In this document: piece by piece, positions 1 to 64,000 of the stretch
Layout of the letters: each line of letters opens with the position of its first letter
Position numbering within the stretch: position 1 is the first letter of the stretch
From: Glutamicibacter arilaitensis Re117
GTDB taxonomy: Bacteria; Actinomycetota; Actinomycetes; Actinomycetales; Micrococcaceae
Reading direction: 5' to 3'
Assembly: GCF_000197735.1 (NCBI RefSeq)
Contig: NC_014550.1
Location: 3,348,001 to 3,412,000, forward strand
Length of the DNA: 64,000 bases
Position numbers and translations under genes: made by a program
Notes under the pieces: generated by a model
Told to the model about the DNA's origin: nothing
The model's database searches: none
Seen by the model: only the letters and a program-made list of their open reading frames with translations

Positions 1-337
1 CGGTGCGCCGCTTCTTTCGACGCTTGGGCTTACAGACCAAGCCTTCTTCTCGCCATAATCGTCGGATGCGCTTGCTGTTCAAGACAGTGTCTTTCCATCG
101 TTCGGTGGCCAGCAAGTGCCAGCGGGCTTTGCGCCAGCCCCACGTTGGATGCTTAGACGCGACAGCCCTCAAGTCGGCTCGTAGCTGCGCTTCGTCAAAG
201 CTCATCGGTGTTTTTTTCTTACGTAGTGCAGAGCGGTTCTGGCCCAGAACGTGGCAAGCGAAGCGTTCGGATGCCCCGAATTTTTCCATCGCCATCCGTA
301 CAGCACGGCGGCGTGGTTCGGGGCTTAGAATTTTCCC
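1..337 (-). CDS. IS3-family transposase OrfB, N-terminal part
   Basis: Partial: it runs off the window's left edge. It is read in the -1 frame relative to OrfA and starts in the overlap with GKILSPEPRRRAV. The visible part includes the HTH_21-like region (RADLRAVASKHPTWGWRKA) and RIRRLWREEGL, typical of IS3 OrfB upstream of the DDE integrase core. The catalytic core is outside the window. No independent start is evident, so expression as an OrfAB fusion by -1 frameshifting at 331-337 is the likely mode. Confidence 0.8.
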
Positions 338-603
338 TTGGCAACCTCAGTAAGGATGTCGTTGGCGAGCATCTGATCAGCGAGCAGCTTCTTGAGGCGC
401 GCGTTTTCCCTCTCTAGCTCCTTGGTACGTTTGCTGGCTTCAGCGTTTTTCTCGGACCCGTACTGGTTGATCCAGCGGTACCAAGTAGCTTCAGTGATCT
501 GAAGTTCCTTGATGACCTCGATCATCGGGTGTCCGTCGTTGAGCATCTTTTGTCCTTGGCGGACTTTAGCGATGACCTGGTCTGGTGTGTGTCTGCGTGC
601 CAT
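325..603 (-). CDS. IS3-family transposase OrfA (helix-turn-helix subunit)
   Basis: About 92 residues from the chosen start MARRHTPDQV at 603; an upstream in-frame ATG at 630 is possible but lies in the IS terminus. The N-terminal half has an IS3/IS911-type helix-turn-helix (ITEATWYRWINQYG), followed by a leucine-rich coiled coil (ELERENARLKKLLADQ), as expected for the DNA-binding subunit. It ends AKGKF-stop. The minus-strand sequence G GGA AAA at its end is a -1 slippery site that joins it to the OrfB frame to make the OrfAB transposase. Confidence 0.85.
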   Translation of the reverse strand: MARRHTPDQVIAKVRQGQKMLNDGHPMIEVIKELQITEATWYRWINQYGSEKNAEASKRTKELERENARLKKLLADQMLANDILTEVAKGKF

Positions 604-662
604 TGTTTCTGTGATTCCTCCTGTGTCCATTGTCGGACACGAGTACTCACATAGTCACTGGA

Positions 663-884
663 CTACTTTCCGGGGACCCAACCACACTGACCGTAGTTTC
701 CTACAACCTGATCAACCTGGATGTAGGCTCTGCCTGAACCGCAATGATTGTAGTAGCTATACCCTCCGCTGACGTAATAGCCGCATGGCGCAGCTTGAGC
801 GGCAGGGGCTGCTATGACTGCCCCTGACGCAATTATGCCCAGCGCAAGCGCGGCTCCAGTTAGGCGTTTCTTCAATCCGATCAT
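663..884 (-). CDS. small secreted Cys-containing protein
   Basis: About 73 residues from MIGLKKRLTG; this start is preferred to the ATG at 917 because a purine-rich GAAGAGAAGG stretch precedes it and it gives a clean Sec signal peptide (KKRL, a hydrophobic core, then AAPAAQA-A). The mature peptide is about 45 residues and rich in Gly/Tyr/Cys (CGYYVSGGYSYYNHCG, later QCGWVPGK), so it probably contains disulfides. The CGYY...YYNHCG pattern resembles small secreted actinobacterial proteins of the DUF6355 type, from memory and unverified. It is a single gene next to an IS3 element; function unknown. Confidence 0.65.
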   Translation of the reverse strand: MIGLKKRLTGAALALGIIASGAVIAAPAAQAAPCGYYVSGGYSYYNHCGSGRAYIQVDQVVGNYGQCGWVPGK

Positions 885-1065
885 TGGCTTACCTTCTCTT
901 CTGAGGTGCAGTGACAAGACCAGAATATGTATATAAAGGTTTTTAAACCAGTAGTGATATTTAAATATTTTGAGTGTAGGATACGCAAATCAAATACTTG
1001 GAATAAAAACAGGCGCCTTCCAGAATTGGTGGCTAGAGCGGTGTGCGGGTCTGTAGCATACGCTT

Positions 1066-1557
1066 ATGACCGCAACAATTATTCGCCCGCTTAGGGGCAG
1101 GATTCAGGTAAGGGGCTTGAATGCTCCCCGAGGTGGACAGCCAACGAACAAGGAAATGTTCAGAACGGCAACTGGCGCTGCCATCCGACCAACATGGGTT
1201 GTGGCAGATCCTGGGGAACCGGGCTGGAAAGGGTATTGGACGATCGCACGTCAACATCTAACGGATGTTGCTGAAGCAGTAGCTATTCGCGATGGACTTG
1301 TTTTCATTGAGATGCATTACAGCACGGCTGAGCAGTGCGATACGAGATGCCAGACAGCTGAAGGTAATGACTGCACGTGTTCCTGTGAAGGTAAATACCA
1401 CGGCAGGGGAGAGCATGCTGCTTGGCTCGAAGTCGGCGATACAACGCTGTTTCGTGGGGGAGACGAGAAGATCGTGACGCGTTCTCTCGACGGCCAACAA
1501 GCCCTGCGGGATCGGGAAGATAGGTTGGCTGAACTGATTCGTCAGATTGGAAGGTGA
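1066..1557 (+). CDS. conserved hypothetical protein with Cys cluster
   Basis: 163 residues, no signal peptide. The centre carries a tight cysteine motif C-x3-C-x7-C-x-C-x-C (CDTRCQTAEGNDCTCSC) followed by GKYHG. This resembles a cysteine-rich segment common in small proteins of actinobacterial mobile elements and suggests metal binding, though the function is unknown. The C-terminus is a charged helix (ALRDREDRLAELIRQ). No strong ribosome-binding site precedes the ATG. Confidence 0.55.
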   Translation: MTATIIRPLRGRIQVRGLNAPRGGQPTNKEMFRTATGAAIRPTWVVADPGEPGWKGYWTIARQHLTDVAEAVAIRDGLVFIEMHYSTAEQCDTRCQTAEGNDCTCSCEGKYHGRGEHAAWLEVGDTTLFRGGDEKIVTRSLDGQQALRDREDRLAELIRQIGR

Positions 1558-1742
1558 TCGGCTTTTCGGTTGGATCCAATAACGGTCGTTTTCGACCAGG
1601 CAACCAGGAACCAGGAAGCTGTCAGATTCCGAAGTCGGCTGCTCATGAGGGGCCAGGCGTTGCCCGCAGAATCAGAGTCCGAACTCAGCGAGTTGGCAGA
1701 TATTCGTCAGAGAGAACGGTGAATAGATACACTATGGCGCGC

Positions 1743-1805
1743 GTCGAGGCCTTCCGAATGGGTGGTGTAGGAACCGTCCCACTCTGAAGACCTCGATCTT
1801 TTTGT
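1743..1805 (-). repeat. orphan ISL3 operator/promoter dyad
   Basis: An imperfect inverted repeat (GTCGAGGCCTTCC ... GAAGACCTCGAT) with an internal TTCCTACAC. It matches the dyad found immediately upstream of every ISL3 transposase in this window (near 6473-6530, 42228-42282, 49132-49190 and 50675-50730). The copy here is not followed by transposase sequence or ISL3 termini, so it is a relic or a stray regulatory copy. The rest of 1558-1880 holds nothing else I recognise. Confidence 0.55.
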
Positions 1806-1883
1806 CGTCAAGACACGCCGAATCCGTTCGTCTCAGCTCGGCCGGCAGTGACAATGACTTTCACGAAGAACCCTGCGTCACTA

Positions 1884-2895
1884 AGAGATCGCGCCAATAG
1901 GTGTGCAACATCCGCAGTAAGTATTAATGACAGCGTAATTAACCACGTCAGGCACGTCATTAAGCAGTGAAGCAGGCACGGACAGTGTTAAACAAGGTTT
2001 GTCTAGAACCGTTTACACAAGAAGGTCACGTGCCTGCCCTACCATCTTCCATCATCGAGCCTCTCTGGCGCCAATTCGAAGCGTTGATCCCAGATCGGAA
2101 CGTAACCCATCCACTGGGCTGCCACAAGCCACGGATCAGCGACCGGATCATCTTCGACAAGTTCATCCAAGTCCTCGTCCTGGGCGCTGCCTATGAGAAA
2201 ATCAGCGACACGACCTGCTCGGCCACCACCATCCGACGGCGCCGCGACGAATGGATCACCGCAGGGATCTTCCGCGAACTGGAGCAGATCTGCCTGGAAT
2301 CCTACGACCGGATCATTGGACTGGACCTAGAGAATCTCGTCATCGACGGATGTCTGGTCAAAGCGCCGTGCGGCGGTGAAGCCGCCGGAAAATCCCCGGT
2401 AGACCGCGGCAAGCAAGGCACCAAACGCTCGCTGATGACCGACGGGAAAGGCATCCCGGTCGGCTGCATCACCGCAGGCGCGAACCGGCACGATTCCCCG
2501 TTGCTACGCCCCACGCTCGAACGCCTTTCCCGTTTCGGCTACCAGCTGCCAGAGCAGATTACCGTGCATCTGGATGCTGGATATGACAGCCGTAAAACAC
2601 GGGAGCTGCTTACCGAGCTGGGTTGTGATTGGGAGATCAGTACCAAGGGCGAACCCTTGCAGGCCGGGGTCCGCTGGGTGGTGGAACGAAACCAATTCGT
2701 GGCACAACCGGGGGTTCAAGAAATTGGCGATCTGCACCGAGCGCAAGGTCCGGGTCATTGACGCGTTGATCAGCCTCGCGAACAGTGTCATCGTGATCCG
2801 CAGGCTGATCGGGGAAGCGTGGGCGACCCATCGGTGGGATACGAGGCCTAATCGAAAGCCTTAAGAATCGTTTGTCCCCTATTGGCGCGATCTCT
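1884..2895 (+). mobile_element. IS5-family insertion sequence (1012 bp)
   Basis: Perfect 18-bp terminal inverted repeats (AGAGATCGCGCCAATAGG at 1884-1901 and its complement at 2878-2895), flanked on both sides by TA (1882-1883 and 2896-2897). The inferred target was CTAG with TA duplicated, which fits the IS427-like branch of IS5. It lies in the 3' end of the minus-strand gene at 2848-3321 and supplies that gene's last codons. Its transposase is frameshifted. Confidence 0.85.
2030..2864 (+). pseudogene. IS5-family transposase, frameshifted
   Basis: The N-terminal DUF4096-like region (LWRQFEALIPDR ... IFDKFIQVLVLGAAYEKI) and the DDE core (LVIDGCLVKAPCGGE, HLDAGYDS, RWVVER) are clear. After RWVVER the frame breaks: one extra A in the run at 2689-2691 moves the expected continuation (TNSWHNRGFKKLAICTERK) into the next frame, which stays open to 2864. 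The GTG at 2030 (VPALPSSIIEPLW, preceded by AGAAGG) is preferred over a GTG at 1967. It is probably inactive unless the shift is programmed or a sequencing error. Confidence 0.85.
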
Positions 2896-3321
2896 TAGAC
2901 GCTGCTCGTAGTTCTTCGTGGCTGCCACTGGGTGGAACACTGGAATGGGCAGTGCAACTGCGCAGGAATCCCAATACTTCACTCGGAAAGTTACCGCGCC
3001 TTGGTCTTCTGTGCGAGCGAAAAGCTCGTGGATTTTTGTTGTAGCTTTTTCCGGATCAACGGGCTGCAATGCGGGGTTCGGCGTGGAAACATAGAAGAAT
3101 TTAAGTTCATTAGAGCCAGTATCGAGCACGGCCACCAAGACAGACCGACCGTGCATGGACACTAGACCCATGACGTCGTTAACCGGTTCGGTAGGCGCCG
3201 CCATGACAATTGGCATTCCCTGAGCCCAGCCGTGCGCGGCGAGGTGTGCGCGTCCTTCACGTGATCCGAGCAGTTCGCTGACGCGTTCGGCAGTTTGCGT
3301 TCTTACGAGACGTCCTGGCAT
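2848..3321 (-). CDS. unknown protein, paralogue of 3701-4141, 3' end altered by IS5
   Basis: The start MPGRLVRT at 3321 follows a good GGAGG site. About 157 residues, no signal peptide or membrane segment. The core is shared with the next gene: ELL...HLAAHGWAQGMPIV, then VNDVMGLVSMHGRSVLVAV, then a Y/W-x-V-x-x-P-x-P strand. I do not recognise the family. The last codons after EQR lie inside the IS5 element; without the IS the frame would read EQRLVTQGSS-stop, so the insertion replaces only the tail. The soluble alpha/beta look and tandem paralogue suggest an immunity or accessory role, but this is inference. Confidence 0.6.
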   Translation of the reverse strand: MPGRLVRTQTAERVSELLGSREGRAHLAAHGWAQGMPIVMAAPTEPVNDVMGLVSMHGRSVLVAVLDTGSNELKFFYVSTPNPALQPVDPEKATTKIHELFARTEDQGAVTFRVKYWDSCAVALPIPVFHPVAATKNYEQRLRDRANRGQTILKAFD

Positions 3322-3700
3322 TGGTACTACCTCCACTGTGTTCTTGAGTCTTCCGAGTGATCCCCATCAGCTTGGAACAAGACACAACGCAGACTGGCTG
3401 CCTGTCGCTGCGGTTCTTAGTGTGTTGTTTCCACCCTAGGATGATCGGCGCAACAACGCTACCGATTCAGGTAAACGTTAATAAAAGTTCACGTCAACTC
3501 ATCAATTGGCAGTTTTTTAAGGAACCGCATTGCCTGTGGAAAGAAAATGTGGATTGGCGGAAGGGTGCTGAAAATGACTAGTCAGACAGGCAAGGGCTGG
3601 GGGCCGCGCGTTGCTCAGAGCGCATATGAAGCGTCGAAACTGGGGATCGGTGAGGATTCTCAGAAATTTAAGAGGTTTGACTAGGGAATTGGCGCAAGGC
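3322..3700. other. gene-free interval
   Basis: About 380 bp between the two paralogous unknown genes. It presumably holds the promoter of the downstream copy on the minus strand. I see no coding region, strong hairpin or repeat. Confidence 0.4.
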
Positions 3701-4141
3701 TCAGCGATTATCAGATGACAGCTGGGCATCCGCCGCGTGGTTGTCGTTGCTGACGTAGAGGGGGATCTGGTGAAGCGCGGCGCTATGAGCCCAGAAATGG
3801 ACGCGAAAGGGCATAAGCCTATTCTCGCTGTGCCTAATGCAGAGTTCCGCGAGCGTAGTTCCCGATGGCAGAGGAACAACTCTGGTGAAGAGGGGGCTGG
3901 GGATGGTGACATGCCACAGTTGCAAGGCGTCAGTTTGAGCGTTGGTGAGCGCCAGAAGCACAGCCCGCCCATGGACGGAAACAAACCCCATGACGTCTTC
4001 CACCAGCTCATCTCGGTGGGCAAAGACTACTGGCATGCCTTCCACCCATCCATACGCGGTGAGGTGCCTTTGAGTTATAGGGCAATGCAGCAGCTCGTTG
4101 AGACGTTGGGTGGCGGGGGTATGTAGTTCGGGCGTGTTCAT
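3701..4141 (-). CDS. unknown protein, paralogue of 2848-3321
   Basis: 146 residues from MNTPELHTPA, preceded by GGAGGAAGAT. Aligned to the downstream gene it keeps RLNELL...HLTAYGWVEGMPVV, VEDVMGFVSVHGRAVLLAL and VTIPSPLFTRV, with an insertion before the C-terminus. Together they are a diverged tandem duplication separated by about 380 bp. No catalytic motif, signal or membrane segment is visible. Function unknown. Confidence 0.6.
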   Translation of the reverse strand: MNTPELHTPATQRLNELLHCPITQRHLTAYGWVEGMPVVFAHRDELVEDVMGFVSVHGRAVLLALTNAQTDALQLWHVTIPSPLFTRVVPLPSGTTLAELCIRHSENRLMPFRVHFWAHSAALHQIPLYVSNDNHAADAQLSSDNR

Positions 4142-4382
4142 ATCTTCCTCCATTGGGGGCAGCTTGCCCTAAGCTGACCGACCACGAGCTTTACTGAATT
4201 TTATTCAGGTACGTTCCCCGGGTTTCGCTTGCGGCGCTCGGTAATCTTTGTGGAGTGATCTTCTGAGAATACTCCTAACTTGGGAAAGAGGGTATCCAAT
4301 CGGCGGAAGACTTTGGGCGTCTCATGGCCGGCAAACTTAAGGGGATGGCCCAGATTCGATGACGTCGATCCCTATGAATGAA

Positions 4383-4976
4383 CTAATTGGTGTGAAGCTT
4401 GTCCATTTTATTGATCCGTCGGTAGAGGGTTGCGCGGGACATGCCCATGTCTTTGGCTACTTGCGTTGCTGGTTCGCCGGCCTGAAGGAGTTTCACCGCG
4501 GTACGGATCTGGGACTCGGTAAAGGTCGGGCGACGGCCTCCGAGATCGCCGCCGGTGGTGCGGCGTTTGGTGACGGAGTCGTTGATGCGTTCCCGTTTGA
4601 TTTCCAGCTCCATCTGCGCGAGTGCTGCCATGACGGTGAAGACCATGGCGCCCATTGGGGTTTTGGTGTCGACGTCACCGCCGCCCAAGTTCAGCACCCG
4701 TAAACCAATATTTCGCTCACGAAGTTCTTCGGCTAATTCGAGCATTTTTTGGGTGGAGCGCCCAAGTCGGTCCAAGGTGGTGATCACGAGCGTGTCGTTC
4801 GGGTGCAGCGATTCGAGCGCCTTACCGAGTCCGGGCCGCTTCGCCAGTGCGCCGGATAGGCCGTGGTCGATATAGAGGTCATCGCGTCGGACCCCAGTCG
4901 CAAGAAGATCCTGGATTTGCCGGTCGGCGTCTTGGGCTTTGGTTGATACGCGGGCGTAGCCGATCAGTTTGGGCAT
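4383..4976 (-). CDS. serine recombinase (resolvase/invertase family)
   Basis: 197 residues from MPKLIGYARVSTKAQ, the normal N-terminus of small serine recombinases, with the catalytic serine at residue 11 and downstream LDRLGRS. The long helix (MAALAQMELEIKRER) and C-terminal Hin-type HTH (ATQVAKDMGMSRATLYRRI) are complete. A cis inverted repeat lies immediately upstream (4991-5041). It probably resolves cointegrates or plasmid multimers, or belongs to a degraded transposon. Confidence 0.9.
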   Translation of the reverse strand: MPKLIGYARVSTKAQDADRQIQDLLATGVRRDDLYIDHGLSGALAKRPGLGKALESLHPNDTLVITTLDRLGRSTQKMLELAEELRERNIGLRVLNLGGGDVDTKTPMGAMVFTVMAALAQMELEIKRERINDSVTKRRTTGGDLGGRRPTFTESQIRTAVKLLQAGEPATQVAKDMGMSRATLYRRINKMDKLHTN

Positions 4977-4990
4977 TGGTCCTTCGAAAG

Positions 4991-5041
4991 TGTCTCGCAA
5001 CTAATGGTGTAGACACGATTTTACGCCATCGGTTGCGACAC
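4991..5041. promoter_or_regulatory. candidate res/crossover site of the serine recombinase
   Basis: Imperfect inverted repeat with arms TGTCtCGCAACtaATGGtGTA and TGTCGCAACcgATGGcGTA directly upstream of the recombinase start. The size (about 50 bp) and position fit a recombinase-binding subsite and autoregulated promoter. The assignment is inferred from position and symmetry. Confidence 0.5.
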
Positions 5042-5106
5042 ATAGTTACGAGAATTCTAGACCATTGAGTTTCCGTGGATTTTTCACCGGGGGAGTGAGG
5101 TTCGAC

Positions 5107-5142
5107 GAGACGTCTTGCAACCTATAGGTTGCAAGACGTCTC
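5107..5142. repeat. 36-bp perfect palindrome
   Basis: GAGACGTCTTGCAACCTA followed by its exact complement, with no spacer. It lies between the recombinase site and the ISL3 left end and shares the core TTGCAACC/GGTTGCAA with the recombinase inverted repeat (CGCAACC). It could be a recombination end, a strong bidirectional terminator stem without a T tract, or a transposon-end remnant. Confidence 0.55.
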
Positions 5143-5152
5143 TTAGATAAAT

Positions 5153-6603
5153 GGGCTCTTCAGGATTGAGGGTGTAAACGCCGTCTAAACCCACCGGTCT
5201 CCAACAACGACCGGGCGATATAGTGCGCCAGATTCTTGAACCCCAACGCGATACCTCGCAGATGCTCCAACCTGCCATTCAAAGCCTCGGTAGGACCATT
5301 CGAACTACCAATATGATCAAAGTACGCGAGAATGTCCGTCTTCCTCCTGCGCAGGGTGCCGCCGAGCTTTTTCAGCTCCGGCAACCCTTTCGGTACCTTC
5401 GTGCCAACTTCGTTGATCAGTTGCTCCAAGGCCCACCGTCCGACCTCGGGCTTCGGTTGCCGGTAGGCATCCACCATCTTCTGATACACGCTCCAGACCA
5501 ATTGAACCGGCTCATACTCCGGCTCCTTGAACAGGTCTTCAAGCTTGGTCTTCTGCTTTTCCGTAGCCAAGGATAGTCCCGTGGTCAGCGTTCGCCTGCA
5601 CTTGTAAAGCGGGTCATCCTTGCGTCCTCGACGCCCATGTTGCTCACGTTGAATCCGTTGCCGGGTCTGGTCCAGCGCCTCGGAACCTAGTTTGACTACA
5701 TGGAATGGATCCAACACCTCCACCGCGTGGGGTAGCTCCTCGACGGCAGCTGTTTTGAAGCCGGTGAAACCGTCCATTGCGACGACTTCAATGCCCTGTT
5801 TCCATTGTTCTTCTTGATCAGCCAGCCAGGTTTTGAATACAGCTTTGGATCTTCCAGGGACCATGTCGATCAGTCGTGCGGTACCGGTGCCGTCACGCAC
5901 CGCGGTGAGGTCCACAATCACGGTGACGTATTTGTCGCCGGTTCGGGTATGCCGCCAAACATGTTCATCGACTCCCAGCACTTTGACCCCGTCGAAGCGG
6001 GTTGGATCATCAATCAGTAAGCGTTGACCTTCAGCCAGCACAGCCTCATTGGCGGTATTCCAGGTGACGCCGAGGCCTTCGGCAATTCGGGAGACTGACA
6101 AGTGGTGGCAGACCAGTCCAACCAGCGCCCAGCGTAGCCCGGTCCTGCTGATTTTCTGGCGTGGCGCTACTGCTTGGGACAGCTCTTCACGCCAGACTCG
6201 TTGGCAATTGGCGCAACGGTAGCGGCGGTGTTTGATGACTAGGACAGTGGGACGCCAGCCCAATGGTTCGTGGGCGAGGCGGCGGGTGACGGTATCGCGT
6301 GGAATGCCTGCTGCTCCGCAGGTTTGGCACCAAGGGATCGGGTTGGTGACGTGGCAGAGGATTTCGGCTTTCGCTGCGCTCAGGTGTTGCCCGATTGCGG
6401 TCAGTCCCAAGCCGTCAAGATTGGTGAAAGTGGTGAGGTCTGGTGCGGTGAAGGTAGGATTGAGCAACGTCGAGGTCTTTCGAAAATGGCTAGTGTAGTA
6501 ACTTCCATTCTTCTGGAAGACCTCGACTTTTTCGTGCTCGGCGACATGCCCGGGAATCGGGGTGTTGGTTTCAGGTGGTTACACTCTTATTCCTGAAGAG
6601 CCC
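5153..6603 (-). mobile_element. complete ISL3-family insertion sequence A
   Basis: Left end GGGCTCTTCAGGATTGAG (from 5153) and the inverted right end TTCCTGAAGAGCCC (to 6603) form about 25-bp inverted repeats. It holds one full-length transposase. The two 8-bp flanks (AGATAAAT and TTTAAGCG) do not match, so no target duplication remains; an adjacent deletion or rearrangement is likely. It ends about 23 bp beyond the stop of the Mn-type binding protein gene. Confidence 0.85.
5160..6467 (-). CDS. ISL3-family transposase A
   Basis: 435 residues, full family length. N-terminal paired CxxC zinc-binding regions (WCQTCG and YRCANCQ), then a DDE-type core (GVDEHVWRH, VVAMDGFTGFKTA, FHVVKLG) and the conserved C-terminal GPTEALNGRLEHLRG. 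Start MLNPTFTAPDL directly follows the ISL3 dyad repeat that carries the promoter. About half identical by eye to the transposases at 42.3, 49.2 and 50.7 kb, so it is a different ISL3 subtype from those. Confidence 0.93.
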   Translation of the reverse strand: MLNPTFTAPDLTTFTNLDGLGLTAIGQHLSAAKAEILCHVTNPIPWCQTCGAAGIPRDTVTRRLAHEPLGWRPTVLVIKHRRYRCANCQRVWREELSQAVAPRQKISRTGLRWALVGLVCHHLSVSRIAEGLGVTWNTANEAVLAEGQRLLIDDPTRFDGVKVLGVDEHVWRHTRTGDKYVTVIVDLTAVRDGTGTARLIDMVPGRSKAVFKTWLADQEEQWKQGIEVVAMDGFTGFKTAAVEELPHAVEVLDPFHVVKLGSEALDQTRQRIQREQHGRRGRKDDPLYKCRRTLTTGLSLATEKQKTKLEDLFKEPEYEPVQLVWSVYQKMVDAYRQPKPEVGRWALEQLINEVGTKVPKGLPELKKLGGTLRRRKTDILAYFDHIGSSNGPTEALNGRLEHLRGIALGFKNLAHYIARSLLETGGFRRRLHPQS

Positions 6604-6626
6604 TTTAAGCGAAATAGCTGGGGGCA

Positions 6627-7568
6627 TTAATTCTCACCAGTCAATGCGTCGATAATCGTTTGCGTGTCGTGACGGATCAGCTCTAAATAGGTAGGCACAG
6701 GACCGTCTTTTCCGGAGAGGGAATCCACATAGAGGGTGCCACCGAATTTGGCATCGGTGGCTTCGACGACCTGCTGCATGGGCGCGTCAGACACTGTGGA
6801 CTCGCAGAAAACTGCGGGTACTTGGTTCGTGGTGACGAATTCGATGGCAGAGGTTATCTGCTGGGGTGTTGCTTGCTGCTCCGCGTTGACGGCCCAGATG
6901 TATTTTTCGGTTAGATCGGTGTCTTTGGCAAGGTAGGAAAAAGCTCCTTCACAAGTGACGAGTGCTCGTTGGCTCTGGGGCAGATGGGAAAGTTCAGTGA
7001 CTAGCTCGTCATGCACTTCCTGTAATTCCTCTTTGTATGCTGCTGCATTACGCGCGTATTCATTGGTATTTTCAGGGTCAAGAGTGCTGAATGCCGAGGC
7101 CATGTTATCGACGTAGACCTGTACGTTTAGCGGGCTCATCCAGGCATGGGGATTAGGTTTTCCGGCATGCTCGTCTTCGGTGATATCGATTGGTTCGACA
7201 CCGTCACTGACAACAGCGTGGGGCACGTCTAAGCCCTCGACGAATTGGCCGAACCATGCTTCGAGATTCATTCCGTTATCCAGGATCAGGTCAGCTTTCG
7301 CAGCTTTGCTGATATCGCCCGGGGTGGGTTCATAGCCGTGTATTTCCGCTCCGAATTTCGTAATGGATTCGATCTGCAGGTGGTCGCCGGCGACGTTTTC
7401 AGCGATATCGGCTAGTACGGTGAATGTGGTTAGGACCACTGGTTTCTTTTCTTGAGTCGTGGCGTAATTTTGCGGGGAAGTGGTGCAGCCAGTGAGGAGG
7501 AGAGCTAGGGCTCCTGCGCTAATAGCAAGGGAAAAGCGTGGGCGGAATGAACGTGGAGATCTGGGCAT
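6627..7568 (-). CDS. Mn/Fe-type metal ABC transporter substrate-binding lipoprotein
   Basis: 313 residues, cluster A-I (TroA/PsaA/MntC/SitA) binding protein. A signal peptide ends in the lipobox LLTGC. Candidate ligands are the His in AEIHGYEP, the His in NPHAWMSP, the Glu in TCEGAFSYLA and the Asp in YVDSLSG; Glu as third ligand is typical of manganese/iron rather than zinc members. The start at 7568 follows GAAAGGCA. No cognate ATPase or permease follows: ISL3 copy A begins about 23 bp after the stop. The gene is therefore an orphan whose operon was probably cut, and it would need permeases elsewhere to act. Mn supply would be relevant to RNR function, but see the metal-free NrdF at 10652-11677. 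Confidence 0.85.
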   Translation of the reverse strand: MPRSPRSFRPRFSLAISAGALALLLTGCTTSPQNYATTQEKKPVVLTTFTVLADIAENVAGDHLQIESITKFGAEIHGYEPTPGDISKAAKADLILDNGMNLEAWFGQFVEGLDVPHAVVSDGVEPIDITEDEHAGKPNPHAWMSPLNVQVYVDNMASAFSTLDPENTNEYARNAAAYKEELQEVHDELVTELSHLPQSQRALVTCEGAFSYLAKDTDLTEKYIWAVNAEQQATPQQITSAIEFVTTNQVPAVFCESTVSDAPMQQVVEATDAKFGGTLYVDSLSGKDGPVPTYLELIRHDTQTIIDALTGEN

Positions 7569-7606
7569 AGGATTGCCTTTCGATCGTAGGTTTACGGCTG
7601 AAGAAT

Positions 7607-7876
7607 CTAGAGTGAGCTCATGAGTGATGGCGGGGTCTCAGGGGGTGGCCCTGCGCGATGTGCAGCTGAGGCGAATCGTTCTAATTTGGTCGGGTTTTCG
7701 CCGCGGCAGTAAATGCCGACTAGTCGCAGGAAGTAACGCACTACAGTTGCAGGGTCGGTGGAGGAACCCAGTAGTGACTGCGCTTCGTGGTGCTTGGACT
7801 CTTGCGCGGCGCGGAACAATGCGACGGCTTCGATCCAGAGTCCGTCGTTGGTTCGTTGTGAAGCATTATGTTGCAT
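7607..7876 (-). CDS. small hypothetical protein
   Basis: About 89 residues from MQHNASQRTN (an upstream ATG at 7960 gives 117). Predicted mainly helical (DGLWIEAVALFRAAQES, ATVVRYFLRLVGIYC) with a Pro-rich tail (HRAGPPPETPP). No strong ribosome-binding site. It lies 38 bp upstream of the metal-binding lipoprotein on the same strand and could be co-transcribed with it. Function unknown. Confidence 0.4.
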   Translation of the reverse strand: MQHNASQRTNDGLWIEAVALFRAAQESKHHEAQSLLGSSTDPATVVRYFLRLVGIYCRGENPTKLERFASAAHRAGPPPETPPSLMSSL

Positions 7877-7960
7877 GGGTAGAACTCTAATGTTCGGTAC
7901 ACCGAAGTCCAAAATACTACTTGTTAGGTCGAGGGCCTTTCTGAAGCATGGATAATGCAT

Positions 7961-8322
7961 GATTATGCAGAATGTCGGTTGTAGCCTGTGCTTGGATGTT
8001 GGTATCGCCGAGGCATTTCATGGTCGAAGTTTGAATGGTTGAGCCCATAGCCAGATGGGATCGGGGCGATCTAGGGGTGCGGTGGGGCAATACCCGTGGA
8101 GTGGCTAATCTTTCGACACATAGTTTATGAAACTGAGTTTTGCGACGAAATATCCTCGAAAATCTGTTGAGTTCTCAATCGTCGAGGATTTCCACTCAAC
8201 CTGGCGCATGACTGTGTCACAAACGACCGTTTTAGAAACTGTCGAATGGTCTTAGTGTTCCTCCCATAGAGTCAGATGTATTTAGGTAAGAGGCGGTGGT
8301 CGGTTTTGGTTTCTGGTCTGTT
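7961..8322. other. gene-free interval with possible res-like sites
   Basis: No coding region. Segments such as CGACACATAGTTTATGAAAC (8115-8134) and TGTCACAAACGACC (from 8215) resemble the arms found beside the 4.4-5.0 kb recombinase (CGACACATAGTTACGA). They may be res-type recombination subsites or transposon-end debris. This is a visual similarity only. Confidence 0.3.
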
Positions 8323-8378
8323 ATGATGATGTCATCATGATCAGCCCGCTCGCCTTATGGCTCGGGCTGATTTTCTTT
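8323..8378 (+). ncRNA. candidate abiF-associated structured RNA (two hairpins)
   Basis: Two consecutive hairpins directly upstream of the Abi gene: ATGATG-ATGT-CATCAT (8323-8338), then ATCAGCCCG ... CGGGCTGAT (8340-8371) followed by a U-rich stretch TTTCTTTAA. The gene's RBS (CAGGGAAG) and ATG follow at once. Abi_2/AbiF proteins are, to my knowledge, often preceded by a small structured RNA (abiF RNA motif). Alternatively the second hairpin is only a terminator or attenuator. Confidence 0.55.
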
Positions 8379-8391
8379 AACAGGGAAGTTC

Positions 8392-9381
8392 ATGGCTCAA
8401 TACACTAAAAAGTGGCTATCGGTAGAAGAGCAGCTCGCGAAGCTTGAGCTTAATGGTGTGCTGATTGGTGATCGTGAAGCAGGGATACAGCTACTGAGGG
8501 CTGTGGGGTATTACCGTCTGACAGGGTATTTGTATCCCTTCCGCGATTCTCATTTTGTTTATGAGGCGGATGGTCGAGAACATGTCCAGGTGTTGAGTAC
8601 CTACCGCAGGGGTACCTCGCTGGAACATGCTAGAAAACTCATTGATTTCGATCGAGCCTTGCGAATTCTGGTGTTGGATGGCATCGAGCGCATTGAAATT
8701 TCGTTGCGCATGCAACTTGGGTATGTCTTGGGTAGGAAGTCGCCATTCGCGCATCTTGACGCCACACAATTCGTTTCTTCGTTTACGACTAGCGAAGCCG
8801 AAGCCGGGGGAGTCATTCGGCCGAGTAAGCATGAAGTACTCATCACTCGGACGCGGGAACGGCAAAGTAGTTCAGATGAGTCTTTCGTGGCACATTTTCG
8901 TCAAAAGTATGATGATCAGATGCCGATTTGGGCACTTACCGAGATTATGGAGTTCGGGCATCTGAGCAGGATGTATGGCGGGCTTCAGAACTCGACAGGC
9001 ACAGAGATCGCAATGACGTATGGTGTCCCTTCCAAGAGGATCATGGCAAGCTGGATCGCGAGCCTCAACTATGTGCGTAATGTTTCCGCGCACCACGCGA
9101 GGCTCTTTAACCGAAAACTTGTCTTTGCGCCGAAGCGACCTGCGCTTGGCCAGATTCCGCTGCTGGATCATTTGAAAGAAGAGGAATCATCTAAGCAGGT
9201 CTTCGGGCTCTACAACGTAGTAGCTATCATGGCCTATCTATTGCGATCGATCGATCCCGAATGCGACTGGTCCGAAAAAATGATCGAGCTGATAAATGGC
9301 TTTCCCAGCTCTTCTAGCCTCACCGTTGACAGCCTGGGTATGCCAGCGAATTGGTCTGATTTAGCCATATGGGCGAAGTAG
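8392..9381 (+). CDS. Abi_2/AbiD/F-like abortive infection HEPN protein
   Basis: 329 residues, family-typical length. The N-terminal signature (KKWLSVEEQLAKLELNGV ... LLRAVGYYRLTGYLYPF) and mid-region (IDFDRALRILVLDGIERIEISLR) are characteristic of Pfam Abi_2. The catalytic HEPN motif R-x4-H is intact at about R229-H234 (RNVSAHH), so RNase activity is plausible. It stands alone with its upstream structured RNA (8323-8378), which may act as antitoxin or inhibitor as in AbiF-type systems. Role: phage defence by RNA cleavage (family knowledge); the trigger is unknown. Confidence 0.85.
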   Translation: MAQYTKKWLSVEEQLAKLELNGVLIGDREAGIQLLRAVGYYRLTGYLYPFRDSHFVYEADGREHVQVLSTYRRGTSLEHARKLIDFDRALRILVLDGIERIEISLRMQLGYVLGRKSPFAHLDATQFVSSFTTSEAEAGGVIRPSKHEVLITRTRERQSSSDESFVAHFRQKYDDQMPIWALTEIMEFGHLSRMYGGLQNSTGTEIAMTYGVPSKRIMASWIASLNYVRNVSAHHARLFNRKLVFAPKRPALGQIPLLDHLKEEESSKQVFGLYNVVAIMAYLLRSIDPECDWSEKMIELINGFPSSSSLTVDSLGMPANWSDLAIWAK

Positions 9382-10028
9382 GAAAGCGTGCACTTCTTTT
9401 TGTGGTCTGATGTTGCTTAGGATGCGGGGTTTAATTGCCTGTCAGACGTGTTGCAACCGCATCACGCAGTAACGCGACGCAATTGGTTTGCTGAGGGTAT
9501 AGCCGGCAGCGCGGCTTACGCGGGTCGAATGTCTCTTTGTTTGCTTACTATGGTTCTGCTCTGGTTTTGAAGGTTGATGTGTAGTTTCTTCGGGAAGACT
9601 GCAAAGCGCCATATGAATCGATCAGTTTGGCGGCTCAAATATCCGATAGATGCGAATGGTCAGGCGACCAATATGGGCGCCTGACCATTCGATTGGGTTT
9701 TCCGCAAGGACGAGTGAGGTGAAACGCTCGGTCCGAACCGTGCGGGGTCCCGTCGCGGGTCTGAAGTTTGTATGGATTCAGGATAACAAGCAGATCGCAA
9801 TAGTCGTGAAGTTATCAACCTTCAATAATGAGAAAAGGGAACTGGGCTGAAAAGAGGTTTCTAAACTTCATTCGCTCAGTTCAAAGGGATTAGCTTCAGC
9901 GCGCTGCTCTAAGCCATTTTCCCCATGTTTCGGCTCAACTTGCTGGTTAGGCTTGTTTGGACCGCCCCCATGTTCGGCATCGCACGAGCGTTGATATTGT
10001 AGGTTCCCCTTGTAGCTTGGTAAGAGGG
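9382..10028. other. gene-free interval
   Basis: About 650 bp between the Abi gene and the end of the RNR operon. Its only clear structure is the 14-bp-stem hairpin at 9653-9691. Short open frames here overlap that hairpin and lack ribosome-binding sites, so I do not call genes. Confidence 0.4.
9653..9691. terminator. 14-bp inverted repeat, possible terminator
   Basis: CGAATGGTCAGGCG and its exact complement, separated by 11 bases. Only a weak T-rich stretch follows on the plus strand (TTGGGTTTT), so it may be a terminator remnant or a mobile-element end rather than a working Rho-independent terminator. Confidence 0.4.
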
Positions 10029-10604
10029 TCAGCGGGAATCAGTGTTTTGTTCGATGAGCTGAACAAGGCGAGAGACATAGTTTTGAAGAAATTCCACTGT
10101 GGATTCCTGGGTCACATGGCCGTCTGCATCGAGAAGCGTGGGTGACTGGGAAAGAAAGACTTCTGGTTGGCCGGGAGTGGGCATGTTGAAATATGAAAGG
10201 GCCAGCCTAAGGTTCTTCTGCGAGCTGTACCCGCCCATACGCCCAACGGAGTGACTGACGATTCCCGCGGGAAGGTTTTCCCAAGCGACATCGCTGTTGG
10301 GTTTGGAACCGATGTCTATGGCATTTTTCAGGCAGGAGGGGATGGTGCGGTTGTTCTCGGGCGTGACAAAAAATATCCCGTCGGAGGATTTGATGATCTT
10401 GCGGAACAGCGCGTATTCAGGCGGGGTCGGTTTGTCGCTGACCTGGGGGTCATCGTAGTCGAAATCGTAAAGAGGGAGATCCCGGATCTCGACGATGCGT
10501 GCGTTGTAGCCTTCAGGGAAATAGTCGATAAGATTGTGGGCGATTTTTCGTGCGTAGGATCCTCGACGCAGACTGCCGACGAGGACGGAGACGTTCTTAT
10601 TCAA
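10029..10604 (-). CDS. NADPH-dependent FMN reductase-like flavoprotein
   Basis: 191 residues, flavodoxin-like NADPH-dependent FMN/quinone reductase family. The phosphate loop is GSLRRGSYARK at the N-terminus; the flavin-proximal motif is FFVTPENNRTIPSCLKNAID, and a Gly-rich loop follows (GRMGGYSSQ). It lies 47 bp after nrdF on the same strand and is probably the last gene of the RNR operon. There it may reduce flavin for NrdI or supply electrons for cofactor assembly (inference). A stand-alone oxidative-stress quinone reductase is the alternative. Confidence 0.8.
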   Translation of the reverse strand: MNKNVSVLVGSLRRGSYARKIAHNLIDYFPEGYNARIVEIRDLPLYDFDYDDPQVSDKPTPPEYALFRKIIKSSDGIFFVTPENNRTIPSCLKNAIDIGSKPNSDVAWENLPAGIVSHSVGRMGGYSSQKNLRLALSYFNMPTPGQPEVFLSQSPTLLDADGHVTQESTVEFLQNYVSRLVQLIEQNTDSR

Positions 10605-10651
10605 GGGACAATGCTCTTTCTAGGATCGAGTATGTGGGAATGAGGATTGGG

Positions 10652-11677
10652 TTAGAAATCCCAGTCGTCGTCGCTGGTGTCTTCGGCTTTGCCGATGATG
10701 TAGGAAGAGCCGGACCCGGAAAAGAAGTCATGATTTTCATCCGCTCCTGGTGCGAGGGCAGCGAGGATCTCGGGGTTGACGTTTGTCTCTTCCGGTGTGA
10801 AGCGGGCTGGATAGCCAAGATTCATGAGCGCTTTGTTTGCGTTGTAGCGGACGAAGACGGCTACGTCGTCCATGAGCCCGAGCGGTTCGTAAAGCTCACC
10901 GGAGTACTGCAATTCGAGTTCATAGAGTTCTTCGAGGAGTGCATAGGTAAATTCGCGCATGTTTTCCTGCGTGGCAGGGGACTGGGTTTCGAGGCCTCGC
11001 TGGTACTTGTATCCGGAGTAGTAGCCGTGCACAGCCTTGTCGCGCAAGATCAGCCGGATCATGTCCGCGGTGTTTGTGAGTGTCGCGTGGACGGAGAAGT
11101 GCAACGGCAGATAGAACCCTGCATACAGGAGCAACGAGGAGAGCAGCGTTGAGGAGACTTTGCGCTTAAGCGGGTCATCCCCGTAATAGTGGGTAAGTAC
11201 CTTTTTACACCGTTCCTGGAGCATGTCGTTGGCAATGGCCCATCGGTAAGCGCTGTCAATCTCAGGCGTCGAGGTCAGAGTCGAAAAAACGGAGGAGTAG
11301 GAACGGGCGTGCACTGCTTGCATGAAGGCGATGTTGGTATAGACGGCTTCTTCGTGTTCTGTCTGTGAATCTTGGATCTGGCAGATTTCTCCGACGGTGG
11401 CCTGGACTGTGTCGAGCATGGTGAGCCCTGTGAATACGCGCATGGTTAGTGTTCGTTCTTCCTGGGTGAGTTTTTCCCATGCAGGAAGATCGTTGGAAAG
11501 TGGAACTTTTTCAGGGAGCCAAAAGTTGGCGGTGAGGCGGTTCCAGACTTCAAGGTCTTTATCGTCGACGACACGGTTCCAGTTGATAGGGCGTATGCGG
11601 GCGGCTGGGTTATGCCGGTAGCCTGGTGGGGTCACAGCGATCTCGGTATTCGAGTAAAGGGTGTCGTGAGAATTCAT
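10652..11677 (-). CDS. nrdF: ribonucleotide reductase small subunit NrdF, class Ie (QSK) type
   Basis: 341 residues with the usual NrdF C-terminus (GSGSSYIIGKAEDTSDDDWDF). Aligned to classical class Ib R2 the six metal-ligand positions read D89, Q120, H123, S180, K214 and H217: three glutamates (E98, E158 and E192 in E. coli NrdF numbering, constant offset 22) are Gln, Ser and Lys. The radical-site tyrosine is Y127 (ARSYSS). This Q-S-K set is the published signature of metal-free class Ie R2 proteins, which use a DOPA radical made from the tyrosine with NrdI and oxygen. So it should not bind the Mn2/Fe2 centre. It works with NrdE (downstream partner subunit) and NrdI upstream in the same operon. 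Confidence 0.93.
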   Translation of the reverse strand: MNSHDTLYSNTEIAVTPPGYRHNPAARIRPINWNRVVDDKDLEVWNRLTANFWLPEKVPLSNDLPAWEKLTQEERTLTMRVFTGLTMLDTVQATVGEICQIQDSQTEHEEAVYTNIAFMQAVHARSYSSVFSTLTSTPEIDSAYRWAIANDMLQERCKKVLTHYYGDDPLKRKVSSTLLSSLLLYAGFYLPLHFSVHATLTNTADMIRLILRDKAVHGYYSGYKYQRGLETQSPATQENMREFTYALLEELYELELQYSGELYEPLGLMDDVAVFVRYNANKALMNLGYPARFTPEETNVNPEILAALAPGADENHDFFSGSGSSYIIGKAEDTSDDDWDF

Positions 11678-11710
11678 TGTGGTTCCTTCTGGGAGATCAG
11701 AGTTTCAACG

Positions 11711-13876
11711 TTAAAGTGCGCATGAGACGCAGTTTTCGATTTCGGTGCCTTCGAGGGCGGGTTGACGCAGGCGGATGTAGTAGAGGGTTTTGATTCCGGC
11801 ACGCCAGGCGTAGATCTGCGCTTTGTTGATGTCCCGGGTGGTGGCGCTGTCGCGGAAGAATAACGTGAGTGAGAGGCCTTGGTCGACGTGGCGGGTGGCG
11901 GCGGCGTAGGTGTCGATGATCTTTTCGTAGCCGATCTCGTACGCGTCCTCGAAAAATTCGATGTTGGCGTCGGTCATGTGTGGGGCTGGGTAGTAGAGGC
12001 GGCCTAGTTTGCCTTCTTTTCGGATTTCGATCTTTGCCGCTATTGGATGGATTGATGCGGTCGCATTGTTGACATACGAGATCGATCCGGTCGGTGGGAT
12101 CGCCTGTAAATAGGCGTTGTAAATGCCGTGCGCCATGACTGACTTGCGTAGCGCCTGCCAGTCCTCACGGGTCGGGATCGCGATTCCTACTTGGCTGAAC
12201 AGTGCAGCGACTCGCTCGGTGGCAGGCAGCCAGTCTCGTTCGATGTACTTGTCGAAGTAGGAACCATCGGCGTAGGCCGAGGTCCCGAACCCGGCGAACG
12301 TCGTGCCACGTTCGATGGCGATCTGGTTTGAGACGCGTAGAGCGTGGTAGGTGACGGTGAGGAAATAGATGTCAGTGAAGTCGATGCCTTCCTCGCTGCC
12401 ATAACGAATGCGCTGCGAGGCGAGGAACCCGTGAAGGTTCATTTGGCCGAGTCCAATCGCGTGCGATGCGTTGTTCCCCGCTGCGATCGACGGCACTGCG
12501 TCGATGTCTGTCTGGTCCGAGACGCTCGTCAGCGCGCGCACGGCGGTTTCGATGGTGGCGCCGAAGTCGGGAGAGTCCATCGCAGCGGCGATGTTCAGCG
12601 AGCCGAGATTGCATGAGATGTCATTCCCGATCTTCGTGTAGCCGCCGGCGGTGTCTAGGGTCGAGGGCGTGTTAACCTGGAGGATTTCGCTGCATAGATT
12701 CGACATGTTGACATGCCCCGCGAGCGGGTTGGCGCGGTTGACGGTGTCCTCGAAGAGGACGTAGGGGTAGCCGGACTCGAACTGCAGTTCGGCGAGGGTC
12801 TTGAAGAACTCGCGGGCGCTGATCGTGGTCTTGCGGATCCGTGGGTTCGCAACCAGTTCGTCGTAATGGTCGTTTACCGACAGGTCAGATAAGGGCTTGC
12901 CGTACTCGCGCGCGACGTCGTAGGGACTGAATAGGTGCATGTCCCGGTTCTCCTTCGCGAGTTTGAAGGTGACGTCGGGGATCACGACGCCCAGGGAGAG
13001 CGTTTTGATCCGAACCTTCTCATCCGCATTCTCGCGCTTCGTGTCGAGGAACCGGAGGATATCCGGGTGGTGTGCGTGAAGGTAGACCGCGCCGGCGCCT
13101 TGGCGGGCGCCGAGCTGGTTGGCGTAGGAGAAAGAATCTTCCAGGATCTTCATGACCGGCACGACCCCGGACGCCTGGTTCTGGATCTGTTTGATCGGCG
13201 CGCCGGTCTCGCGCAGGTTCGTCAGCAGCAGGGCGACGCCGCCGCCGCGCTTGGACAGCTGCAACGCCGAGTTCACGCCCCGGCCGATGGACTCCAGGTT
13301 GTCCTCCAGCCGCAGCAGGAAGCAGGAGACCAGCTCGCCGCGTTGTGCTTTTCCGGCGTTCAAGAACGTCGGGGTTGCTGGCTGGAAACGTCCCGAGATC
13401 ATCTCGTCTGCCAGGCTGGTCGTGAGGGTTTCGTTGCCTTGCCCGAGGAATAGCGCGGTAGCGGCAACGCGTTCTCCGAAGTTCTCCAAGTACGTGGTCC
13501 CGTCGAAAGTGCGCAGGGCGTAGGAAGTGAAGAATTTGAAGGCACCGAGGAAGGTGGCAAAGCGGTGCCCGGCCATCTGTACGCGTTCGTGGAGCGAGGT
13601 CACGAAAGCGGGGTCGTAGGCGCGCAGGAACGCTTCCTCGTAGTAATTGTTGTCGATCAGCCATTCCAGCCGCCCCCATACCGAGCCGAACATCTTGGTG
13701 TTCGGGATGACGTGCTGGCGGAAGTATGCGCATGCGGCCTCGCGGTCCTTGCTGAACTGGATCGATCCATCGGGGCCGAACAGGTTCAGCTGCGCGTTCA
13801 GTGCGTGGTAGTCCTTTCGCGCCCCTATGCCCTCCGGTTGCGTGAGAGCCTGCGGGGAGTCGATGGTAGTGGTCAT
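11711..13876 (-). CDS. nrdE: ribonucleotide reductase catalytic subunit NrdE
   Basis: 721 residues, normal for class Ib/Ie R1; reduces ribonucleoside diphosphates to dNDPs. Catalytic residues are visible: C185 ([11 protein letters not shown]) and C422 (ISCNLGSLN) as the redox pair, N393/C395/E397 in MSNLCSEIL, and the C-terminal ENCVSCAL pair (C716, C719) that shuttles electrons from NrdH. It lacks the long ATP-cone of class Ia. The start overlaps the nrdI stop by 4 bp (ATGA), so the two are translationally coupled. nrdF follows after 33 bp. Confidence 0.96.
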
Positions 13877-14361
13877 GCCGTCTTCCTTTCCTCTGTGTGC
13901 TGCTGCGCCCAGAAGCGGGGCAGTCCTTCTCTGACGCGTTCGACATCGCGGTCAGTGCCGAGCAATTCGAAGCGGTACAGCTCGGGCACTTGGCACTTGG
14001 TCGAGATGATGGGGCCGGCGAGGCAGTAGTGCTCGCCGAAGTTGGTGTTGCCAGCGGTGATGACCCCGCGGATCAGTGCCCGGTTGGCAGGGTCGTTCAG
14101 GAACATGCCCACCTGCTTCGGAACTGCACCTGTGCGCTCTCCGCCGCCATAGGTCGGCACGATCAGCACGAACGGCCTATTTACCCGAAGCAGCCCCTCC
14201 TGACGGGGCCGCAGCGGGATGCGCACCGCATGCAACTGCAGCCGGTCGACGAAGCGGCTGGTGTTCTCCGACACGCTCGAAAAGTACACGAGATTCGGAG
14301 AATCAGAATCTTTGAATTCTCGTACCTCGCGGTCTAAGAATTTATTTCTTTGGGAGGTCAC
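13873..14361 (-). CDS. nrdI: NrdI flavodoxin-like RNR activation protein
   Basis: 162 residues, slightly long at the N-terminus. FMN-binding loops are [14 protein letters not shown] (phosphate), [16 protein letters not shown] and [14 protein letters not shown], all typical of NrdI. It starts with GTG behind a strong AAGGAGG site. NrdI supplies the oxidant (superoxide) for radical generation, by Mn oxidation in class Ib or by tyrosine-to-DOPA conversion in class Ie, the variant indicated here. First gene of nrdI-nrdE-nrdF; nrdH is not here but at 58065. Confidence 0.95.
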
Positions 14362-14444
14362 CTTAGTATCTCCTCCTTCACTCAGTTGATGTCGGATTGA
14401 TAAAAGCTATCGAACTAGATGTAGTGCCTAGCCGAGGCTGAGAG

Positions 14445-14458
14445 CACAACATGTTGTG
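14445..14458. promoter_or_regulatory. candidate NrdR box upstream of nrdIEF
   Basis: A perfect 14-bp palindrome CACAACATGTTGTG, flanked by G and T, about 84 bp upstream of the nrdI start. It resembles the NrdR consensus (ACAC-WATATAT-GTGT-like) in size and outer bases, though its centre is CATG. A second box at about 30-bp spacing was not found, so binding by NrdR is a hypothesis. Confidence 0.4.
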
Positions 14459-14632
14459 TCAACAACCATAACTTCGATGGGGCGAACTAACAACTTCGAT
14501 CCCTCAAGCTATGGAAATAACTGAGGTTTCGTGTCCACTTCTGGATCGCTCACTGCCTTGATGTGCACTCAATGATGAGGAACGGTCAGTGTTGGAGAAC
14601 GATTAGTTGGGAGAGTTTAGGGTCGTCATTAG

Positions 14633-15441
14633 AGCAAGCATGGCGTCTGTATTTCCGCATTAACGGGTCATGCTGAACGTTACGAGGAGCATCTGAGCGA
14701 TGGTCTTGGTTGTATTCATGGTGATCCGGACGTGTTCAAAGAGAAGATCATCGCTCACGAGTTGGAAAGCGAGAATCTGAATCGGTTGAAACTCCATTGG
14801 TGAAAGAACTTGAGGCCCAGGGCCACACGTTCGCACCGATGGAGTTTGCTGCGTTAGTGCATGAAGAATCGTCCATGTTGAGCGCGAAGCTGCAATGGGA
14901 TCTGCGCAAGGACGGGACGAACTACGTCATTGACGCGGTGTTGATATCTCAAGCGTCTGCGCGCGAGGTGGCGGCGAGTTTGGATAAGCGCGGCTACACC
15001 TATGACGTGGTGAGTGTGCAAGCGACGTTCGAGGAATCCAAGGCTGGGATCTATGGTCGCTGGCTAGAGGGCTGTGCAGCCTTTGAGCGTGGTGAAAGCC
15101 AGCTTGGAGGTCGTCCGGTGCCGTCGGATTTTGCGAACAATCTGATCACACCGGATGGTAAATTGGCGACGGAAAAATCCGAGAAGAGGCTGTCAGAGCG
15201 CGGCGAGGGAGTAGTGAGTTTCAGGCAATACCGGCGCTGTTCTGCAACGCCGGAAATTGACCAAGTGAAACATGACGGAAAGCTCATAGCACGTTGCGCG
15301 GCGGCTGCACGGCAGATATTTCCCACGGCGCATGAGGTGCCGAAAACTCTCCGACAAATGAACCGTCCTGGCGCAGATCGGGAACCGGGATCGGAGACTA
15401 ACGGCACGCCCTCCCCGTCCCCCGATATGTGCCGTAGGTGA
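14633..15441 (+). pseudogene. zeta-toxin-like protein, truncated and frameshifted
   Basis: Two adjoining frames. The first (14633-14803) reads KHGVCISALTGHAERYEE, then IHGDPDVFKEKIIAHELE; the second (from 14797) reads MEFAALVHEESSMLSAKL, then NYVIDAVLIS and RGYTYDVVSVQAT. The DPDxFK and ALVHEESS elements and the spacing match the zeta-toxin/UNG-kinase family downstream of the P-loop. The P-loop part is missing and no start precedes 14633, so it is a decayed fragment, probably from the adjacent mobilization module. The last 60 residues look unrelated. Confidence 0.6.
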
Positions 15442-15572
15442 ACTCAGGTACCGCAGCTTGTGGCTTGTGGGCGGGCGGTCGCTTGGTTCCTGCTGTCCAC
15501 GTGGGTGCAGGAAAAGCAGCGCAGCGGGTGGGCTTTTGCTGTGTACAGGTGGGCAGGAGGCCACCCGCGTGA
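15441..15572 (+). repeat. plasmid repeat R, copy 1
   Basis: One of three related ~125-bp elements (the others are on the minus strand at 54534-54660 and 60383-60506). The shared core reads GGTTCCTGCTGTCCA, then GCAGGAAAAGCAGCG, then GGGCTTTTGCTGTG, and ends GTGGGCAGGAGG. The AAAAGCAGCG...GCTTTTGCTG part can pair. It sits between the zeta fragment and the mobilization region. Function unknown. Confidence 0.6.
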
Positions 15573-15593
15573 CCAGGAATAAAGAAGAGGGCC

Positions 15594-15617
15594 GGCACTC
15601 ACCGTGAGGTGAGTGCC
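15594..15617. terminator. hairpin at end of the 15639 gene
   Basis: GGCACTCACC-GTGA-GGTGAGTGCC, a perfect 10-bp stem with a GNRA-type loop. It lies just past the stop of the minus-strand gene at 15639. T tracts are short on both sides, so a bidirectional weak terminator is the best reading. Confidence 0.55.
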
Positions 15618-15638
15618 GCCCCTTTGCTGTGTGTTCGT

Positions 15639-15905
15639 TTAACTTTCGGCTGCTGGGGTCGTTTCGCTGGTTTTTTTGCGAGGCCGGCGGCGGGATGGGG
15701 CGCCGATTTTATTCAGTTCGGTTTGCGTCCAACCCTTTTTCAGTGCGGCCGTGAAAGCTTGCTTTTCGGCGGCCTTGGCTTGGTCTAGTTGCTGTTCGGC
15801 TTCCACGCGTGCGGCAACTGCTTGGGCAATATCGTTGGCGGCTTGCATGCGCAGGTCGTTTTGCGCTTGGAGCTGTTCGAGAATGCGGGTTGCTGCGTCA
15901 CTCAT
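15639..15905 (-). CDS. small coiled-coil protein beside the mobilization genes
   Basis: 88 residues from MSDAATRILEQL, preceded by GGAAGGTACC. Mostly a charged coiled coil (QAQNDLRMQAANDIAQAVAARVEAEQQLDQ) followed by a KKGWTQTELNKIG helix-turn and a basic Arg/Lys tail (SRRRPRKKTS), so it may bind DNA. It is transcribed away from mobC across the candidate oriT and is probably a relaxosome accessory or regulator; no family recognised. Confidence 0.65.
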   Translation of the reverse strand: MSDAATRILEQLQAQNDLRMQAANDIAQAVAARVEAEQQLDQAKAAEKQAFTAALKKGWTQTELNKIGAPSRRRPRKKTSETTPAAES

Positions 15906-16005
15906 GGTTGGTACCTTCCGGTAGGTTTGTGCCGGATCGACCGGGCCGATCCGGCGATGGTCTGCTGCTTCCAGCGTAGCGCGGTCACGTTGCGAAGCCA
16001 ACGCA

Positions 16006-16135
16006 CCCTGCACCCTGGTGAGGTGCAGGGCCCCGCCACGGAGGCGGAGCAAGCTATACACTTAGCACGGCTAAGTGGCTCGCATCCTTGATCTTCGATT
16101 CTGTGGATGAGACAATTGACCTGTTAGGTCAATTG
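16006..16135. other. candidate oriT with three inverted repeats
   Basis: Non-coding stretch between divergent mobilization genes with three perfect dyads: CCCTGCACC/GGTGCAGGG (16006-16030), CACTTAGC-ACG-GCTAAGTG (16059-16077) and CAATTGACC-TGTTA-GGTCAATTG (16113-16135). Clustered dyads next to mobC and the relaxase are typical of origins of transfer. The nic site cannot be assigned by eye; the third dyad may instead be a mobC operator. Confidence 0.55.
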
Positions 16136-16165
16136 GTGTTGCACTGGGCTGGAAGGTTGGTTCGC

Positions 16166-16558
16166 ATGACTCGCTTCGATTCTCGGAAGCGTCAGTCGAA
16201 CGCTGCCGGTGGCCGTTCGGTGCGCCGCGAGGTGAAGCTCACCGTTGACCAGAACTTGGCGTTGCAGGTCATGGCCGATGAGGCTGGCGTGTCGGTGGCT
16301 CGCCTTTTGGTGGAATCCACCTTGTCGCAGTCTCGTGGTGAGACTGCTGCCGAGCGCCACGAGCTGATTACCTCGTTGTTCTTGTTGCAGCGTGGTCTTG
16401 CTGCGGCGGGGAACAACATCAACCAGATCGCCAGGGCCGCGAATGCGACCGGTGAAATCAAGGGCGAGCTGCACGATTCGTTGGAGCATCTGCGGGCAAC
16501 CGTGAAACGTATTGACGAGGTCTTGGAGTCGTTGAAGATTGCGGGTGATCCAGCATGA
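16166..16558 (+). CDS. MobC-like relaxosome protein
   Basis: 130 residues from MTRFDSRKRQ. Basic N-terminus, then a ribbon-helix-helix-like segment (RREVKLTVDQNLALQVMADEAGVSVARLLVES) and the bacterial mobilization (MobC) signature near the C-terminus (RGLAAAGNNINQIARAANATGE). It would bind oriT and help the relaxase. Its stop overlaps the relaxase start (ATGA), so they are coupled. An upstream in-frame ATG (16088) lies in the dyad region and is less likely. Confidence 0.88.
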   Translation: MTRFDSRKRQSNAAGGRSVRREVKLTVDQNLALQVMADEAGVSVARLLVESTLSQSRGETAAERHELITSLFLLQRGLAAAGNNINQIARAANATGEIKGELHDSLEHLRATVKRIDEVLESLKIAGDPA

Positions 16559-18057
16559 TCCCCAACGTTACTCGCGGTGGTCGCATGGCCGGTTTGATGA
16601 ACTACCTGGTTGGCCCTGGTCGTTCCAACGAGCACGAGAACCAGCGGCTCATTGCAGGAGATGATCGCGTGACTTTCGCTTATGCTCCTGGCGCTGAATT
16701 GTCGAAGTACGATGCTTTTGAGATTGCCGAGATGCTGGATGCGCCGCGCAAGGTGCACGGTACGGAAGTGACCAAGCCGCTGTATGCGAAAGACGAAGAA
16801 TCCGGCGAGTTCTTGAAGGATGAAAACGGCAAGAAGATCCGCACCGGGTCGAAGGATGCGCACGTGTGGCATTGCTCCTTGGCTGTTGAATCCGGGTACG
16901 GCTCAGTGCCCGATGAGCAATGGGAAAAGATCGCGAAGTCCTTCGTGGAAAAGATGGGTTTCATTGATCCGGACGGCGCGAAATCCTCGCGCTGGGTTGC
17001 GGTGCATCACGGCGCATCGAAGAATGGCAACGACCATATTCACGTAGTGGTGTCGATGGTTCGCGAGGACGGAACCAAGGCGAGCACGCACAATGATTTC
17101 CACCGCGCCCAGGTCGCGTGCCGCGAGCTGGAAACAGAGTATGGATTGCCTCGATTGGAGTCCCAGGAACACGGCAAGGGTCTGGCGGGAGAGAAGCCAG
17201 CAGAGCGTGCGAGGGCCGAGCGTGGGAATAATGCTTTGTCGGATAAGTTCGAGCTGCGTCGCCGTCTGCGTGCAGCCTTGTCCACGGCGAATAGTGCCGA
17301 AGAGTATGTGCGCCATGCACAGGACTTGGGCGTGCGTGTTGCCCCGAGTTTCAAGGCCGGATCGAACAGTGAAGTGCGCGGCTATCGGGTGTCTTTGGGC
17401 GAACGCGGCAGTGATGACAAAGTGATTTGGTACGCGCCGTCAAAGCTGGATTCCACTCTTGCCTGGAATGATATTCACGCCAGGTTCGGGAACAAGGATC
17501 GCGTGGCCGGGGATGCCTATTTGGTGTCCTTGCATTCATCGAGCCAGTCCCGCGGGGATCGCAAGGCAGTAGCGCATCCGGTCAGTGCTCAGCAGTTGGA
17601 TCGGATGATGAGCCATAAGACTGGCCCGGATACGCTGGCGAACATTTACGCGCGTTTGTCGTTGCAGTTCGAGCGCGGCAGGCCAGCGACGTTCCAGCAG
17701 CTTTCAGAGTCTTACGCCCGTGCTGCCCAGGGTGGAGGCAATGTGCGCTACGCGGCAAGGCTGAACCAGCGATTCAAAGCTGGCAAAGGTTATGGCTGGG
17801 TTGCTTTGGCGAAGCAAGCTGGTCGCTTAGGCCGAGTCATGATGCAGAATCATATGGCTGCTGATCGGCCTCGTTTTGCTTCGGGTGTCGATCGCTTGAT
17901 CAACGATGCCGAGAACATTGTGAACGCGGAAATGAAACGTATCCAGGCACAGGAAGCGCAGAAAGTGGGTGCGTCGAAGGCACCGCATGTTCCGTACCGG
18001 GATTGGAACGCCGGGGCGCGTCCTGGATCGGGTACTGACCAGGGTTACGAACGATAG
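16555..18057 (+). CDS. MobA/VirD2-like relaxase
   Basis: 500 residues. The N-terminal relaxase domain (MIPNVTRGGRMAGLMNYLVGPG, typical of actinobacterial MobA/VirD2-type proteins) carries HVWHCSLA around residue 103 and the metal-binding HxH at H161/H163 (NGNDHIHVVVS) after a HHG at 151-153. It nicks oriT and pilots the strand to the T4SS. The C-terminal half is long and helical, with no clear primase or helicase motif. The gene overlaps mobC and is followed by two accessory genes in the same direction. Confidence 0.93.
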   Translation: MIPNVTRGGRMAGLMNYLVGPGRSNEHENQRLIAGDDRVTFAYAPGAELSKYDAFEIAEMLDAPRKVHGTEVTKPLYAKDEESGEFLKDENGKKIRTGSKDAHVWHCSLAVESGYGSVPDEQWEKIAKSFVEKMGFIDPDGAKSSRWVAVHHGASKNGNDHIHVVVSMVREDGTKASTHNDFHRAQVACRELETEYGLPRLESQEHGKGLAGEKPAERARAERGNNALSDKFELRRRLRAALSTANSAEEYVRHAQDLGVRVAPSFKAGSNSEVRGYRVSLGERGSDDKVIWYAPSKLDSTLAWNDIHARFGNKDRVAGDAYLVSLHSSSQSRGDRKAVAHPVSAQQLDRMMSHKTGPDTLANIYARLSLQFERGRPATFQQLSESYARAAQGGGNVRYAARLNQRFKAGKGYGWVALAKQAGRLGRVMMQNHMAADRPRFASGVDRLINDAENIVNAEMKRIQAQEAQKVGASKAPHVPYRDWNAGARPGSGTDQGYER

Positions 18058-18083
18058 GCCCCAACCTAACGAGAGGAAGCACC

Positions 18084-18935
18084 GTGGAAAGCCAGGAAGA
18101 ATCAGAGATGATGCAGGACTTCGGCAGCATTGTCCGAGCCGTGATGGGTTCGGGAATGCAAATGGCCGAGAACGCCCAGCGCCGAGCACAAATGCGGCTG
18201 TCCGAGGCCAATGCGGAAGTAGAGCGTGAACGCAACGTGGCTCAGATGGTTCACCGAGATTTATCTTCAGCGCAGTTCTGGAAGAGCGCTGGCAGCGAGG
18301 CGATTGCCGACAGGATGATCGTGGCCAGCGAACTTGCTGGACGCCATGAATCAGCTTCCCAGGCGTTCATGGCTGGTGCTGACCGTATCCGCAATCAGTT
18401 CGGGATCAACGTGGAGGACATTAACCGGGATCATCCCACGGCGGCGACTGACCGCCACCGGGCCTTGCGGGATGCGCTGGATGACTACCTGGCCGGCCAG
18501 CGGGAGCACGCCGAAGGCAACCCGGTAGCAGCCGAGCAGGCGCAGGAGAACGAAGAAGCTCACCAAGCAGTGGCTGAGCGCGCAGCAGGTGAAGAACTGG
18601 CTGATGAGGCTCACGCTGACGCGGCGGAGCGGCGCGCCGAGCAAGAGCCGGTGCTTGGTGGCAAAGAACAGGGTGAGCCAACTGAAAATTCTGCGGCTCC
18701 CGCAGCTCCTAAGCATGCCGATGGGGCAAAACCTGGTTCTGCTGATGCAGAGCCGAAGCAGAACAGCCCCGCTGCGCAACGGCTGCTGACGGTGTGGAAA
18801 GATAAGGGCGGCAAAGACGCTGATTTCCCGTTGGCTCCAACCACCGCTAACCCCCAGACAGCCATGAAGAACCGCAAGCGAGTCATGGCCGGAGCGGCCC
18901 CGGCACGCACACAGGGACAGGAGCGAACGCGATGA
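18084..18935 (+). CDS. mobilization-associated acidic coiled-coil protein
   Basis: 283 residues from GTG at 18084 (MESQEESEMM, RBS GAGAGGAAGC). The N-terminal half is helical; the middle is a low-complexity Glu/Ala-rich coiled coil (AEQAQENEEAHQAVAERAAGEE). The C-terminus is Pro/Ala rich. It overlaps the next gene by 4 bp and follows the relaxase by 26 bp, so it is part of the mobilization operon. No enzyme motif; a structural or partner role is likely. Confidence 0.7.
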   Translation: MESQEESEMMQDFGSIVRAVMGSGMQMAENAQRRAQMRLSEANAEVERERNVAQMVHRDLSSAQFWKSAGSEAIADRMIVASELAGRHESASQAFMAGADRIRNQFGINVEDINRDHPTAATDRHRALRDALDDYLAGQREHAEGNPVAAEQAQENEEAHQAVAERAAGEELADEAHADAAERRAEQEPVLGGKEQGEPTENSAAPAAPKHADGAKPGSADAEPKQNSPAAQRLLTVWKDKGGKDADFPLAPTTANPQTAMKNRKRVMAGAAPARTQGQERTR

Positions 18936-19378
18936 TCGGCATTCCCCCAAACGATGATGAGCTGGATCTGGACGCTGGCGAGGCCAACGAGCCAGCGTCC
19001 CAACAACCAGTGACCGAGCAAGAACCAGAAGAACGCCCCTTCCTCTATGAGGATGCGGAACAGTGGCTGCATGGGTATGCGCTACCGCGCTACTTGCGCA
19101 GGCATGGCCCCTCAGGCCATGCGTGGGCACCGAATTGGTATGAGTACCCGGAAGCGTATTCGGTGATCACTGCGCTGTGGGAGACGTGGGAGCAGATGCG
19201 GTGGGATGGCCCTCAGCAGGTCTTGGTGTTCTATCGGGACTACTTCTATCCGCTGATGGACAGACTCACCGCGCAGGATGGCCCGTTCCATGCTTATGAC
19301 AAGGTGATGCACCCAGAACTGCCCGAGATGCTCCCTATCTGGGACGCACCGAGCGGGTATTTCCGTTCATCTGTATAG
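18932..19378 (+). CDS. DUF4913-like protein
   Basis: 148 residues. Acidic N-terminal 40 residues, then a Trp-rich domain (AWAPNWYEYPEAYSVITALWETWEQMR ... YRDYFYPLMDRLTAQDGPF) matching the DUF4913 pattern common on actinobacterial conjugative elements. Last gene of the mobilization operon; a strong terminator follows (19383-19428). Function unknown, but the context ties it to transfer. Confidence 0.75.
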   Translation: MIGIPPNDDELDLDAGEANEPASQQPVTEQEPEERPFLYEDAEQWLHGYALPRYLRRHGPSGHAWAPNWYEYPEAYSVITALWETWEQMRWDGPQQVLVFYRDYFYPLMDRLTAQDGPFHAYDKVMHPELPEMLPIWDAPSGYFRSSV

Positions 19379-19382
19379 CAGC

Positions 19383-19428
19383 AGCAAGAAGCTGGCCAGC
19401 GAATTTCGCTGGCCAGCTTCTTGCTTTT
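19383..19428 (+). terminator. Rho-independent terminator of the mobilization operon
   Basis: Perfect 20-bp stem AGCAAGAAGCTGGCCAGCGA with an ATT loop and a following TTTT. It starts 5 bp after the DUF4913-like stop codon. Confidence 0.9.
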
Positions 19429-19511
19429 AATGCCACCTCTTGCGCACATGGTAGGGTGCGTAACCCATGTTTCTTGGCCCACCGGAGAGGCAGAAGCGTT
19501 GCGCCGCACAC

Positions 19512-19661
19512 ATGAGTGGTGTGAACACTCTTTTGATTCTTGCGGTTATTGCTGACTTAGCGGCCTACGTGAGTGATTGGTACCAGGCGGTGGAACTAGC
19601 CATCAACGCAAGCAAATACTATTTAGCAATTGCCAGGAACGATATCGGCCGAAATTCATAG
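19512..19661 (+). CDS. possible short membrane peptide
   Basis: 49 residues (MSGVNTLLILAVIADLAAYV then a short polar tail) with one hydrophobic segment. No ribosome-binding site precedes the ATG and codon pattern is unremarkable. It is isolated between two terminators, so it may be spurious. Confidence 0.2.
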   Translation: MSGVNTLLILAVIADLAAYVSDWYQAVELAINASKYYLAIARNDIGRNS

Positions 19662-19703
19662 AAGCTCGTCGTCCACGGTCTGTACGGATTCAGGGCGTAA
19701 CAC

Positions 19704-19744
19704 AAACCAGGGTGGAAAGATCTTCTCTCCACCCTGGTTTATTT
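19704..19744. terminator. strong bidirectional hairpin
   Basis: Perfect 13-bp stem AAACCAGGGTGGA/TCCACCCTGGTTT, with T-rich flank (TATTTT) on the plus side. It separates the mobilization region from the convergent RHS/immunity genes on the minus strand. Confidence 0.8.
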
Positions 19745-19856
19745 TGCAGCTTTTCTATCGAACTACCCAAAACTCGGCAAATGGTTTGGTAGAACGAATG
19801 CAATTTAGAATCAACTTATAGTTAGAGATCCTCTTAGCGCTCAACCCTGATTGTGG

Positions 19857-20285
19857 TCAGGCAGTGGAATTAGTCCAAGATTCCAGATCAATTTTCTGCT
19901 GCACCAGTTCGCTTTCATCTCCGAAGCTATCAATTAAAACCTTCAATGATTCAAGCGCTTTTTTATGGCCGTGCGAGTCTATCCTTCCAGTAATGCGAAT
20001 CAATGCGAACGCGGCTGACGAAATGAACAGTGCATCATCCAAAGCCTCCTGGCCTTTTAGAGTCTGGCTCCACTCGTCGCTAAGTGGTGCGTCTACTATC
20101 TCCAAAAGCTCCTGAACGGTTGTTTCTTCAGAGACCTCGTCTCGATGGTCTTCTGCCAAAGAAATTACGTCAAAGCCTTCGTCCGAACCAAACGGCGCGA
20201 ACTCGTTGGTTAGATCTTCATAGAACTCCGAGGTGAAGTGATTCACATATTCATCATGGGGCGGTGTCAAATTATCGTCATGCAT
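19857..20285 (-). CDS. acidic small protein, candidate immunity protein
   Basis: 142 residues, strongly acidic, no signal or membrane segment. The second half (EALDDALFISSAAFALIRITGRI ... HKKALESLKVLIDSF) is all-helical and recalls DUF4259-type small proteins. It lies last in a minus-strand cluster downstream of a large RHS toxin, the usual position for a second immunity gene. The low GC and codon use unlike the T4SS genes fit a toxin-immunity tail swapped in by recombination. Confidence 0.55.
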   Translation of the reverse strand: MHDDNLTPPHDEYVNHFTSEFYEDLTNEFAPFGSDEGFDVISLAEDHRDEVSEETTVQELLEIVDAPLSDEWSQTLKGQEALDDALFISSAAFALIRITGRIDSHGHKKALESLKVLIDSFGDESELVQQKIDLESWTNSTA

Positions 20286-20359
20286 TTATGGCTGTTCCTA
20301 AAAGTCAAGAGTGAATCCTCTGTTAAGTTTCGAATCATTGCCTCGCTTGGATCGCGCGA

Positions 20360-20761
20360 TCAATAAACTCTGTCAAAGCCTTTAGCCTTAGCTTTAGAGT
20401 CAATATGCGTGAACCAGCTAATGGGTTGAACTGAAAGCCACTCTTCCTCTTCCCCTGGGGCCAAGGAGAAGAAATCCCAGCTCTCACTAATCTCCGGAAA
20501 AAGGGTGTATGACCCCGGGCCCGCTGAACGAAGCGTCACTAATACTTCGATCCCAGCAGGGAACATGGAACTCCCAGTATTGCCCTCGACGAGCTTCTTA
20601 GTGACCCTCCGAGAAGAAACAACTTTTATGAGAACAGTTGTTCCTTTAGCTGGACCTTCAAGATACTCTCCGTAGAAAATTCGATGTCCCTTTTTGAGCG
20701 CTTCAATACTCGGCCCTCGTAAGCCGCTATCGCTCTTTTTACGGAATACTGAAAAACCCAT
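20360..20761 (-). CDS. small hypothetical protein, first immunity candidate of the RHS toxin
   Basis: 133 residues (MGFSVFRKKSDSG). Predicted beta-rich: GHRIFYGEYLEG, TTVLIKVVSSRRV, GIEVLVTLRSAGPGSYTLFPEI, WLSVQPISWFTHI. It starts about 58 bp after the stop of the RHS protein, the standard location of the cognate cytoplasmic immunity protein. No family recognised; the function is inferred from position only. Confidence 0.6.
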   Translation of the reverse strand: MGFSVFRKKSDSGLRGPSIEALKKGHRIFYGEYLEGPAKGTTVLIKVVSSRRVTKKLVEGNTGSSMFPAGIEVLVTLRSAGPGSYTLFPEISESWDFFSLAPGEEEEWLSVQPISWFTHIDSKAKAKGFDRVY

Positions 20762-20818
20762 GTTCCCCCAATTGAACTCGTGGATGCGGATAAGCCAACT
20801 CGTTACCGGCTTACTCTG

Positions 20819-23800
20819 TTACTTGCAGTATCTACCTCTGTGCCCTGGTGGACAACTTCCTGCTCGCTTCTTGTATCCAACGATCCGCCCAGTCTCCCAG
20901 ACTCGTGCATGCTGGTAACTTTGGAACCGGCGATTGATCTTATAACTGCATCGCGTACCCATCCTGCGCTGGCATCTAGAGATCTGCGATATCGGACGTT
21001 TGGCGCCAACTCGGCTAATCCCATATTTGTAGACCTTGCTCTTCGATCCCCTGTGGTAGGACATGGTATAGCCGTAGTATTTTTTCTTGTTATACCTCTT
21101 CGACTTCCCAGGACGCGCGACGCCGCCCACCCTGACCGCATGCACGGAAGCTCTAGCTGCGGCGCGTGTTACGTTCCTACTCCATGTGTTATGCCATCTA
21201 CTTGTGGCGCGGTTCCAACTATTCATATAGTTGTTCGAACTTGATCCGTACCCGCTGCCATAGCCGCCTCCGCAGCTAATTCTGATGGCAAATCCATACC
21301 ATTGCGTTCGACATGCTTCACCATCGGTGTCGCTGCTATTAACTGGGTCATCCGGATATTTATAGCTTGTTGTGTTGCCGCCTTCTACTGGGTCACGTCC
21401 GGTAAATATCCCAGCATGAGAGTTGTAAAGACGTGCGCCCATCAGGATCAGTCCGCTGGTATCAACAGCTCGCTGATCAGCGCCATGCCAGCCATAAGTC
21501 GTCGCACCAGTATTCACTGGTTCGGACAGCTGGTTCCCATACTCGTCATACTGTGCCCACCCGGTGATACCTTGCCCCGCACCGGTGCCAGTGACCGGAA
21601 CAGTGGCCACCACGTCTCCGTGGGGGTTGCTCAACGCCAGTTCAACGTTATTCTCGGTGATGGTTAGTGCCAGGTCTCCACCGATCGTGGACTCATACCG
21701 AGTCGTGATCGTTTGGGTTCCTTGAACACGGCTCGTCCATGCAGGGTTATCCGAATCATCGGCGTAGTGCTTCGTTTCGGTCCCGGCAGCGTTCGTCCCC
21801 GTAGAAGTTACCGATAGTCGGCGGCCTTGCGGATCCCGGGCGAAGGTGGAGGTGGTGCCGTTGCGGGTAATGGCTGCAGCAGCATCATCAGCGAAGTACT
21901 TCACCGTGATCGCCCCAGCACCAGCCTTCACACCACCAGCAGCTGCTGGCGCATCCGCGGCTGGAAGCGTGGTCTGCCGTCCCAACCCGTCATACACATA
22001 CCCGGCGCCTACACCGACGCGGTCAGCCGCATCATAGGCCCAGGTCCGCGAAGCAGTCTGGGCTCCGTTGACCGTGGTGGTCAGCGAAGTACGGTTGCCG
22101 TTCTTATCGAACGCATACTTCCGCACCGTTGTCGGAGTGACGGCACCTTCAGCAGGGTCAGTATTGACGGTTTCGCCCGGCTGCGCGGTGACATCCTTGA
22201 CTTCGGTCAGGCGTCCGGCCCGGTCATAGGTGAACGACCGGTCATAAGCTGCACCCCGGTCACCGGCGGTGGAGGTGCCAGCAAGGACATCACCCTCAGG
22301 AGTCGTCTCACCGACAATCCGGCCGGTGGTATCCCGGTTCTGTTCCCACGCGATCCAGGTCCCGTTCGACGTGGTCCCGTCTTCGGCTTTCAGCGGGCCG
22401 TCATAGGCCAGGCGGACCTGCTTGCCGGATTCGTCGTAGTCCATCTTCTGGGTGAAGCCGCCCGGGATGCTCTGGGTCAGGATGTTGCCGTCGCCATCGT
22501 AGGACGCCTTGTAGGTGCCGGTTCCCGTCCCACCATGCTTGGACACGGTCATGCTCGTGACCACGCCCTGGTACTCCGCGGTGCCGTCTGACGAGAGCGC
22601 CCCGTACTTGTAGGTCGAGGTGGACACCGGCGAGACGGTCTTGGACACGTTGCCAAATCCGTCGTACTCGGTCGTGGTCGTTTCCCCCAGCGAGTTCGTG
22701 TAGGAAGTGGTACGTCCCCACAGATCCTGGGTCCATTTCACCTCTGACTGCGGCAACGTGCCTGAGGCTAGTGCCCGTACGCCGTTCTGTACGCCGGTGG
22801 CGTCGTAGAGCTTCTCGACCGGTTGAACCGCGACAGTGGTGATGCCACTGGTGGTGACCGTGGTTTTCAGCTCCTGCCCGTCAGCACGGTAGGTCTGGGT
22901 TGTCGTGCGCTTGGCACCATCGGTCCCGGTCGAGGCCTCGGTGAACGTCGCCGGCTGGCCATAGATGTTGAACCCGGTCTGATGCTTCGACACCGAGCCA
23001 GCACCCTTTGGGGTGTTCTTGCAGAGGTATCCCGCAAATTCAGGTTTGCTGCCACAAACAGCATCAACGGCGTTGGTGCCGGCTGTGTAGTAGATGCTCT
23101 GAGTGGTGCCGGCGTCTGCTCCTGCCGACTTCGGCTGGCGGGTCTCGATGACGCGGCCCTGGTCGTCATACCTGGTTTCGACCACGATGTTGTTTGTCGT
23201 GGGAGACAGGACCTGAGTGACCTTGGTGGGGGTTCCGATCACCCAGCCTGAACGCAAGTTGTTCTTATCAGTAATCGCCTTTCCGTTCTTATCGACCGTA
23301 TAGGCGTCATACCCGTTCTCCACCTGGGTGATGATCGGCTCATTCGTGGCAGACATGTCGACGTCGCCGGAATTCGCTTTGGTAGTGACTTCCTTCGTGG
23401 CAAGCATCCGCGGCATGCCGCCAGCATCAACATCGCTCAACGGCGTGTAGGTCGTCTTGGTGTGGACGCGAGCTGGCTCATCGTTCTCATCGGTGGTCAC
23501 CGGAGAATATGAGTCAGTGACATACCCACGTAAGAATTCTGCGGTAGCCTCATTCTTCGCGATCTCATCTGCCTTGATCACCGGGTCGGTGGCGTTCGAG
23601 ATCCCGTCACCGTTCTCATCCACATAGGCCGACAAAGCCGACCAGTAGAAAGACAAGGATGCCTGGTCCATATGTCCATTGACGATGCCGCCGACAACAT
23701 TCTCAGGGGTTGCGGCCGAGGCCTGGATCATACGCAGGGCCCGCTCATCGTAGGCCCGTTCGACATTGCCGTCCTCGTTGAAGACGCTGGCGGTGCTCTG

Positions 23801-26800
23801 CCAGGCTCCGGCAGCGTACGAGGAGGTGTTCACGACTCGGTTCTGCGAATCCACATACTGCAGATCCGCATATTTGAAGTCGCTGGCTGCAACGGATCCG
23901 GCCTTGGACGATGCGATGTTCTTCCCCGCTCCGAACACTGCGTAACCGGTAACGGGACGCTTGGAACCTTCTTGCTCCCAGAGCTTGACTCGTTCTTCAC
24001 GCAGGTCCGGCAGGTTGTTTCCATCCCCGACGGGGTTGACCCCATAGACAAAGCGTGCTGTCTGCACCCGGGAGTTCCCGTCGGTGGGGTTGCCGCGCTC
24101 GACCTTTTCCAGCCAATCAGCACGCCCGGAGCCGGTGTTCCCGAGCCCGTAGGAATAGTAGGTCGGGGCATCAACACGTGCGCCCCCACTGGTCTTTTCC
24201 TCGGTGGAAGCAATCAGCGGCACGCCAGCGGCCGAGTCAGCAGCATAGGTGTAGGAAGTGACATCCCCTGTGCGCGAATCCTTCACGCTGGTCAGTCGTG
24301 CATCAGCAGTCGTTCCGTCATACGCGTACTCGGCAATGTTCACAGTCTTCATCGCGCTGGCGGCTGGATCCCAGGCTGTGTAGGTGACTTTCGTGATCTT
24401 GCCTGAAGTGTCATAGGCCAGGTTGATGCGCCGGCAGCCCTTGACGGGGGTGGTCGTGTCGCATGTCAGGTTGGTCTCGGTGCCAGCAACAACCATCGTG
24501 GTCTGTCCAGCGGTGTTCGAGACGAACTTGGCTGTGCCCGTGCCGTTGCCGCCGGTGACGGTTTCGGTGATCCACTCGTAGATCTTGGAGTTGCCCTCCA
24601 GGATCGCACCACGCTTGAAGGTGGTCACTGTGCCGTCTTCCTCCGTGATCTTGATCCGCGCGGAGGTACCAGTGCCGGATAATGCGAGTTTCCATCCCGA
24701 AGCACTCGCGTCGTCATTCGCCGCGACATAAGTGCCCGTTTTCAAGGAGACACGGCCGTTGCCTGGCTGGCGGAAGACCGCCGCGGTTTCATCATCATTG
24801 ATCAAGGTGACGGTGCCATCCAGGGCAGTGGATTCAGCGACCATCAGCCCTGAAAGACCCTCGTCGGGGCCTTCGATATTCACGCGCCAGCCTTTGCCGA
24901 AGATGCGGGAGTTCGCGCCGATCCCCGAGTAGGACGAGTAGGAGCGGTTCACGGACAGACCAGTGTTGCCGGCGTCGACTTCGACGTCGGTTTCCGAAAG
25001 GTTCAGTTCACCGGTGGTCAGCGCGACCTGTCCGTCGCCGGCCTCGGCAACAGGGTAGTTATCCCCGAAAGCGTGCGGCAGCTTGGTGACCTGGACTGGT
25101 TTCTTGGATTTGTTCGTGGTGCACTGCAACTTCGAAGCGGCTGGAGCTCCTGCATAGTCGAAGCAGACCTGCAGCTCAACCAAGGTCGCCAGGCGGTCTT
25201 TACCGAGTTCTTTCAATTTTCCGGCCGGAGCGGCTGCGACGTTGACCATGGTATTGACTTTGACCGGCTGCCCAACAGCGATAGCAGGCAACGTGGCAGC
25301 TTCATACCATCCGCTATTCGAACCATAGGTCGTCGTATCAGCGCTGACGCTGTTTGCTTCACGCCAATACACCTTCGGAGTCACCACGCCGGTCGATGAG
25401 CTCGGACCTTGGCCAGTGACCTTGAACGAGTCCGAAGTAGTGGAACCACCGGCAGGAGAAGTCAGCGAAGCAACGCCGTTGCCGAAGGTCCACGTGGTAG
25501 TGCCCGAAGTATTGGTCGCTTTGTCGTTCGCCTTCACCCTCAGGATATTCGCGCCCGTAGGATTCCATGACAAGGTCGCCTTGCCAGAGGTGGCCGTGAC
25601 GGTCTTCCAAGGATCATTGTTCAACTGGTAAGAGAATTTGTCGGTGTCAGCGCTGGAAGAGAATGTGAAAGTATTCGAGGTGGGCTTTGTGGACTTCCAG
25701 CCGTTGTTCGTAATCCCTCCTGAGGAGGAGATCGAAGGAGCCGACGGCGCTACCGAGTCAACAGTGAAAGTAGTTGACGAACCGGCAGCCTTGGAACGCA
25801 GCGAACCGTCATTGGCCCAGGCCTTGACCGTGTAAGTGCCGTTCTCAGCCAAGGAGGCCTTATACGTGGAGACCTGCTTTGAAGCGACAGTCGTCCCTGC
25901 CTTCTTGGCCAGGGTGCTGGTGCCGGACATGTCGAACTCTGCCTTGACGTTACCGCCATCAGGGTCCGTCACTGTCGAACGGAACGTCGGGGTTTTGGAC
26001 TTTACCCACAGTTTGCCAGCAGCGTCCTTGACTGACTCGCCGGAGTTGAACGAAACACCCGAAGGGGTTCCTGGGTAGGAGTTGTAGGTCACGATGAATT
26101 GCGGCTCAACCGGATCATTGGACCCGGTGATGTAGTTCGCTGAGCGGTACCGCTTCCAAGTGTTGTTGTTCGTCTCATCGGCGGCAATCAGTCGAACACC
26201 AAAATTCTTGGTGGGGTTATCTGCCCAGTACTGGGCGATCGGCGTGATCGGGTAGTAGACGTACCCGGCAGCACAGCTGGAGGAGTAGCCTTTGGAAATG
26301 TTGTTTGAACCCTCGCCGCTGGTTGTCACGCTGGGCTGTGCGGTCCAACGAACATCAGACGAAATCCACGAGGTCGTCACACGCTGCACTTTAATCGGCG
26401 ACGAAGTGCACGAATAAGAGTGGTAGTTGTGCATCCGCAGCTCGGCCTTGGTGATCTTCTTGCCGTTCAAGGCGGTGGAGGCGAACTGCAGGAATGAGCG
26501 GGACTTCAACGAACCACCATTGAACGTGCCAACGCGAAGTTCAGGATCGCCGGCCTTGGATCCGGGGACGTCTGCCTGAACCCACGTATCAGAGACACCG
26601 GATGTCCAGGTCGGGTCAATCGTCACCGGATACTGGCGCTCTGGATCCTGCAGCCACTCTTTATCGACGGTTAGCGTGAGTACTGGGACGCCGTCTTCTT
26701 CGGTGAGTTCGGTGTCGACGAAACGTTCAGCAGATGGAAGGCCGGAAGCCTCATCGATCTTGGCATCCCACATCGTCGGCGCCGGGGCGAAGAATATGGT

Positions 26801-27515
26801 CTCGCCCGAGCCATTCACGGCACGCAGATCCCCGGTGTCCTTATCTTTCTTCAGGGTCAGGCCTTTAGAAAGTTGGACCGGGAAACGTAATGAGACATCT
26901 CCCTCGGGTGCCTTATCGACCACTGTGCGGTGGGAAAATCCTGACTTCAATGGCTGCACGACGACATCAGCTTCAGCTGACTGTTCCTGCGGAGCTTCCG
27001 AAGAGGATGACTCGACTGGCTCTGCCGATGTTTCTGGTTCCGGATTCGTGCTTGATGACTCTGCCGATGCTTCGCTCGGGGCAACAGTGGATGTTGCATC
27101 ACTGTTACCGGTAGGCGACTGCGATGGCTTAGCTGTACCTTCGGCAACTTCAGACTCTTGGGAAGGGGCCTCAGATGATTCAGATTCCTCCGACGGGAGT
27201 GGAGTCACCGTTGAAGTTTGCGGTGAGACATCCCCAATGGATTCATCCGTCACTGGTACTTCGACCTGGTCAGAATACTTGGCCTGGTTCTCAGCAATCT
27301 CAGGCTGAGGAAGCTCGCCTTCCCAGCCCAGCGTGAGCTTGGCGTTCTGGTGCTCGCCGGTGGCGTCGAGCTCAGCGAGCACGACCGAATCTTGGGTGGG
27401 GCCATCGCCGAGCGCGTCCTTGCCGTCAGCGATGGTGAGCTCGGTGCCGTCACCTACGACCGTGGAAGCGGTGTCAGTCAGTTCTCCGTCGGCGCCTAGA
27501 GGAATGAACCTGCCT
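20819..27515 (-). CDS. RHS-repeat polymorphic toxin, main frame
   Basis: At least 2,187 residues (from a GTG at 27382), with the frame open to 27515, where a one-base frameshift separates it from its signal peptide. Order: low-complexity Ser/Glu/Pro linker; DNRLRE-like domain (PVTIDPTWTSGVSDTWVQ); Ig-like repeats; RHS/YD repeats (YDDQGRVIETRQP, YDGFGNVSKTV, YDRAGRLTEVKD); and the RHS core end ARLYNSHAGIFTGRDPVEGG. The variable tip is about 150 residues, basic and Cys-containing. Its YKYGIS ... ISRCQRRMGTRC ... ARVWETGRIVGY ... CPPGH pattern recalls GIY-YIG/URI-like Rhs nuclease tips. It is probably an antibacterial nuclease delivered to competitors, paired with an immunity gene downstream. 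Confidence 0.85.
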
Positions 27516-27906
27516 TTTCTTCTTTGAAGCGGGCTGCTGAGGTCGTTTCGGACGTCCAGGTCCCATCCGGGTTGGCGAACACCTGTTCGGTGGCCGTGCG
27601 GAGGGACAAATCTTCGACGCGGTGGCCGGTGGCTTTCGCGGTAATTTGGGCGGACACCCCGTCAGGACGTTCGGTGACGTCCTCCACGGTTTGTGCCGTG
27701 TCTTGCGGTTCTTCGTCGGCGAACGCCGATGGGGCGACTAAACCTGAGGCCAGCAACGCACTGGTGCTGGCAATCGCGATAGCAGATAGGATTTTCCTCT
27801 TCCCTACTGTGAAATCTGTCCACAGGCGCGCAGAGATATCCCTTCTCAGAAGGTGCACTTCGACCTCTATTTTCGATAAGAAATAAAGCTGACACATAGC
27901 CAGCAC
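27496..27906 (-). pseudogene. RHS toxin N-terminal fragment with signal peptide
   Basis: Same gene as 20819-27515 but a different frame. It contains a Sec signal peptide (VGKRKILSAIAIAS ... GLVAPSAFADEE) and then ARFKEEKAG before a stop. Losing one A in the T/A run at plus 27515-27518 explains the break: with five A's the protein would read KEEKGRFIPLGADGEL and continue. The start is uncertain (GTG at about 27859 or ATG at 27897). It is a true frameshift, a phase-variable tract, or a sequencing error. Confidence 0.8.
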
Positions 27907-28112
27907 ATAGATTCTGCTATATCCAGTGCGCGCGAATTACCAAAAAGAACGCTTTGGGAAAAAAGTTGCCTAAACGTTATTTACCCAATGATCTTACGAA
28001 ACGAGAGGTTGAAGGCTGGGGTCAACTTGGGGGAGCATCAAATCTAGTCAATCGATTGATCTGCGAAATTCATTGCAGCATCGAATGAACGGGAATCAAC
28101 TTCTGCGATTCG

Positions 28113-29834
28113 TTAGTTCTTCAGCAGCCCCTCGTAATATCTTTGCGAGTCTCGCACATCGTCTCCATAAGGCTTGGTCGAGTAGTGCTGTAGCTCGATC
28201 AGTCCTGCCGGTAGGCCGGAGCTGGTGAGGATGGCGCGGCCCCGTGGCAATGCCGCAAGGTCGGCCACGTCCAGGATCTTTTCGCGCTGCATCGAACTGG
28301 ATACCGAGCGGCCGCTGCGAGCACTGGTGCTGGAGGAGCGTTTGAGCACGTCCCGTTCACCGATTACTTGGGTCAGGAACGGCAAGAATTTATCGTCCGA
28401 GAGTCCTGAGCCGGCAACGCGGATGTTGGCGGCGCCCCAGAGTTTGTTCATGCCTTTCTCTCCGTAGGCTTCTACGCCTTGGCTGTAGGACTGGAAGAAC
28501 GTCGAAACGACGATACCGCGTGAACCATAGTGTGAATACACGTCGGGCAGTTCGCGCCAACGCACCACGTTCGCCGCTTCATCCAACACTGCTGTGAGCG
28601 GGGTTTTCAACCGGCCCCCTGGCTGGCTGGCTGCGGTCTTTTCCGCTTCGGTCATGACGGCCATGACTAGCGCTGCGGTGATCGCACGAGCTGATCCGCC
28701 GCCTTCCTTGGAGATGAGATACAGAGTGTCGGTTCCGGTAGCCAGCTTGCGATGATCCAATTCGGGGCGATTGGCCCCATTATGGCGAATCCAGGGAATC
28801 ACCTTGTCGTAGGACAGGACGTTCACCCATGGGCGCATCGTGCCATAGACCCCGTCACGCTGCTTCGGGGTGAGCTTCTGGATCTGCTCCAGGGAGTTCG
28901 CCAGAGGCCGGTGGCCGTGGTCTTTGAGCAGGTCGCGGGCCGTGAAATCCTCGGGATCTTGCGCCCACGCGAACACGTCAGTGATCGGGCGCCGACCCGC
29001 GGCGGCGGCAAAGAACAAGTGCGAGAGCAGGCGTTTACCGTCAGATTCGAAATACGCGTCCTGTTTAGCCCCTGCGTCGGTGGCCGAGGCCAGGAACACG
29101 TCCGCGAGCTTTTCAGCAGTTTCCATATCAGTGACGAAGGAGAGCGGATTCCACCACCAGGAGGGTTCTTCTCCGATGATGCCCTGCACGTCGTGCACCC
29201 ACACAGTGCCTACGCGGGCGCGGGGGCCACGGGTCATGTCTACGATGTCGCGCTTATTCGAGGTGGCCAGCACTGGCCCGCCGGTTTCCAGGATCTGCGG
29301 GACGCACACGCAGGAGGTTTTGCCGGCGCGTGGCCCCATCAACCAGATCTGCACCCACTCATAGGAAGCAAACAAGGACTTGCGGTTGTTGACCAGCTTG
29401 GCCAGAGGCACCCCAATGCCGGCCTTGGTCGCGCCGAGGCGTTCAGCATCCGCCCGGGCCGCTGGCTCTTCCAAGGCCTTGAAGTCCTTGGCGTGGCCCA
29501 TCTCCTTGGCCAGATGATCAATGCGGGAGCTGGTGCCCCGGCTGCGCCGCCACACCACCACGAGCATCACGATGACCGCCAGCAGGAGCAACAGGCCCAG
29601 GGCGAACACAGCGATTTGCAGCCCGCCCACGGGCAGGTAGCCGCGTGATTGATCCATGAGGATCTGCACTGGATTATTCGAGGACTGAGGCACGTTCGGG
29701 TCGAGGATCGCCCCGAGAGTCCACAACAGCACACCCATGATGACTAAGGTGAGGATGCCGCCGCCGATGATCCACAGCAGTTCATCATTGGCCGGCTGAT
29801 TCTTGCGCCCAGAGCGCGGATCTGAGGAAAACAT
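28113..29834 (-). CDS. VirD4/TraG-type conjugation coupling ATPase
   Basis: 573 residues from MFSSDPRSGR, whose ATG overlaps the upstream stop (TAATG). Two N-terminal membrane helices (LLWIIGGGILTLVIMGVLLW and an Ala/Leu/Val-rich one near residue 85), then Walker A GPRAGKTS, WWWNPLSFV and Walker B TAVLDEAANV. It links the relaxosome to the secretion channel. The C-terminus is Ser-rich then ends SQRYYEGLLKN. It closes the minus-strand T4SS operon. Confidence 0.9.
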   Translation of the reverse strand: MFSSDPRSGRKNQPANDELLWIIGGGILTLVIMGVLLWTLGAILDPNVPQSSNNPVQILMDQSRGYLPVGGLQIAVFALGLLLLLAVIVMLVVVWRRSRGTSSRIDHLAKEMGHAKDFKALEEPAARADAERLGATKAGIGVPLAKLVNNRKSLFASYEWVQIWLMGPRAGKTSCVCVPQILETGGPVLATSNKRDIVDMTRGPRARVGTVWVHDVQGIIGEEPSWWWNPLSFVTDMETAEKLADVFLASATDAGAKQDAYFESDGKRLLSHLFFAAAAGRRPITDVFAWAQDPEDFTARDLLKDHGHRPLANSLEQIQKLTPKQRDGVYGTMRPWVNVLSYDKVIPWIRHNGANRPELDHRKLATGTDTLYLISKEGGGSARAITAALVMAVMTEAEKTAASQPGGRLKTPLTAVLDEAANVVRWRELPDVYSHYGSRGIVVSTFFQSYSQGVEAYGEKGMNKLWGAANIRVAGSGLSDDKFLPFLTQVIGERDVLKRSSSTSARSGRSVSSSMQREKILDVADLAALPRGRAILTSSGLPAGLIELQHYSTKPYGDDVRDSQRYYEGLLKN

Positions 29835-31447
29835 TATTTGACCATCTCCCAAGCCCGGTTGGTATCCGAAATCTCGAATTCCAGATCAGTGAGTTGCGTG
29901 ACGAATGGAGTACCGGGATTCTTGCCAACCTTCATGATGAAGTGCCCTGCACCAGGCCGGCGGGAAGCCTTATTAGTTTTCGGATCAACCACGGCTTCAC
30001 CGGTCCAGTCGGTCATCAACGCTTTTTCCTTGGAGGACAGGGCGAACACTTCTTCCAGGTTGCCCATCTCCGAAGGAGCCAACCCGCCCAGGAACACCAG
30101 GGCGGAGCGTTCCACGAACCCCCAGGCGGTGGCCGTCAGGTGTTCCTTGGATAGCCTGAGGTCGTTCATGGTGTGGGTGATCATGACCTGGCCAATGCCG
30201 CGCCCACGATTCAGGCGAGTGATGGTGTCAATGAAGTGCACCATGTCATCGCTGGCGCGCAGGATGCGCCACAGCTCGTCCATGACCAGGAAGTAGGTGC
30301 GGCGCTGCCGCTTGCCCGCAGCGGCCAAATGCTGTTCGGCCGAGACGGTGGCTGATCCGAGGTTCCAGCACAAGGACTGCACGGCAGCGACCAGAACACT
30401 ATCGTTTTCGTTCACGCCGGAAATGTCGAATACCACCGGCACACCGGGGGTGATGTGAGCATCCGAGGGCTTGGCGAACATGTCCCCATAGGCACCGGAG
30501 GGGCCGAGGTTGATCAACGCATCCAGCAGGGCTTGGAGGCGCTGGTCGTATTCGTGGTCATCATCGTAGGCCAGGACGTTTTGGCGCAGCACTTCTGGCC
30601 GGGAGCGGATGAAGTCCACCAGATCCCCGATCAACGGCGCATCCCGCAACTCTGGGTCGAGTTCGTTGATCGCCACCGACAGGCAGGTGGACTCGTGCGG
30701 TTTCAGCGGCCGGCCCAGCATCATCGAGGCGATGCCTTCCATCAGTGATCGGCGGCGGCTGATCATCTCCTGGATCGCAATGTCCCGTGCCTTCTCATTG
30801 TCAATCTCGTTCAGGCTGGCGACCAGTGGGCCTAGATCTAACGGATTGAGGTGTCCTTGGCCGGGGGAGAAGGTGATGACCTGCCCACCCAGGGCGCGGA
30901 TATGCGGCACATAATCAGGGCGTGAGTCGGCCAAGATCATTGGCACCACGCCCCAGGCTGAGAGCACGGCCAGCAGGCGGTGCACCAGCGAGGTCTTGCC
31001 TAGTCCTGGCTGGCCGAGGATGAAGGCGGAAGGGTTGGAAATGATGCCGTTAAGGAACCAGGAAATAGGATCGCCGGTCACTAGCGTGTTGCGCAGCAGA
31101 TGGCGGCCCAGAGGTGCGCCAATGGTCGGTAATCCGGCGCCGTTGACGAAGGGCCAGAACCCGCACACCTGCACCGCTGAACCTTGAATCTCGACCGGGT
31201 TTTCGATGTAGTTCACCGGCCCGCCGCCACGGCGGTTCCACCCTGCATCGCCTGGAACATAGCGCGATTGGGCGCCCTCAGCCAGCAGTCGGGAAAGCAA
31301 GCCTGGTTCTTTGGCTGGTTTGGGTGCTGCCTTCTTCGCAGAGCGTTCCAAACGGGCCACGTCGCGCTTGGATAGCGTGAGGCTGTGGGACTGGGCCAGA
31401 TCCTCAGGGTTAGGCTGCTGGCGCTTCTTCTGGATTAGCGGAGTCAT
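29834..31447 (-). CDS. VirB4/TraE-like conjugation ATPase
   Basis: 537 residues from MTPLIQKKRQ (ATG overlapping the previous stop as TAATG). The P-loop is GQPGLGKTSLVHR near residue 165; a VirB4-type Walker B follows (RTYFLVMDELWRIL), then a typical QVMITHTMNDLR segment. It energises pilus/channel assembly and transfer. It is tightly coupled to the VirD4-like gene downstream and the SCO6880-like gene upstream. Confidence 0.88.
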   Translation of the reverse strand: MTPLIQKKRQQPNPEDLAQSHSLTLSKRDVARLERSAKKAAPKPAKEPGLLSRLLAEGAQSRYVPGDAGWNRRGGGPVNYIENPVEIQGSAVQVCGFWPFVNGAGLPTIGAPLGRHLLRNTLVTGDPISWFLNGIISNPSAFILGQPGLGKTSLVHRLLAVLSAWGVVPMILADSRPDYVPHIRALGGQVITFSPGQGHLNPLDLGPLVASLNEIDNEKARDIAIQEMISRRRSLMEGIASMMLGRPLKPHESTCLSVAINELDPELRDAPLIGDLVDFIRSRPEVLRQNVLAYDDDHEYDQRLQALLDALINLGPSGAYGDMFAKPSDAHITPGVPVVFDISGVNENDSVLVAAVQSLCWNLGSATVSAEQHLAAAGKRQRRTYFLVMDELWRILRASDDMVHFIDTITRLNRGRGIGQVMITHTMNDLRLSKEHLTATAWGFVERSALVFLGGLAPSEMGNLEEVFALSSKEKALMTDWTGEAVVDPKTNKASRRPGAGHFIMKVGKNPGTPFVTQLTDLEFEISDTNRAWEMVK

Positions 31448-32958
31448 TAGAACCACGTCTTAATCTCGTCGGGGATCATCATGTGATCAGGTACCACCAT
31501 GCCCAAAGGCAAGCCCGCCTGGAAGGTCACTGCCTGGTTCGCCAACGCTTCGCGTACCCGCAGCTTGGCGTGGGACACCAAGCCGGGAACGGTGCGGTCG
31601 AACTTCTTCAGCTCGGCTTCATCTTTCACGCTGATGGTGATGATTAGCCCGAAGCGGGTCAACCCGGAACCCAAGGCTTCTTCCTGGGCTGTTTTCTGTG
31701 CTGCCGCCAAACGCTGGCGGGCACGCACGGAAACGCGCTGCTGCGAGCCGGAGAACATCGCATCCTTCTGCTCGTTCTCCACCACGGTGGAGGTCTGATC
31801 AGCCGGGATCGGACGATACAGCAAGGTCACCCGCTTGCGCAGCGCCCCCTCGCTCGGTGCAGTGAGGCGAGCCAACGAGTTGGACATGAACGCGCCGCGC
31901 GGGCCTTCATACATCGTCCACGACTTCGACACGGCCCGGTCGTGCCGGTAATGGTCGAACGCGTCCAATGCGAACGATGGGCCAGCATCCTCCCACGCCA
32001 GGCCGGTGCCGCCAGCGGCTTGTGCTTCCTCCACGGCGACAGCGGTGGTCGGGTCATAAGCCACGCGGGTGAAGTCGATGATTTCCTGGGCCGTGTTCGG
32101 CCGTACTGCTCCGGCCCCGGTGTTCGCCAGCCCGGAAATGATGCCGGGGAGCTTGTTGCCGATTTCCTCAGCCATCTCTTCCATGCCCCGATCCCCGGCC
32201 TTCCCATCGAGGCGGCGGCCGTCAAAGGTCAGGGTAATGCGGGCTACGACTTCAGGAGCGGCGGAGTGATCAGTCTGCGCGATACGTTCAACGACACGCT
32301 GGGCGAACTCGGGCGCGTCCTCGCGGTGATTATCAGCCAACAGCTTTTGCAACCGCAGGCCCGAGTCCTGGGAGGATTCGATGGTGACCGAAGCGCCGCG
32401 GATTCCCTCGTCCAGGCCGCGTTGGGTCAGCCAGTTCGCCCAGTGCGCCACCTGGTTATCCACGTCGGCCTGGTCAATGAGATTATCCCCGTTGGGGAAG
32501 CATTCGAGCACCACGGAGTAGTTGTGGTGGCCACGGGAGGAGAGGCGGATCAGCCCGAAAGGGTTACCGTAGGAGTCCATGGATTCAGTCAGCTGGGACT
32601 TGGCCATCAGACCGGGCAAGCGTACCTGCCCATCGGGGGTGAACCCGGTGGGGCCGGAAAGATAAACGTGCTTTTTGGATGCGACCTTCTGCCGCTGCGC
32701 TAGACGAAGCATGAGTCTCCCATAGATTGAACGGCCTTGTTTCTTGGTGACCAGAAGCAGCACGGCCCCGAGGATGGTGGCCAGGGCGATGATGACGGCG
32801 GCCATGATCCAGCCGCGCGCTGCGGTGACGATGACGATGAGGACGATGGGCACCAGCATGAGGCTTTGGCCCATGGACAGGCCCAGCAAGCCTGAGCGGC
32901 GCGGCACGGTCAGGTTGCCGAAGGTGTTCGGTTCGATTCGCGTATCTGTGATGGCCAT
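31447..32958 (-). CDS. SCO6880-family T4SS membrane protein
   Basis: 503 residues. Two adjacent membrane helices at residues 25-70 (LMLVPIVLIVIVTAARGWI, MAAVIIALATILGAVLLLV), then a long soluble domain. The layout (PrgI/VirB3-like membrane hairpin fused to a VirB4 N-terminal-like domain) and the neighbours match the SCO6880 family of actinobacterial conjugation loci. It partners the ATPase downstream, whose start overlaps its stop. Confidence 0.8.
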   Translation of the reverse strand: MAITDTRIEPNTFGNLTVPRRSGLLGLSMGQSLMLVPIVLIVIVTAARGWIMAAVIIALATILGAVLLLVTKKQGRSIYGRLMLRLAQRQKVASKKHVYLSGPTGFTPDGQVRLPGLMAKSQLTESMDSYGNPFGLIRLSSRGHHNYSVVLECFPNGDNLIDQADVDNQVAHWANWLTQRGLDEGIRGASVTIESSQDSGLRLQKLLADNHREDAPEFAQRVVERIAQTDHSAAPEVVARITLTFDGRRLDGKAGDRGMEEMAEEIGNKLPGIISGLANTGAGAVRPNTAQEIIDFTRVAYDPTTAVAVEEAQAAGGTGLAWEDAGPSFALDAFDHYRHDRAVSKSWTMYEGPRGAFMSNSLARLTAPSEGALRKRVTLLYRPIPADQTSTVVENEQKDAMFSGSQQRVSVRARQRLAAAQKTAQEEALGSGLTRFGLIITISVKDEAELKKFDRTVPGLVSHAKLRVREALANQAVTFQAGLPLGMVVPDHMMIPDEIKTWF

Positions 32959-32960
32959 GT

Positions 32961-34574
32961 TTATTCGCCGTCCTCGTCTACGAGCTTGCTGGGGTTCGCG
33001 CCGTTGGCGATGCCTTTAACGTCGCTCATTTTCTGCATGGCTTCCGTGGCCTTGTTGGGTGCTTTGGCGCCGGATGGGCCACCGGCAGGTGGGGTGCTGT
33101 TCTGGGCTGAGCCTGGGGAAGTAACGCCGTTACCCGAACTACCGGAGCCAGAAGAATCAGTGGAAGTTGATGCACCGGCACCAGTTGGAGTGGAACTCGA
33201 ACTACTTGATGCCGGAGCCGCAGCTGCGCCATCCGATCCACCGGCAGCGGAATGAGCGCCGCCGCCCGAAGCAGCAGGAGAACCGCTAGAGGTTGCGCCG
33301 GACGTGGAGCTGCCAGAACCACTGGCAGAAGATCCACCACCAGCACTAGAACCGGAGCCTGCCTCACCAGAGGCAGCACCCGACGCGGAAGAACCCCCAT
33401 CGGTGCCGCTAATGGTTTCCGAAGCAGAAGAACCACCACCGCCAGATGACCCACTCACGGATGCGCCAGCACTGCCGCCAGTCGATCCTCCACCACCGGC
33501 TGTAGTGCCGCCGCCGGCTGTCCCGGCTGCGATCGAACCTCCACCGGCAGCAGCAGCGGCACCACTGCCACCACCAACGGCACCTGCACCGCCACCCATC
33601 GCCGCACCTGCACCACCGGCAGCAGCAGCCGCGCCACCTGTACCCGCGAGAACTGCGGCACCGGCCGCGAGCGTGACACCCGCGCCCAGCGCTGCGCCGC
33701 CGGAGAACGCGCCAGCGCCAACACCGGCAGCAGGAACGATGAACTTGATCAAGGCGGGCAACGCCAGCGCCGCCAGCAACAAGATCAGCAACGCAATCAG
33801 GGTCGAGTGCATCGCCTCAGGAACCGTGGCTTCTTCACCCTCGGGGGCACTGCCTTCTACCAGCATGCGGAACCCCAAAGAATAGATGCCCGCTGCGACC
33901 GGCTTATAGAGCAGCAACGCGATCAGCCACCCGTTGGCTTTGCGCCATGCTTGCCGGCCCTGCTCTGATCCACTGGCCGCAGCCAGCACCACGATGAAGG
34001 CGGAGAGGATCAGGAACATCACGTCACGGAAATACATGAACAACAGGTTGATGACTGCGCCGAGCAACAAGAGAATGAACAGCAGGAACGCAGTACCGGG
34101 ACTAGCTATAAGCGCAGTGCCAGCGGTTAGCATTTGCGTCAGATCCACATCCCCGCCAGTAGAACGCTCAACGATCCACTTGGAAAATTCATCCGAAGCG
34201 GTGAGCAACAAGCCAATACCTGTTGCATAGGCGGTGGCCGCGAGAATCAGATTCACAATCGGGGTACCCAAACCGATCAGGCTGTTTTTCACGTCCTGGG
34301 ACATGACGAGCTTTATCAGGCCGATCAGAAAACCCAGGATCGCAAACCCTGCAACGTACCAAGACATGTCATCGCGCAAACTAGCCACGGCAGCGTTGTC
34401 TACGTCGGGGCTGGGGGTATCCATCCAGAAGGTGGAAACCTGGGCAACGAAGGCCACGGCACCGTCATAGAGCGACTGGACGAAGTCCGTAATTGCACTA
34501 TCGGCAAGGTTTTTGAGGCCTTCACCAATGTTGCAGTTCACCTGCCACCATTCACAACTAGCCTGGTTCGCCAC
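32961..34574 (-). CDS. VirB6/TrbL-like channel protein with Gly/Ala/Ser-rich tail
   Basis: 537 residues from GTG. Residues 1-290 carry 6-7 membrane helices (e.g. WYVAGFAILGFLIGLIKLVM, TAFLLFILLLLGAVINLLFM, VMFLILSAFIVVLAAAS), as in VirB6/TrbL inner-membrane channel proteins. The C-terminal 200 residues are an extreme Gly/Ala/Ser low-complexity tail, then a short conserved end (NKATEAMQKMSDVKGIANG). The repetitive DNA also produces long false open frames on the other strand. Confidence 0.85.
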   Translation of the reverse strand: MANQASCEWWQVNCNIGEGLKNLADSAITDFVQSLYDGAVAFVAQVSTFWMDTPSPDVDNAAVASLRDDMSWYVAGFAILGFLIGLIKLVMSQDVKNSLIGLGTPIVNLILAATAYATGIGLLLTASDEFSKWIVERSTGGDVDLTQMLTAGTALIASPGTAFLLFILLLLGAVINLLFMYFRDVMFLILSAFIVVLAAASGSEQGRQAWRKANGWLIALLLYKPVAAGIYSLGFRMLVEGSAPEGEEATVPEAMHSTLIALLILLLAALALPALIKFIVPAAGVGAGAFSGGAALGAGVTLAAGAAVLAGTGGAAAAAGGAGAAMGGGAGAVGGGSGAAAAAGGGSIAAGTAGGGTTAGGGGSTGGSAGASVSGSSGGGGSSASETISGTDGGSSASGAASGEAGSGSSAGGGSSASGSGSSTSGATSSGSPAASGGGAHSAAGGSDGAAAAPASSSSSSTPTGAGASTSTDSSGSGSSGNGVTSPGSAQNSTPPAGGPSGAKAPNKATEAMQKMSDVKGIANGANPSKLVDEDGE

Positions 34575-34583
34575 AATAATCGC

Positions 34584-35303
34584 CTACTTGAACTCTGTGT
34601 AAGAACTTGGATCGTTGACTTCGCTCCATGCCGGAGGGCCGGAAGTTAGATCCAATCGCCAGTCATGGTCTTTGTCGCTCCAAGCCAGGTTCACGCTCAT
34701 AGCCGCATACTGCTCGCCTGCCTTGGAAAGATATTCAACAATGGCACTGTCATCACTGCTATTCATGACTCGGTATCCGAGCATCGGCGGGAAGCTCTCA
34801 TTGCTCGTACTAGAACCTTGTTCTTCGAAAAGCCGTTGACGATTCATCGATTCAACGGCAGCATCAATCTCTGCACCGGCCGAGAAATCAATTACCAGGG
34901 TGAACCCTGCCAGCACCGCACCAGTAGGTGTGTGGCTGAAGCAGCGCCAGAAATCCCCGTCCATCTTCGCTGGCCCATGATCGGCATTCACCGGCAGCAG
35001 CATCCCGGCAGGGTGCCGCTTCCATTCAGTGTCCGGGGCATCGTTCGGGAACGAAGCGTCGGTACTTAGCGCAGGGCAATCCCCAGAAGCCGGTTTGGAA
35101 GCCGAAGCCGACGGAGTATCCGAAGGGGAGGACGGGGAAGCAGTCTCAACCGGTACCGACGGTGCAGGAGCGCTCGGAGCTGTTTCTGGTTCAGAGTTGA
35201 CGCGGGGGAAGATGATTAGCCCCGCGATCACGATGACCACGATGAAGGCGAGGATACCGCCCCAGAGTTTCCAGTTTCTGCCTAATGGATCAGTTTCAGC
35301 CAT
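34584..35303 (-). CDS. membrane-anchored T4SS accessory protein (VirB8-position)
   Basis: 239 residues: short cytoplasmic start, one membrane helix (WGGILAFIVVIVIAGLIIF), a Ser/Pro/Ala linker of about 40 residues, then a soluble extracellular domain with two Cys (GDCPALS ... FWRCFSHTPTGAV). The topology and operon place fit a VirB8-like bitopic component, although I see no sequence signature of VirB8 itself. Confidence 0.7.
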   Translation of the reverse strand: MAETDPLGRNWKLWGGILAFIVVIVIAGLIIFPRVNSEPETAPSAPAPSVPVETASPSSPSDTPSASASKPASGDCPALSTDASFPNDAPDTEWKRHPAGMLLPVNADHGPAKMDGDFWRCFSHTPTGAVLAGFTLVIDFSAGAEIDAAVESMNRQRLFEEQGSSTSNESFPPMLGYRVMNSSDDSAIVEYLSKAGEQYAAMSVNLAWSDKDHDWRLDLTSGPPAWSEVNDPSSYTEFK

Positions 35304-35340
35304 GAGGATCTTCTCTTTCTCTTAGACGGTTCACCGGTGC

Positions 35341-35622
35341 TTAGACGAAGACGTTGATGATCGTTCCCGCGCTAATGGCCAGGATGCAGACGATCAGCGA
35401 GATGACCAGTCCCTTGAACCCGTTGATTTCCCGTCCCGTGAAGGACGCGAACGCCAGGAAACCTGCCGAGGCGAGGAATCCGGCCACGCCGAGCAGGATC
35501 ACAGCCCAGGCGATCCAGTTCAGGATCGTGGTGAAACCATCGGTTCCTGGTGGCTGTTCCGGGGTTGGGTTAGGGATGCTGGCGGCGAGGTCGATACCGA
35601 AAGCCAGGGTTTGCAGCAACAT
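35341..35622 (-). CDS. VirB2/TrbC-like small membrane protein
   Basis: 93 residues with an N-terminal signal-like stretch and two hydrophobic helices (ILNWIAWAVILLGVAGFLASAGFLAFA and LVISLIVCILAISAGTIINVF) separated by a charged loop (TGREING). Size and topology match conjugative pilin-like VirB2 proteins, and it sits in the T4SS operon. Sequence similarity is too short to be sure. Confidence 0.7.
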   Translation of the reverse strand: MLLQTLAFGIDLAASIPNPTPEQPPGTDGFTTILNWIAWAVILLGVAGFLASAGFLAFASFTGREINGFKGLVISLIVCILAISAGTIINVFV

Positions 35623-35634
35623 TTTTATGCCTCT

Positions 35635-36252
35635 CTATTTGGTGGGAGTGTTCAGGAGTTTGATGATTCGTTTGATCCGTCCGGGTAACCGGGCCGTATC
35701 GGGTGGAGCATCCAGCCAGGGATCCATCCATGGAATATGGGTGCCTCGGGGAACCATGCGCAACAGGCGTTTGGTGGCTTTTTTGCGGGCATCACTGGTG
35801 CGTGGCCCTGCTTCGATCAGCACCAGGGCTGAAAGCTGGGAGCCGGTCAGCTGACCATTGGCCCAGGAGCGGACGAACCTATCCGCAGTGGCCAATCCAG
35901 AATGATCGGTACGAGCCACCGCAATCACTGGGATAGGCCAGGCGCTGCCCGTCCAGGCGTTCTGCGAGATGGGCCAAGCTTGGCCAACCTCAGATGCGCC
36001 ATCGCCCAGAAGCGATGCAAGAGTGGATGCGCCTGCACCGCCGTGAATCCCCATGACGGCAATACCTTCAAAAGCCCCAACATCACTAACAGCCCATGTT
36101 TCGCTTGGAGCTTCAAGCATCGGTGATAGTCCAGGTTTCACTGGGCCGGTAACTAGCAGGTCATTACCCATAAGCTCATCTCGAATGTCGAAAGAGTCTT
36201 TTTGCGTCACCTGCTTCTCAGAAGGGGCAAAAGGATTCGACACGGCAGACAT
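35635..36252 (-). CDS. DUF6668-like T4SS-associated P-loop-like protein
   Basis: 205 residues, soluble. GIHGGAGASTLASLLG at about residue 68 looks like a degenerate deviant Walker A (G-x-x-G-G-A-G-A-S), as in ParA/MinD-like proteins, but the conserved Lys is absent. The pattern fits DUF6668-type proteins next to SCO6880/VirD4 genes in actinobacterial conjugation loci. First gene of the minus-strand T4SS operon; a clear promoter lies upstream (36305-36334). Confidence 0.7.
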   Translation of the reverse strand: MSAVSNPFAPSEKQVTQKDSFDIRDELMGNDLLVTGPVKPGLSPMLEAPSETWAVSDVGAFEGIAVMGIHGGAGASTLASLLGDGASEVGQAWPISQNAWTGSAWPIPVIAVARTDHSGLATADRFVRSWANGQLTGSQLSALVLIEAGPRTSDARKKATKRLLRMVPRGTHIPWMDPWLDAPPDTARLPGRIKRIIKLLNTPTK

Positions 36253-36304
36253 AGTGCGCTCTCCTTAGTAGAGTGATCAACGGAAAAGAGTTGATCTAAC
36301 ATTT

Positions 36305-36334
36305 AGTATAAACTCGCATTGAAATCACTGTCAA
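36305..36334 (-). promoter_or_regulatory. sigma-A-type promoter of the minus-strand T4SS operon
   Basis: On the minus strand TTGACA (36329-36334) and TATACT (36305-36310) are separated by 18 bp, a near-consensus housekeeping promoter about 50 bp upstream of the DUF6668-like start. Confidence 0.8.
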
Positions 36335-36362
36335 TAGTTTTGCCATACTTAGATTGGGGAAA

Positions 36363-36382
36363 TTCAAAGTTAACGCTTTGAA
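36363..36382. promoter_or_regulatory. inverted repeat between divergent T4SS operons
   Basis: TTCAAAG-TTAACG-CTTTGAA (7-bp arms, 6-bp spacer) in the gap between the two divergent operons, near the HTH gene at 36445. A TTGACA at 36404-36409 probably belongs to the plus-strand promoter. A likely operator for the HTH protein; inferred from position. Confidence 0.45.
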
Positions 36383-36444
36383 TGGTTAATATGGGCAATA
36401 TGGTTGACATGGATTTCATATTCATACACATTTGGAGTGTGACC

Positions 36445-36663
36445 ATGAACGATCCAGAAGCAGTGGAGGATCTCATCGCGGATTTGCCGGAGTGGGCAAC
36501 GACCGAGGAGATCGCTGACGTGATGCGCGTCAAGGCGCAGACCGTTCTGAAATGGAACCGTGAATACGGTCTCAAATCAGTGTCCATTGGGTCTCGCGTG
36601 CGCCGGTACAGGAAGAAAGACGTGCGGGACTTCTTACTGAGAAGCGACGAAACAGCCGACTAA
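36445..36663 (+). CDS. helix-turn-helix (excisionase/MerR-like) DNA-binding protein
   Basis: 72 residues from MNDPEAVEDL. The segment WATTEEIADVMRVKAQTVLKWNREYGL is a MerR/excisionase-type winged HTH and RRYRKKDVRDFL the following wing/helix. It is the first gene of the plus-strand T4SS half, divergent from the minus half, and so is a candidate transfer regulator. The ATG at 36382 would add an AT-rich leader unlikely to be coding. Confidence 0.75.
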   Translation: MNDPEAVEDLIADLPEWATTEEIADVMRVKAQTVLKWNREYGLKSVSIGSRVRRYRKKDVRDFLLRSDETAD

Positions 36664-36691
36664 CCCAAGGAAGCTACGGGTAGTGAGTTAG

Positions 36692-38155
36692 ATGACGATC
36701 ATTGATCCACAGAAAGTCCCGGCATTCCCGGTCTACACGCTAAAGATCAGCGAAGGCCGGGAGTCCTTGACTCTGGACGGTGCACAAATTCCTGTGCTTG
36801 ATGGAGAAGATTTCATCGAGGCAGGGAAAAACGCGATCGTCGCCAAGCTCACCAGCCACAATCTGGGTATGGTGCGGGCACGAGCCATCGACGAATCCAG
36901 CGGGCAAGCGTGGGACATGATCATCGCTGCTACCGGGGAAGTCCTAGACCTCACCGAGCAACAAGAAGCCGAACAAGCAGCCAAGGCCCGCAAACAGCGC
37001 CGCAACAAACGGCTGATGATCGCCGGAGTGAGCACCCTAGCGGTGCTTACTCTCGGCGGTCTCGGCACCGCCGTGGTCATCGCTAACCAGCCCGCCGCCA
37101 CCGTCCCCGCCTACACCCCGCAAGGGGTCGGGGCCACGCTGCCAGCCGCGCCGCCGCCGCAGCACTCGGCCACCGCCGCGTGGAGCCACCCCACCCTCGC
37201 TGATGCTACGGTCAACATGATCAGCCCTGACCGGCTGCTCACCGCCGATCCAGAGGGCACTGTCACCGGCCGCAACCCGGCCACTGGCCAACCTGTCTGG
37301 CGTGGGAACAAAGCCCCGGAAGACCTGGCCAGCATCCACCAGGGCACGTGGGCCGGCAAGCCCGTCTATGCGGCCGCAGAACGCAACGAACTGCGCCTCT
37401 GGCCGGTAGAGATGCCCTACGACACCCCGAGCGTGGCACCAACCAGCATCGGGCTGGAACCAGGGCAAACAGCGCGCACCGACACCCACACCCCCTACAT
37501 CGAACTGGGAGACTGGTACATCCGCGTCCCCGATACGGCTGGCACACTGCATGATGTGATGATCCCACCCGGATCGACCGTGCTGGACGTGGCCGCCGAT
37601 GGAACCATCACCACAATCAGCGCCACCACCATCTACACCCTGGATAACAGCGGGAAGATCCTGGAAGAGAAGAACTTCACCGCGCCAGAAGGTGCCACAA
37701 AATACCCGGTACGAGTGTGGCTGCTCGATGACACCCACGCACTGCTGGCATGGGATGACACCGAACGCATCATGGGAGTGCTGAACACCAGCACCGGTTC
37801 AATGCTGTTCTCCGGCACACCACGGGCAATCCCCACCGCCACCGAACCCCTTCTGGTGGACAAGGAAGCGAAAACCGCAGCTATCGGAAGCGTGGGAATC
37901 AGCTACAGCGACCAGGAAGCCCTCATAGACCTTCCTGCCGCTGACCTGTCAGCAATCCACGGAAACCTGATCTACGCGAACAGCAACAACGGGCCAGTCA
38001 CCCTGGATCTGGGCAACCCCGAAGCCGAGCCGAAGACGTGGGTGAATTACCGGGCCGAAGATCCAGCCCCGGCACTGGTCACCGATGACGCGGTGTATTT
38101 GGTGGCAACCCAGTTGGAAAGCACCACCGTCTATCGATCCAACCGCGAACAGTAG
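36692..38155 (+). CDS. membrane-anchored beta-propeller-like conjugation protein
   Basis: 487 residues. About 110 cytoplasmic residues, one membrane helix (RLMIAGVSTLAVLTLGGLGTAVVIA), then a large extracellular part rich in short repeats (LADATVNMISPDRLLTADPEGTV, TVLDVAADGTITTISATTIYTL) that looks like a PQQ/WD-type propeller. 28 bp after the HTH gene, 12 bp before the hydrolase gene, so co-transcribed. A surface or channel-associated role in mating is inferred. Confidence 0.7.
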   Translation: MTIIDPQKVPAFPVYTLKISEGRESLTLDGAQIPVLDGEDFIEAGKNAIVAKLTSHNLGMVRARAIDESSGQAWDMIIAATGEVLDLTEQQEAEQAAKARKQRRNKRLMIAGVSTLAVLTLGGLGTAVVIANQPAATVPAYTPQGVGATLPAAPPPQHSATAAWSHPTLADATVNMISPDRLLTADPEGTVTGRNPATGQPVWRGNKAPEDLASIHQGTWAGKPVYAAAERNELRLWPVEMPYDTPSVAPTSIGLEPGQTARTDTHTPYIELGDWYIRVPDTAGTLHDVMIPPGSTVLDVAADGTITTISATTIYTLDNSGKILEEKNFTAPEGATKYPVRVWLLDDTHALLAWDDTERIMGVLNTSTGSMLFSGTPRAIPTATEPLLVDKEAKTAAIGSVGISYSDQEALIDLPAADLSAIHGNLIYANSNNGPVTLDLGNPEAEPKTWVNYRAEDPAPALVTDDAVYLVATQLESTTVYRSNREQ

Positions 38156-38167
38156 GGAGGTCTGGTC

Positions 38168-39298
38168 ATGGAAGAGCAGGGTGGCGGAGCCAAAATCATC
38201 CTGGCAGTCCTCGGTGTCCTTCTCCTTCTGGTCATCACCCCGATCATTCTGTTCATGGGTGGAGGCGACAGCGAAGAACCCGATCCCAATGCCCCGTGTG
38301 TCATTGAAGGAACCCCCATCGGCAAGGGCAACGACGGAGAATCGACGGTGAAAATTCCCGAACAGTACCGGGAAGCTGTGGAGAAGTCCGCCGATACTGC
38401 TGGGCTTCCCGTAGGGATCATCGCCGCGCAAATCAGCCAAGAATCCGGCTGGAACCCCAAAGCAGTCTCCCCGGTGGGAGCACGAGGCATTGCCCAGTTC
38501 ATGCCCGGTACCTGGGAGGAATGGGGCAACGGGAAAGACCCGTTCGATCCGTTCGCTGGCCTCGGTGCCCAAGGCCGCTACATGAAACATCTCGCCGGAC
38601 AAATCGCGGATCTGGCAAGCAACGAGAAGGAAAAGATCCAATTCACCCTGGCCGCCTACAACGCCGGAGCGGGCAACGTCCAGAAATACGGGGGTATCCC
38701 GCCCTTCGAGGAAACCCGCCACTACGTGGAAGTCATCATGGGCAACGCCCAGATGGACTATTCCTCAACCTGCGAAGCGCCTGGTGGCTTCGACTTCGGG
38801 GAGCTGCAAGCCGATGAATGGGCACACCCCATGCCTAATTCGCGGCTGACCTCGCCGTTCGGGCCGCGCGCGTGCCCGCTGGCCAGCTGCGCGGGCATGC
38901 CGTTCCTGTTGAAGCACGAAGGCATCGACCTGGCCGGATCAGACCCCTATTTCTACGCTCCCACAGACATGAAGATCACCTATGCCAGCATCGGGAACAT
39001 CGACAAGCTTTACGGCTCCTACGGCAACTATATTTTCGCGCAGATGACCGAAGCCCCTTACCTGGTGTTCGAGTTCCACGAAGCGCAAGACAACTCCCTG
39101 CTGGTGAAAACCGGAGACGTAGTGAAGAAAGGAACCCCGCTGGGCAAGCCAGGTGCCACGGGTAATTCCAGTGGCATCCATGTCCACTTCCAGATCAACA
39201 ACCCGAAAACCAGTGTGTTTGACAGGCCAGCGATCAACAACGGCAAAACCTATGACCCGGTACCGATCCTTAGACAGCAAAAGGTGAACATCCAATGA
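38168..39298 (+). CDS. bifunctional peptidoglycan hydrolase: lytic transglycosylase plus M23 peptidase
   Basis: 376 residues. N-terminal membrane anchor (residues 9-30). A lytic transglycosylase (SLT-like) domain follows at about 65-190, with the catalytic Glu at E92 (QISQESGWNPKAVSP) and ARGIAQFMPGTW and LAAYNAGAGNVQKYGG. A C-terminal M23/LytM domain carries the Zn ligands H250 and D254 (KHEGIDLAG) and H338/H340 (GIHVHFQI). It opens the cell wall for the conjugation channel, the equivalent of VirB1/TcpG. Ends overlapping the lipoprotein gene (ATGA). Confidence 0.93.
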   Translation: MEEQGGGAKIILAVLGVLLLLVITPIILFMGGGDSEEPDPNAPCVIEGTPIGKGNDGESTVKIPEQYREAVEKSADTAGLPVGIIAAQISQESGWNPKAVSPVGARGIAQFMPGTWEEWGNGKDPFDPFAGLGAQGRYMKHLAGQIADLASNEKEKIQFTLAAYNAGAGNVQKYGGIPPFEETRHYVEVIMGNAQMDYSSTCEAPGGFDFGELQADEWAHPMPNSRLTSPFGPRACPLASCAGMPFLLKHEGIDLAGSDPYFYAPTDMKITYASIGNIDKLYGSYGNYIFAQMTEAPYLVFEFHEAQDNSLLVKTGDVVKKGTPLGKPGATGNSSGIHVHFQINNPKTSVFDRPAINNGKTYDPVPILRQQKVNIQ

Positions 39299-39858
39299 AA
39301 CACCCCAAAATCCTCGCCCTGGCCCTGACCTTAGGACTCGCAACAGGGATAGCCGGATGCACCCCCGCCGGCACCGAGAACGAACCAAGCAGCATTCCGA
39401 GCGTTGCCCCAACCACAGCCACCCCCACCGCGCCAGCGCCCAGCAACAGCCACGAGCACGGGGATGCCGTGGATGATCCAGCCAAAATCGAATTGGCGAA
39501 GCAAGCGGCAACGATCATGACCACCTGGGACCCGAACAAGGACTTCAACCGCACCGCCGCCGAAATGCGCGCCAGAAAGCTCATGACCAGCGAACGGGCC
39601 AAAGAAGTCATCGCGCCGGAGCGGCCCGCGACCGGCGTTGAATGGCTGACCGCCGCAGAGAAGAAAGCAACCAGCAAGCCCACGGTGAAACTCATGACCG
39701 AGCACCACGAGCAGGACACGGTTGCGATCACCGCCACCTGGCAATGGGTCACCAAGGACGGGGAATCCTGGGCAGGGGAAGGGAAGCAGACGTTTTACTT
39801 CACCTTCACCGACACCGAACCGTACAAGATCCGCGACTACGTTTCATCTATCCAATAA
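39295..39858 (+). CDS. T4SS-associated lipoprotein
   Basis: 187 residues with a signal peptide and lipobox (LATGIAGC). A Pro/Thr-rich linker with EHGDAVDD leads to a small alpha/beta domain (MTTWDPNKDFNRTAAEMRARKL ... VAITATWQWVTKDG). The start overlaps the hydrolase stop. A surface lipoprotein of the mating complex is likely; I do not recognise a named family. Confidence 0.75.
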   Translation: MKHPKILALALTLGLATGIAGCTPAGTENEPSSIPSVAPTTATPTAPAPSNSHEHGDAVDDPAKIELAKQAATIMTTWDPNKDFNRTAAEMRARKLMTSERAKEVIAPERPATGVEWLTAAEKKATSKPTVKLMTEHHEQDTVAITATWQWVTKDGESWAGEGKQTFYFTFTDTEPYKIRDYVSSIQ

Positions 39859-39906
39859 AAGCCCTTACGGCGCAGCCGATTTCCTCTTGAAGAAAGCGAG
39901 CACACC

Positions 39907-41388
39907 ATGAGCACCACCGAAGAACTCATTAAGGCGACCGTCAACGCAGACGGCAGCGCAACCGTGATCATTGAGGGGAAAACCCACGAATTCACGGCAG
40001 ATAATGAAGCCACTGCACGAGCACAAACCGTTGAACTGGTCAGCTCCCACGCAAAGAAAGAAGGCAGCGTCGTACGCGCCGTCATGCACGATTCCCAAGG
40101 CTCTTGGCCAGTGAAAGTACACCCGAATGGCACCGTGGAGCCTGACACGACGAACCCACCGCAGCGCCGAGAGAAACCAGCACGCCGCCGCGCTGATAGC
40201 CCAGTAACCCATGTGGCCACCACCGAACCAGCAGTCATTGACCAAGCGGCCGCACAAGACACTGAGGAAACACCACAACAGACAGTGTCCGAGGCACAGG
40301 CCTCAACGGAACCTACCGCCGAAGGAGAAGAAGCAGCAATGGAAACCGTGCAAGCAAAAGCACCCCAAGGACAAACCACGCCGCCCCCAGCGACGGCAGC
40401 TAAAGCTCCCCAAGATAACCCCTTCGCCAAGAAGTCTCCTACCCAGGACAGCGCGACGGCAACGCGCCGCGAAGCGCGGCAAAGCTTCCTAACCCAGGAA
40501 CAAGTCGAAGAACCAGCCACCAAAGGCTGGCGCGGCACCATGACCCGCATGGGCATCCGCATGGCCCCTAGCGAGGACGAGCGCGCCGAACGTGCAGATG
40601 TGCAGGCAGTGAGCCAGCACTGGCCAGGCCCACGCACCATCGCCATTGTGAACGGCAAAGGAGGGGCAGGGAAAACCCCCACCACCGTCCTGCTCAGTGC
40701 GATCTTCGCCCGTTACGGCGGGGCAGGTGTGCTGGCTTGGGACAACAACCAAACCCGAGGCACCCTGGGCTGGCGCACCGAGCAAGGCCCGCACGAGGCG
40801 ACCTTGTTGGAGCTGCTACCTGAATCAGAAAAGCTCCTGGGCACCGGGGCACAATCCGCAGACCTAGCCCATTTCGTGCACCACCAGACCCGAGACCGGT
40901 TCGACGTGCTGCGTTCGAAGCCAATGGAATTGGCCAGCGCACAGCGCGTGGATGCCGAAGACGTTGACGCAATTCACCGCGTGGCCTCGAAGTACTACCG
41001 GCTGATCTTCATTGACTCAGGAAACGACGAGTCAGATCCGATGTGGCGGCGCATGATCGACCACACTGACCAACTTGTCGTGGCCACTACGACCCGTGAT
41101 GACCACGCCGAAGCCGGCGCGCTGCTGCTGGAAGCCCTCGCGCAGCAAAACGACAAGGCAAACGCCCTGGCACAAAACGCCGTAGCAGTGGTGACCCAAG
41201 CAGATTCCAAAGCCACTACCGCCGACGTGAAGCGCGTGGCCGATGGCTACAAAACCCTGGCCCGCGACGTAGCAACTATTCCATTTGACCCAGCTATCGT
41301 TGACGGAATTCTGCGCTACGACGCGCTACGTCCAAATACGCAGCGGGCATGGCTGGCAGCCGGAGCGGCAGTAGCAAGAGGACTATAA
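39907..41388 (+). CDS. ParA/MinD-like ATPase with long disordered N-terminus
   Basis: 493 residues. Residues 1-60 form a small beta domain, 70-230 are low-complexity Pro/Ala/Glu, and the C-terminal half is a MinD/ParA-type ATPase (INGKGGAGKT-like loop: IVNGKGGAGKTPTTVLL; then LAWDNNQTRGTLGW and YRLIFIDSGND). The layout resembles the chromosome-partitioning-like ATPases of actinobacterial secretion and conjugation loci. Last gene of the plus half; a spatial-organisation role for the mating channel is inferred. Confidence 0.8.
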   Translation: MSTTEELIKATVNADGSATVIIEGKTHEFTADNEATARAQTVELVSSHAKKEGSVVRAVMHDSQGSWPVKVHPNGTVEPDTTNPPQRREKPARRRADSPVTHVATTEPAVIDQAAAQDTEETPQQTVSEAQASTEPTAEGEEAAMETVQAKAPQGQTTPPPATAAKAPQDNPFAKKSPTQDSATATRREARQSFLTQEQVEEPATKGWRGTMTRMGIRMAPSEDERAERADVQAVSQHWPGPRTIAIVNGKGGAGKTPTTVLLSAIFARYGGAGVLAWDNNQTRGTLGWRTEQGPHEATLLELLPESEKLLGTGAQSADLAHFVHHQTRDRFDVLRSKPMELASAQRVDAEDVDAIHRVASKYYRLIFIDSGNDESDPMWRRMIDHTDQLVVATTTRDDHAEAGALLLEALAQQNDKANALAQNAVAVVTQADSKATTADVKRVADGYKTLARDVATIPFDPAIVDGILRYDALRPNTQRAWLAAGAAVARGL

Positions 41389-41451
41389 GCTAAAGGCTGG
41401 CGAAGCCTACGAACGCAAATTTCATTCACTTGAATCTAGGTAGGACTACAA

Positions 41452-42163
41452 ATGGATATATCTTCTCTCCTCAGTGGAGATTCAGTCACTGGGCTACTGG
41501 TAGATGGAGAAGACGGAACACCATATGTTGGGGCCACCCTCACAATTGACGCTGAACGTGGGATAGTCCTAGAAATTCCATATATCGAGCATCCCGAAGT
41601 CCCACAATTTCAGCATGTCGCTAAGTGGTTTAAAGACCGGCAGGTGCCACCTAACATGATTCTACAAACTGTTGATGGAGACCTCGGACTCTTTGGCAAT
41701 CAATGGAAAGGCTATAGAGATTCGAATAATCAGTCACTCGGTATGATTCGGCCAAACGAATTGGTGGTGGGGGAATACAACGGCGAATTATCTCAGCCTC
41801 TATTACTTGAAAAGGTACGCAGTAGGATCGATGGGTTATCCGAGTGGACTTCGATACGTTCCATAGACTTCACACGCATCACTGATGATCAAGGGCTTAT
41901 CAAAGAGTTAAACGTCAAGGCTAAACCAGTCGCAAGCGACACATGGTGCCAAGGAGAAGCAACCATGCAGATCGTTTCCGAATGGAAAACCTCATACCCT
42001 GACAAAGAGAGCCGCTACGGACTGAACATTGATGAGGGGACAGTACTCGTATCGAACTTTGATTCCCCTAGGTCCTTTAGAGATCACTTAAAAGAACAGA
42101 GCAAAGTGCGTGACTTGCTGACCCTGCTCGTTGGTAGATCCATTCATTTCAGGCAGCATAAGG
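41452..42163 (+). pseudogene. HEPN/ApeA-like gene, 5' half (split by composite transposon)
   Basis: Residues 1-237 of a gene that continues at 51952. Begins MDISSLLSGDSVTGLLVDG and has a beta-rich N-terminal domain (GATLTIDAERGIVLEI, GEYNGELSQPLLLEKV), as in ApeA-type N-terminal domains of HEPN defence proteins. The last native codons are before the 8-bp duplication GCATAAGG (42156-42163). In this state it runs on into ISL3 sequence and ends at 42225. Its AT-richer codons differ from the surrounding transfer genes, which fits a separately acquired defence gene. Confidence 0.75.
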
Positions 42164-43596
42164 GGCTCTTCGCAGATGAGGGTGTAGCGGTCGGTGGCGG
42201 GGTGGGCGCGTCGGTGCGGGGATAGACGTCGAGGTCTCCCGATGATGGAAGTTCTGACGCTCGCCATCTGGAAGACCTCGACATGCCCCACGCTACCTTC
42301 TCGTCCCCTGATCTCGATGCCTTCTGCGGCCTGGACGGGCTCGGCCTCACAGCCACCGGCCAGCGCATCGAGACGGGCCAGGCAGTTCTGGAGTGCCGGG
42401 TCCTCGCGGACGATCAGTGGTGCCATCGCTGCGGCCAGGCCGGAGTTCCTCGCGGCACGGTCCTCAGGACGATCGTGCACGTCCCCCTCGGCTGGCGACC
42501 GACGATGCTGCAGGTCAGAGTGCGTCGCTACCGCTGCCCGGACTGCTGCACCGTGTGGCGTCAGGACACCACAGCCGCTGCCGCGTCCCGCACGAAGCTG
42601 TCGCGCGACGCGGTCTTCTGGGCACTCAAGAGCGTGGTCATCGACCGGATGTCGATCGCGCGGGTCGCCGAGAACCTCGGCACCGCCTGGCACACCGTGA
42701 ACGACGCTGTCCTCGAAGCCGGCTCCGAGCTCCTGATCAACGATCCTGCCCGGTTCGAGGGGGTCCGGGTCCTCGGCGTGGACGAGCACGTCTGGTCCCA
42801 CACCAGAGGCGGTAACAAGTACGTCACCGTGATCATCGACCTGACCCCGGTCCGCGATGGCACCGGAGCCTCGAGGCTGCTGGACATGGTCCCCGGCCGT
42901 TCGAAGAAGGTGCTCAAGACCTGGCTCGACCAGCAGGAACAGGGCTTCCGCGACCGGATCGAGACCGTGGCGATGGACGGGTTCACCGGTTTCAAGACCG
43001 CCGCTGCGGAAGAGATCCCGCAGGCCGTCGCGGTGATGGATCCGTTCCACGTCGTCGCCCTGGCCGGTGACGCACTGGACCGCTGCCGGCAACGGATCCA
43101 GCAGACCACCTGCGGGCATCGTGGCCGATCCGGGGATCCTCTCTACGGGATCCGCCGAGTCCTCCGCACCGGCGCAGACCTCCTGACCGATCGCCAGTGC
43201 GGCCGCCTGAGCAGCGTGTTCGCCGCAGACGAGCACGCCGCAGTGGAGGCGACCTGGGGCATCTACCAGCGGATCGTCCAGGCATACCGCAATCCCGATC
43301 GCGTTGCCGCCAAGCAGCAACTCACCGCCGTGATCCAGGACCTCGCCGGCAACGTTCCAGCCTCGCTGACCGAGGTCATCACGCTCGGCCGCACTCTGAA
43401 ACGCCGGGCCGGGGACGTGCTGGCCTACTTCGACCGGCCCGGCACCAGCAACGGCCCAACAGAGGCTATCAATGGCCGCCTCGAGCACCTCCGTGGCACC
43501 GCGCTGGGCTTCCGCAACCTCGCCCACTACATCCTCCGATCCCTCCTCGACACCGGCGGATTCAGACCCCTGCTACACCGTCAAATGCGATGAGCC
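42164..43596 (+). mobile_element. complete ISL3-family insertion sequence B
   Basis: Left end GGCTCTTCGCAGATGAG at 42164, right end ...ATGCGATGAGCC to 43596, 1433 bp. Contains one full-length transposase preceded by the ISL3 dyad (about 42228-42282). The right flank GCATATCT does not equal the left duplication, consistent with B being the left arm of the composite unit. Confidence 0.88.
42283..43593 (+). CDS. ISL3-family transposase B
   Basis: 436 residues, intact. Zn-binding WCHRCG and YRCPDCC at the N-terminus; DDE core with GVDEHVWSHTRG, VAMDGFTGFKTAAAEE and DPFHVVALAGDALDRC; C-terminal GPTEAINGRLEHLRGTALGF. Starts with ATG directly after the dyad promoter. A likely source of transposase for the whole composite unit, together with copy C. 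Confidence 0.95.
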   Translation: MPHATFSSPDLDAFCGLDGLGLTATGQRIETGQAVLECRVLADDQWCHRCGQAGVPRGTVLRTIVHVPLGWRPTMLQVRVRRYRCPDCCTVWRQDTTAAAASRTKLSRDAVFWALKSVVIDRMSIARVAENLGTAWHTVNDAVLEAGSELLINDPARFEGVRVLGVDEHVWSHTRGGNKYVTVIIDLTPVRDGTGASRLLDMVPGRSKKVLKTWLDQQEQGFRDRIETVAMDGFTGFKTAAAEEIPQAVAVMDPFHVVALAGDALDRCRQRIQQTTCGHRGRSGDPLYGIRRVLRTGADLLTDRQCGRLSSVFAADEHAAVEATWGIYQRIVQAYRNPDRVAAKQQLTAVIQDLAGNVPASLTEVITLGRTLKRRAGDVLAYFDRPGTSNGPTEAINGRLEHLRGTALGFRNLAHYILRSLLDTGGFRPLLHRQMR

Positions 43597-43616
43597 GCAT
43601 ATCTCATGTGCAGGTC

Positions 43617-44393
43617 TCACTCCCCGGCGGCACGAGCTCGCGCGGAGCGTAAGAGAAGATGCGTCTGGCCTCGGGCTGTGGTCACGCTTTCGCTGTCGAT
43701 CGCGAAGACTTCGAGAACCCGAGACTTCGTCAGCACGGCGTCGGGGTGTCCGTGTGCGCGCAACTGCCCCTCGGCGAGGAGGAGCATGTCGTCCGTGTAG
43801 CGGATCGCGAGGTCGAGGTCGTGGAGGGCGCAGAGGACCGTTACCCGAAGGTCTTGCAGGAGCTCCATGAGGGCGAATCTGTGCTGGACGTCGAGGTGGT
43901 TCGTGGGCTCGTCCAGCACCAGCAGAGTGGGGTCGTGACGGAGGGCTCGTGCGAGAAGTGCGCGTTGCAGTTGTCCGCCGGAGAGAGCCGCGACTGGTTC
44001 GGTCGCGAGTTCGTCGAGTCCGACGCGCGCCAGGGTGCGATTGACCTGGTGCGTGGAGAGTTTCTGAGGGCCCAGAGCGACGAGTTCGGTCACGGTGACG
44101 TCGGGAAGGGGCCCCGTGTGTTGCCGGAGAACTCCGATCTTCCGAGCCCTGTCGCGAGCGCGCATCGTGCTGATGTCTTCACCGTCGACCGTGACGGTGC
44201 CGGTGAAGGCCGGATGGTATCCGGTAAGGAGGCTCAGGAGAGTTGACTTGCCGCATCCGTTGGGTCCGACGACGGCGACGATCTCACCCGCTGCGATTGT
44301 GGCGCTGACGTTGTCGAGCGCGCGCCGTGGTCCGTAGTTCACGGACACGGCGTTGAAAGCCACTTCGGATGGCGTCGTATGCGATGAGCTCAT
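43617..44393 (-). CDS. ABC transporter ATP-binding protein (FecE/BtuD class)
   Basis: 258 residues. Walker A GPNGCGKSTLLSLL, Q-loop (VLRQHTGPLPD), signature LSGGQLQRALLARAL, Walker B LLVLDEPTNHLD and the switch His (LCALHDLDLA). Typical of FecCD-coupled importers for siderophores, heme or cobalamin. It overlaps the permease by 4 bp. Last gene of the minus-strand import operon in the composite transposon. Confidence 0.95.
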   Translation of the reverse strand: MSSSHTTPSEVAFNAVSVNYGPRRALDNVSATIAAGEIVAVVGPNGCGKSTLLSLLTGYHPAFTGTVTVDGEDISTMRARDRARKIGVLRQHTGPLPDVTVTELVALGPQKLSTHQVNRTLARVGLDELATEPVAALSGGQLQRALLARALRHDPTLLVLDEPTNHLDVQHRFALMELLQDLRVTVLCALHDLDLAIRYTDDMLLLAEGQLRAHGHPDAVLTKSRVLEVFAIDSESVTTARGQTHLLLRSARARAAGE

Positions 44394-45454
44394 GAGAGGG
44401 CCATGGCGCGATTCTTGCGCATGAGGAGGATGAAGATTGGCACGCCGATCGCCGCGGTGAAGATCCCGACTGGAAGCTCTGACGATGCTAGCACGGTGCG
44501 CGCGGCGAGGTCCGCCGAGCTGAGCAGGATCGCCCCCAGCAACGCAGACACGGGAATGACGCGCTTGTGCATACCGCCCACGAGGAGACGGGCGATGTGC
44601 GGCACGATGAGGCCCACGAAGCCGATAGTCCCCGAGACGGCGACTGCGGCGCCGGTCATCAGGGAAGCGAGAGCGAAGACGAGCACCCGGGAACGCCCCG
44701 GATGCACCCCTGACGCGGCCGCTTGAGCGTCTCCGAGGCCGAGGAGGTCAAGGCGCCCGCTAGACATTGCGACGAGAACGATCGCGACGATGATCACGGG
44801 GCCGATGACGAGCAGCAGTCGCCATTGGGCGCCTGCCAGACTCCCGAGAAGCCAGAACATCACCTGCTGAGTGGCATCGGAATTCCCGGATCGGATGAGG
44901 AGAAAGGACATCACCCCTCCGAGAAGTTGACCGATCGCGACTCCGGACAGCACCAGTCGGCCTGCGGACATCCCCCAGCGTGAGGTCGCTGTGGCCGCGA
45001 CGATGATTCCGGTCGCAGCGGCACCGACGAAAGAGGCGACCGGGAGCAACAGCACTCCGAAGGTGGTAACACCGACGGAAGTGATGACCAGGACCGCCGC
45101 GACCCCGGCTCCGGAAGACAGGCCGAGGACGTAGGGGTCGGCGATGGGGTTGCGGACGAGGACCTGTGCGCACGCTCCGGCGACTGCCAGGGCGGCGCCG
45201 ACCACTGCGGCCTGCAACACGCGCGGCATGCGTAGTTCCCAGACGATGAAATCCAGGGAGCCAAGCTCGGGTTTTCCCGCCACGCGCCCGGAGATGACCT
45301 CGATCACCTCTCCGGGGGCGATCGATACCGCGCCGACACCGACGCTGATCACCATCACTGTCAGAAGCAGGAAGAGGAGCCCGATGAGGATGGCGGTCAG
45401 AGGGATGGCGCGCAGGGCCCCGGTTCGGCGTCTGCGCGTCTCCTCAGGAAGCAT
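44390..45454 (-). CDS. FecCD-family ABC transporter permease
   Basis: 354 residues from MLPEETRRRR; this start overlaps the binding-protein stop by 11 bp and is preferred to an ATG at 45493. About 10 membrane helices, beginning with PLTAILIGLLFLLLTVMVI. Family motifs LRMPRVLQAAVVGAALAVAGACAQ, NPIADPYVLGLSSGAG and GTIGFVGLIVPHIARLLVG are all present. Exports nothing: it is the inner-membrane path of an importer with the ATPase 43617-44393. Confidence 0.94.
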   Translation of the reverse strand: MLPEETRRRRTGALRAIPLTAILIGLLFLLLTVMVISVGVGAVSIAPGEVIEVISGRVAGKPELGSLDFIVWELRMPRVLQAAVVGAALAVAGACAQVLVRNPIADPYVLGLSSGAGVAAVLVITSVGVTTFGVLLLPVASFVGAAATGIIVAATATSRWGMSAGRLVLSGVAIGQLLGGVMSFLLIRSGNSDATQQVMFWLLGSLAGAQWRLLLVIGPVIIVAIVLVAMSSGRLDLLGLGDAQAAASGVHPGRSRVLVFALASLMTGAAVAVSGTIGFVGLIVPHIARLLVGGMHKRVIPVSALLGAILLSSADLAARTVLASSELPVGIFTAAIGVPIFILLMRKNRAMALS

Positions 45455-46475
45455 TCGCGACCGCATCCGCGATGATCTGGACGGCGTCCGCATTCAGCAG
45501 GCTCGGTGACAGGAGGATGCGCTGCGGCACCACGACGACGTTCTCGTTCTTGACGGCGTCGGTCTCGGCCAACAGCGGGCTGGCCATGATGGCCGCCTTC
45601 AGGTCCTCATCGCTGGAATCCGCGAAACCGGACACCACCACGATCACAGCCGGGTTGGCCTCTGTCACCGCCTCCGCAGACAAGCTTGCGAAGTCCTGGA
45701 GCTGGTCACGGGCGATGTTGGTACCGCCGGCCAAGGTGATGATGCCGTTCGCTAGCCTTGATCCGCCGTTGGTGTTGATGCCCGCGCCAGCGTCGGGCAC
45801 GGAGGACAAGCTGAGCACGGGCACGTCTGCGTCCCGCGAGGCCGCCGTCGCGTCTGAGACCTGAGTACGAATCCGGTCGATCAGCTCCTCGCCACGCTCG
45901 GTAACGTCGAATGCATCGGAGAGCGCGCTTATATACCTGTACGTCTCATCGATGTTGTCCACCGGGACATCCTGCACCGCGCCGCAGGCGGACAGGGCGG
46001 CAGATCCCGCGGACTCCAGCTGATCGACAGACGCGGTGCCGTCGAAACCGCCGAACTCGTACTGCGAGATTCCCGTGACCAGGTCCGGGTCGGAGGCGAT
46101 CACTGCCTCAGCTGACCCCTGTCCGTCGTCAAGAACGGGCACTGCGTCGAGTTGAGCGCGGATGTCTCCGGAGAAGTCGGTCTTGAAGTCTGGAGCCGCA
46201 GTGCCCACAACCGTGTCGCCGAGTCCGAGTTCGATGAGAAAGGCCGCCGCTCCGGCGTCCATGGTCACAACGCGCTCGGGGACGGATTCGAGTGAGACAA
46301 CCGCCGGGCATGTGGGGTCGGTAACGACGTCGGCGGCGCCGGTGGGAGAAGCCGAGGAGCCGGCGGAGTGCCCGCTGTGGTCGGAATGGTCCATCGACCC
46401 GCCACCGCATCCCGCGAGGGCGGCGATCGTCAGGGTGGCGAGGAAAGCAGAGGGGAGGATGCGTCGCGAAGTCAC
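45444..46475 (-). CDS. periplasmic-binding-type lipoprotein with His-rich N-terminus
   Basis: 343 residues. Signal peptide and lipobox (TIAALAGC) followed by a His/Met/Ser/Asp segment (SMDHSDHSGHSAGSS) that could bind metal. The rest is a BtuF/FepB-type two-lobe fold (PERVVTMDAGAAAFLIELGLGDTVVG, SDPDLVTGI, ANPAVIVVVSGF). The His-rich stretch is unusual and suggests a metal or heme ligand rather than a plain siderophore. The GTG start lies only a few bases after AAGGGG and just downstream of an operator-like dyad (46483-46499), which hints at a leaderless transcript. Confidence 0.88.
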   Translation of the reverse strand: MTSRRILPSAFLATLTIAALAGCGGGSMDHSDHSGHSAGSSASPTGAADVVTDPTCPAVVSLESVPERVVTMDAGAAAFLIELGLGDTVVGTAAPDFKTDFSGDIRAQLDAVPVLDDGQGSAEAVIASDPDLVTGISQYEFGGFDGTASVDQLESAGSAALSACGAVQDVPVDNIDETYRYISALSDAFDVTERGEELIDRIRTQVSDATAASRDADVPVLSLSSVPDAGAGINTNGGSRLANGIITLAGGTNIARDQLQDFASLSAEAVTEANPAVIVVVSGFADSSDEDLKAAIMASPLLAETDAVKNENVVVVPQRILLSPSLLNADAVQIIADAVANAS

Positions 46476-46482
46476 CCCTTAA

Positions 46483-46499
46483 CTCTACATCATGTAGAG
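46483..46499. promoter_or_regulatory. operator-like dyad before the importer operon
   Basis: CTCTACAT-C-ATGTAGAG, a perfect 8-bp inverted repeat with one central base. It overlaps the stop of the HMA-DJ-1 gene and sits 8-24 bp upstream of the binding protein start. The TACA...TGTA form resembles BlaI/MecI/CopY-class operators, which often control copper or beta-lactam genes. No such regulator is encoded in the cargo. Confidence 0.55.
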
Positions 46500-47359
46500 A
46501 TAACGGCCTCGCCGCGAGCTTCTGGATGCCACGGGTACTCCATCACGCTGCAGATTCGGTGAGCGACGGCGCGGGAGTCGAACCGATCTACGAGGTGCAG
46601 GGCCATGTCGATTCCGGCCGACACGCCGGCGCTCGTGACGACATCGCCAGAGTCGACCCATCGTTCGCCCGACGAGATGCGCGCTGACGGGTGGGACTTC
46701 TGGAGCTGGCCGCGGGCCATCCAGTGGGTCGTCGCATTGATCCCGTCGAGAAGGCCAGCAGCGCCGAGCACCTGGGCGCCAGTGCACACGGACGCCATCG
46801 TTGCTCCCTGTTCAGCGAGGCGCGAGATCCGCCCGACCTGTTCGAGATCCCCCGCGAGGATGTCGGCACCGCGACCACCCGGGACTATAAGAAGATCGAT
46901 GGGGCGGTCGCCAAGGCTACCGTCGACATCGACGGTGAGCCCCTTCGCGCAACGGACCGACTTGCCGTCCAAACTCACCGCACGCACGTCGACGCGTCGG
47001 TCACCAAGCTCCGCCCAGAAGCGGAGCACTTCCCAGGGACCGATTGCATCGAGTTCCTCGGCCCCGTCGAAGAAAAGCACGTCGACTGCGAGGTCGGGCG
47101 CGTTCGTAGTCGAACCGAGGAAGCTCATCGCATCAACACGAGCGAGTGCGAATGCGCCGCCGGCGTGTAGTACGCCCTCGACCTCGCCGTCCGTGAGCTC
47201 ACGGTCGGCGACCACGCTCACCGTGGATACGCCACCCTCGACGAGATCGATGTTCACCTCTTTGACGCCGCGCACAGCAATCAACTGCGCGGTGACCGTC
47301 TCGACACAACCGTGACAGGTCAAGCCCGTCACCGGGGAGCTCCATGTGTTCGTGCTCAT
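46490..47359 (-). CDS. HMA metal-binding domain fused to DJ-1/PfpI domain
   Basis: 289 residues from MSTNTWSSPVTGL. Residues 10-72 are a heavy-metal-associated (HMA) ferredoxin-like domain with the CxxC at C15/C18 (GLTCHGCVETV). Residues 90-289 form a DJ-1/PfpI/GATase-1-like domain with LLIVPGGRGAD, the nucleophile-elbow Cys in VCTGAQVLGAAG, and TSAGVSAGIDMAL, as in the isocyanide hydratase/GlxA-like branch. The fusion is rare in my experience. It shares strand with the importer and is its first gene; a copper or thiol-linked role is inferred, not shown. Confidence 0.8.
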   Translation of the reverse strand: MSTNTWSSPVTGLTCHGCVETVTAQLIAVRGVKEVNIDLVEGGVSTVSVVADRELTDGEVEGVLHAGGAFALARVDAMSFLGSTTNAPDLAVDVLFFDGAEELDAIGPWEVLRFWAELGDRRVDVRAVSLDGKSVRCAKGLTVDVDGSLGDRPIDLLIVPGGRGADILAGDLEQVGRISRLAEQGATMASVCTGAQVLGAAGLLDGINATTHWMARGQLQKSHPSARISSGERWVDSGDVVTSAGVSAGIDMALHLVDRFDSRAVAHRICSVMEYPWHPEARGEAVIST

Positions 47360-47520
47360 TTTCAACCTTCCGTTAGCTTCGGATGCGACTGCCGTCTCCC
47401 AGCCGCACGCGTTCCCTTTCAATCGGGACTGCCGCATGATCAGGTGACAGTTTGACATGACCTATGGCTCGGTTTCCAGTTGACGTCGCTAGTCGATGGT
47501 CTTCATGGAAGGCTCTTCGC

Positions 47521-47820
47521 ATGCCACGCCCGTACCCTCCCGAGTTCCGTGCCCGTGCCATCGCTCTGGTCCGCGAGGGCCGCCAGGTCAAGCAGACCGC
47601 ACTGGACCTGGGCATCCACGAGGTCACCCTCCACAACTGGCTGCGACAGGACGATATCGACCTCGGCCGCCGGCCGGGACTAAGCAGTCAGGAATCTGCC
47701 GAGCTCCGCGCGGCGCGCGGCCGTGTCCGCCAGCTCGAGCAGGAGATCGCGATCCTCCGCCGGGCCGCGACGTGGCTCGACGAGGAGGGAGGAGTTGCCC
47801 CAAAAGGGCGCACCCGGTGA
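47521..47820 (+). CDS. IS3-family transposase OrfA
   Basis: 99 residues from MPRPYPPEFRARAIAL. HTH (VKQTALDLGIHEVTLHNWL) followed by a coiled coil (LRAARGRVRQLEQEIAILRRAA). It ends TGA at 47820. The heptamer C CCA AAA at 47799-47805 in its frame gives a -1 shift into OrfB (CPKRAHPVIDRLVDAG), the normal way to make the full transposase. Confidence 0.9.
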   Translation: MPRPYPPEFRARAIALVREGRQVKQTALDLGIHEVTLHNWLRQDDIDLGRRPGLSSQESAELRAARGRVRQLEQEIAILRRAATWLDEEGGVAPKGRTR

Positions 47821-48686
47821 TCGACCGACTCGTCGACGCCGGGGCACCCACAAGCACCTGCTGCCGCCTACTGGGCGTCTCCCGTCAGGGCTACTACCGG
47901 TACCGAAAGCGCCCGACCAGTGCCACTGAGCTGCGCCGCCGCTGGCTGACCGGCCTGATCCGGGAGATCCACGTCGCCTCCCGCGGCACCTACGGCTACC
48001 GCCGCATCCACACCGAGCTCACCATCGGAATGAACATTCCGTGTTCCAGCCGGCTCATCTCCGTCCTCATGACTCGCGCCGGAATCGGTGGCCTTCCAGG
48101 CCCAGCCAGAATCAAGCGACTCAAGGGGGTCGCCACAGCGGACGACCTGGTCAACCGCAAGTTCCACCGTCTCGCGCTGAACGAGCTGTGGGTCACGGAC
48201 ATCACCGAGCATCCCACCCGGGAGGGCAAGATCTACTGCGCCGCCGTGCTGGATGCTTGCAGCCGCAAGATCATCGGCTGGGCTATCGACTCCAAACAGG
48301 ACTCCACCCTGGTCGTGAACGCTCTGGACATGGCAATCCGTGCACGTCAGCCAGGGCCCGGAGGGATCGTTCATGCGGATCACGGAGTCCAGTTCACCTC
48401 CTGGGTCTTCACTCAGAAGATCCGTTCAGCGGGACTGCTGCCGTCGTTCGGGACCGTCGGCGATGGCCTCGACAATGCGATGATGGAGTCGTTCTGGTCG
48501 ACGATGCAGATCGAGCTGCTGAACCGGAAGAAGTGGAAGACGCGCATCGAGCTCGCGAACGCGATCTTCGAGTACATCGAGGTGTTCTACAACCGTCGTC
48601 GCCGGCACTCCTCCCTCGAGTACGCGACACCCCACGACTACGACCTCGCCCGCACCCCGCGGGCACTCACCACCATCGGAAGCTAG
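47799..48686 (+). CDS. IS3-family transposase OrfB
   Basis: About 290 residues when read from the slippery site. DDE integrase core: D in ELWVTDITEHPT, D in GIVHADHGVQFTS (an H-A-D variant of the usual HSDRG), and E in DNAMMESFWSTMQIEL, with the C-terminal YNRRRRHSSLEY. Intact, no stop. No good independent start, so produced by frameshift. It separates the HMA-DJ-1 promoter region from IS remnants further right. Confidence 0.9.
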   Translation, partial: PKRAHPVIDRLVDAGAPTSTCCRLLGVSRQGYYRYRKRPTSATELRRRWLTGLIREIHVASRGTYGYRRIHTELTIGMNIPCSSRLISVLMTRAGIGGLPGPARIKRLKGVATADDLVNRKFHRLALNELWVTDITEHPTREGKIYCAAVLDACSRKIIGWAIDSKQDSTLVVNALDMAIRARQPGPGGIVHADHGVQFTSWVFTQKIRSAGLLPSFGTVGDGLDNAMMESFWSTMQIELLNRKKWKTRIELANAIFEYIEVFYNRRRRHSSLEYATPHDYDLARTPRALTTIGS

Positions 48687-48731
48687 CGACCAAGAGTGGA
48701 AACCTAACCGTAGGGCAGGTCAGTTGTGGTG

Positions 48732-49078
48732 TCAGGCCGCGAGGCTCACGGCCGGTTTCATGATGGTCTCGTATTCGATGGGGGTCAATCGGCCCAGGCG
48801 GGCCTGTCGGCGGCGGCGGTGATAGGTCCGCTCGATCCAGGTGATGATCGCGATCCGGAGCTCGTCTCGGGTCCGCCAGCGCTTGCGGTCCAGGACGTTC
48901 TTCTGGAGCAGCGAGAAGAAGGACTCCATCGCGGCGTTGTCCCCGGCGGCACCGACTTGCCCCATCGATCCGATGAGGTGGTGACGGGTCAGGGCGTGCA
49001 CAAACTTCCGTGATCGGAACTGGGATCCGCGGTCCGAGTGGACGATGCAGCCAGCGGCATCTCGACGCCTGGATATCG
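48732..49078 (-). pseudogene. IS3-family OrfB fragment, 5' truncated by ISL3 copy C
   Basis: C-terminal 113 or so residues of a different IS3 OrfB: AAGCIVHSDRGSQFRS (second D), DNAAMESFFSLLQKNVL (E), then TYHRRRRQARLGRLTPIEYE. The 5' part is missing because ISL3 copy C starts at 49079. The other end lies against the IS3 element at 47453-48722. A decayed remnant. Confidence 0.85.
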
Positions 49079-50504
49079 GGCTCTTCGCAGTTGACGGTGT
49101 AGTCGGGGGTGGGCGGCTGGTTCGTGGATAGACGTCGAGGTCTTCCAAGATGGAAGTTCCTACACTGCTCATCCGCCGGAAGACCTCGACTTGCACCACG
49201 CTACCTTCGCCGCGCCCGACCTGACCACGTTCTGCCGTCTCGACGAGCTCGGCCTCGAGGCCGTTGGGCAGCGTCTCGAGCCAGATCGGGCGGTGATCGA
49301 GTGCCGCGTCGTCGAGGACGACCCGTGGTGTCGGAAGTGCGGCGCCGAGGGCGCGCCACGGGACACGGTGACGCGCCCGCTGGCGCATGAACCGTTCGGG
49401 CACCGGCCGACGACGCTGCTAATCCGGGTGCGCCGCTACCGGTGCGTGTCCTGCCGCCGCACCTGGCGGCAGGACACGTCGAAGGCGGCCGCGCCCCGGG
49501 CGAAGATCTCCCGCGGCGGGATCGGGTGGGCACTCACTGCGATCGTGGTCGACCACCTCACCGTCTCGCGCGCCGCCGCCGGTCTCGGGGTGTCGTGGCA
49601 CACCGCGAACACCGCGATCCTCGCCGAAGGCAAGCGGCGCCTCATCGACGACCCGGCCCGGTTCGACGGGGTCACCACGATCGGCGTCGACGAGCACGTC
49701 TGGCGACACACCCGATTCGGCGACAAGTACGTCACCGTGATCATCGACCTCACGCCCGCCCGCGAGAAGACCGGCCCCGCGCGCTTGCTGGACATGATCG
49801 AAGGCCGCTCCAAGTCCGTCTTCAAGCAGTGGCTCGCGGGCCGCCCGAAGCAGTGGCGCGACGGGATCGAGGTGGTCGCGATGGACGGGTTCAGCGGGTT
49901 CAAGACCGCCGCCGCGGAAGAGCTCCCCGACGCGGTTGCGGTGATGGACCCAATCCATGCCGTCCGTCTCGCTGGCGACGCGCTGGATGCCTGCCGGCGC
50001 CGGGTCCAGCAGGACACCACCGGGCACCGCGGGATGAAGGGCGACCCGCTCTACAAGGCCCGCCGCACCCTCCACACCGGCGCGAGCCTGCTCACCGACA
50101 AGCAGCGGGCACGCCTGAACGCGGTGTTCGCGAGCGAGGAGCATGTCGAGGTCGAGGCGACCTGGGGCATCTACCAGCGCATCGTCGCCGCCTACCGGGA
50201 ACCCGACAAGAAGAAGGCCAGGCAGGCCATGCAGGCGGTGATCGCCACGATCACCACCGGGGTTCCCGCGGCGCTCGTGGAGATCCGCAAGCTCGGCCGC
50301 ACCATGAAGCAACGCGCCGCCGACATCCTCGCGTTCTTCGACCGGCCCGGCACCAGCAACGGCCCGACCGAGGCGATCAACGGCCGCCTCGAACACCTCC
50401 GCGGCTCCGCGCTCGGCTTCCGCAACCTCACCCACTACATCGCCAGGTCGCTGCTCGAAGCCGGAGGGTTCAGACCTCACCTACACCCTTGATTCCGAAG
50501 AGCC
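49079..50504 (+). mobile_element. complete ISL3-family insertion sequence C
   Basis: Left end GGCTCTTCGCAGTTGACGG at 49079 and inverted right end ...TTCCGAAGAGCC to 50504 (1426 bp). Contains an intact transposase. Flanking 8-mers (GGATATCG and GCGAAAGC) do not match, so it reached this position by insertion followed by rearrangement, or it lies between two IS remnants. Confidence 0.85.
49191..50492 (+). CDS. ISL3-family transposase C
   Basis: 433 residues with a TTG start directly after the dyad promoter. Zn motifs WCRKCG and YRCVSCRR; catalytic-region motifs GVDEHVWRHTRFG, VVAMDGFSGFKTA, DPIHAVRLAGDALDAC; ends GPTEAINGRLEHLRGSALGF. Intact and close to copy B, so probably able to mobilise copies B and D. 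Confidence 0.94.
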   Translation: MHHATFAAPDLTTFCRLDELGLEAVGQRLEPDRAVIECRVVEDDPWCRKCGAEGAPRDTVTRPLAHEPFGHRPTTLLIRVRRYRCVSCRRTWRQDTSKAAAPRAKISRGGIGWALTAIVVDHLTVSRAAAGLGVSWHTANTAILAEGKRRLIDDPARFDGVTTIGVDEHVWRHTRFGDKYVTVIIDLTPAREKTGPARLLDMIEGRSKSVFKQWLAGRPKQWRDGIEVVAMDGFSGFKTAAAEELPDAVAVMDPIHAVRLAGDALDACRRRVQQDTTGHRGMKGDPLYKARRTLHTGASLLTDKQRARLNAVFASEEHVEVEATWGIYQRIVAAYREPDKKKARQAMQAVIATITTGVPAALVEIRKLGRTMKQRAADILAFFDRPGTSNGPTEAINGRLEHLRGSALGFRNLTHYIARSLLEAGGFRPHLHP

Positions 50505-50608
50505 GCGAAAGCCAAAGCGAAGATGGAGAAGCTCATCACCGCGCTGAGCAAGCGCGTCCCGGACGCCTTGCCCGAGCTGGCCAAGCTCGGCCGAACACTG
50601 ACGAAACG
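50505..50608 (+). pseudogene. ISL3 transposase fragment
   Basis: A 34-codon piece (AKMEKLITALSKRVPDAL then ELAKLGRTLTKR) matches the region just before the C-terminal domain of the ISL3 transposases. It is cut on the left by copy C's right end and on the right by copy D's left end. A fifth ISL3 was therefore present here. Confidence 0.8.
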
Positions 50609-51943
50609 GGCTCTTCACAGATGAGGGTGTAGCGCGTAGTCAAGGATCGAACGGCGTGGCGCTGCCCGGGTAGGCATCGAGGCCTTCCGATGATGGAAGT
50701 TCTCACACTGCCCATCTGGAAGACCTCGACGTGCCTGACGCTACCTTCACCGACCCTGACCTGACCATGTTCTGCCGCTTGAATGAGCTCGGCCTTGAGG
50801 CCACCGGTCAGCGCCTCGAGCCCGCCGGTGCGGTCCTGGCCTGTCGAGTCGTCGAACCCGACCGCTGGTGCCGACGCTGTGGCTGTGAAGGAACCGCGCG
50901 CGGCACGGTTGTCCGCCGGCTGGCCCACGAGCCGTTGGGGTGGCGTCCGACGACGTTGGAGGTCACGGTCCGCCGCTACCGGTGCACCGGCTGCGGCCAC
51001 GTGTGGCGCCAAGACACGTCTTTGGCGGCCGAGCCACGCGCGAAGCTCTCCCGGCGAGGGCTGGCGTGGGCGCTGGAGGGCATCGTCATCGCCCACCTGA
51101 CGGTCGCGCGGGTCGCTGAGGGGCTCGGGGTTGCGTGGAACACCGCCAACGATGCCGTCCTGGCCCAGGGCACACGCGTCCTGATCGAGGACCCGAACCG
51201 CTTCGACGGCGTCCGCGTGCTCGGCGTCGACGAGCACGTCTGGCGGCTCCAAGCGAGTCTTCAAGGAGTGGCTCGCCGCTCGCCCTCAGGCATGGCGTGA
51301 GGCCATCGAAGTCGTCGCGATGGATGGCTTCACCGGGTTCAAGAGCGCCACCGCCGAGGAACTGCCCGACGCGGCTGCGGTGATGGATCCCTTCCACGTC
51401 GTGCGCCTTGCCGGTGATGCCCTCGACCAGTGCCGACGCCGAGTCCAGCAGGAACTGCACGGGCACCGCGGCCGCAAAGACGACCCGCTCTACCGTGCGC
51501 GTAGAACGTTGCACACCGGCGCGGGCCTGCTCACCGACAAGCAGCAGACCCGCCTGCAGGAGCTGTTCGTGCTCGAGGAGCACGTGCCCGTCGAGGCGAC
51601 CTGGGGGATCTACCAGCGGATGATCGCGGCCTACCGCGAGAAGGACCGATCCCTCGGCCGCGCGGCGATGGAGGCGCTCATCGACGCCGTCAGCCAAGAC
51701 GTCCCCGCCGGGCTGGACGAGTTGCGCAAGCTCGGTCGGACCCTGAAGGCTCGCGCCACCGACGTGCTGGCCTACTTCGAGCGGCCTGGCACCAGCAATG
51801 GCCCCACAGAGGCGATCAACGGACGCCTGGAGCACCTGCGCGGCTCGGCCCTGGGCTTCCGCAACCTGACCAACTACATCGCCAGATCCCTGCTCGAGTC
51901 CGGCGGATTCAGACCTCAACTACACCCTCATCTGTGAAGAGCC
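50609..51943 (+). mobile_element. ISL3-family insertion sequence D, internally deleted
   Basis: Left end GGCTCTTCACAGATGAGG at 50609; the right end is the right boundary of the composite transposon (51943). Length 1335 bp, about 95 bp shorter than copies B and C, because of an internal deletion in the transposase. Confidence 0.88.
50731..51937 (+). pseudogene. ISL3 transposase D with internal deletion and frameshift
   Basis: The first part (GTG at 50731 to 51300) runs from MPDATFTDPDLTMFC to GVDEHVWR and then goes out of frame. The second (from about 51255 in the other frame, ORF from 51320) resumes at SKRVFKEWLAARPQ and continues through VVAMDGFTGFKSATAEE to the end. About 34 codons around the catalytic HT-GDKYVTVIIDL segment are missing with a frame change, so the protein is dead and D can move only in trans. 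Confidence 0.9.
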
Positions 51944-51951
51944 GCATAAGG

Positions 51952-52661
51952 TTTCTTCCGCACGAGTCATTGAGAAGTCTTTAGCCGGAACTGTACTCGG
52001 GAACCCCCTTTCCCCGCTCATAAGCTCGGCCACGGTACTAGAGCACGACCAACCAACTCCTAAAAATCAGGATTTTAATTGGTCCCTAGCTCACTTTGAC
52101 GAGATCGGCGTTGACGGGCTGCAAGCGTGGGCTGGGAAATATGCGCAATGGGGACCAAAGTTCATTTTTCCTGCGGTCAGCATCTTTTCACGCGATAACG
52201 TCTTTGCCGAAGAAAAAGTCAACACTTTGTCGATGACCGTCGAAGCAGCCGGAACGCTTTTAGGCAGACAACTTGGGGAAGAAATTACTTACAAGCCTGG
52301 CAAAAAGCCAGGTCCCTCGACGTCAACGTATGTCTACCGTTGCTTAGCAGTGCTAAACGTCTATTGGAATGAGATTGCCCCGAACTGTGTAGGTCTTGCC
52401 CGTGGACTTGCTAAAACCTATAACGCAACAAAGCACTACAACAAAGGGAAGTATCCAGAACAGGAAGTGATCGTGCTTTCCAGCAAAGTCTTGGAATATC
52501 TCGTTCGGCTGATAGCCCTGTACTTAGTTGATACCAAAGGCCACCTACTCGATAAATACAGAAAGGCACCAGGACTTCTTCGGCTAGGCGGCTGGCACCG
52601 ACACCTCGCGATTTCGTTCGATGAAAACGGAACAGCGATTCCGTATAACCCTAGTGTTTGA
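51952..52661 (+). pseudogene. HEPN/ApeA-like gene, 3' half
   Basis: Continuation of 41452-42163 after the composite transposon; the reading frame (VSSARVIEKSLAGTVLGN ... AIPYNPSV) is open from the duplication GCATAAGG to 52661. The C-terminal region (LARGLAKTYNATKHYNKG) is the HEPN-type helix pair with a conserved H, and further on EVIVLSSKVLEYLVRLIALYLV. The rejoined protein has 473 codons plus stop. Family knowledge: ApeA-type HEPN proteins are RNases in phage defence. Whether a shortened C-terminal product is made from an internal start is unknown. Confidence 0.72.
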
Positions 52662-52723
52662 TCTTTCGAATTCGAGCGTGTCACACCTCGCTTAACCCTA
52701 GGCCTAAGGGGTAGGGTGAAGCT

Positions 52724-52954
52724 ATGAACGTAAAAAGGCGACCACGCGGCTCTATGAAAGAGCCTGTATCTGTGGGATGGGAAATTGACCGCCCGGTCAA
52801 AGACCATTTTGCTGCTCTGGCAAAAAAAGCGGGGTATACCAACTCCGCGTTTCTTGAGCTGATGATGCGTTCTGTAGAGCTAGACAAAGACGGAAAGCCA
52901 ACTTGGATTCCGCCACAAGACACCGAGGGGCAGCTGCCTATCGATAAGCCATAA
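52724..52954 (+). CDS. small ribbon-helix-helix-like protein
   Basis: 76 residues. Core PVSVGWEIDRPVKDHFAALAKKAGYTNSAFLELMMRS fits a CopG/RHH fold (beta strand then two helices). It precedes the replication initiator and may regulate it or plasmid copy number. A terminator follows directly. Confidence 0.6.
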   Translation: MNVKRRPRGSMKEPVSVGWEIDRPVKDHFAALAKKAGYTNSAFLELMMRSVELDKDGKPTWIPPQDTEGQLPIDKP

Positions 52955-52958
52955 ACGG

Positions 52959-52985
52959 AAAAGGCCGCGCTGAGCGCGACCTTTT
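52959..52985 (+). terminator. terminator after the RHH-like gene
   Basis: AAAAGG-C-CGCGC-TGA-GCGCG-A-CCTTTT: stem of 11 pairs with one mismatch, ending in TTTT. It also separates this gene from the replication initiator. Confidence 0.75.
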
Positions 52986-53105
52986 CTAAGAATCCGAATC
53001 TGATCTGCCATAACTTTGGCGAGTCTCGCAGACCAGATTGACCAGAAGCTTCCGGTTACCAAGCCGGACGCTCCCTTGAGTACATCCCTTATCAGAAATG
53101 TCTAT

Positions 53106-54533
53106 ATGTCTATAGTAGCGCCTGAGCGCACCCAATCAAGCACCAGCACCCCTGAAACGGTGCAAAACACCGCGACACACACCACAAAACCACGCTGGTG
53201 CACCCGCCCCACCGACGGCCGCATAGCCGCAATCCTCGCCCATACAGCCCAGGGGCACCGCCCGTTCGTCAAGGCCGAAACCCCCGAAGGATTCACCGCT
53301 AAGGGGAAAAGCCAGTTCAATGCGGCCAAAGAAGCAATGGGCACCAAACACGCCCAGACCCCCGCACCCCTGCATATCAAGCGTGTCTCACGCGCCCAGG
53401 AAACCTCTCCCCGCGCGATTGCCTGGGCAATTCCGACCGGCAGCAAGAAAATCGACCACACCGCCCAAGCCTGGCGCGCCACACGATCACTCGACGAGCT
53501 GCTATGCCGCCGAGCGGACTGCAAACGCAACATTCTGGCCGTGCTCTGGGTACTGCTTCGCTACACCGACCACGACAGCATGACGGTGCGTATCACCTGG
53601 GACACCATCGCCACCAAAGCACGCGTATCCCGCGCCACCGTAGGCAACGCCCTGCGCTTCCTGCGCACCCACGGCATCCTCGGCATCGTCGCCTCAGGCC
53701 GCAGCGCCGAATACGCCGCCAAAGCTGGCCAACCAGCCACCAACGAAGCCCCCGTCTACGTCATCACCCGCCCCATCGGCCTCGGCCTGCGCCCCCAGGA
53801 CGCCAAAGACACCACCACAACCCGCCCGACCCCCAATCGCACGGCCTGTGGAAATAACTTGGAACCCCTCCCCGTAGGGGGGTTAACCACTTACGAAGTA
53901 AGTTCCTACACGCGCACGCGCGAGAAAAACACTCAAAATGAGCCGCTACGCGGCACTGAAAAACTTTTGGGGCACGGCTCCGCCGTGCGAACTCACCACA
54001 GCGATGATCGACCAGTTGAGCTGTGGCCAGCTCACAGAACGATCAGCTCTAGAGGACAGGGGCTATCGGCTACCGCTGAAATCTTGCGTCGGATGCCAGA
54101 TTTTGCCCGTTTTTCCAAGAAAAACGTGCTCAACATGTTCAAACCCTTCTTCTCCAACGGATGGACAATCTCAGATATCCAACACGCCCTCGAATGGCGC
54201 ACCACACCAGGACTGCACGGCAAAGAAGCCTGGGGAGCACTACCCCAGCACAACCGTGAAACTCAGTCCTACATCGACTACTGCCGGATCTTGCGCGCAG
54301 CGATCCTGCACCGCATGAACCAATGGCGCACCGCCACCGGAGAAATCATGCTCAGCAGATCCCAGCGAGCAGCAGCCGCCAGCAGCCACGCGCGCGCCGC
54401 CGCACGCGCAGCAGCCGAACGCCGCGCCCAGCAGGCCGCCCAACGCCCACAGCTGCGCACCACAGCTTCCCGAGGCGCTGCCGCAGCCCGAGCCGCCCTA
54501 GCTGCCGCACGCCGGACCGGATCATGTTCCTAG
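53106..54533 (+). CDS. plasmid replication initiator-like protein
   Basis: 475 residues from MSIVAPERTQ; an upstream TTG at 53016 is less likely. The central region has a winged-HTH (ILAVLWVLLRYTDHDSMTVRITWDTIATKARVSRATVGNALRFLRTHGILGIV), and later FKPFFSNGWTISDIQHALEW. The C-terminal 100 residues are Ala/Arg-rich. The arrangement matches helix-turn-helix Rep proteins of actinobacterial plasmids. The leader has a small direct repeat (TCTATATGTCTATAG). Role as Rep is inferred. Confidence 0.6.
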   Translation: MSIVAPERTQSSTSTPETVQNTATHTTKPRWCTRPTDGRIAAILAHTAQGHRPFVKAETPEGFTAKGKSQFNAAKEAMGTKHAQTPAPLHIKRVSRAQETSPRAIAWAIPTGSKKIDHTAQAWRATRSLDELLCRRADCKRNILAVLWVLLRYTDHDSMTVRITWDTIATKARVSRATVGNALRFLRTHGILGIVASGRSAEYAAKAGQPATNEAPVYVITRPIGLGLRPQDAKDTTTTRPTPNRTACGNNLEPLPVGGLTTYEVSSYTRTREKNTQNEPLRGTEKLLGHGSAVRTHHSDDRPVELWPAHRTISSRGQGLSATAEILRRMPDFARFSKKNVLNMFKPFFSNGWTISDIQHALEWRTTPGLHGKEAWGALPQHNRETQSYIDYCRILRAAILHRMNQWRTATGEIMLSRSQRAAAASSHARAAARAAAERRAQQAAQRPQLRTTASRGAAAARAALAAARRTGSCS

Positions 54534-54660
54534 CCTCCTGCCCACATGGGCACGAAAAAAGCCCTCCCGCTCCGCTGCTTTTTTCGCACACATGATGGAC
54601 AGCAGGAACCAAACGACCGACCGCACACAAGCCACACGATTAGTACTCGAGTTAGCACAC
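54534..54660 (-). repeat. plasmid repeat R, copy 2
   Basis: Minus-strand copy of the element at 15441-15572: GGTTCCTGCTGTCCA, GAAAAAAGCAGCG, GGGCTTTTTTCGTG, GTGGGCAGGAGG. It fills the gap between the replication initiator and the next small gene, ending in its promoter. Confidence 0.65.
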
Positions 54661-54706
54661 GACACGCGAGCATGGCATGTGCACGGACTTCTCGAAAGCA
54701 GCACTC

Positions 54707-54994
54707 ATGACCCAAAACCCAGAACAAGCAACGCACCATCTAACCCAGGCGCGCGCTGCAATAATCTTTGGACTTGTCTACCTGGTATTTCTTTTCATCA
54801 CGCCAGGACGTGACGGCTGGATCTACACCAGCGCCGCAGGAACAATCCTCGTGATGGGCGCGGCCGCGCGCGGCCACTACCGATTTAGCCAGGACAAGCA
54901 GCCACAAACAACCGAATTACGTTGGTTGTATGCAGCCGTCCTGCTCGGATTCTTAGTAGCTTTTGCCTCTGCGATAGGTCGAAATATCACCTAG
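54707..54994 (+). CDS. small membrane protein
   Basis: 95 residues from MTQNPEQATHHL. Three hydrophobic helices (AIIFGLVYLVFLFITPG, WIYTSAAGTILVMGAAA, LYAAVLLGFLVAFASAIG). No family recognised. Repeat R copy 2 lies directly upstream. Confidence 0.55.
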   Translation: MTQNPEQATHHLTQARAAIIFGLVYLVFLFITPGRDGWIYTSAAGTILVMGAAARGHYRFSQDKQPQTTELRWLYAAVLLGFLVAFASAIGRNIT

Positions 54995-55005
54995 ACCTTA
55001 CAAAT

Positions 55006-55090
55006 CTATGACACCTCGCGCACAGACCAGGAATCAATGCATGGATGCTCCACGAGATCCGCGGTCACAAAAAATCAGGGCGTGGATTAC
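55006..55090 (-). pseudogene. C-terminal relic of a DUF6504-like gene
   Basis: Minus-strand codons read FFVTADLVEHPCIDSWSVREVS-stop, matching the end of the intact gene at 55643 (LTWHLIEHPRTDSWSVQEVL). The rest is gone. A duplicated and decayed paralogue within 600 bp. Confidence 0.6.
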
Positions 55091-55211
55091 TGCCAAGACC
55101 TGGCAACCAGGCACTTGCTGCGTTCGAGGCAAACACTGTTCGGAAACCGGTTGCTGAGATCCAATCTGTCGCGGATGGCCATTAGGCTGAGCAAAGACCG
55201 TAGGAGGAAAA

Positions 55212-55595
55212 ATGAAGTACATCATCGGAGCCTGGGCCAACACGAAATACACTCGACCGGTCTCAAGCTTCATCCTGGCAATAGTGTTCTGGGGTGGCTT
55301 CCTAAGTTTCAATTACTCGATGGATAACCCTGCCGATCTGAGCATCTGGATCTGGGCCAGCGCAAGCGTGCTGTTCTTCCCTCCCGCGCGAGAGACTTAT
55401 TTCCGTCTCACCGGGCCAATCCGCGACGGATTGAGCGGAATCGTGCTCTGGGGGCCGCTCTTCCTAGTAGCACTGGCACTCAGAATTACGATTTTCGTGC
55501 TGCTTGTCTTCATTGCCGTGCCCTTAGGCCTCCTTGGATTTTTCTATCTGGCTACCCAAGAAGCCAGAGGCAAAGGATATCGAGTCATTGCCTAA
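55212..55595 (+). CDS. small multi-pass membrane protein
   Basis: 127 residues after a good TAGGAGG site. Four hydrophobic stretches (SSFILAIVFWGGFLSF, LSIWIWASASVLFF, LSGIVLWGPLFLVALALRITIF, LLVFIAVPLGLLGFFYLA). No family recognised; followed by a strong terminator. Confidence 0.65.
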   Translation: MKYIIGAWANTKYTRPVSSFILAIVFWGGFLSFNYSMDNPADLSIWIWASASVLFFPPARETYFRLTGPIRDGLSGIVLWGPLFLVALALRITIFVLLVFIAVPLGLLGFFYLATQEARGKGYRVIA

Positions 55596-55608
55596 ACCAG
55601 CTCACGCA

Positions 55609-55636
55609 AAAAGGCCGGCCATGTAGCCGGCCTTTT
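55609..55636. terminator. bidirectional terminator
   Basis: AAAAGGCCGGC/GCCGGCCTTTT, a perfect 11-bp stem with T tracts on both sides, between the convergent genes 55212 and 55643. Confidence 0.9.
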
Positions 55637-55642
55637 CTATGG

Positions 55643-55933
55643 CTACAACACTTCCTGAACAGACCAGGAATCAGTGCGCGGGTGCTCGATTAGATGCCAG
55701 GTCAAAATATCGGAATTAGGGTTATTACCTAGTCGCACCTGCACCAGCCAAACAGCATAGTCGATCCGATCAGCCTTGCCCTTCTTGATACTGAAGCTCG
55801 TATCCTCCCACCACTTCACGCGCTCAAAATGAACGGTAGGCTCTACTACGACTTGCCAAACGCGGCCGCTGCGTCGAATCTTCCAGGGCGCACCGGCCGC
55901 CGTAAAACGAACGTCTACATGTTCCTCAGACAT
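55643..55933 (-). CDS. DUF6504-like hypothetical protein
   Basis: 96 residues (MSEEHVDVRFTAAGAPWKI). Beta-rich with WQVVVEPTVHFERVKWWED and YAVWLVQVRLG and a SWSVQEVL end, a pattern like DUF6504 (judged from memory). A truncated relative lies at 55006. It is transcribed away from the par region. Function unknown. Confidence 0.6.
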   Translation of the reverse strand: MSEEHVDVRFTAAGAPWKIRRSGRVWQVVVEPTVHFERVKWWEDTSFSIKKGKADRIDYAVWLVQVRLGNNPNSDILTWHLIEHPRTDSWSVQEVL

Positions 55934-55982
55934 AACGAAGTAACCGTACTCCCCCGCTCCGACAAATCACCACAATTATTGC

Positions 55983-56135
55983 GAGCAAAACAGCTTGCTA
56001 TTTTCCTGCTCAAATAGCTTGCAACATTGCTAGCAAACTAGTATTGTTGAAATCAAGATAGGTAACTAGCTTGCAAGCAAAATTGTATGAAAGTTTGCAA
56101 GTTTGCAAGTTTGCGTGCACAATAACTTGTGTGCA
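55983..56135. repeat. TTGC/CTAGC iterons upstream of parA (candidate parS/operator)
   Basis: AT-rich stretch with repeated units: CAGCTTGCTA, AATAGCTTGCAA, ATTGCTAGCAAACTAG, ACTAGCTTGCAAGCAAA, then three tandem TTTGCAAG/TTTGCG units. The same unit recurs at 57322-57356 and 58526-58560. A centromere or autoregulatory operator of the parA-RHH pair is the simplest reading. Confidence 0.7.
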
Positions 56136-56153
56136 AAAGATTAGGAGGCAGAC

Positions 56154-56747
56154 ATGGCTACCACTATTGCGCTTGTGCAAACCAAAGGCGGCGTAGGTAA
56201 GACAACCAGCGCGATCTACCTCGCTTGTGCTCTGATCGTTCTGGGGTTCACTGTAGAGCTTTGGGATACCGACATGCAGGGGTCAGCAACCGAATGGGCC
56301 GAAGACGCTCAGGAAGCCGGCACTCCGCTGCCGTTCCCTGTCGAAATCGTGAACATCGCCAAGCTGAAGAGACTTGCAGGAAAGAGCACTAAGGATTTCG
56401 TCATTATTGACACTCCCCCAGGTGACCCGGCCACTATCGACGCGGCAATCAGAGCTGCTGATGTAGTCATCATGCCGACAGAGCCGGCAGTCATGGATCT
56501 ACGAAGGCTCGTTGCTACGAACTCGAACCTTCCAAGCGACAAAGCCCGCATTGCCCTTTTCACTAAGGTCAACGAGCAAACGGTCGCACTACGGGATAGC
56601 TTAGAATTCCTGGAAGATAGCGACCTGGCACTATTCAGCACCCGAATCAAGCACCGCCAAGCATTCAAGACCATTCCAGGCGAAATTCCTACCGACCTAA
56701 TGGGCTATGAAGAAGTTGCCAAGGAACTAATGGAGGCACTGTCATGA
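56154..56747 (+). CDS. parA: ParA-family partition ATPase
   Basis: 197 residues, small ParA type (Ib-like). Deviant Walker A KGGVGKTT at residues 11-18, WDTDMQGSATEWAE, and Walker B DFVIIDTPPGD. RBS TAGGAGG with spacing 5. It partners the 78-residue RHH protein that overlaps its stop by 4 bp (ATGA). Plasmid segregation; iterons upstream are its likely site. Confidence 0.93.
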   Translation: MATTIALVQTKGGVGKTTSAIYLACALIVLGFTVELWDTDMQGSATEWAEDAQEAGTPLPFPVEIVNIAKLKRLAGKSTKDFVIIDTPPGDPATIDAAIRAADVVIMPTEPAVMDLRRLVATNSNLPSDKARIALFTKVNEQTVALRDSLEFLEDSDLALFSTRIKHRQAFKTIPGEIPTDLMGYEEVAKELMEALS

Positions 56748-56980
56748 GCAGCCTTAAAGACAAAATGAAGCCGACCGGGAAAACGGCAAACGAAAAAGCG
56801 CCCTCTGTGAGCGAGAGCTTTAGGAACCCCGAAGCAAACGAGCAGGAAATGAAACCGCTCAACGTGAGGATTCCTAAGGAATTGCATACACAGATAAAGC
56901 TCTATGCTGCGGCTAACGACATTAAGCAGCAAGTTCTCGTGGCACAAGCCCTTCAAGAGTTTTTAGAGAAGCGCGCCTAA
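56744..56980 (+). CDS. small RHH partition protein (ParB-like)
   Basis: 78 residues: disordered basic N-terminus (MSSLKDKMKPTGKT), then RHH core (MKPLNVRIPKELHTQIKLYAAANDIKQQVLVAQALQEFL). As in ParG/CopG-type partners, it should bind the iterons and stimulate ParA through its N-terminal Arg/Lys tail. Ends before a strong terminator. Confidence 0.8.
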   Translation: MSSLKDKMKPTGKTANEKAPSVSESFRNPEANEQEMKPLNVRIPKELHTQIKLYAAANDIKQQVLVAQALQEFLEKRA

Positions 56981-57027
56981 GCTGCCCGTGAGACAATGGA
57001 CTAACTTCCTTTCCTTGGAAGTAAACC

Positions 57028-57067
57028 GAACCCGACCGCCTTCCTATGCGGTCGGGTTCACCTTTTT
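57028..57067 (+). terminator. par operon terminator
   Basis: GAACCCGACCGC ... GCGGTCGGGTTC, a perfect 12-bp stem followed by ACCTTTTT. Confidence 0.9.
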
Positions 57068-57095
57068 AACACCCGCGTACCTAGTACCGGATTCT

Positions 57096-57449
57096 CTTGC
57101 CCCGATGCCCGATTGTTGCACGTCTGAAAGCCCAGTCAAGGGCGCTGCGCGTCGCTACGCGATGGGCTGGCGCCCACCCTTGACAGAACTTTCAGGCGTG
57201 CATTTTGGCATGTATCGGAACAAGGGGAACCCATGCAATCAGGCGTAAAAGTTGCGTCGACCTGCAATGCAAGTTTTCTACAAAAATTGAAAGACAGCGA
57301 AAAATCTTTCAATAAAAACAACAAACTAGCTTGCTAGCAAACTAGCAAACTGCTAGAATTGAAGTATCAACAGGGGATAGGAACCCACGCTGGAAAGTCC
57401 AGCTCGGGCCTCGGTTGAGAACCAAGGAAAGGCAGTCAAAATGACTAGC
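57096..57449 (+). repeat. 354-bp duplicated control module, copy 1
   Basis: Near-identical to 58300-58653 (one mismatch seen, A at 57341 versus G at 58545). In order: an 86-nt nested cruciform (57117-57202), AT-rich spacer, iterons (57322-57356), a structured leader (GCTGGA-AAG-TCCAGC near 57390), the RBS (GGAAAGG) and ATGACTAGC, i.e. the first three codons of the following gene. It duplicates a promoter unit in front of an unrelated gene. Confidence 0.9.
57117..57202. ncRNA. nested cruciform/long hairpin
   Basis: TGCACGTCTGAAAG pairs with CTTTCAGGCGTGCA (outer, 14 bp, one G-T), inside that GTCAAGGG with CCCTTGAC, and at the tip CGCGT-CGCT-ACGCG. Present twice (second copy at 58321-58406). 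Could be a structured RNA or a DNA cruciform used in replication. Confidence 0.5.
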
Positions 57450-57827
57450 GTCGAATTCATCGGTCCACAGTTGCCGCGCGATGACCGTACGGGAGATGGC
57501 TACGACTACATCGAAACGGCCGAGAATGCCGGATGGACAGTCATTGCACAGTGGGGAGCCGAAGGTTACGACTTCGGAGCGTGGCCATACATCATTGGAT
57601 TCGCCCGACAGGCCAAGGAAGCCAGCGGAAAGCGACACTTCGGCTATGGCGTGTATGTCGAGGGTGACACTACGACCAAGTATTTCGACAACTTGGAAGC
57701 GTGCAAGGAAGCCATCGACCGCGACGCTCATTGGTACTGGAAAACAGGACAGAGCGACGGCCCCGGCAACGTTCCCGAGAAATTCGAGGATCTACCCGCT
57801 AAATATCGCGGACTTCCCAATGATTAG
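57441..57827 (+). CDS. hypothetical protein downstream of module copy 1
   Basis: 128 residues; the first three codons (MTS) lie in the duplicated module. Acidic and aromatic-rich (GYDYIETAENAGWTVIAQWG, DFGAWPYIIGFAR, HFGYGVYVEGDTTTKYFDN). No family recognised. Probably shares a transcript with the two small genes that follow, including nrdH. Confidence 0.65.
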   Translation: MTSVEFIGPQLPRDDRTGDGYDYIETAENAGWTVIAQWGAEGYDFGAWPYIIGFARQAKEASGKRHFGYGVYVEGDTTTKYFDNLEACKEAIDRDAHWYWKTGQSDGPGNVPEKFEDLPAKYRGLPND

Positions 57828-57832
57828 CCAGG

Positions 57833-57854
57833 TGCCCCGCCGAAAGGCGGGGCA
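57833..57854 (+). terminator. strong hairpin in intercistronic gap
   Basis: TGCCCCGCC-GAAA-GGCGGGGCA, a perfect 9-bp GC stem with a GNRA-type loop but no T tract. An mRNA-stabilising or attenuating hairpin between 57441 and the short ORF at 57881 is likely. Confidence 0.55.
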
Positions 57855-57880
57855 AGCCTCCCCCTGAAAGCAGGCCACCA

Positions 57881-58048
57881 ATGACCACCGTTGCCCCGCA
57901 TGCCGTACTGAATTGCTCAGTGACTCAGATTCTCGGTTTCTATCGCACAGAAAAAGAAGCCACCGCAGCAGCAAACGAGTTCGGGCAGTGCAGTTTCGCC
58001 TATAAGCTCAGCCCCGAAGAAATCACCGCGCTAGAAGCCCAGGAATAG
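57881..58048 (+). CDS. short hypothetical protein (55 residues)
   Basis: MTTVAPHAVLNCSVTQILGF then RTEKEATAAANEFGQCSF and an acidic end. In the same direction between the 57441 gene and nrdH, 16 bp before the latter. No strong RBS, but the compact spacing makes translation plausible. Function unknown. Confidence 0.45.
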   Translation: MTTVAPHAVLNCSVTQILGFYRTEKEATAAANEFGQCSFAYKLSPEEITALEAQE

Positions 58049-58064
58049 CCCCAGGAGGGAAGCT

Positions 58065-58289
58065 ATGAAAACGCCCGTAATCGTCTACAGTAAGCCTTCT
58101 TGCGTCCAGTGCAACGCCACCTACAGGGCGCTAGACAAAAAGGGAATCCCGTACGAGATGATCGACATCAGCCAGGATGTGGAAGCGCTCGAATATGTTC
58201 GCTCATTGGGCTACACGCAAGCCCCTGTTGTGGTCACAGATCGAGATCATTGGTCAGGTTTCCGGCCGGATAAGATCGACGTTCTCTAA
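58065..58289 (+). CDS. nrdH: NrdH-redoxin (glutaredoxin-like electron donor of RNR)
   Basis: 74 residues. CVQC active site at C13/C16 (SKPSCVQCNATYRALDKKG) and the NrdH hallmark WSGFRPDKI near the C-terminus. Reduces the C-terminal Cys pair of NrdE with thioredoxin reductase. It is separated from nrdIEF by 44 kb and lies next to the partition genes, an unusual position; RBS AGGAGG. Confidence 0.95.
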   Translation: MKTPVIVYSKPSCVQCNATYRALDKKGIPYEMIDISQDVEALEYVRSLGYTQAPVVVTDRDHWSGFRPDKIDVL

Positions 58290-58299
58290 GCGGGTTTTC

Positions 58300-58653
58300 C
58301 TTGCCCCGATGCCCGATTGTTGCACGTCTGAAAGCCCAGTCAAGGGCGCTGCGCGTCGCTACGCGATGGGCTGGCGCCCACCCTTGACAGAACTTTCAGG
58401 CGTGCATTTTGGCATGTATCGGAACAAGGGGAACCCATGCAATCAGGCGTAAAAGTTGCGTCGACCTGCAATGCAAGTTTTCTACAAAAATTGAAAGACA
58501 GCGAAAAATCTTTCAATAAAAACAACAAACTAGCTTGCTAGCAAGCTAGCAAACTGCTAGAATTGAAGTATCAACAGGGGATAGGAACCCACGCTGGAAA
58601 GTCCAGCTCGGGCCTCGGTTGAGAACCAAGGAAAGGCAGTCAAAATGACTAGC
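58300..58653 (+). repeat. 354-bp duplicated control module, copy 2
   Basis: Direct repeat of 57096-57449 at an exact offset of 1204 bp. Drives the DUF4192-like gene at 58645. The unit between the two copies (57441 gene, 57881 ORF, nrdH) could be gained or lost by recombination between them. Confidence 0.9.
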
Positions 58654-59646
58654 ATCTCAAGCAACGTGAGCATCGCAGCTTTCGTCCGCACCAGCCTCAA
58701 GCTCGACCCGCAGGAATCTGTGGCCATCTTGCTCTGCAAAGGTCGGTCGGTAGTCGCCACCCTGCGAGTAGACATTGCAAATGGCGGACAGGTGACCCAG
58801 TGGATTGACGCAATCCACAGCCTTGTCGGTCAGATCATCACCGACAACGGCATTGACGCTACTGTCCTCGTAGCGTACGACGATCGCGGAGAATTCAAGG
58901 GTCGCGGGTACAGCGAACTAGACAACCTCATGATGCTGATCGGCGCACCAATCCGGCGCGCGGTACTCGTCGCCAACGGCCAGATCATGGACTTCAACGG
59001 CGATGGCACCGACGCAGTAGCCTACTCAGAGGTCGAAGCGGAACCGCTCACCCTTGAAGACCGACTAAACGGAAAGAACCCATTGCGCGCCAAGGACATC
59101 GAGCACTGCGAAGAATCCAGCATCGAGGTGCAGACCATCGCAGTAGCGCGAGTGGCCGAAATAATGAAGATGGGAGACAGCCTCGAGGAAATCGCTCCCA
59201 AGATCGGCCATGAAATGGCTACTCAAATCGCGATCTACCGCGAAGCTGGGGAAGTGACCGAAGAAGTTGCCGGGTGGCTCACCGGAACGTTCAGCGTCAA
59301 GCTAGGCCGAGATATGGCCGTCCTTGCACTGGCAGGAACCGCCACGGACAAGGTAGAAATTGCCAGTTACCTAATCGGTGATCGAGTAGTCGAAGATCGG
59401 CAGATCCTAGAAGATGGCCACGAAATGCTCTTCGAATCACTGGCCCAGATCGCCGGGAGTCCGCGCCCCAACATCCTCTGCGCTGTAGCATGGGCGCACT
59501 GGACACGAGGGAACAGCACCGAAGCGATGGCCACTCTAACCGAAGTGATCGAGTTAGAACCCAACCACGAGCTAGGAAATCTGTTCATGAAACTCATAGC
59601 AAGCGGTAAAGTCTCCAAAACGGCGATGAAGAATCCAAAGCAATAA
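58645..59646 (+). CDS. DUF4192-family protein
   Basis: 333 residues, begins MTSISSNVSIAAFVRTSLKLDPQESVAILLCKGRSVV, the DUF4192 N-terminal pattern (L-x-P-x-x-S-V), with RVDIANGG and VLVAYDDRGEF in the usual positions and a helical C-terminus (RGNSTEAMATLTEVIELEPNHELG, TPR-like). The family is widespread on actinobacterial chromosomes and mobile elements with unknown function. Its first three codons come from the duplicated module. Confidence 0.8.
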   Translation: MTSISSNVSIAAFVRTSLKLDPQESVAILLCKGRSVVATLRVDIANGGQVTQWIDAIHSLVGQIITDNGIDATVLVAYDDRGEFKGRGYSELDNLMMLIGAPIRRAVLVANGQIMDFNGDGTDAVAYSEVEAEPLTLEDRLNGKNPLRAKDIEHCEESSIEVQTIAVARVAEIMKMGDSLEEIAPKIGHEMATQIAIYREAGEVTEEVAGWLTGTFSVKLGRDMAVLALAGTATDKVEIASYLIGDRVVEDRQILEDGHEMLFESLAQIAGSPRPNILCAVAWAHWTRGNSTEAMATLTEVIELEPNHELGNLFMKLIASGKVSKTAMKNPKQ

Positions 59647-59660
59647 ACAATCCAACAAGG

Positions 59661-59694
59661 TAGGTGGGGGAAGGTGAAAGTCTTCCCCCACCTA
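59661..59694. terminator. hairpin after the DUF4192 gene
   Basis: TAGGTGGGGGAAG/CTTCCCCCACCTA, a perfect 13-bp stem, 15 bp past the stop. No T tract, so it may act as an mRNA 3' stabiliser or a weak terminator. Confidence 0.55.
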
Positions 59695-59728
59695 CCAACA
59701 CCGGCATGACTACAAGGACACCGAACCC

Positions 59729-60145
59729 GTGAACAGCTCAACAAGTATTTGGGAATCGGCCTACCAGCGCCGAGACAACACCGATCAGCTGAGGAAATCG
59801 AGCGCGGCGGCCTCCGCCGCCAGCTCCCCCGGCCGCCGCGCTCAAACCTCGCCACCCGTGCCCAACCCCTGGGATGTATTCACTCACCAGGGCAAACCGC
59901 ATCGCTTCATGCGAATGCAGCCAGGAGACTACCCGGGAGAGCCAATTCGACCGCACGAAGCTGTCACCGCCATGATCCATACGCATGCTGGGGCACCGAA
60001 AATTCCGGCTCACGCTACAGCACGCACACCGCACTTGGTACACGTGATCTGGGAAGACGAGAAGGGGGAGACCTACGGAACCTGGCTTCCTAATCTGTCA
60101 GTCAGATTCGATAGCCTACGACCAAAACCCACCGAACAGGAGTAG
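59729..60145 (+). CDS. hypothetical protein
   Basis: 138 residues from GTG (MNSSTSIWESAYQRR). Disordered Ser/Ala N-terminus, then a beta-like domain (PNPWDVFTHQGKPHRFMRMQPG ... PHLVHVIWEDEKGETYGTWLPNL). No family recognised. Ends 5 bp before the next gene, so co-transcribed. Confidence 0.6.
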   Translation: MNSSTSIWESAYQRRDNTDQLRKSSAAASAASSPGRRAQTSPPVPNPWDVFTHQGKPHRFMRMQPGDYPGEPIRPHEAVTAMIHTHAGAPKIPAHATARTPHLVHVIWEDEKGETYGTWLPNLSVRFDSLRPKPTEQE

Positions 60146-60150
60146 AACCC

Positions 60151-60384
60151 ATGACGCGCAACGTGTCAGATATTTATCAAGAACTAGTCGATCTCTCTAA
60201 TGAGTTGGAAGATCTTGCCAGGGCCGGCCGCATCACCATGAGCACCGATGCCTGGAACAAAGACCACCAGGAAACCCTGCCGGCCGTCAGACAAACGATA
60301 AACGCTCTGCAAGTAGCCATCGACAACACCCGTTGGATGGAAACCCTGCCCCCAGCAGAACCAACGGCCCACGAAGGTTCCTAA
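60151..60384 (+). CDS. small helical hypothetical protein
   Basis: 77 residues (MTRNVSDIYQELVDLSNELEDLARAG), two predicted helices (the second TLPAVRQTINALQVAIDNT). Function unknown; immediately followed by repeat R copy 3. Confidence 0.6.
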   Translation: MTRNVSDIYQELVDLSNELEDLARAGRITMSTDAWNKDHQETLPAVRQTINALQVAIDNTRWMETLPPAEPTAHEGS

Positions 60385-60506
60385 ACCTCCTGCCCACCTG
60401 TGCACAGCAAAAGCCCCCAACGCTCCGCTGCTTTTCCTGCACACACCTGGACAGCAGGAACTAATCGACCGCCCGCGCACAACCCAAAAGTTGCGGTACC
60501 TGAGTT
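60383..60506 (-). repeat. plasmid repeat R, copy 3
   Basis: Minus-strand copy: starts CTCAGGTACCGCA, then GCGGGCGGTCG, TTCCTGCTGTCCA, GTGCAGGAAAAGCAGCG, GGGCTTTTGCTGTG, GTGGGCAGGAGG. Closest to copy 1 (15441). Located between two small plasmid genes, as copy 2 is. Confidence 0.7.
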
Positions 60507-60585
60507 ACCAAGCGTTATGCGATCTTGGCATGTGCACGGCCTCTGAACACAGTCAATCGACATTCAAGAACCCGGAGAGGCAATC

Positions 60586-60912
60586 ATGAGAAGCAGTTAC
60601 GAACTCATCACCAAAGCGCAAAATATCGGCCGCTACGCAGCCGACCTCGCTCACGACGGCAGCGTCGCCGATCTATCAACTTCGGCACACCACCCCGGAG
60701 ATGATACCGGCAGAGTAGTCTTGGAAGCCTACCGAAAATTCGGTGCCACCTCAGTACGCGACGTGCTGGAAGCCTACCAAAGTGGCTACAACAACAAAGC
60801 AGCAGACCTCGGAGATCCTGTAGTGCGCATGATCCAAATCAAAAACGGAATCCACTACGCACTGCCAGGGGCAACCGACGAAGAAATCAAAGCAATCAAG
60901 GATCAGCTATGA
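60586..60912 (+). CDS. hypothetical protein
   Basis: 108 residues (MRSSYELITKAQNIGRYAADL). Mixed helical, soluble. RBS GGAGAGG. It lies downstream of repeat R copy 3. No family recognised. Confidence 0.6.
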   Translation: MRSSYELITKAQNIGRYAADLAHDGSVADLSTSAHHPGDDTGRVVLEAYRKFGATSVRDVLEAYQSGYNNKAADLGDPVVRMIQIKNGIHYALPGATDEEIKAIKDQL

Positions 60913-61071
60913 GCTAGCCGCAAGGGACAAAGAACATACCGCTACAAACTTGTTTTGGTACGCCATAACCATGGCCCTCATGCTCAGCATTTTCACCGCG
61001 TCCTACCTACATCAACGACCGGTGCGACGCAGTAAGTAGACAGTTTGGAAAGCTAAACCTTCCCGAACTGT

Positions 61072-64000
61072 TTAGAACAAATCACCCGCCATGCGTGGCT
61101 TGCGGTCCTTGGGCACTTTCGGCCACTGAACGCCCATGTCCTCTAGCTCAGACACGCTCAGTATTGGACCATCCAAGACTTGCTCTAAGAGATCCGCTTG
61201 CTGTTCCTCCAAATGAACCAAATGAGTTAGAACAGCCAGCAGCTCTGAGAACTCACGCGACCACTGACTAGGCCAGTTTGTTGTGACCAAATCATTGAGC
61301 GGCGAAGTTCGTTTGCCCTTTGGTTTCTTGCGCCTGTACCCAATCCAAGACTCGATAACTTCTCGGCCGCCAACTGCGTAGGACCAAACGCGCGGATCTA
61401 CATTAGACCATTGCCCGGAACCCAAAGAGATAGTTTGGGTCAGCGGTTCATAGGTTGCGGTTTCAGGCATTGCACTACTAACTGCCACATCATAAGAAGG
61501 CAAAGCACCGGTGGTGACGTGATCGAGAATGCTAGTTGCACCTAAAGGTGCAACGCCACGCTCGCCAAAGGTATGCAGCCACAACACCAAGCGACCAATA
61601 TCAACTGTCTTACTCCAAAGTTCTAGATCGCTAGTAATCGGTACTCGATTAGCGCCATACTTTACTTCGTCGCTGAATCGTTCAACGTAGCCAGGATGCG
61701 CAGAAATGCCAGCTACGTATGCAAAGAGATCATCGACTGTGAGGTCAGCACCAAGTTGTTCTGACAAAGTATCTAGTAGGTCAAGAGCGACGTTTGGCGA
61801 ACCATCAGGATTTAGCATAGGTAGAACACGGCCACCACGATTATTGAAATAATCCATATCTGGGATCAGATGAGAAAGCATGATGCCGGGACCCCGCCCA
61901 GGTTCATGGGCATGTTGCTCAACCATGAAGACCTGGTCTTTCGACCTCGCTGCCCACAAGTCTGGACTCGCACGGTGTAAGAGTCGACTGTCTGCGATGA
62001 TGTGTTGACGGTCGAAAGATCGGTAACCGACGTGGACAATAGACGGCTGAGTTGGCCAGGCAACGGAATCAAATGCGTCCTGGGTATTTTGTTCTGTATC
62101 AGAACCGATCAAGGGAATCTTTTTAGTTAGATGAAGCCCCGTGCTGCTGGTTTCCTTGAACTTGGCTGCTTTGAGTTCTTTGTCATCTTCAAGAATCAGA
62201 TCGTTCCAACGCTGTTCGAGAATTTCCTTGTTTGGGTTATAAACCCATGTCTTGTTCGGCTTTATACCTGGCGCAGTCCAAGGGAACAGGTCATTCAATG
62301 CTGGGAATGCCGTCCATTCGTCCCCGGCAGCAGGCACAAACCCGTCAGTCCAATCTGAACCTGCAAGAGTAAATGAAGCATCAGATAGATTCAGCTTGTC
62401 GAGGGCACCGAACTTCTCTTTGCGCAGCCCGTGGAGCTCGGTGTATTTGATTTCGGAAGGAGCAGTTGGGTCATTGGCCTGATCGCGGATAAAGAGCGCA
62501 ATAGACACTGGTGTCTCAATATTGAACACAGCAGTGTTTGCCGGCGGCTGTTTTCCTTCTGGCGTGAGATTGATAATCCAGCCGCGCGAGGTGTTTTCCC
62601 GAATCCATTGGCGCATTCCCCTGAAGCCCGGTCCATTGAGGTAACCGGTAGCAGTAATGAAGCAGACCACGCCGTGGTGGCTAGCAGGGGTGCTTTCAAA
62701 GACCTTCCACATCGCCCAGCGCCAGAAGTACACGTATAGATTTTTCAGGACGTATTCGAATTTTCCGTTACCGGGCAGCCTGAAATCGTCTAAAGGCGTG
62801 TTGGGTCGATTTGGGTCGCCCAGCTCAATCCAGCCGCCCAGACCCTCAGATTTATCCTTATATGGGGGATTGCCGATACATACCTGGATCGGTGTTTCGA
62901 CTTTCATCTTGTTAGCCCGTTGACGTTGTTCAGCGATCAACTGCAACGTGTAGCTCAACTGACGCGACGAACCGGACTTTGGATCTTCTAGAGTGTCGGC
63001 AACATACAGATTCAATCCACCGTCAGGAAGTGAACCACCGTAATCGCGGATTGCTTGAGTGAGGCGTAGTTCAGCGACCGAGAATGGACCGGATTGCAGT
63101 TCGATGCCGTAAAGCCGCTGCGCGGCAGAGGTTACGGCATCACTGACAGCGCCTTGCCCGTATTTCGAAGAATTATCTGCGACCTGGCGAAGCACTGAAA
63201 GGGGGTAAGTGCCTGTGCCCATCGCCGGATCGATCACTGCCACGGTATCGGCTGAAAGGCCTTCAGGGGTGTTCAAGTACTTCTTGAGTGCTTCATCAGT
63301 TAGCCGAGTCATCGAATCGACCACTTCAACCGGTGTATAGAACGAACCAGATTGCTTACGCCGTTCAGGGTTATAAGCGCTCAGGAAATGCTCATATAGG
63401 TGTAGGTAAACATCTTGCCGGCCTTGGGAAATATGCTGCCACCGCGCCGCGGAGAGAGCCCGGACAATCGTTTCAATCGCCAAGCCAACCGTTGACTCAG
63501 CAACGTGCTCGGTGAGCAGATCCAGAGCACGACCTAGCAGAGTGTGGTTAGCCTTCAACCGGCTAGCGATTTCAGGGATCTTTAACCCTTCAAGTTCAAT
63601 TCCCTCGGACAACCCGACGACGAGGGCGAAAACGACGGTTTGTGCGAATCCGTCGGCAAATTCTTCGTCGGTGGCGCGCGGGTAGAGGCTCGCGCGCCAG
63701 TCGCGGTGTAGTCCGATGAAGGGCCGCAGGCCAGGGTCGATGTTGTTTGCTTTGGCAAAGCGGCGGTCTGCTTTGAGGGATTCTAGGACTTCTTCACGCA
63801 GCATTACGGCGAGTGGCGCAATTGTATCCACGAGCCGGCCAACAGAAGTGATTGGGGTTGGAGTCCAGGTTAGGAAGTCTGTAATCAGTGGCAAGAACGA
63901 TGCGGGAGCGGTCAATTTTCCCTTATGCGTGGCAAGGCTAGGGGTATGCAGTGTGGAGTCTGCGATCAGTTCCCCGAACCGCCATAAACGCCAGTCTGTG
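61072..64000 (-). CDS. type ISP-like N6-adenine DNA methyltransferase, 5' truncated by window
   Basis: 947 residues from a TTG at 63915, but the frame is open further, through TDWRLWRFGELIADS, to the window edge, so the true start is outside. Adenine-methylase motif I DPAMGTGTYPL and motif IV IGNPPYKD are in the N-terminal half; after them comes a large target-recognition-like region that ends RKPRMAGDLF, as in type ISP (LlaBIII/Eco57I-like) enzymes. No helicase or nuclease domain is visible in this part. A standalone modification or BREX/PglX-like role cannot be excluded. Confidence 0.85.
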   Translation of the reverse strand, partial: TDWRLWRFGELIADSTLHTPSLATHKGKLTAPASFLPLITDFLTWTPTPITSVGRLVDTIAPLAVMLREEVLESLKADRRFAKANNIDPGLRPFIGLHRDWRASLYPRATDEEFADGFAQTVVFALVVGLSEGIELEGLKIPEIASRLKANHTLLGRALDLLTEHVAESTVGLAIETIVRALSAARWQHISQGRQDVYLHLYEHFLSAYNPERRKQSGSFYTPVEVVDSMTRLTDEALKKYLNTPEGLSADTVAVIDPAMGTGTYPLSVLRQVADNSSKYGQGAVSDAVTSAAQRLYGIELQSGPFSVAELRLTQAIRDYGGSLPDGGLNLYVADTLEDPKSGSSRQLSYTLQLIAEQRQRANKMKVETPIQVCIGNPPYKDKSEGLGGWIELGDPNRPNTPLDDFRLPGNGKFEYVLKNLYVYFWRWAMWKVFESTPASHHGVVCFITATGYLNGPGFRGMRQWIRENTSRGWIINLTPEGKQPPANTAVFNIETPVSIALFIRDQANDPTAPSEIKYTELHGLRKEKFGALDKLNLSDASFTLAGSDWTDGFVPAAGDEWTAFPALNDLFPWTAPGIKPNKTWVYNPNKEILEQRWNDLILEDDKELKAAKFKETSSTGLHLTKKIPLIGSDTEQNTQDAFDSVAWPTQPSIVHVGYRSFDRQHIIADSRLLHRASPDLWAARSKDQVFMVEQHAHEPGRGPGIMLSHLIPDMDYFNNRGGRVLPMLNPDGSPNVALDLLDTLSEQLGADLTVDDLFAYVAGISAHPGYVERFSDEVKYGANRVPITSDLELWSKTVDIGRLVLWLHTFGERGVAPLGATSILDHVTTGALPSYDVAVSSAMPETATYEPLTQTISLGSGQWSNVDPRVWSYAVGGREVIESWIGYRRKKPKGKRTSPLNDLVTTNWPSQWSREFSELLAVLTHLVHLEEQQADLLEQVLDGPILSVSELEDMGVQWPKVPKDRKPRMAGDLF

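Follow-up and report, generated by a model that had tools for sequence, protein, structure and literature searches.

Gene content of the locus

The window, i.e. the whole 64,000-nucleotide stretch of DNA analysed in this study, belongs to the chromosome, where it covers bases 3348001-3412000 of a contig of 3.86 Mb. It contains, on the minus strand, four open reading frames in the order nrdI-nrdE-nrdF-FMN reductase gene, all of which are intact and pass the Pfam cut-offs. They encode (i) NrdI, a flavodoxin-like activase with a GTG start (13873..14361; PF07972, 155.7 bits; TIGR00333, 156.5 bits against a cut-off of 74.65), (ii) NrdE, an R1 subunit of the class Ib/Ie type (11711..13876; PF02867, 523 bits; PF08343; PF00317; TIGR04170, 1148 bits), (iii) NrdF, an R2 subunit assigned to the QSK type of class Ie (10652..11677; PF00268, above the Pfam cut-off) and (iv) an FMN reductase of a QSK-associated subfamily, here called TxENN (10029..10604; PF03358, 99.6 bits against a cut-off of 24). 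NrdE contains the motifs SCFLL, NLCSE, SCNLGS, LYYIR and SCAL (positions 184, 393, 421, 698 and 718, respectively), which we take to be catalytic. Activase and R1 partner are both encoded within the QSK operon. Besides this operon, the genome contains an nrdF of the ordinary class Ib type.

The initial annotation had described an operon of NrdI, NrdE and a flavin reductase within positions 10652-14361, with nrdH on the same element. The genes named are all present, but the reductase gene lies outside this interval. A gene for an nrdH-like glutaredoxin (CVQC; 58065..58286, plus strand) is located in the window, but at a distance of 44 kb from the QSK operon.

Class assignment of NrdF

At the class Ib ligand columns, NrdF of the window has D89, Q120, H123, Y127, S180, K214 and H217. 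The three metal-ligand Glu positions are thus occupied by Q120, S180 and K214, and the Asp, both His residues and the radical Tyr are retained. The best match in the PDB is 8rag/8rah (E 3e-159), on whose residues 37-364 residues 14-341 can be aligned without gaps; the resulting offset of 23 places the seven residues on D112, Q143, H146, Y150, S203, K237 and H240 of 8RAG, which are those named in the available part of the QSK structure paper (PMC11846895). The match to E. coli NrdF (3n37; query residues 26-341 on 4-319) agrees with the constant offset of 22 given in the initial annotation. Among the 103 rows of a NrdF alignment, 46 read DQHYSKH, including two entries of the window's own protein, and the other 57 read DEHYEEH; no intermediates occur. 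One decayed NrdF paralogue, outside this alignment, reads DQHHYEH.

In a NrdF tree of 40 QSK and 43 class Ib rows, the window protein is placed within the QSK clade with 100/100 support. The residues, the homology to the solved QSK protein and the phylogeny together support membership of the predicted protein in class Ie QSK. The ungapped alignment to 8RAG/8RAH and the 103-row column check both place D89, Q120, H123, S180, K214 and H217 at the six ligand positions, as originally proposed; Q120, S180 and K214 fall at ligand columns when class Ib and class Ie references are aligned. The reading of Y127 as the retained radical tyrosine (aligned with Y150 of 8RAG) and of the residue set as the QSK signature of class Ie R2 held as well. 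The QSK class Ie RNR itself is already known (John et al. 2025), and the window NrdF is one member of it.

It is highly implausible that the locus holds a regular or non-functional copy of a class Ib RNR whose ligands have drifted. Since the genome retains a normal class Ib enzyme, a second copy could be dispensable, but the exact QSK set is present in 44 other rows, the clade is fully supported (100/100), the frames are intact and the solved homologue is described as active in the available text (PMC11846895).

Mobility genes and origin of the operon

The operon is adjoined by plasmid-type mobilisation genes. The window encodes (i) a MobC/NikA-like relaxosome protein (16088..16558, plus strand; PF05713), (ii) a MobA/VirD2-type relaxase (16555..18057, plus strand; PF03432) and (iii) a TraG/TraD-type coupling protein (28113..29852, minus strand; PF12696, PF02534). 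The relaxase region shows 83% DNA identity to a plasmid typed as mobilizable (MOBP), and the QSK neighbourhood includes stretches 83-88% identical to Micrococcaceae plasmids. Such plasmid-like surroundings suggest that the trait may pass from host to host.

A probable lateral origin of the QSK operon is supported by the placement of the nearest NrdF rows in another family (Mycetocola and Leucobacter), by the ordinary class Ib nrdF of the same genome, and by the distribution within the genus, since among the 18 genomes covered from it a match of at least 79% is found only in two (G000 and G009). A tblastn search of PLSDB for the QSK operon (493 records) gave a best match of 66% identity, and the two records checked (H1 and H3) carry the class Ib set DEHYEEH. 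Plasmid searches with pieces of 24-25 kb retrieved the mobilisation backbone and no QSK operon, a DNA search with the operon gave only 60-80% matches, and no second QSK genome was present among the 396 genomes of a phylum sample.

Promoter region and manganese-linked genes

Three boxes were recognised upstream of nrdI, all on the minus strand: (i) a 6-6-6 operator-like palindrome, AGTTCG-CCCCAT-CGAAGT, of a putative MntR type (14471..14488), (ii) NrdR-like box 1 (ACACAACATGTTGTGC; 14444..14459), matching 13/16 positions of an NrdR consensus and (iii) a weaker NrdR-like box 2 (14412..14427), read from the sequence, whose start is 32 bp away from that of box 1. NrdR-like scores of at least 13 occur in 9/49 QSK and 5/39 class Ib upstream regions, and in 0.2% of mononucleotide shuffles.

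A strict Corynebacterium MntR box was set aside; it was perfect (14/14) only in C. amycolatum (L044), and the broader 6-6-6 palindrome (AGTTCG-N6-CGAACT type) was therefore examined. With a score of at least 10 it is present in 41 of the 47 non-bifidobacterial QSK promoters (1.6 expected) and in 1/38 class Ib promoters. The operator weights were set by hand after most sites had been seen, which leaves the held-out QSK loci as the sole fair test, and seven of these eight carry the palindrome. The comparison initially covered the 300 bases before nrdI, a range that can miss the promoter in nrdHIEF operons; the difference was kept when 900 bases were used (QSK 42/47, class Ib 3/38). The set of 47 leaves out L160 (36 upstream bases at a contig edge; scored 6.35), the decayed L144, four near-copies of used loci (L123, L131, L136 and L137) and five loci with no scored nrdI (L021, L042, L050, L057 and L059). 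From the eight held-out loci these near-copies are likewise excluded, as are the bifidobacterial L139-L143, which all scored below 10 for the operator. For bifidobacterial QSK operons the box was found in 0/13 within 300 bases of nrdI and in 5/13 within 900 bases (1.1 expected; two site families). At the scale of the whole genome the pattern is no commoner than its reversed control (197 vs 264), a general palindrome scan yielded no single motif, and scanning for sigma-70 promoters returned one site where 2.1 would be expected.

In the window's genome the palindrome is also found upstream of two Mn-type (MntABC-like) ABC-transporter operons, whose Mn specificity is predicted by homology. One of these is partly duplicated in the window, where the same palindrome (minus strand, ACTTCGGTGTACCGAACA; 7891..7908) stands directly before a short open frame and 323 bases before the transporter gene copy. 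This gene (6627..7568, minus strand; PF01297, 274.9 bits) encodes an MntC/YfeA-like substrate-binding protein (SBP) of a Mn/Fe ABC transporter; the ATPase and permease were not duplicated with it, and its best scores come from NF053703 and other Mn models, though below their cut-offs. The copy around it comprises 1630 bp, is 99.8% identical to the complete operon (G000:C3:3417356-3418985), and is adjoined by a gene for an ISL3-family transposase (5160..6467, minus strand; PF01610). A FecCD-type iron-siderophore ABC transporter is encoded in the same window.

Genes for MntR-like regulators, Mn transporters and PEPCK recur near QSK operons and not near class Ib operons. When 59 QSK-side stretches were compared with 41 class Ib loci, the neighbour clusters gave counts of 16 and 0 for the DtxR-family regulator, 12 and 0 for the Mn-type SBP, and 8 and 0 for the ABC-3 permease. 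The box is located in the 300 bases before 9/12 linked PEPCK genes, but before only 4/12 SBP and 1/18 regulator genes. The SBP homologue of L028 is closest to solved MntC proteins. The genome of the window encodes four DtxR-family regulators, so that more than one protein could bind the palindrome; candidate binders are the MntR-type proteins encoded at C3:3098996 and C3:1366725.

Control by iron (DtxR/IdeR) instead of manganese, which would make the operon an iron-starvation cassette akin to the iron-uptake islands of cheese actinobacteria, appears unlikely. It would fit the FecCD-type transporter, the iron island of cheese Glutamicibacter described in the available text of PMC5526665, the second solved relative of a linked regulator (8pvt, named an iron-dependent repressor) and the second regulator of L161, which scores slightly better with the DtxR than with the MntR model. 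However, none of 49 upstream regions comes within three mismatches of the DtxR consensus, the box is common to the QSK operon and the Mn-type transporters, and three of the four linked regulators tested clearly favour the MntR over the DtxR model, all with scores below the curated cut-offs. The suggestion in the initial annotation that a transferable, metal-independent dNTP supply would be useful under Mn/Fe starvation is narrowed to manganese by the operator and by the MntR-like/Mn-transporter linkage.

The FMN reductase

The FMN reductase gene has a TTG start and is situated 47 bases after nrdF. The AlphaFold model of its product (pLDDT 73, pTM 0.74) has FerB/ChrR as nearest folds (E 5e-11). 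The subfamily lacks the TPEYN..KNAIDW.SRP-type motif seen in five paralogues, which is a common feature and no formal requirement of the PF03358 family, and has TxENN and D(I/V) instead; 100 positions are invariant across eight members from seven genera.

At a threshold of >150 bits, and among the best 80 of 589 loci, the subfamily is present at 18/39 QSK and 0/41 class Ib loci. An order-wide sample contained it in 10/36 QSK genomes and 3/360 others (Fisher p 3e-9 by genome and 1e-6 by genus), and in the phylum sample of 396 genomes only that of the window has QSK NrdF or this reductase. At the threshold used, 26 of the 36 QSK genomes of the order sample are without the gene, 12 of them in one family, taken to be Bifidobacteriaceae. 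In Actinotignum, which has no nrdI beside nrdF, a role of the reductase as a substitute for NrdI was considered and rejected, as each of the two genomes has NrdI elsewhere.

The co-occurrence of the reductase and the QSK RNR may reflect joint transfer, and it is possible, though rather doubtful, that the reductase is a passenger, i.e. a flavoenzyme of oxidative or metal stress carried along with the RNR by transfer units common to both. The linkage is indeed not fixed: the reductase gene and the intact nrdF are far apart in G398 and on different contigs in G266, and in G080 the reductase gene is beside a decayed nrdF, away from the intact one. Moreover, three genomes have the reductase with class Ib only, and copies away from nrdF have no operator box upstream (best score at most 9.5). 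Against a passenger role stand (i) the variable position of the gene in the nine genera of a named scan (behind nrdF, in Actinotignum immediately ahead of it, or on the far side of PEPCK), (ii) the seven changes that the linkage label needs on the NrdF tree, at least three of which are forced by well supported branches and (iii) the rarity of the subfamily elsewhere (3/360 and 0/395 genomes without QSK, in the overlapping order and phylum samples).

FerB/ChrR-like enzymes reduce quinones, and the nearest solved relatives of the reductase are of this kind. Among R2 types, class Ie is the one that has a catechol cofactor, and the enzyme might rescue the radical residue by returning over-oxidised DOPA-quinone in R2 to DOPA, rather than serve NrdI. 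We consider this quite unlikely: the residue is probably buried in R2 near the ligand site, where it is difficult to see how a flavin could touch it, and the gene is kept in the three class Ib-only genomes. As the missing NrdI reductant this enzyme is a candidate, though not an obligatory one, because 26/36 QSK genomes lack the gene at the threshold used and the Gardnerella enzyme works in vitro without a reductase.

Proposed role of the cassette

Taken together, the QSK ligand set and clade, the intact operon, the 6-6-6 palindrome, the tandem NrdR-like boxes and the adjoining mobilisation genes make it fairly probable that nrdI-nrdE-nrdF-FMN reductase is a laterally acquired class Ie (QSK) RNR cassette, which takes over from the chromosomal dimanganese class Ib enzyme under manganese starvation. 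At falling Mn levels, a DtxR-family repressor of the MntR type would come off the operator and allow the operon to be transcribed, with NrdR presumably keeping dNTP control over it. The FMN reductase would pass electrons from NAD(P)H to NrdI, and reduced NrdI with O2 would give superoxide, the oxidant that would convert Y127 to DOPA and then to the radical used by NrdE. A dedicated reductase would help, because the QSK protein studied carried no radical once purified and depended on a fresh supply of reduced NrdI. We propose more tentatively, as a reading that may well fail, that the undescribed TxENN-type FMN reductase is dedicated to reducing the NrdI of QSK class Ie RNRs with NAD(P)H, and that reductase, NrdI, R1 and R2 move as an MntR-controlled module, sometimes with a replacement PEPCK, allowing the recipient to synthesise DNA without Mn or Fe.

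To our knowledge, the identity of the NrdI reductant in class Ib and Ie systems is largely an open question, which a candidate reductase linked to the operon makes directly testable. Both the shared operator and the linkage to MntR-like and Mn-transporter genes point to manganese starvation as a possible physiological trigger for class Ie RNR in several actinobacterial families, and the presence of the QSK cassette on a plasmid-like island suggests a transferable kit for growth when manganese is scarce.

Comparison with known systems

The closest characterised system is the QSK RNR of Gardnerella vaginalis (Bifidobacterium vaginale; 8RAG/8RAH), which shares the same substitutions, the retained D/H/H/Y, an ungapped alignment of 328 residues and the encoding of NrdI and NrdE together with NrdF. 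According to the available text, its R2 has DOPA and no more than traces of metal, and its turnover depends on reduced NrdI; the authors state that they lack a protocol for renewing reduced NrdI, a possible limit of their assay (PMC11846895). In contrast to the nrdHIEF operon of Gardnerella, nrdH is here 44 kb away, an FMN reductase gene follows nrdF, and class Ib is also present in the genome. The Gardnerella loci L054-L056 have no flavin reductase in the flanks covered, and within 900 bases of their nrdI no box reaches a score of 10.

In C. diphtheriae, nrdI-nrdF2 (DIP1923-1924) is listed as MntR-regulated beside mntABCD (PMC13001254, Table 3), a regulation of an nrdI-nrdF operon together with a Mn transporter that resembles the one proposed here; the available part of that paper does not state the class of NrdF2 and, unlike the window operon, mentions no flavin reductase. 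The window reductase shares fold, family (PF03358) and the GSLR motif with FerB (3u7r) and ChrR/YieF (3svl), but differs from them (~28-31% identity) in having TxENN..D(I/V)xSxP and SHSxG.xGGYS..KNL where the paralogues seen carry a TPEYN-type motif. In Bacillus cereus, flavodoxin reductases found by candidate screening raise the NrdI-dependent radical yield of a class Ib system, as far as the available text goes (PMC8463856); the candidate of the window differs in being an FMN reductase of flavodoxin fold whose gene belongs to the RNR operon. Large mobile islands comparable to the present one are RUSTI, with metal uptake genes, and BreLI of Glutamicibacter/Brevibacterium; the available portions of their descriptions mention no RNR cargo, and place the BreLI integration site at the 3′ end of a class Ib R2 gene (PMC5526665, PMC6579920).

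Identification and class assignment of the ribonucleotide reductase operon

The four-gene ribonucleotide reductase (RNR) operon described in the initial annotation was recovered as consecutive open frames on the minus strand, all scoring above the Pfam cut-offs: nrdI (14361-13873), nrdE (13876-11711), nrdF (11677-10652) and, last in the row, a gene encoding an FMN reductase (10604-10029). nrdI and nrdE overlap, and a gap of 47 bases separates nrdF from the FMN reductase gene. The window is part of a 3.86 Mb contig (bases 3348001-3412000), the chromosomal contig C3, which also contains a class Ib set (nrdF, nrdE, nrdI, nrdH) at 2.02 Mb.

The annotation had also assigned the NrdF to class Ie, in which Gln, Ser and Lys (QSK) replace three metal-ligand Glu residues. 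This assignment is confirmed by three lines of evidence: (i) the top phmmer matches, 8rag and 8rah, align without gaps over residues 14-341, and subtraction of 23 from the residues named for them in PMC11846895 (Y150, H146, H240, D112, Q143, S203, K237) gives exactly the residues originally proposed; (ii) the ligand columns of a 103-row NrdF alignment read DQHYSKH in 46 rows (two of which are the window's own protein) and DEHYEEH (class Ib) in 57; and (iii) in a maximum-likelihood tree the 40 QSK rows and the 43 class Ib rows fall on opposite sides of a branch supported at 100/100. The nearest neighbours in this tree are Mycetocola reblochoni (95% identity over 331 columns) and Leucobacter, not members of the host's own family (fork support 94/68).

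Two further arrangements were observed elsewhere. At locus L144 (8325-9305), whose genome also has an intact QSK nrdF, an intact FMN reductase gene is accompanied by an additional QSK-like nrdF that reads DQHHYEH and is decayed, with in-frame losses. In Bifidobacterium choladohabitans (L048) and B. mellis (L049), QSK nrdI-nrdF directly precede a class Ib nrdI-nrdE-nrdF set.

Mobility and gene content of the region

The region encodes MobC, a relaxase, a DUF4913 protein, a TraG-type coupling protein, an AAA protein and an SLT/M23 protein; the stretches concerned show 83-88% identity to plasmids of Arthrobacter sp. YC-RL1 and Glutamicibacter protophormiae, one match extending over 12-13 kb. Genes for a resolvase and for transposases of the ISL3 and IS3 types are found at various places in the region. 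Its transfer was probably plasmid-borne.

The nrdH gene, located 44 kb from the RNR operon, is flanked by a 358 bp direct repeat (99.4%; 57092-57449 and 58297-58653). The stretch 43617-47458, which lies between ISL3 and IS3-type transposases, resembles a composite iron-uptake transposon: it encodes an ABC transporter of siderophore type, with ATPase, FecCD permease and binding protein, as well as a DJ-1/HMA protein. Defence- or toxin-like genes surrounding the RNR operon encode Abi_2 (8392-9381), a Zeta-toxin-like protein (14797-15441), a 2187 aa RHS/DUF6531 protein (20819-27382), an ApeA-like protein (41452-42225) and a Type ISP restriction enzyme (61072-63915).

Distribution and features of the FMN reductase

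Among the best 80 of 589 loci in a scan of named genomes (39 QSK, L021-L059; 41 class Ib, L060-L100), an FMN reductase orthologue (>150 bits) was found in 18 of the 39 QSK loci and in no class Ib locus, that group containing three paralogues (53-73 bits); these counts are bounded by flank size, as L026, scored as lacking the gene, is taken to be the same contig as L151, where it lies 8.3 kb from nrdF. Coordinates put the gene immediately downstream of nrdF, or no more than ~400 bases behind it, in 14 loci; in two Actinotignum loci it lies ahead of nrdF, and in two further loci it is more distant. In Brevibacterium and similar loci (L028, L029, L030, L161, L144) it adjoins a gene for a truncated alanyl-tRNA-synthetase-like protein (~490-525 aa).

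In an order-level sample of 396 genomes, the FMN reductase was present in 13 (65-99% identity; the host's own paralogues show 34-35%), a NrdF match with an E value no higher than 1e-150 in 36 (30 confirmed as QSK by residues, 6 by score only), and both in 10. Co-occurrence gave Fisher p values of 2.6e-9 by genome (10/26/3/357 for both, NrdF only, reductase only and neither) and 1.2e-6 by genus (7/4/3/95), which are indicative only, because the genomes are not independent. The three genomes with the reductase and without QSK have only class Ib NrdF (DEHYEEH). In a phylum-level sample of 396 genomes, partly overlapping the former, either protein was found in G. arilaitensis Re117 only. The FMN reductase is optional in QSK systems, and this is a weak point of our reading.

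The subfamily, of which eight members were aligned, is marked by the signature T(P/A/S)ENN(R/H)T(I/V)P and SHS(V/I)GxxGGYSxxKNL, kept also in members located away from nrdF; five paralogues have instead a TPEYN or APEYN type with DW. An AlphaFold model (8 sequences; pLDDT 73, pTM 0.74) was grouped by Foldseek with FerB and ChrR. The term "flavin reductase" is absent from the main text of the QSK structure paper (PMC11846895), and a search of openly accessible papers found none in which NrdI and flavin reductase are mentioned together with class Ie and ribonucleotide reductase.

A putative operator upstream of nrdI

Reading of the regions preceding nrdI first suggested a putative operator, a palindrome with arms of six bases each and a spacer of the same length (AGTTCG-N6-CGAACT type). 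With hand-set weights and a threshold of 10 over the 300 bases before nrdI, it was found in 41 of 47 non-bifidobacterial QSK upstream regions, which include near-copies (31 distinct sites; 1.6 in shuffles), and in 1 of 38 class Ib regions (0.75 expected). Since most of the 47 had served to set the weights, the fair test is provided by held-out non-bifidobacterial loci, sharing at most 14 25-mers with the weight-setting loci: 7 of 8 scored at least 10 (L132 and L133 having one site in common). Bifidobacterial QSK loci gave 0 of 13 at 300 bases and 5 of 13 at 900 bases (1.1 expected), the latter comprising two site families, with none in Gardnerella. The site of C. amycolatum, TGTTCAATCCCTTGAACA, fits what we take to be the Corynebacterium MntR box.

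Within about 178 kb examined of the Re117 genome, eight places reach a score of 11 or more, four of them at nrdI or manganese-transporter sites: (i) the nrdI promoter (14471-14488), where the operator is followed, ahead of nrdI, by a pair of NrdR-like boxes at a spacing of 32 bp, (ii) the window copy of a manganese-transporter gene (7891-7908), (iii) the parent operon of this copy (99.8%; C3:3417680) and (iv) a second MntABC-like operon (C3:3103552; 94 bases before the gene), which has an MntR-like gene a few kb away. In both parent and copy, 323 bases separate the box from the gene, and a short open frame follows the box directly. To the other four places we assign no role; L182 and L187, which hold one each, are stretches picked from earlier pattern matches.

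Neighbours with a proposed link to manganese

Clustering of neighbouring ORFs from 41 class Ib loci and 59 stretches on the QSK side (of which some have the FMN reductase without a QSK nrdF, and some come from one genome) revealed four families with no class Ib members: DtxR-family regulators (16), ZnuA-type substrate-binding proteins (12, including window 6627-7568), GTP-dependent PEP carboxykinases (12) and ABC-3 permeases (8). In the 300 bases before each linked gene, the operator occurs at 9 of 12 PEP carboxykinase genes, mostly in a shared divergent promoter; the corresponding counts are 4 of 12 for substrate-binding-protein genes and 1 of 18 for regulator genes.

Three of four tested regulators are closer to the MntR than to the DtxR model, with every score below the cut-offs; in L161 the second regulator lies slightly closer to DtxR. 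Among solved structures, the first linked regulator is best matched by 5zr4 (metal-dependent regulator), followed by 8pvt (putative iron-dependent repressor), with SloR and ScaR lower. The closest solved proteins to the substrate-binding protein are MntC proteins and YfeA.

The PEP carboxykinase gene lies near QSK nrdI, mostly divergent and with the same operator, in L022, L023, L024, L025, L027, L033, L045, L152 and L153. By analogy with the manganese-independent aldolase of S. aureus (PMC9973326), the operator-bearing enzyme might be a manganese-independent isozyme for low manganese.

The substrate-binding gene and its promoter box are duplicated (window 6603-8232 and C3:3417356-3418985; 99.8%, ~61 kb apart); the window copy lacks the ATPase and permease genes and adjoins an ISL3 transposase. 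In L183 (975-3663), the complete manganese-transporter operon has genes for a Dyp-type peroxidase and a PepSY_TM (PiuB-like) protein nearby; piuB of C. diphtheriae is also MntR-regulated according to PMC13001254.

Proposed functioning and comparison with known systems

For G. arilaitensis Re117 we infer both manganese control and the FMN reductase step. At low manganese, an MntR-type repressor would be released and NrdI, NrdE, NrdF and the FMN reductase produced. Electrons would pass from NAD(P)H through the FMN reductase to NrdI, which with O2 would yield superoxide, converting Y127 to DOPA and its radical; NrdE could then reduce ribonucleotides at a time when the dimanganese class Ib enzyme lacks its metal.

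For the Gardnerella homologue, NrdI dependence, DOPA and trace-only metal have been demonstrated, superoxide being named as the likely oxidant (PMC11846895). C. diphtheriae nrdI-nrdF2 is reported to be MntR-regulated together with mntABCD (PMC13001254). The RNR of the window is of an already known kind; what appears to be new is the reductase subfamily encoded in the operon, together with a conserved operator, and with these one can test directly what reduces NrdI.
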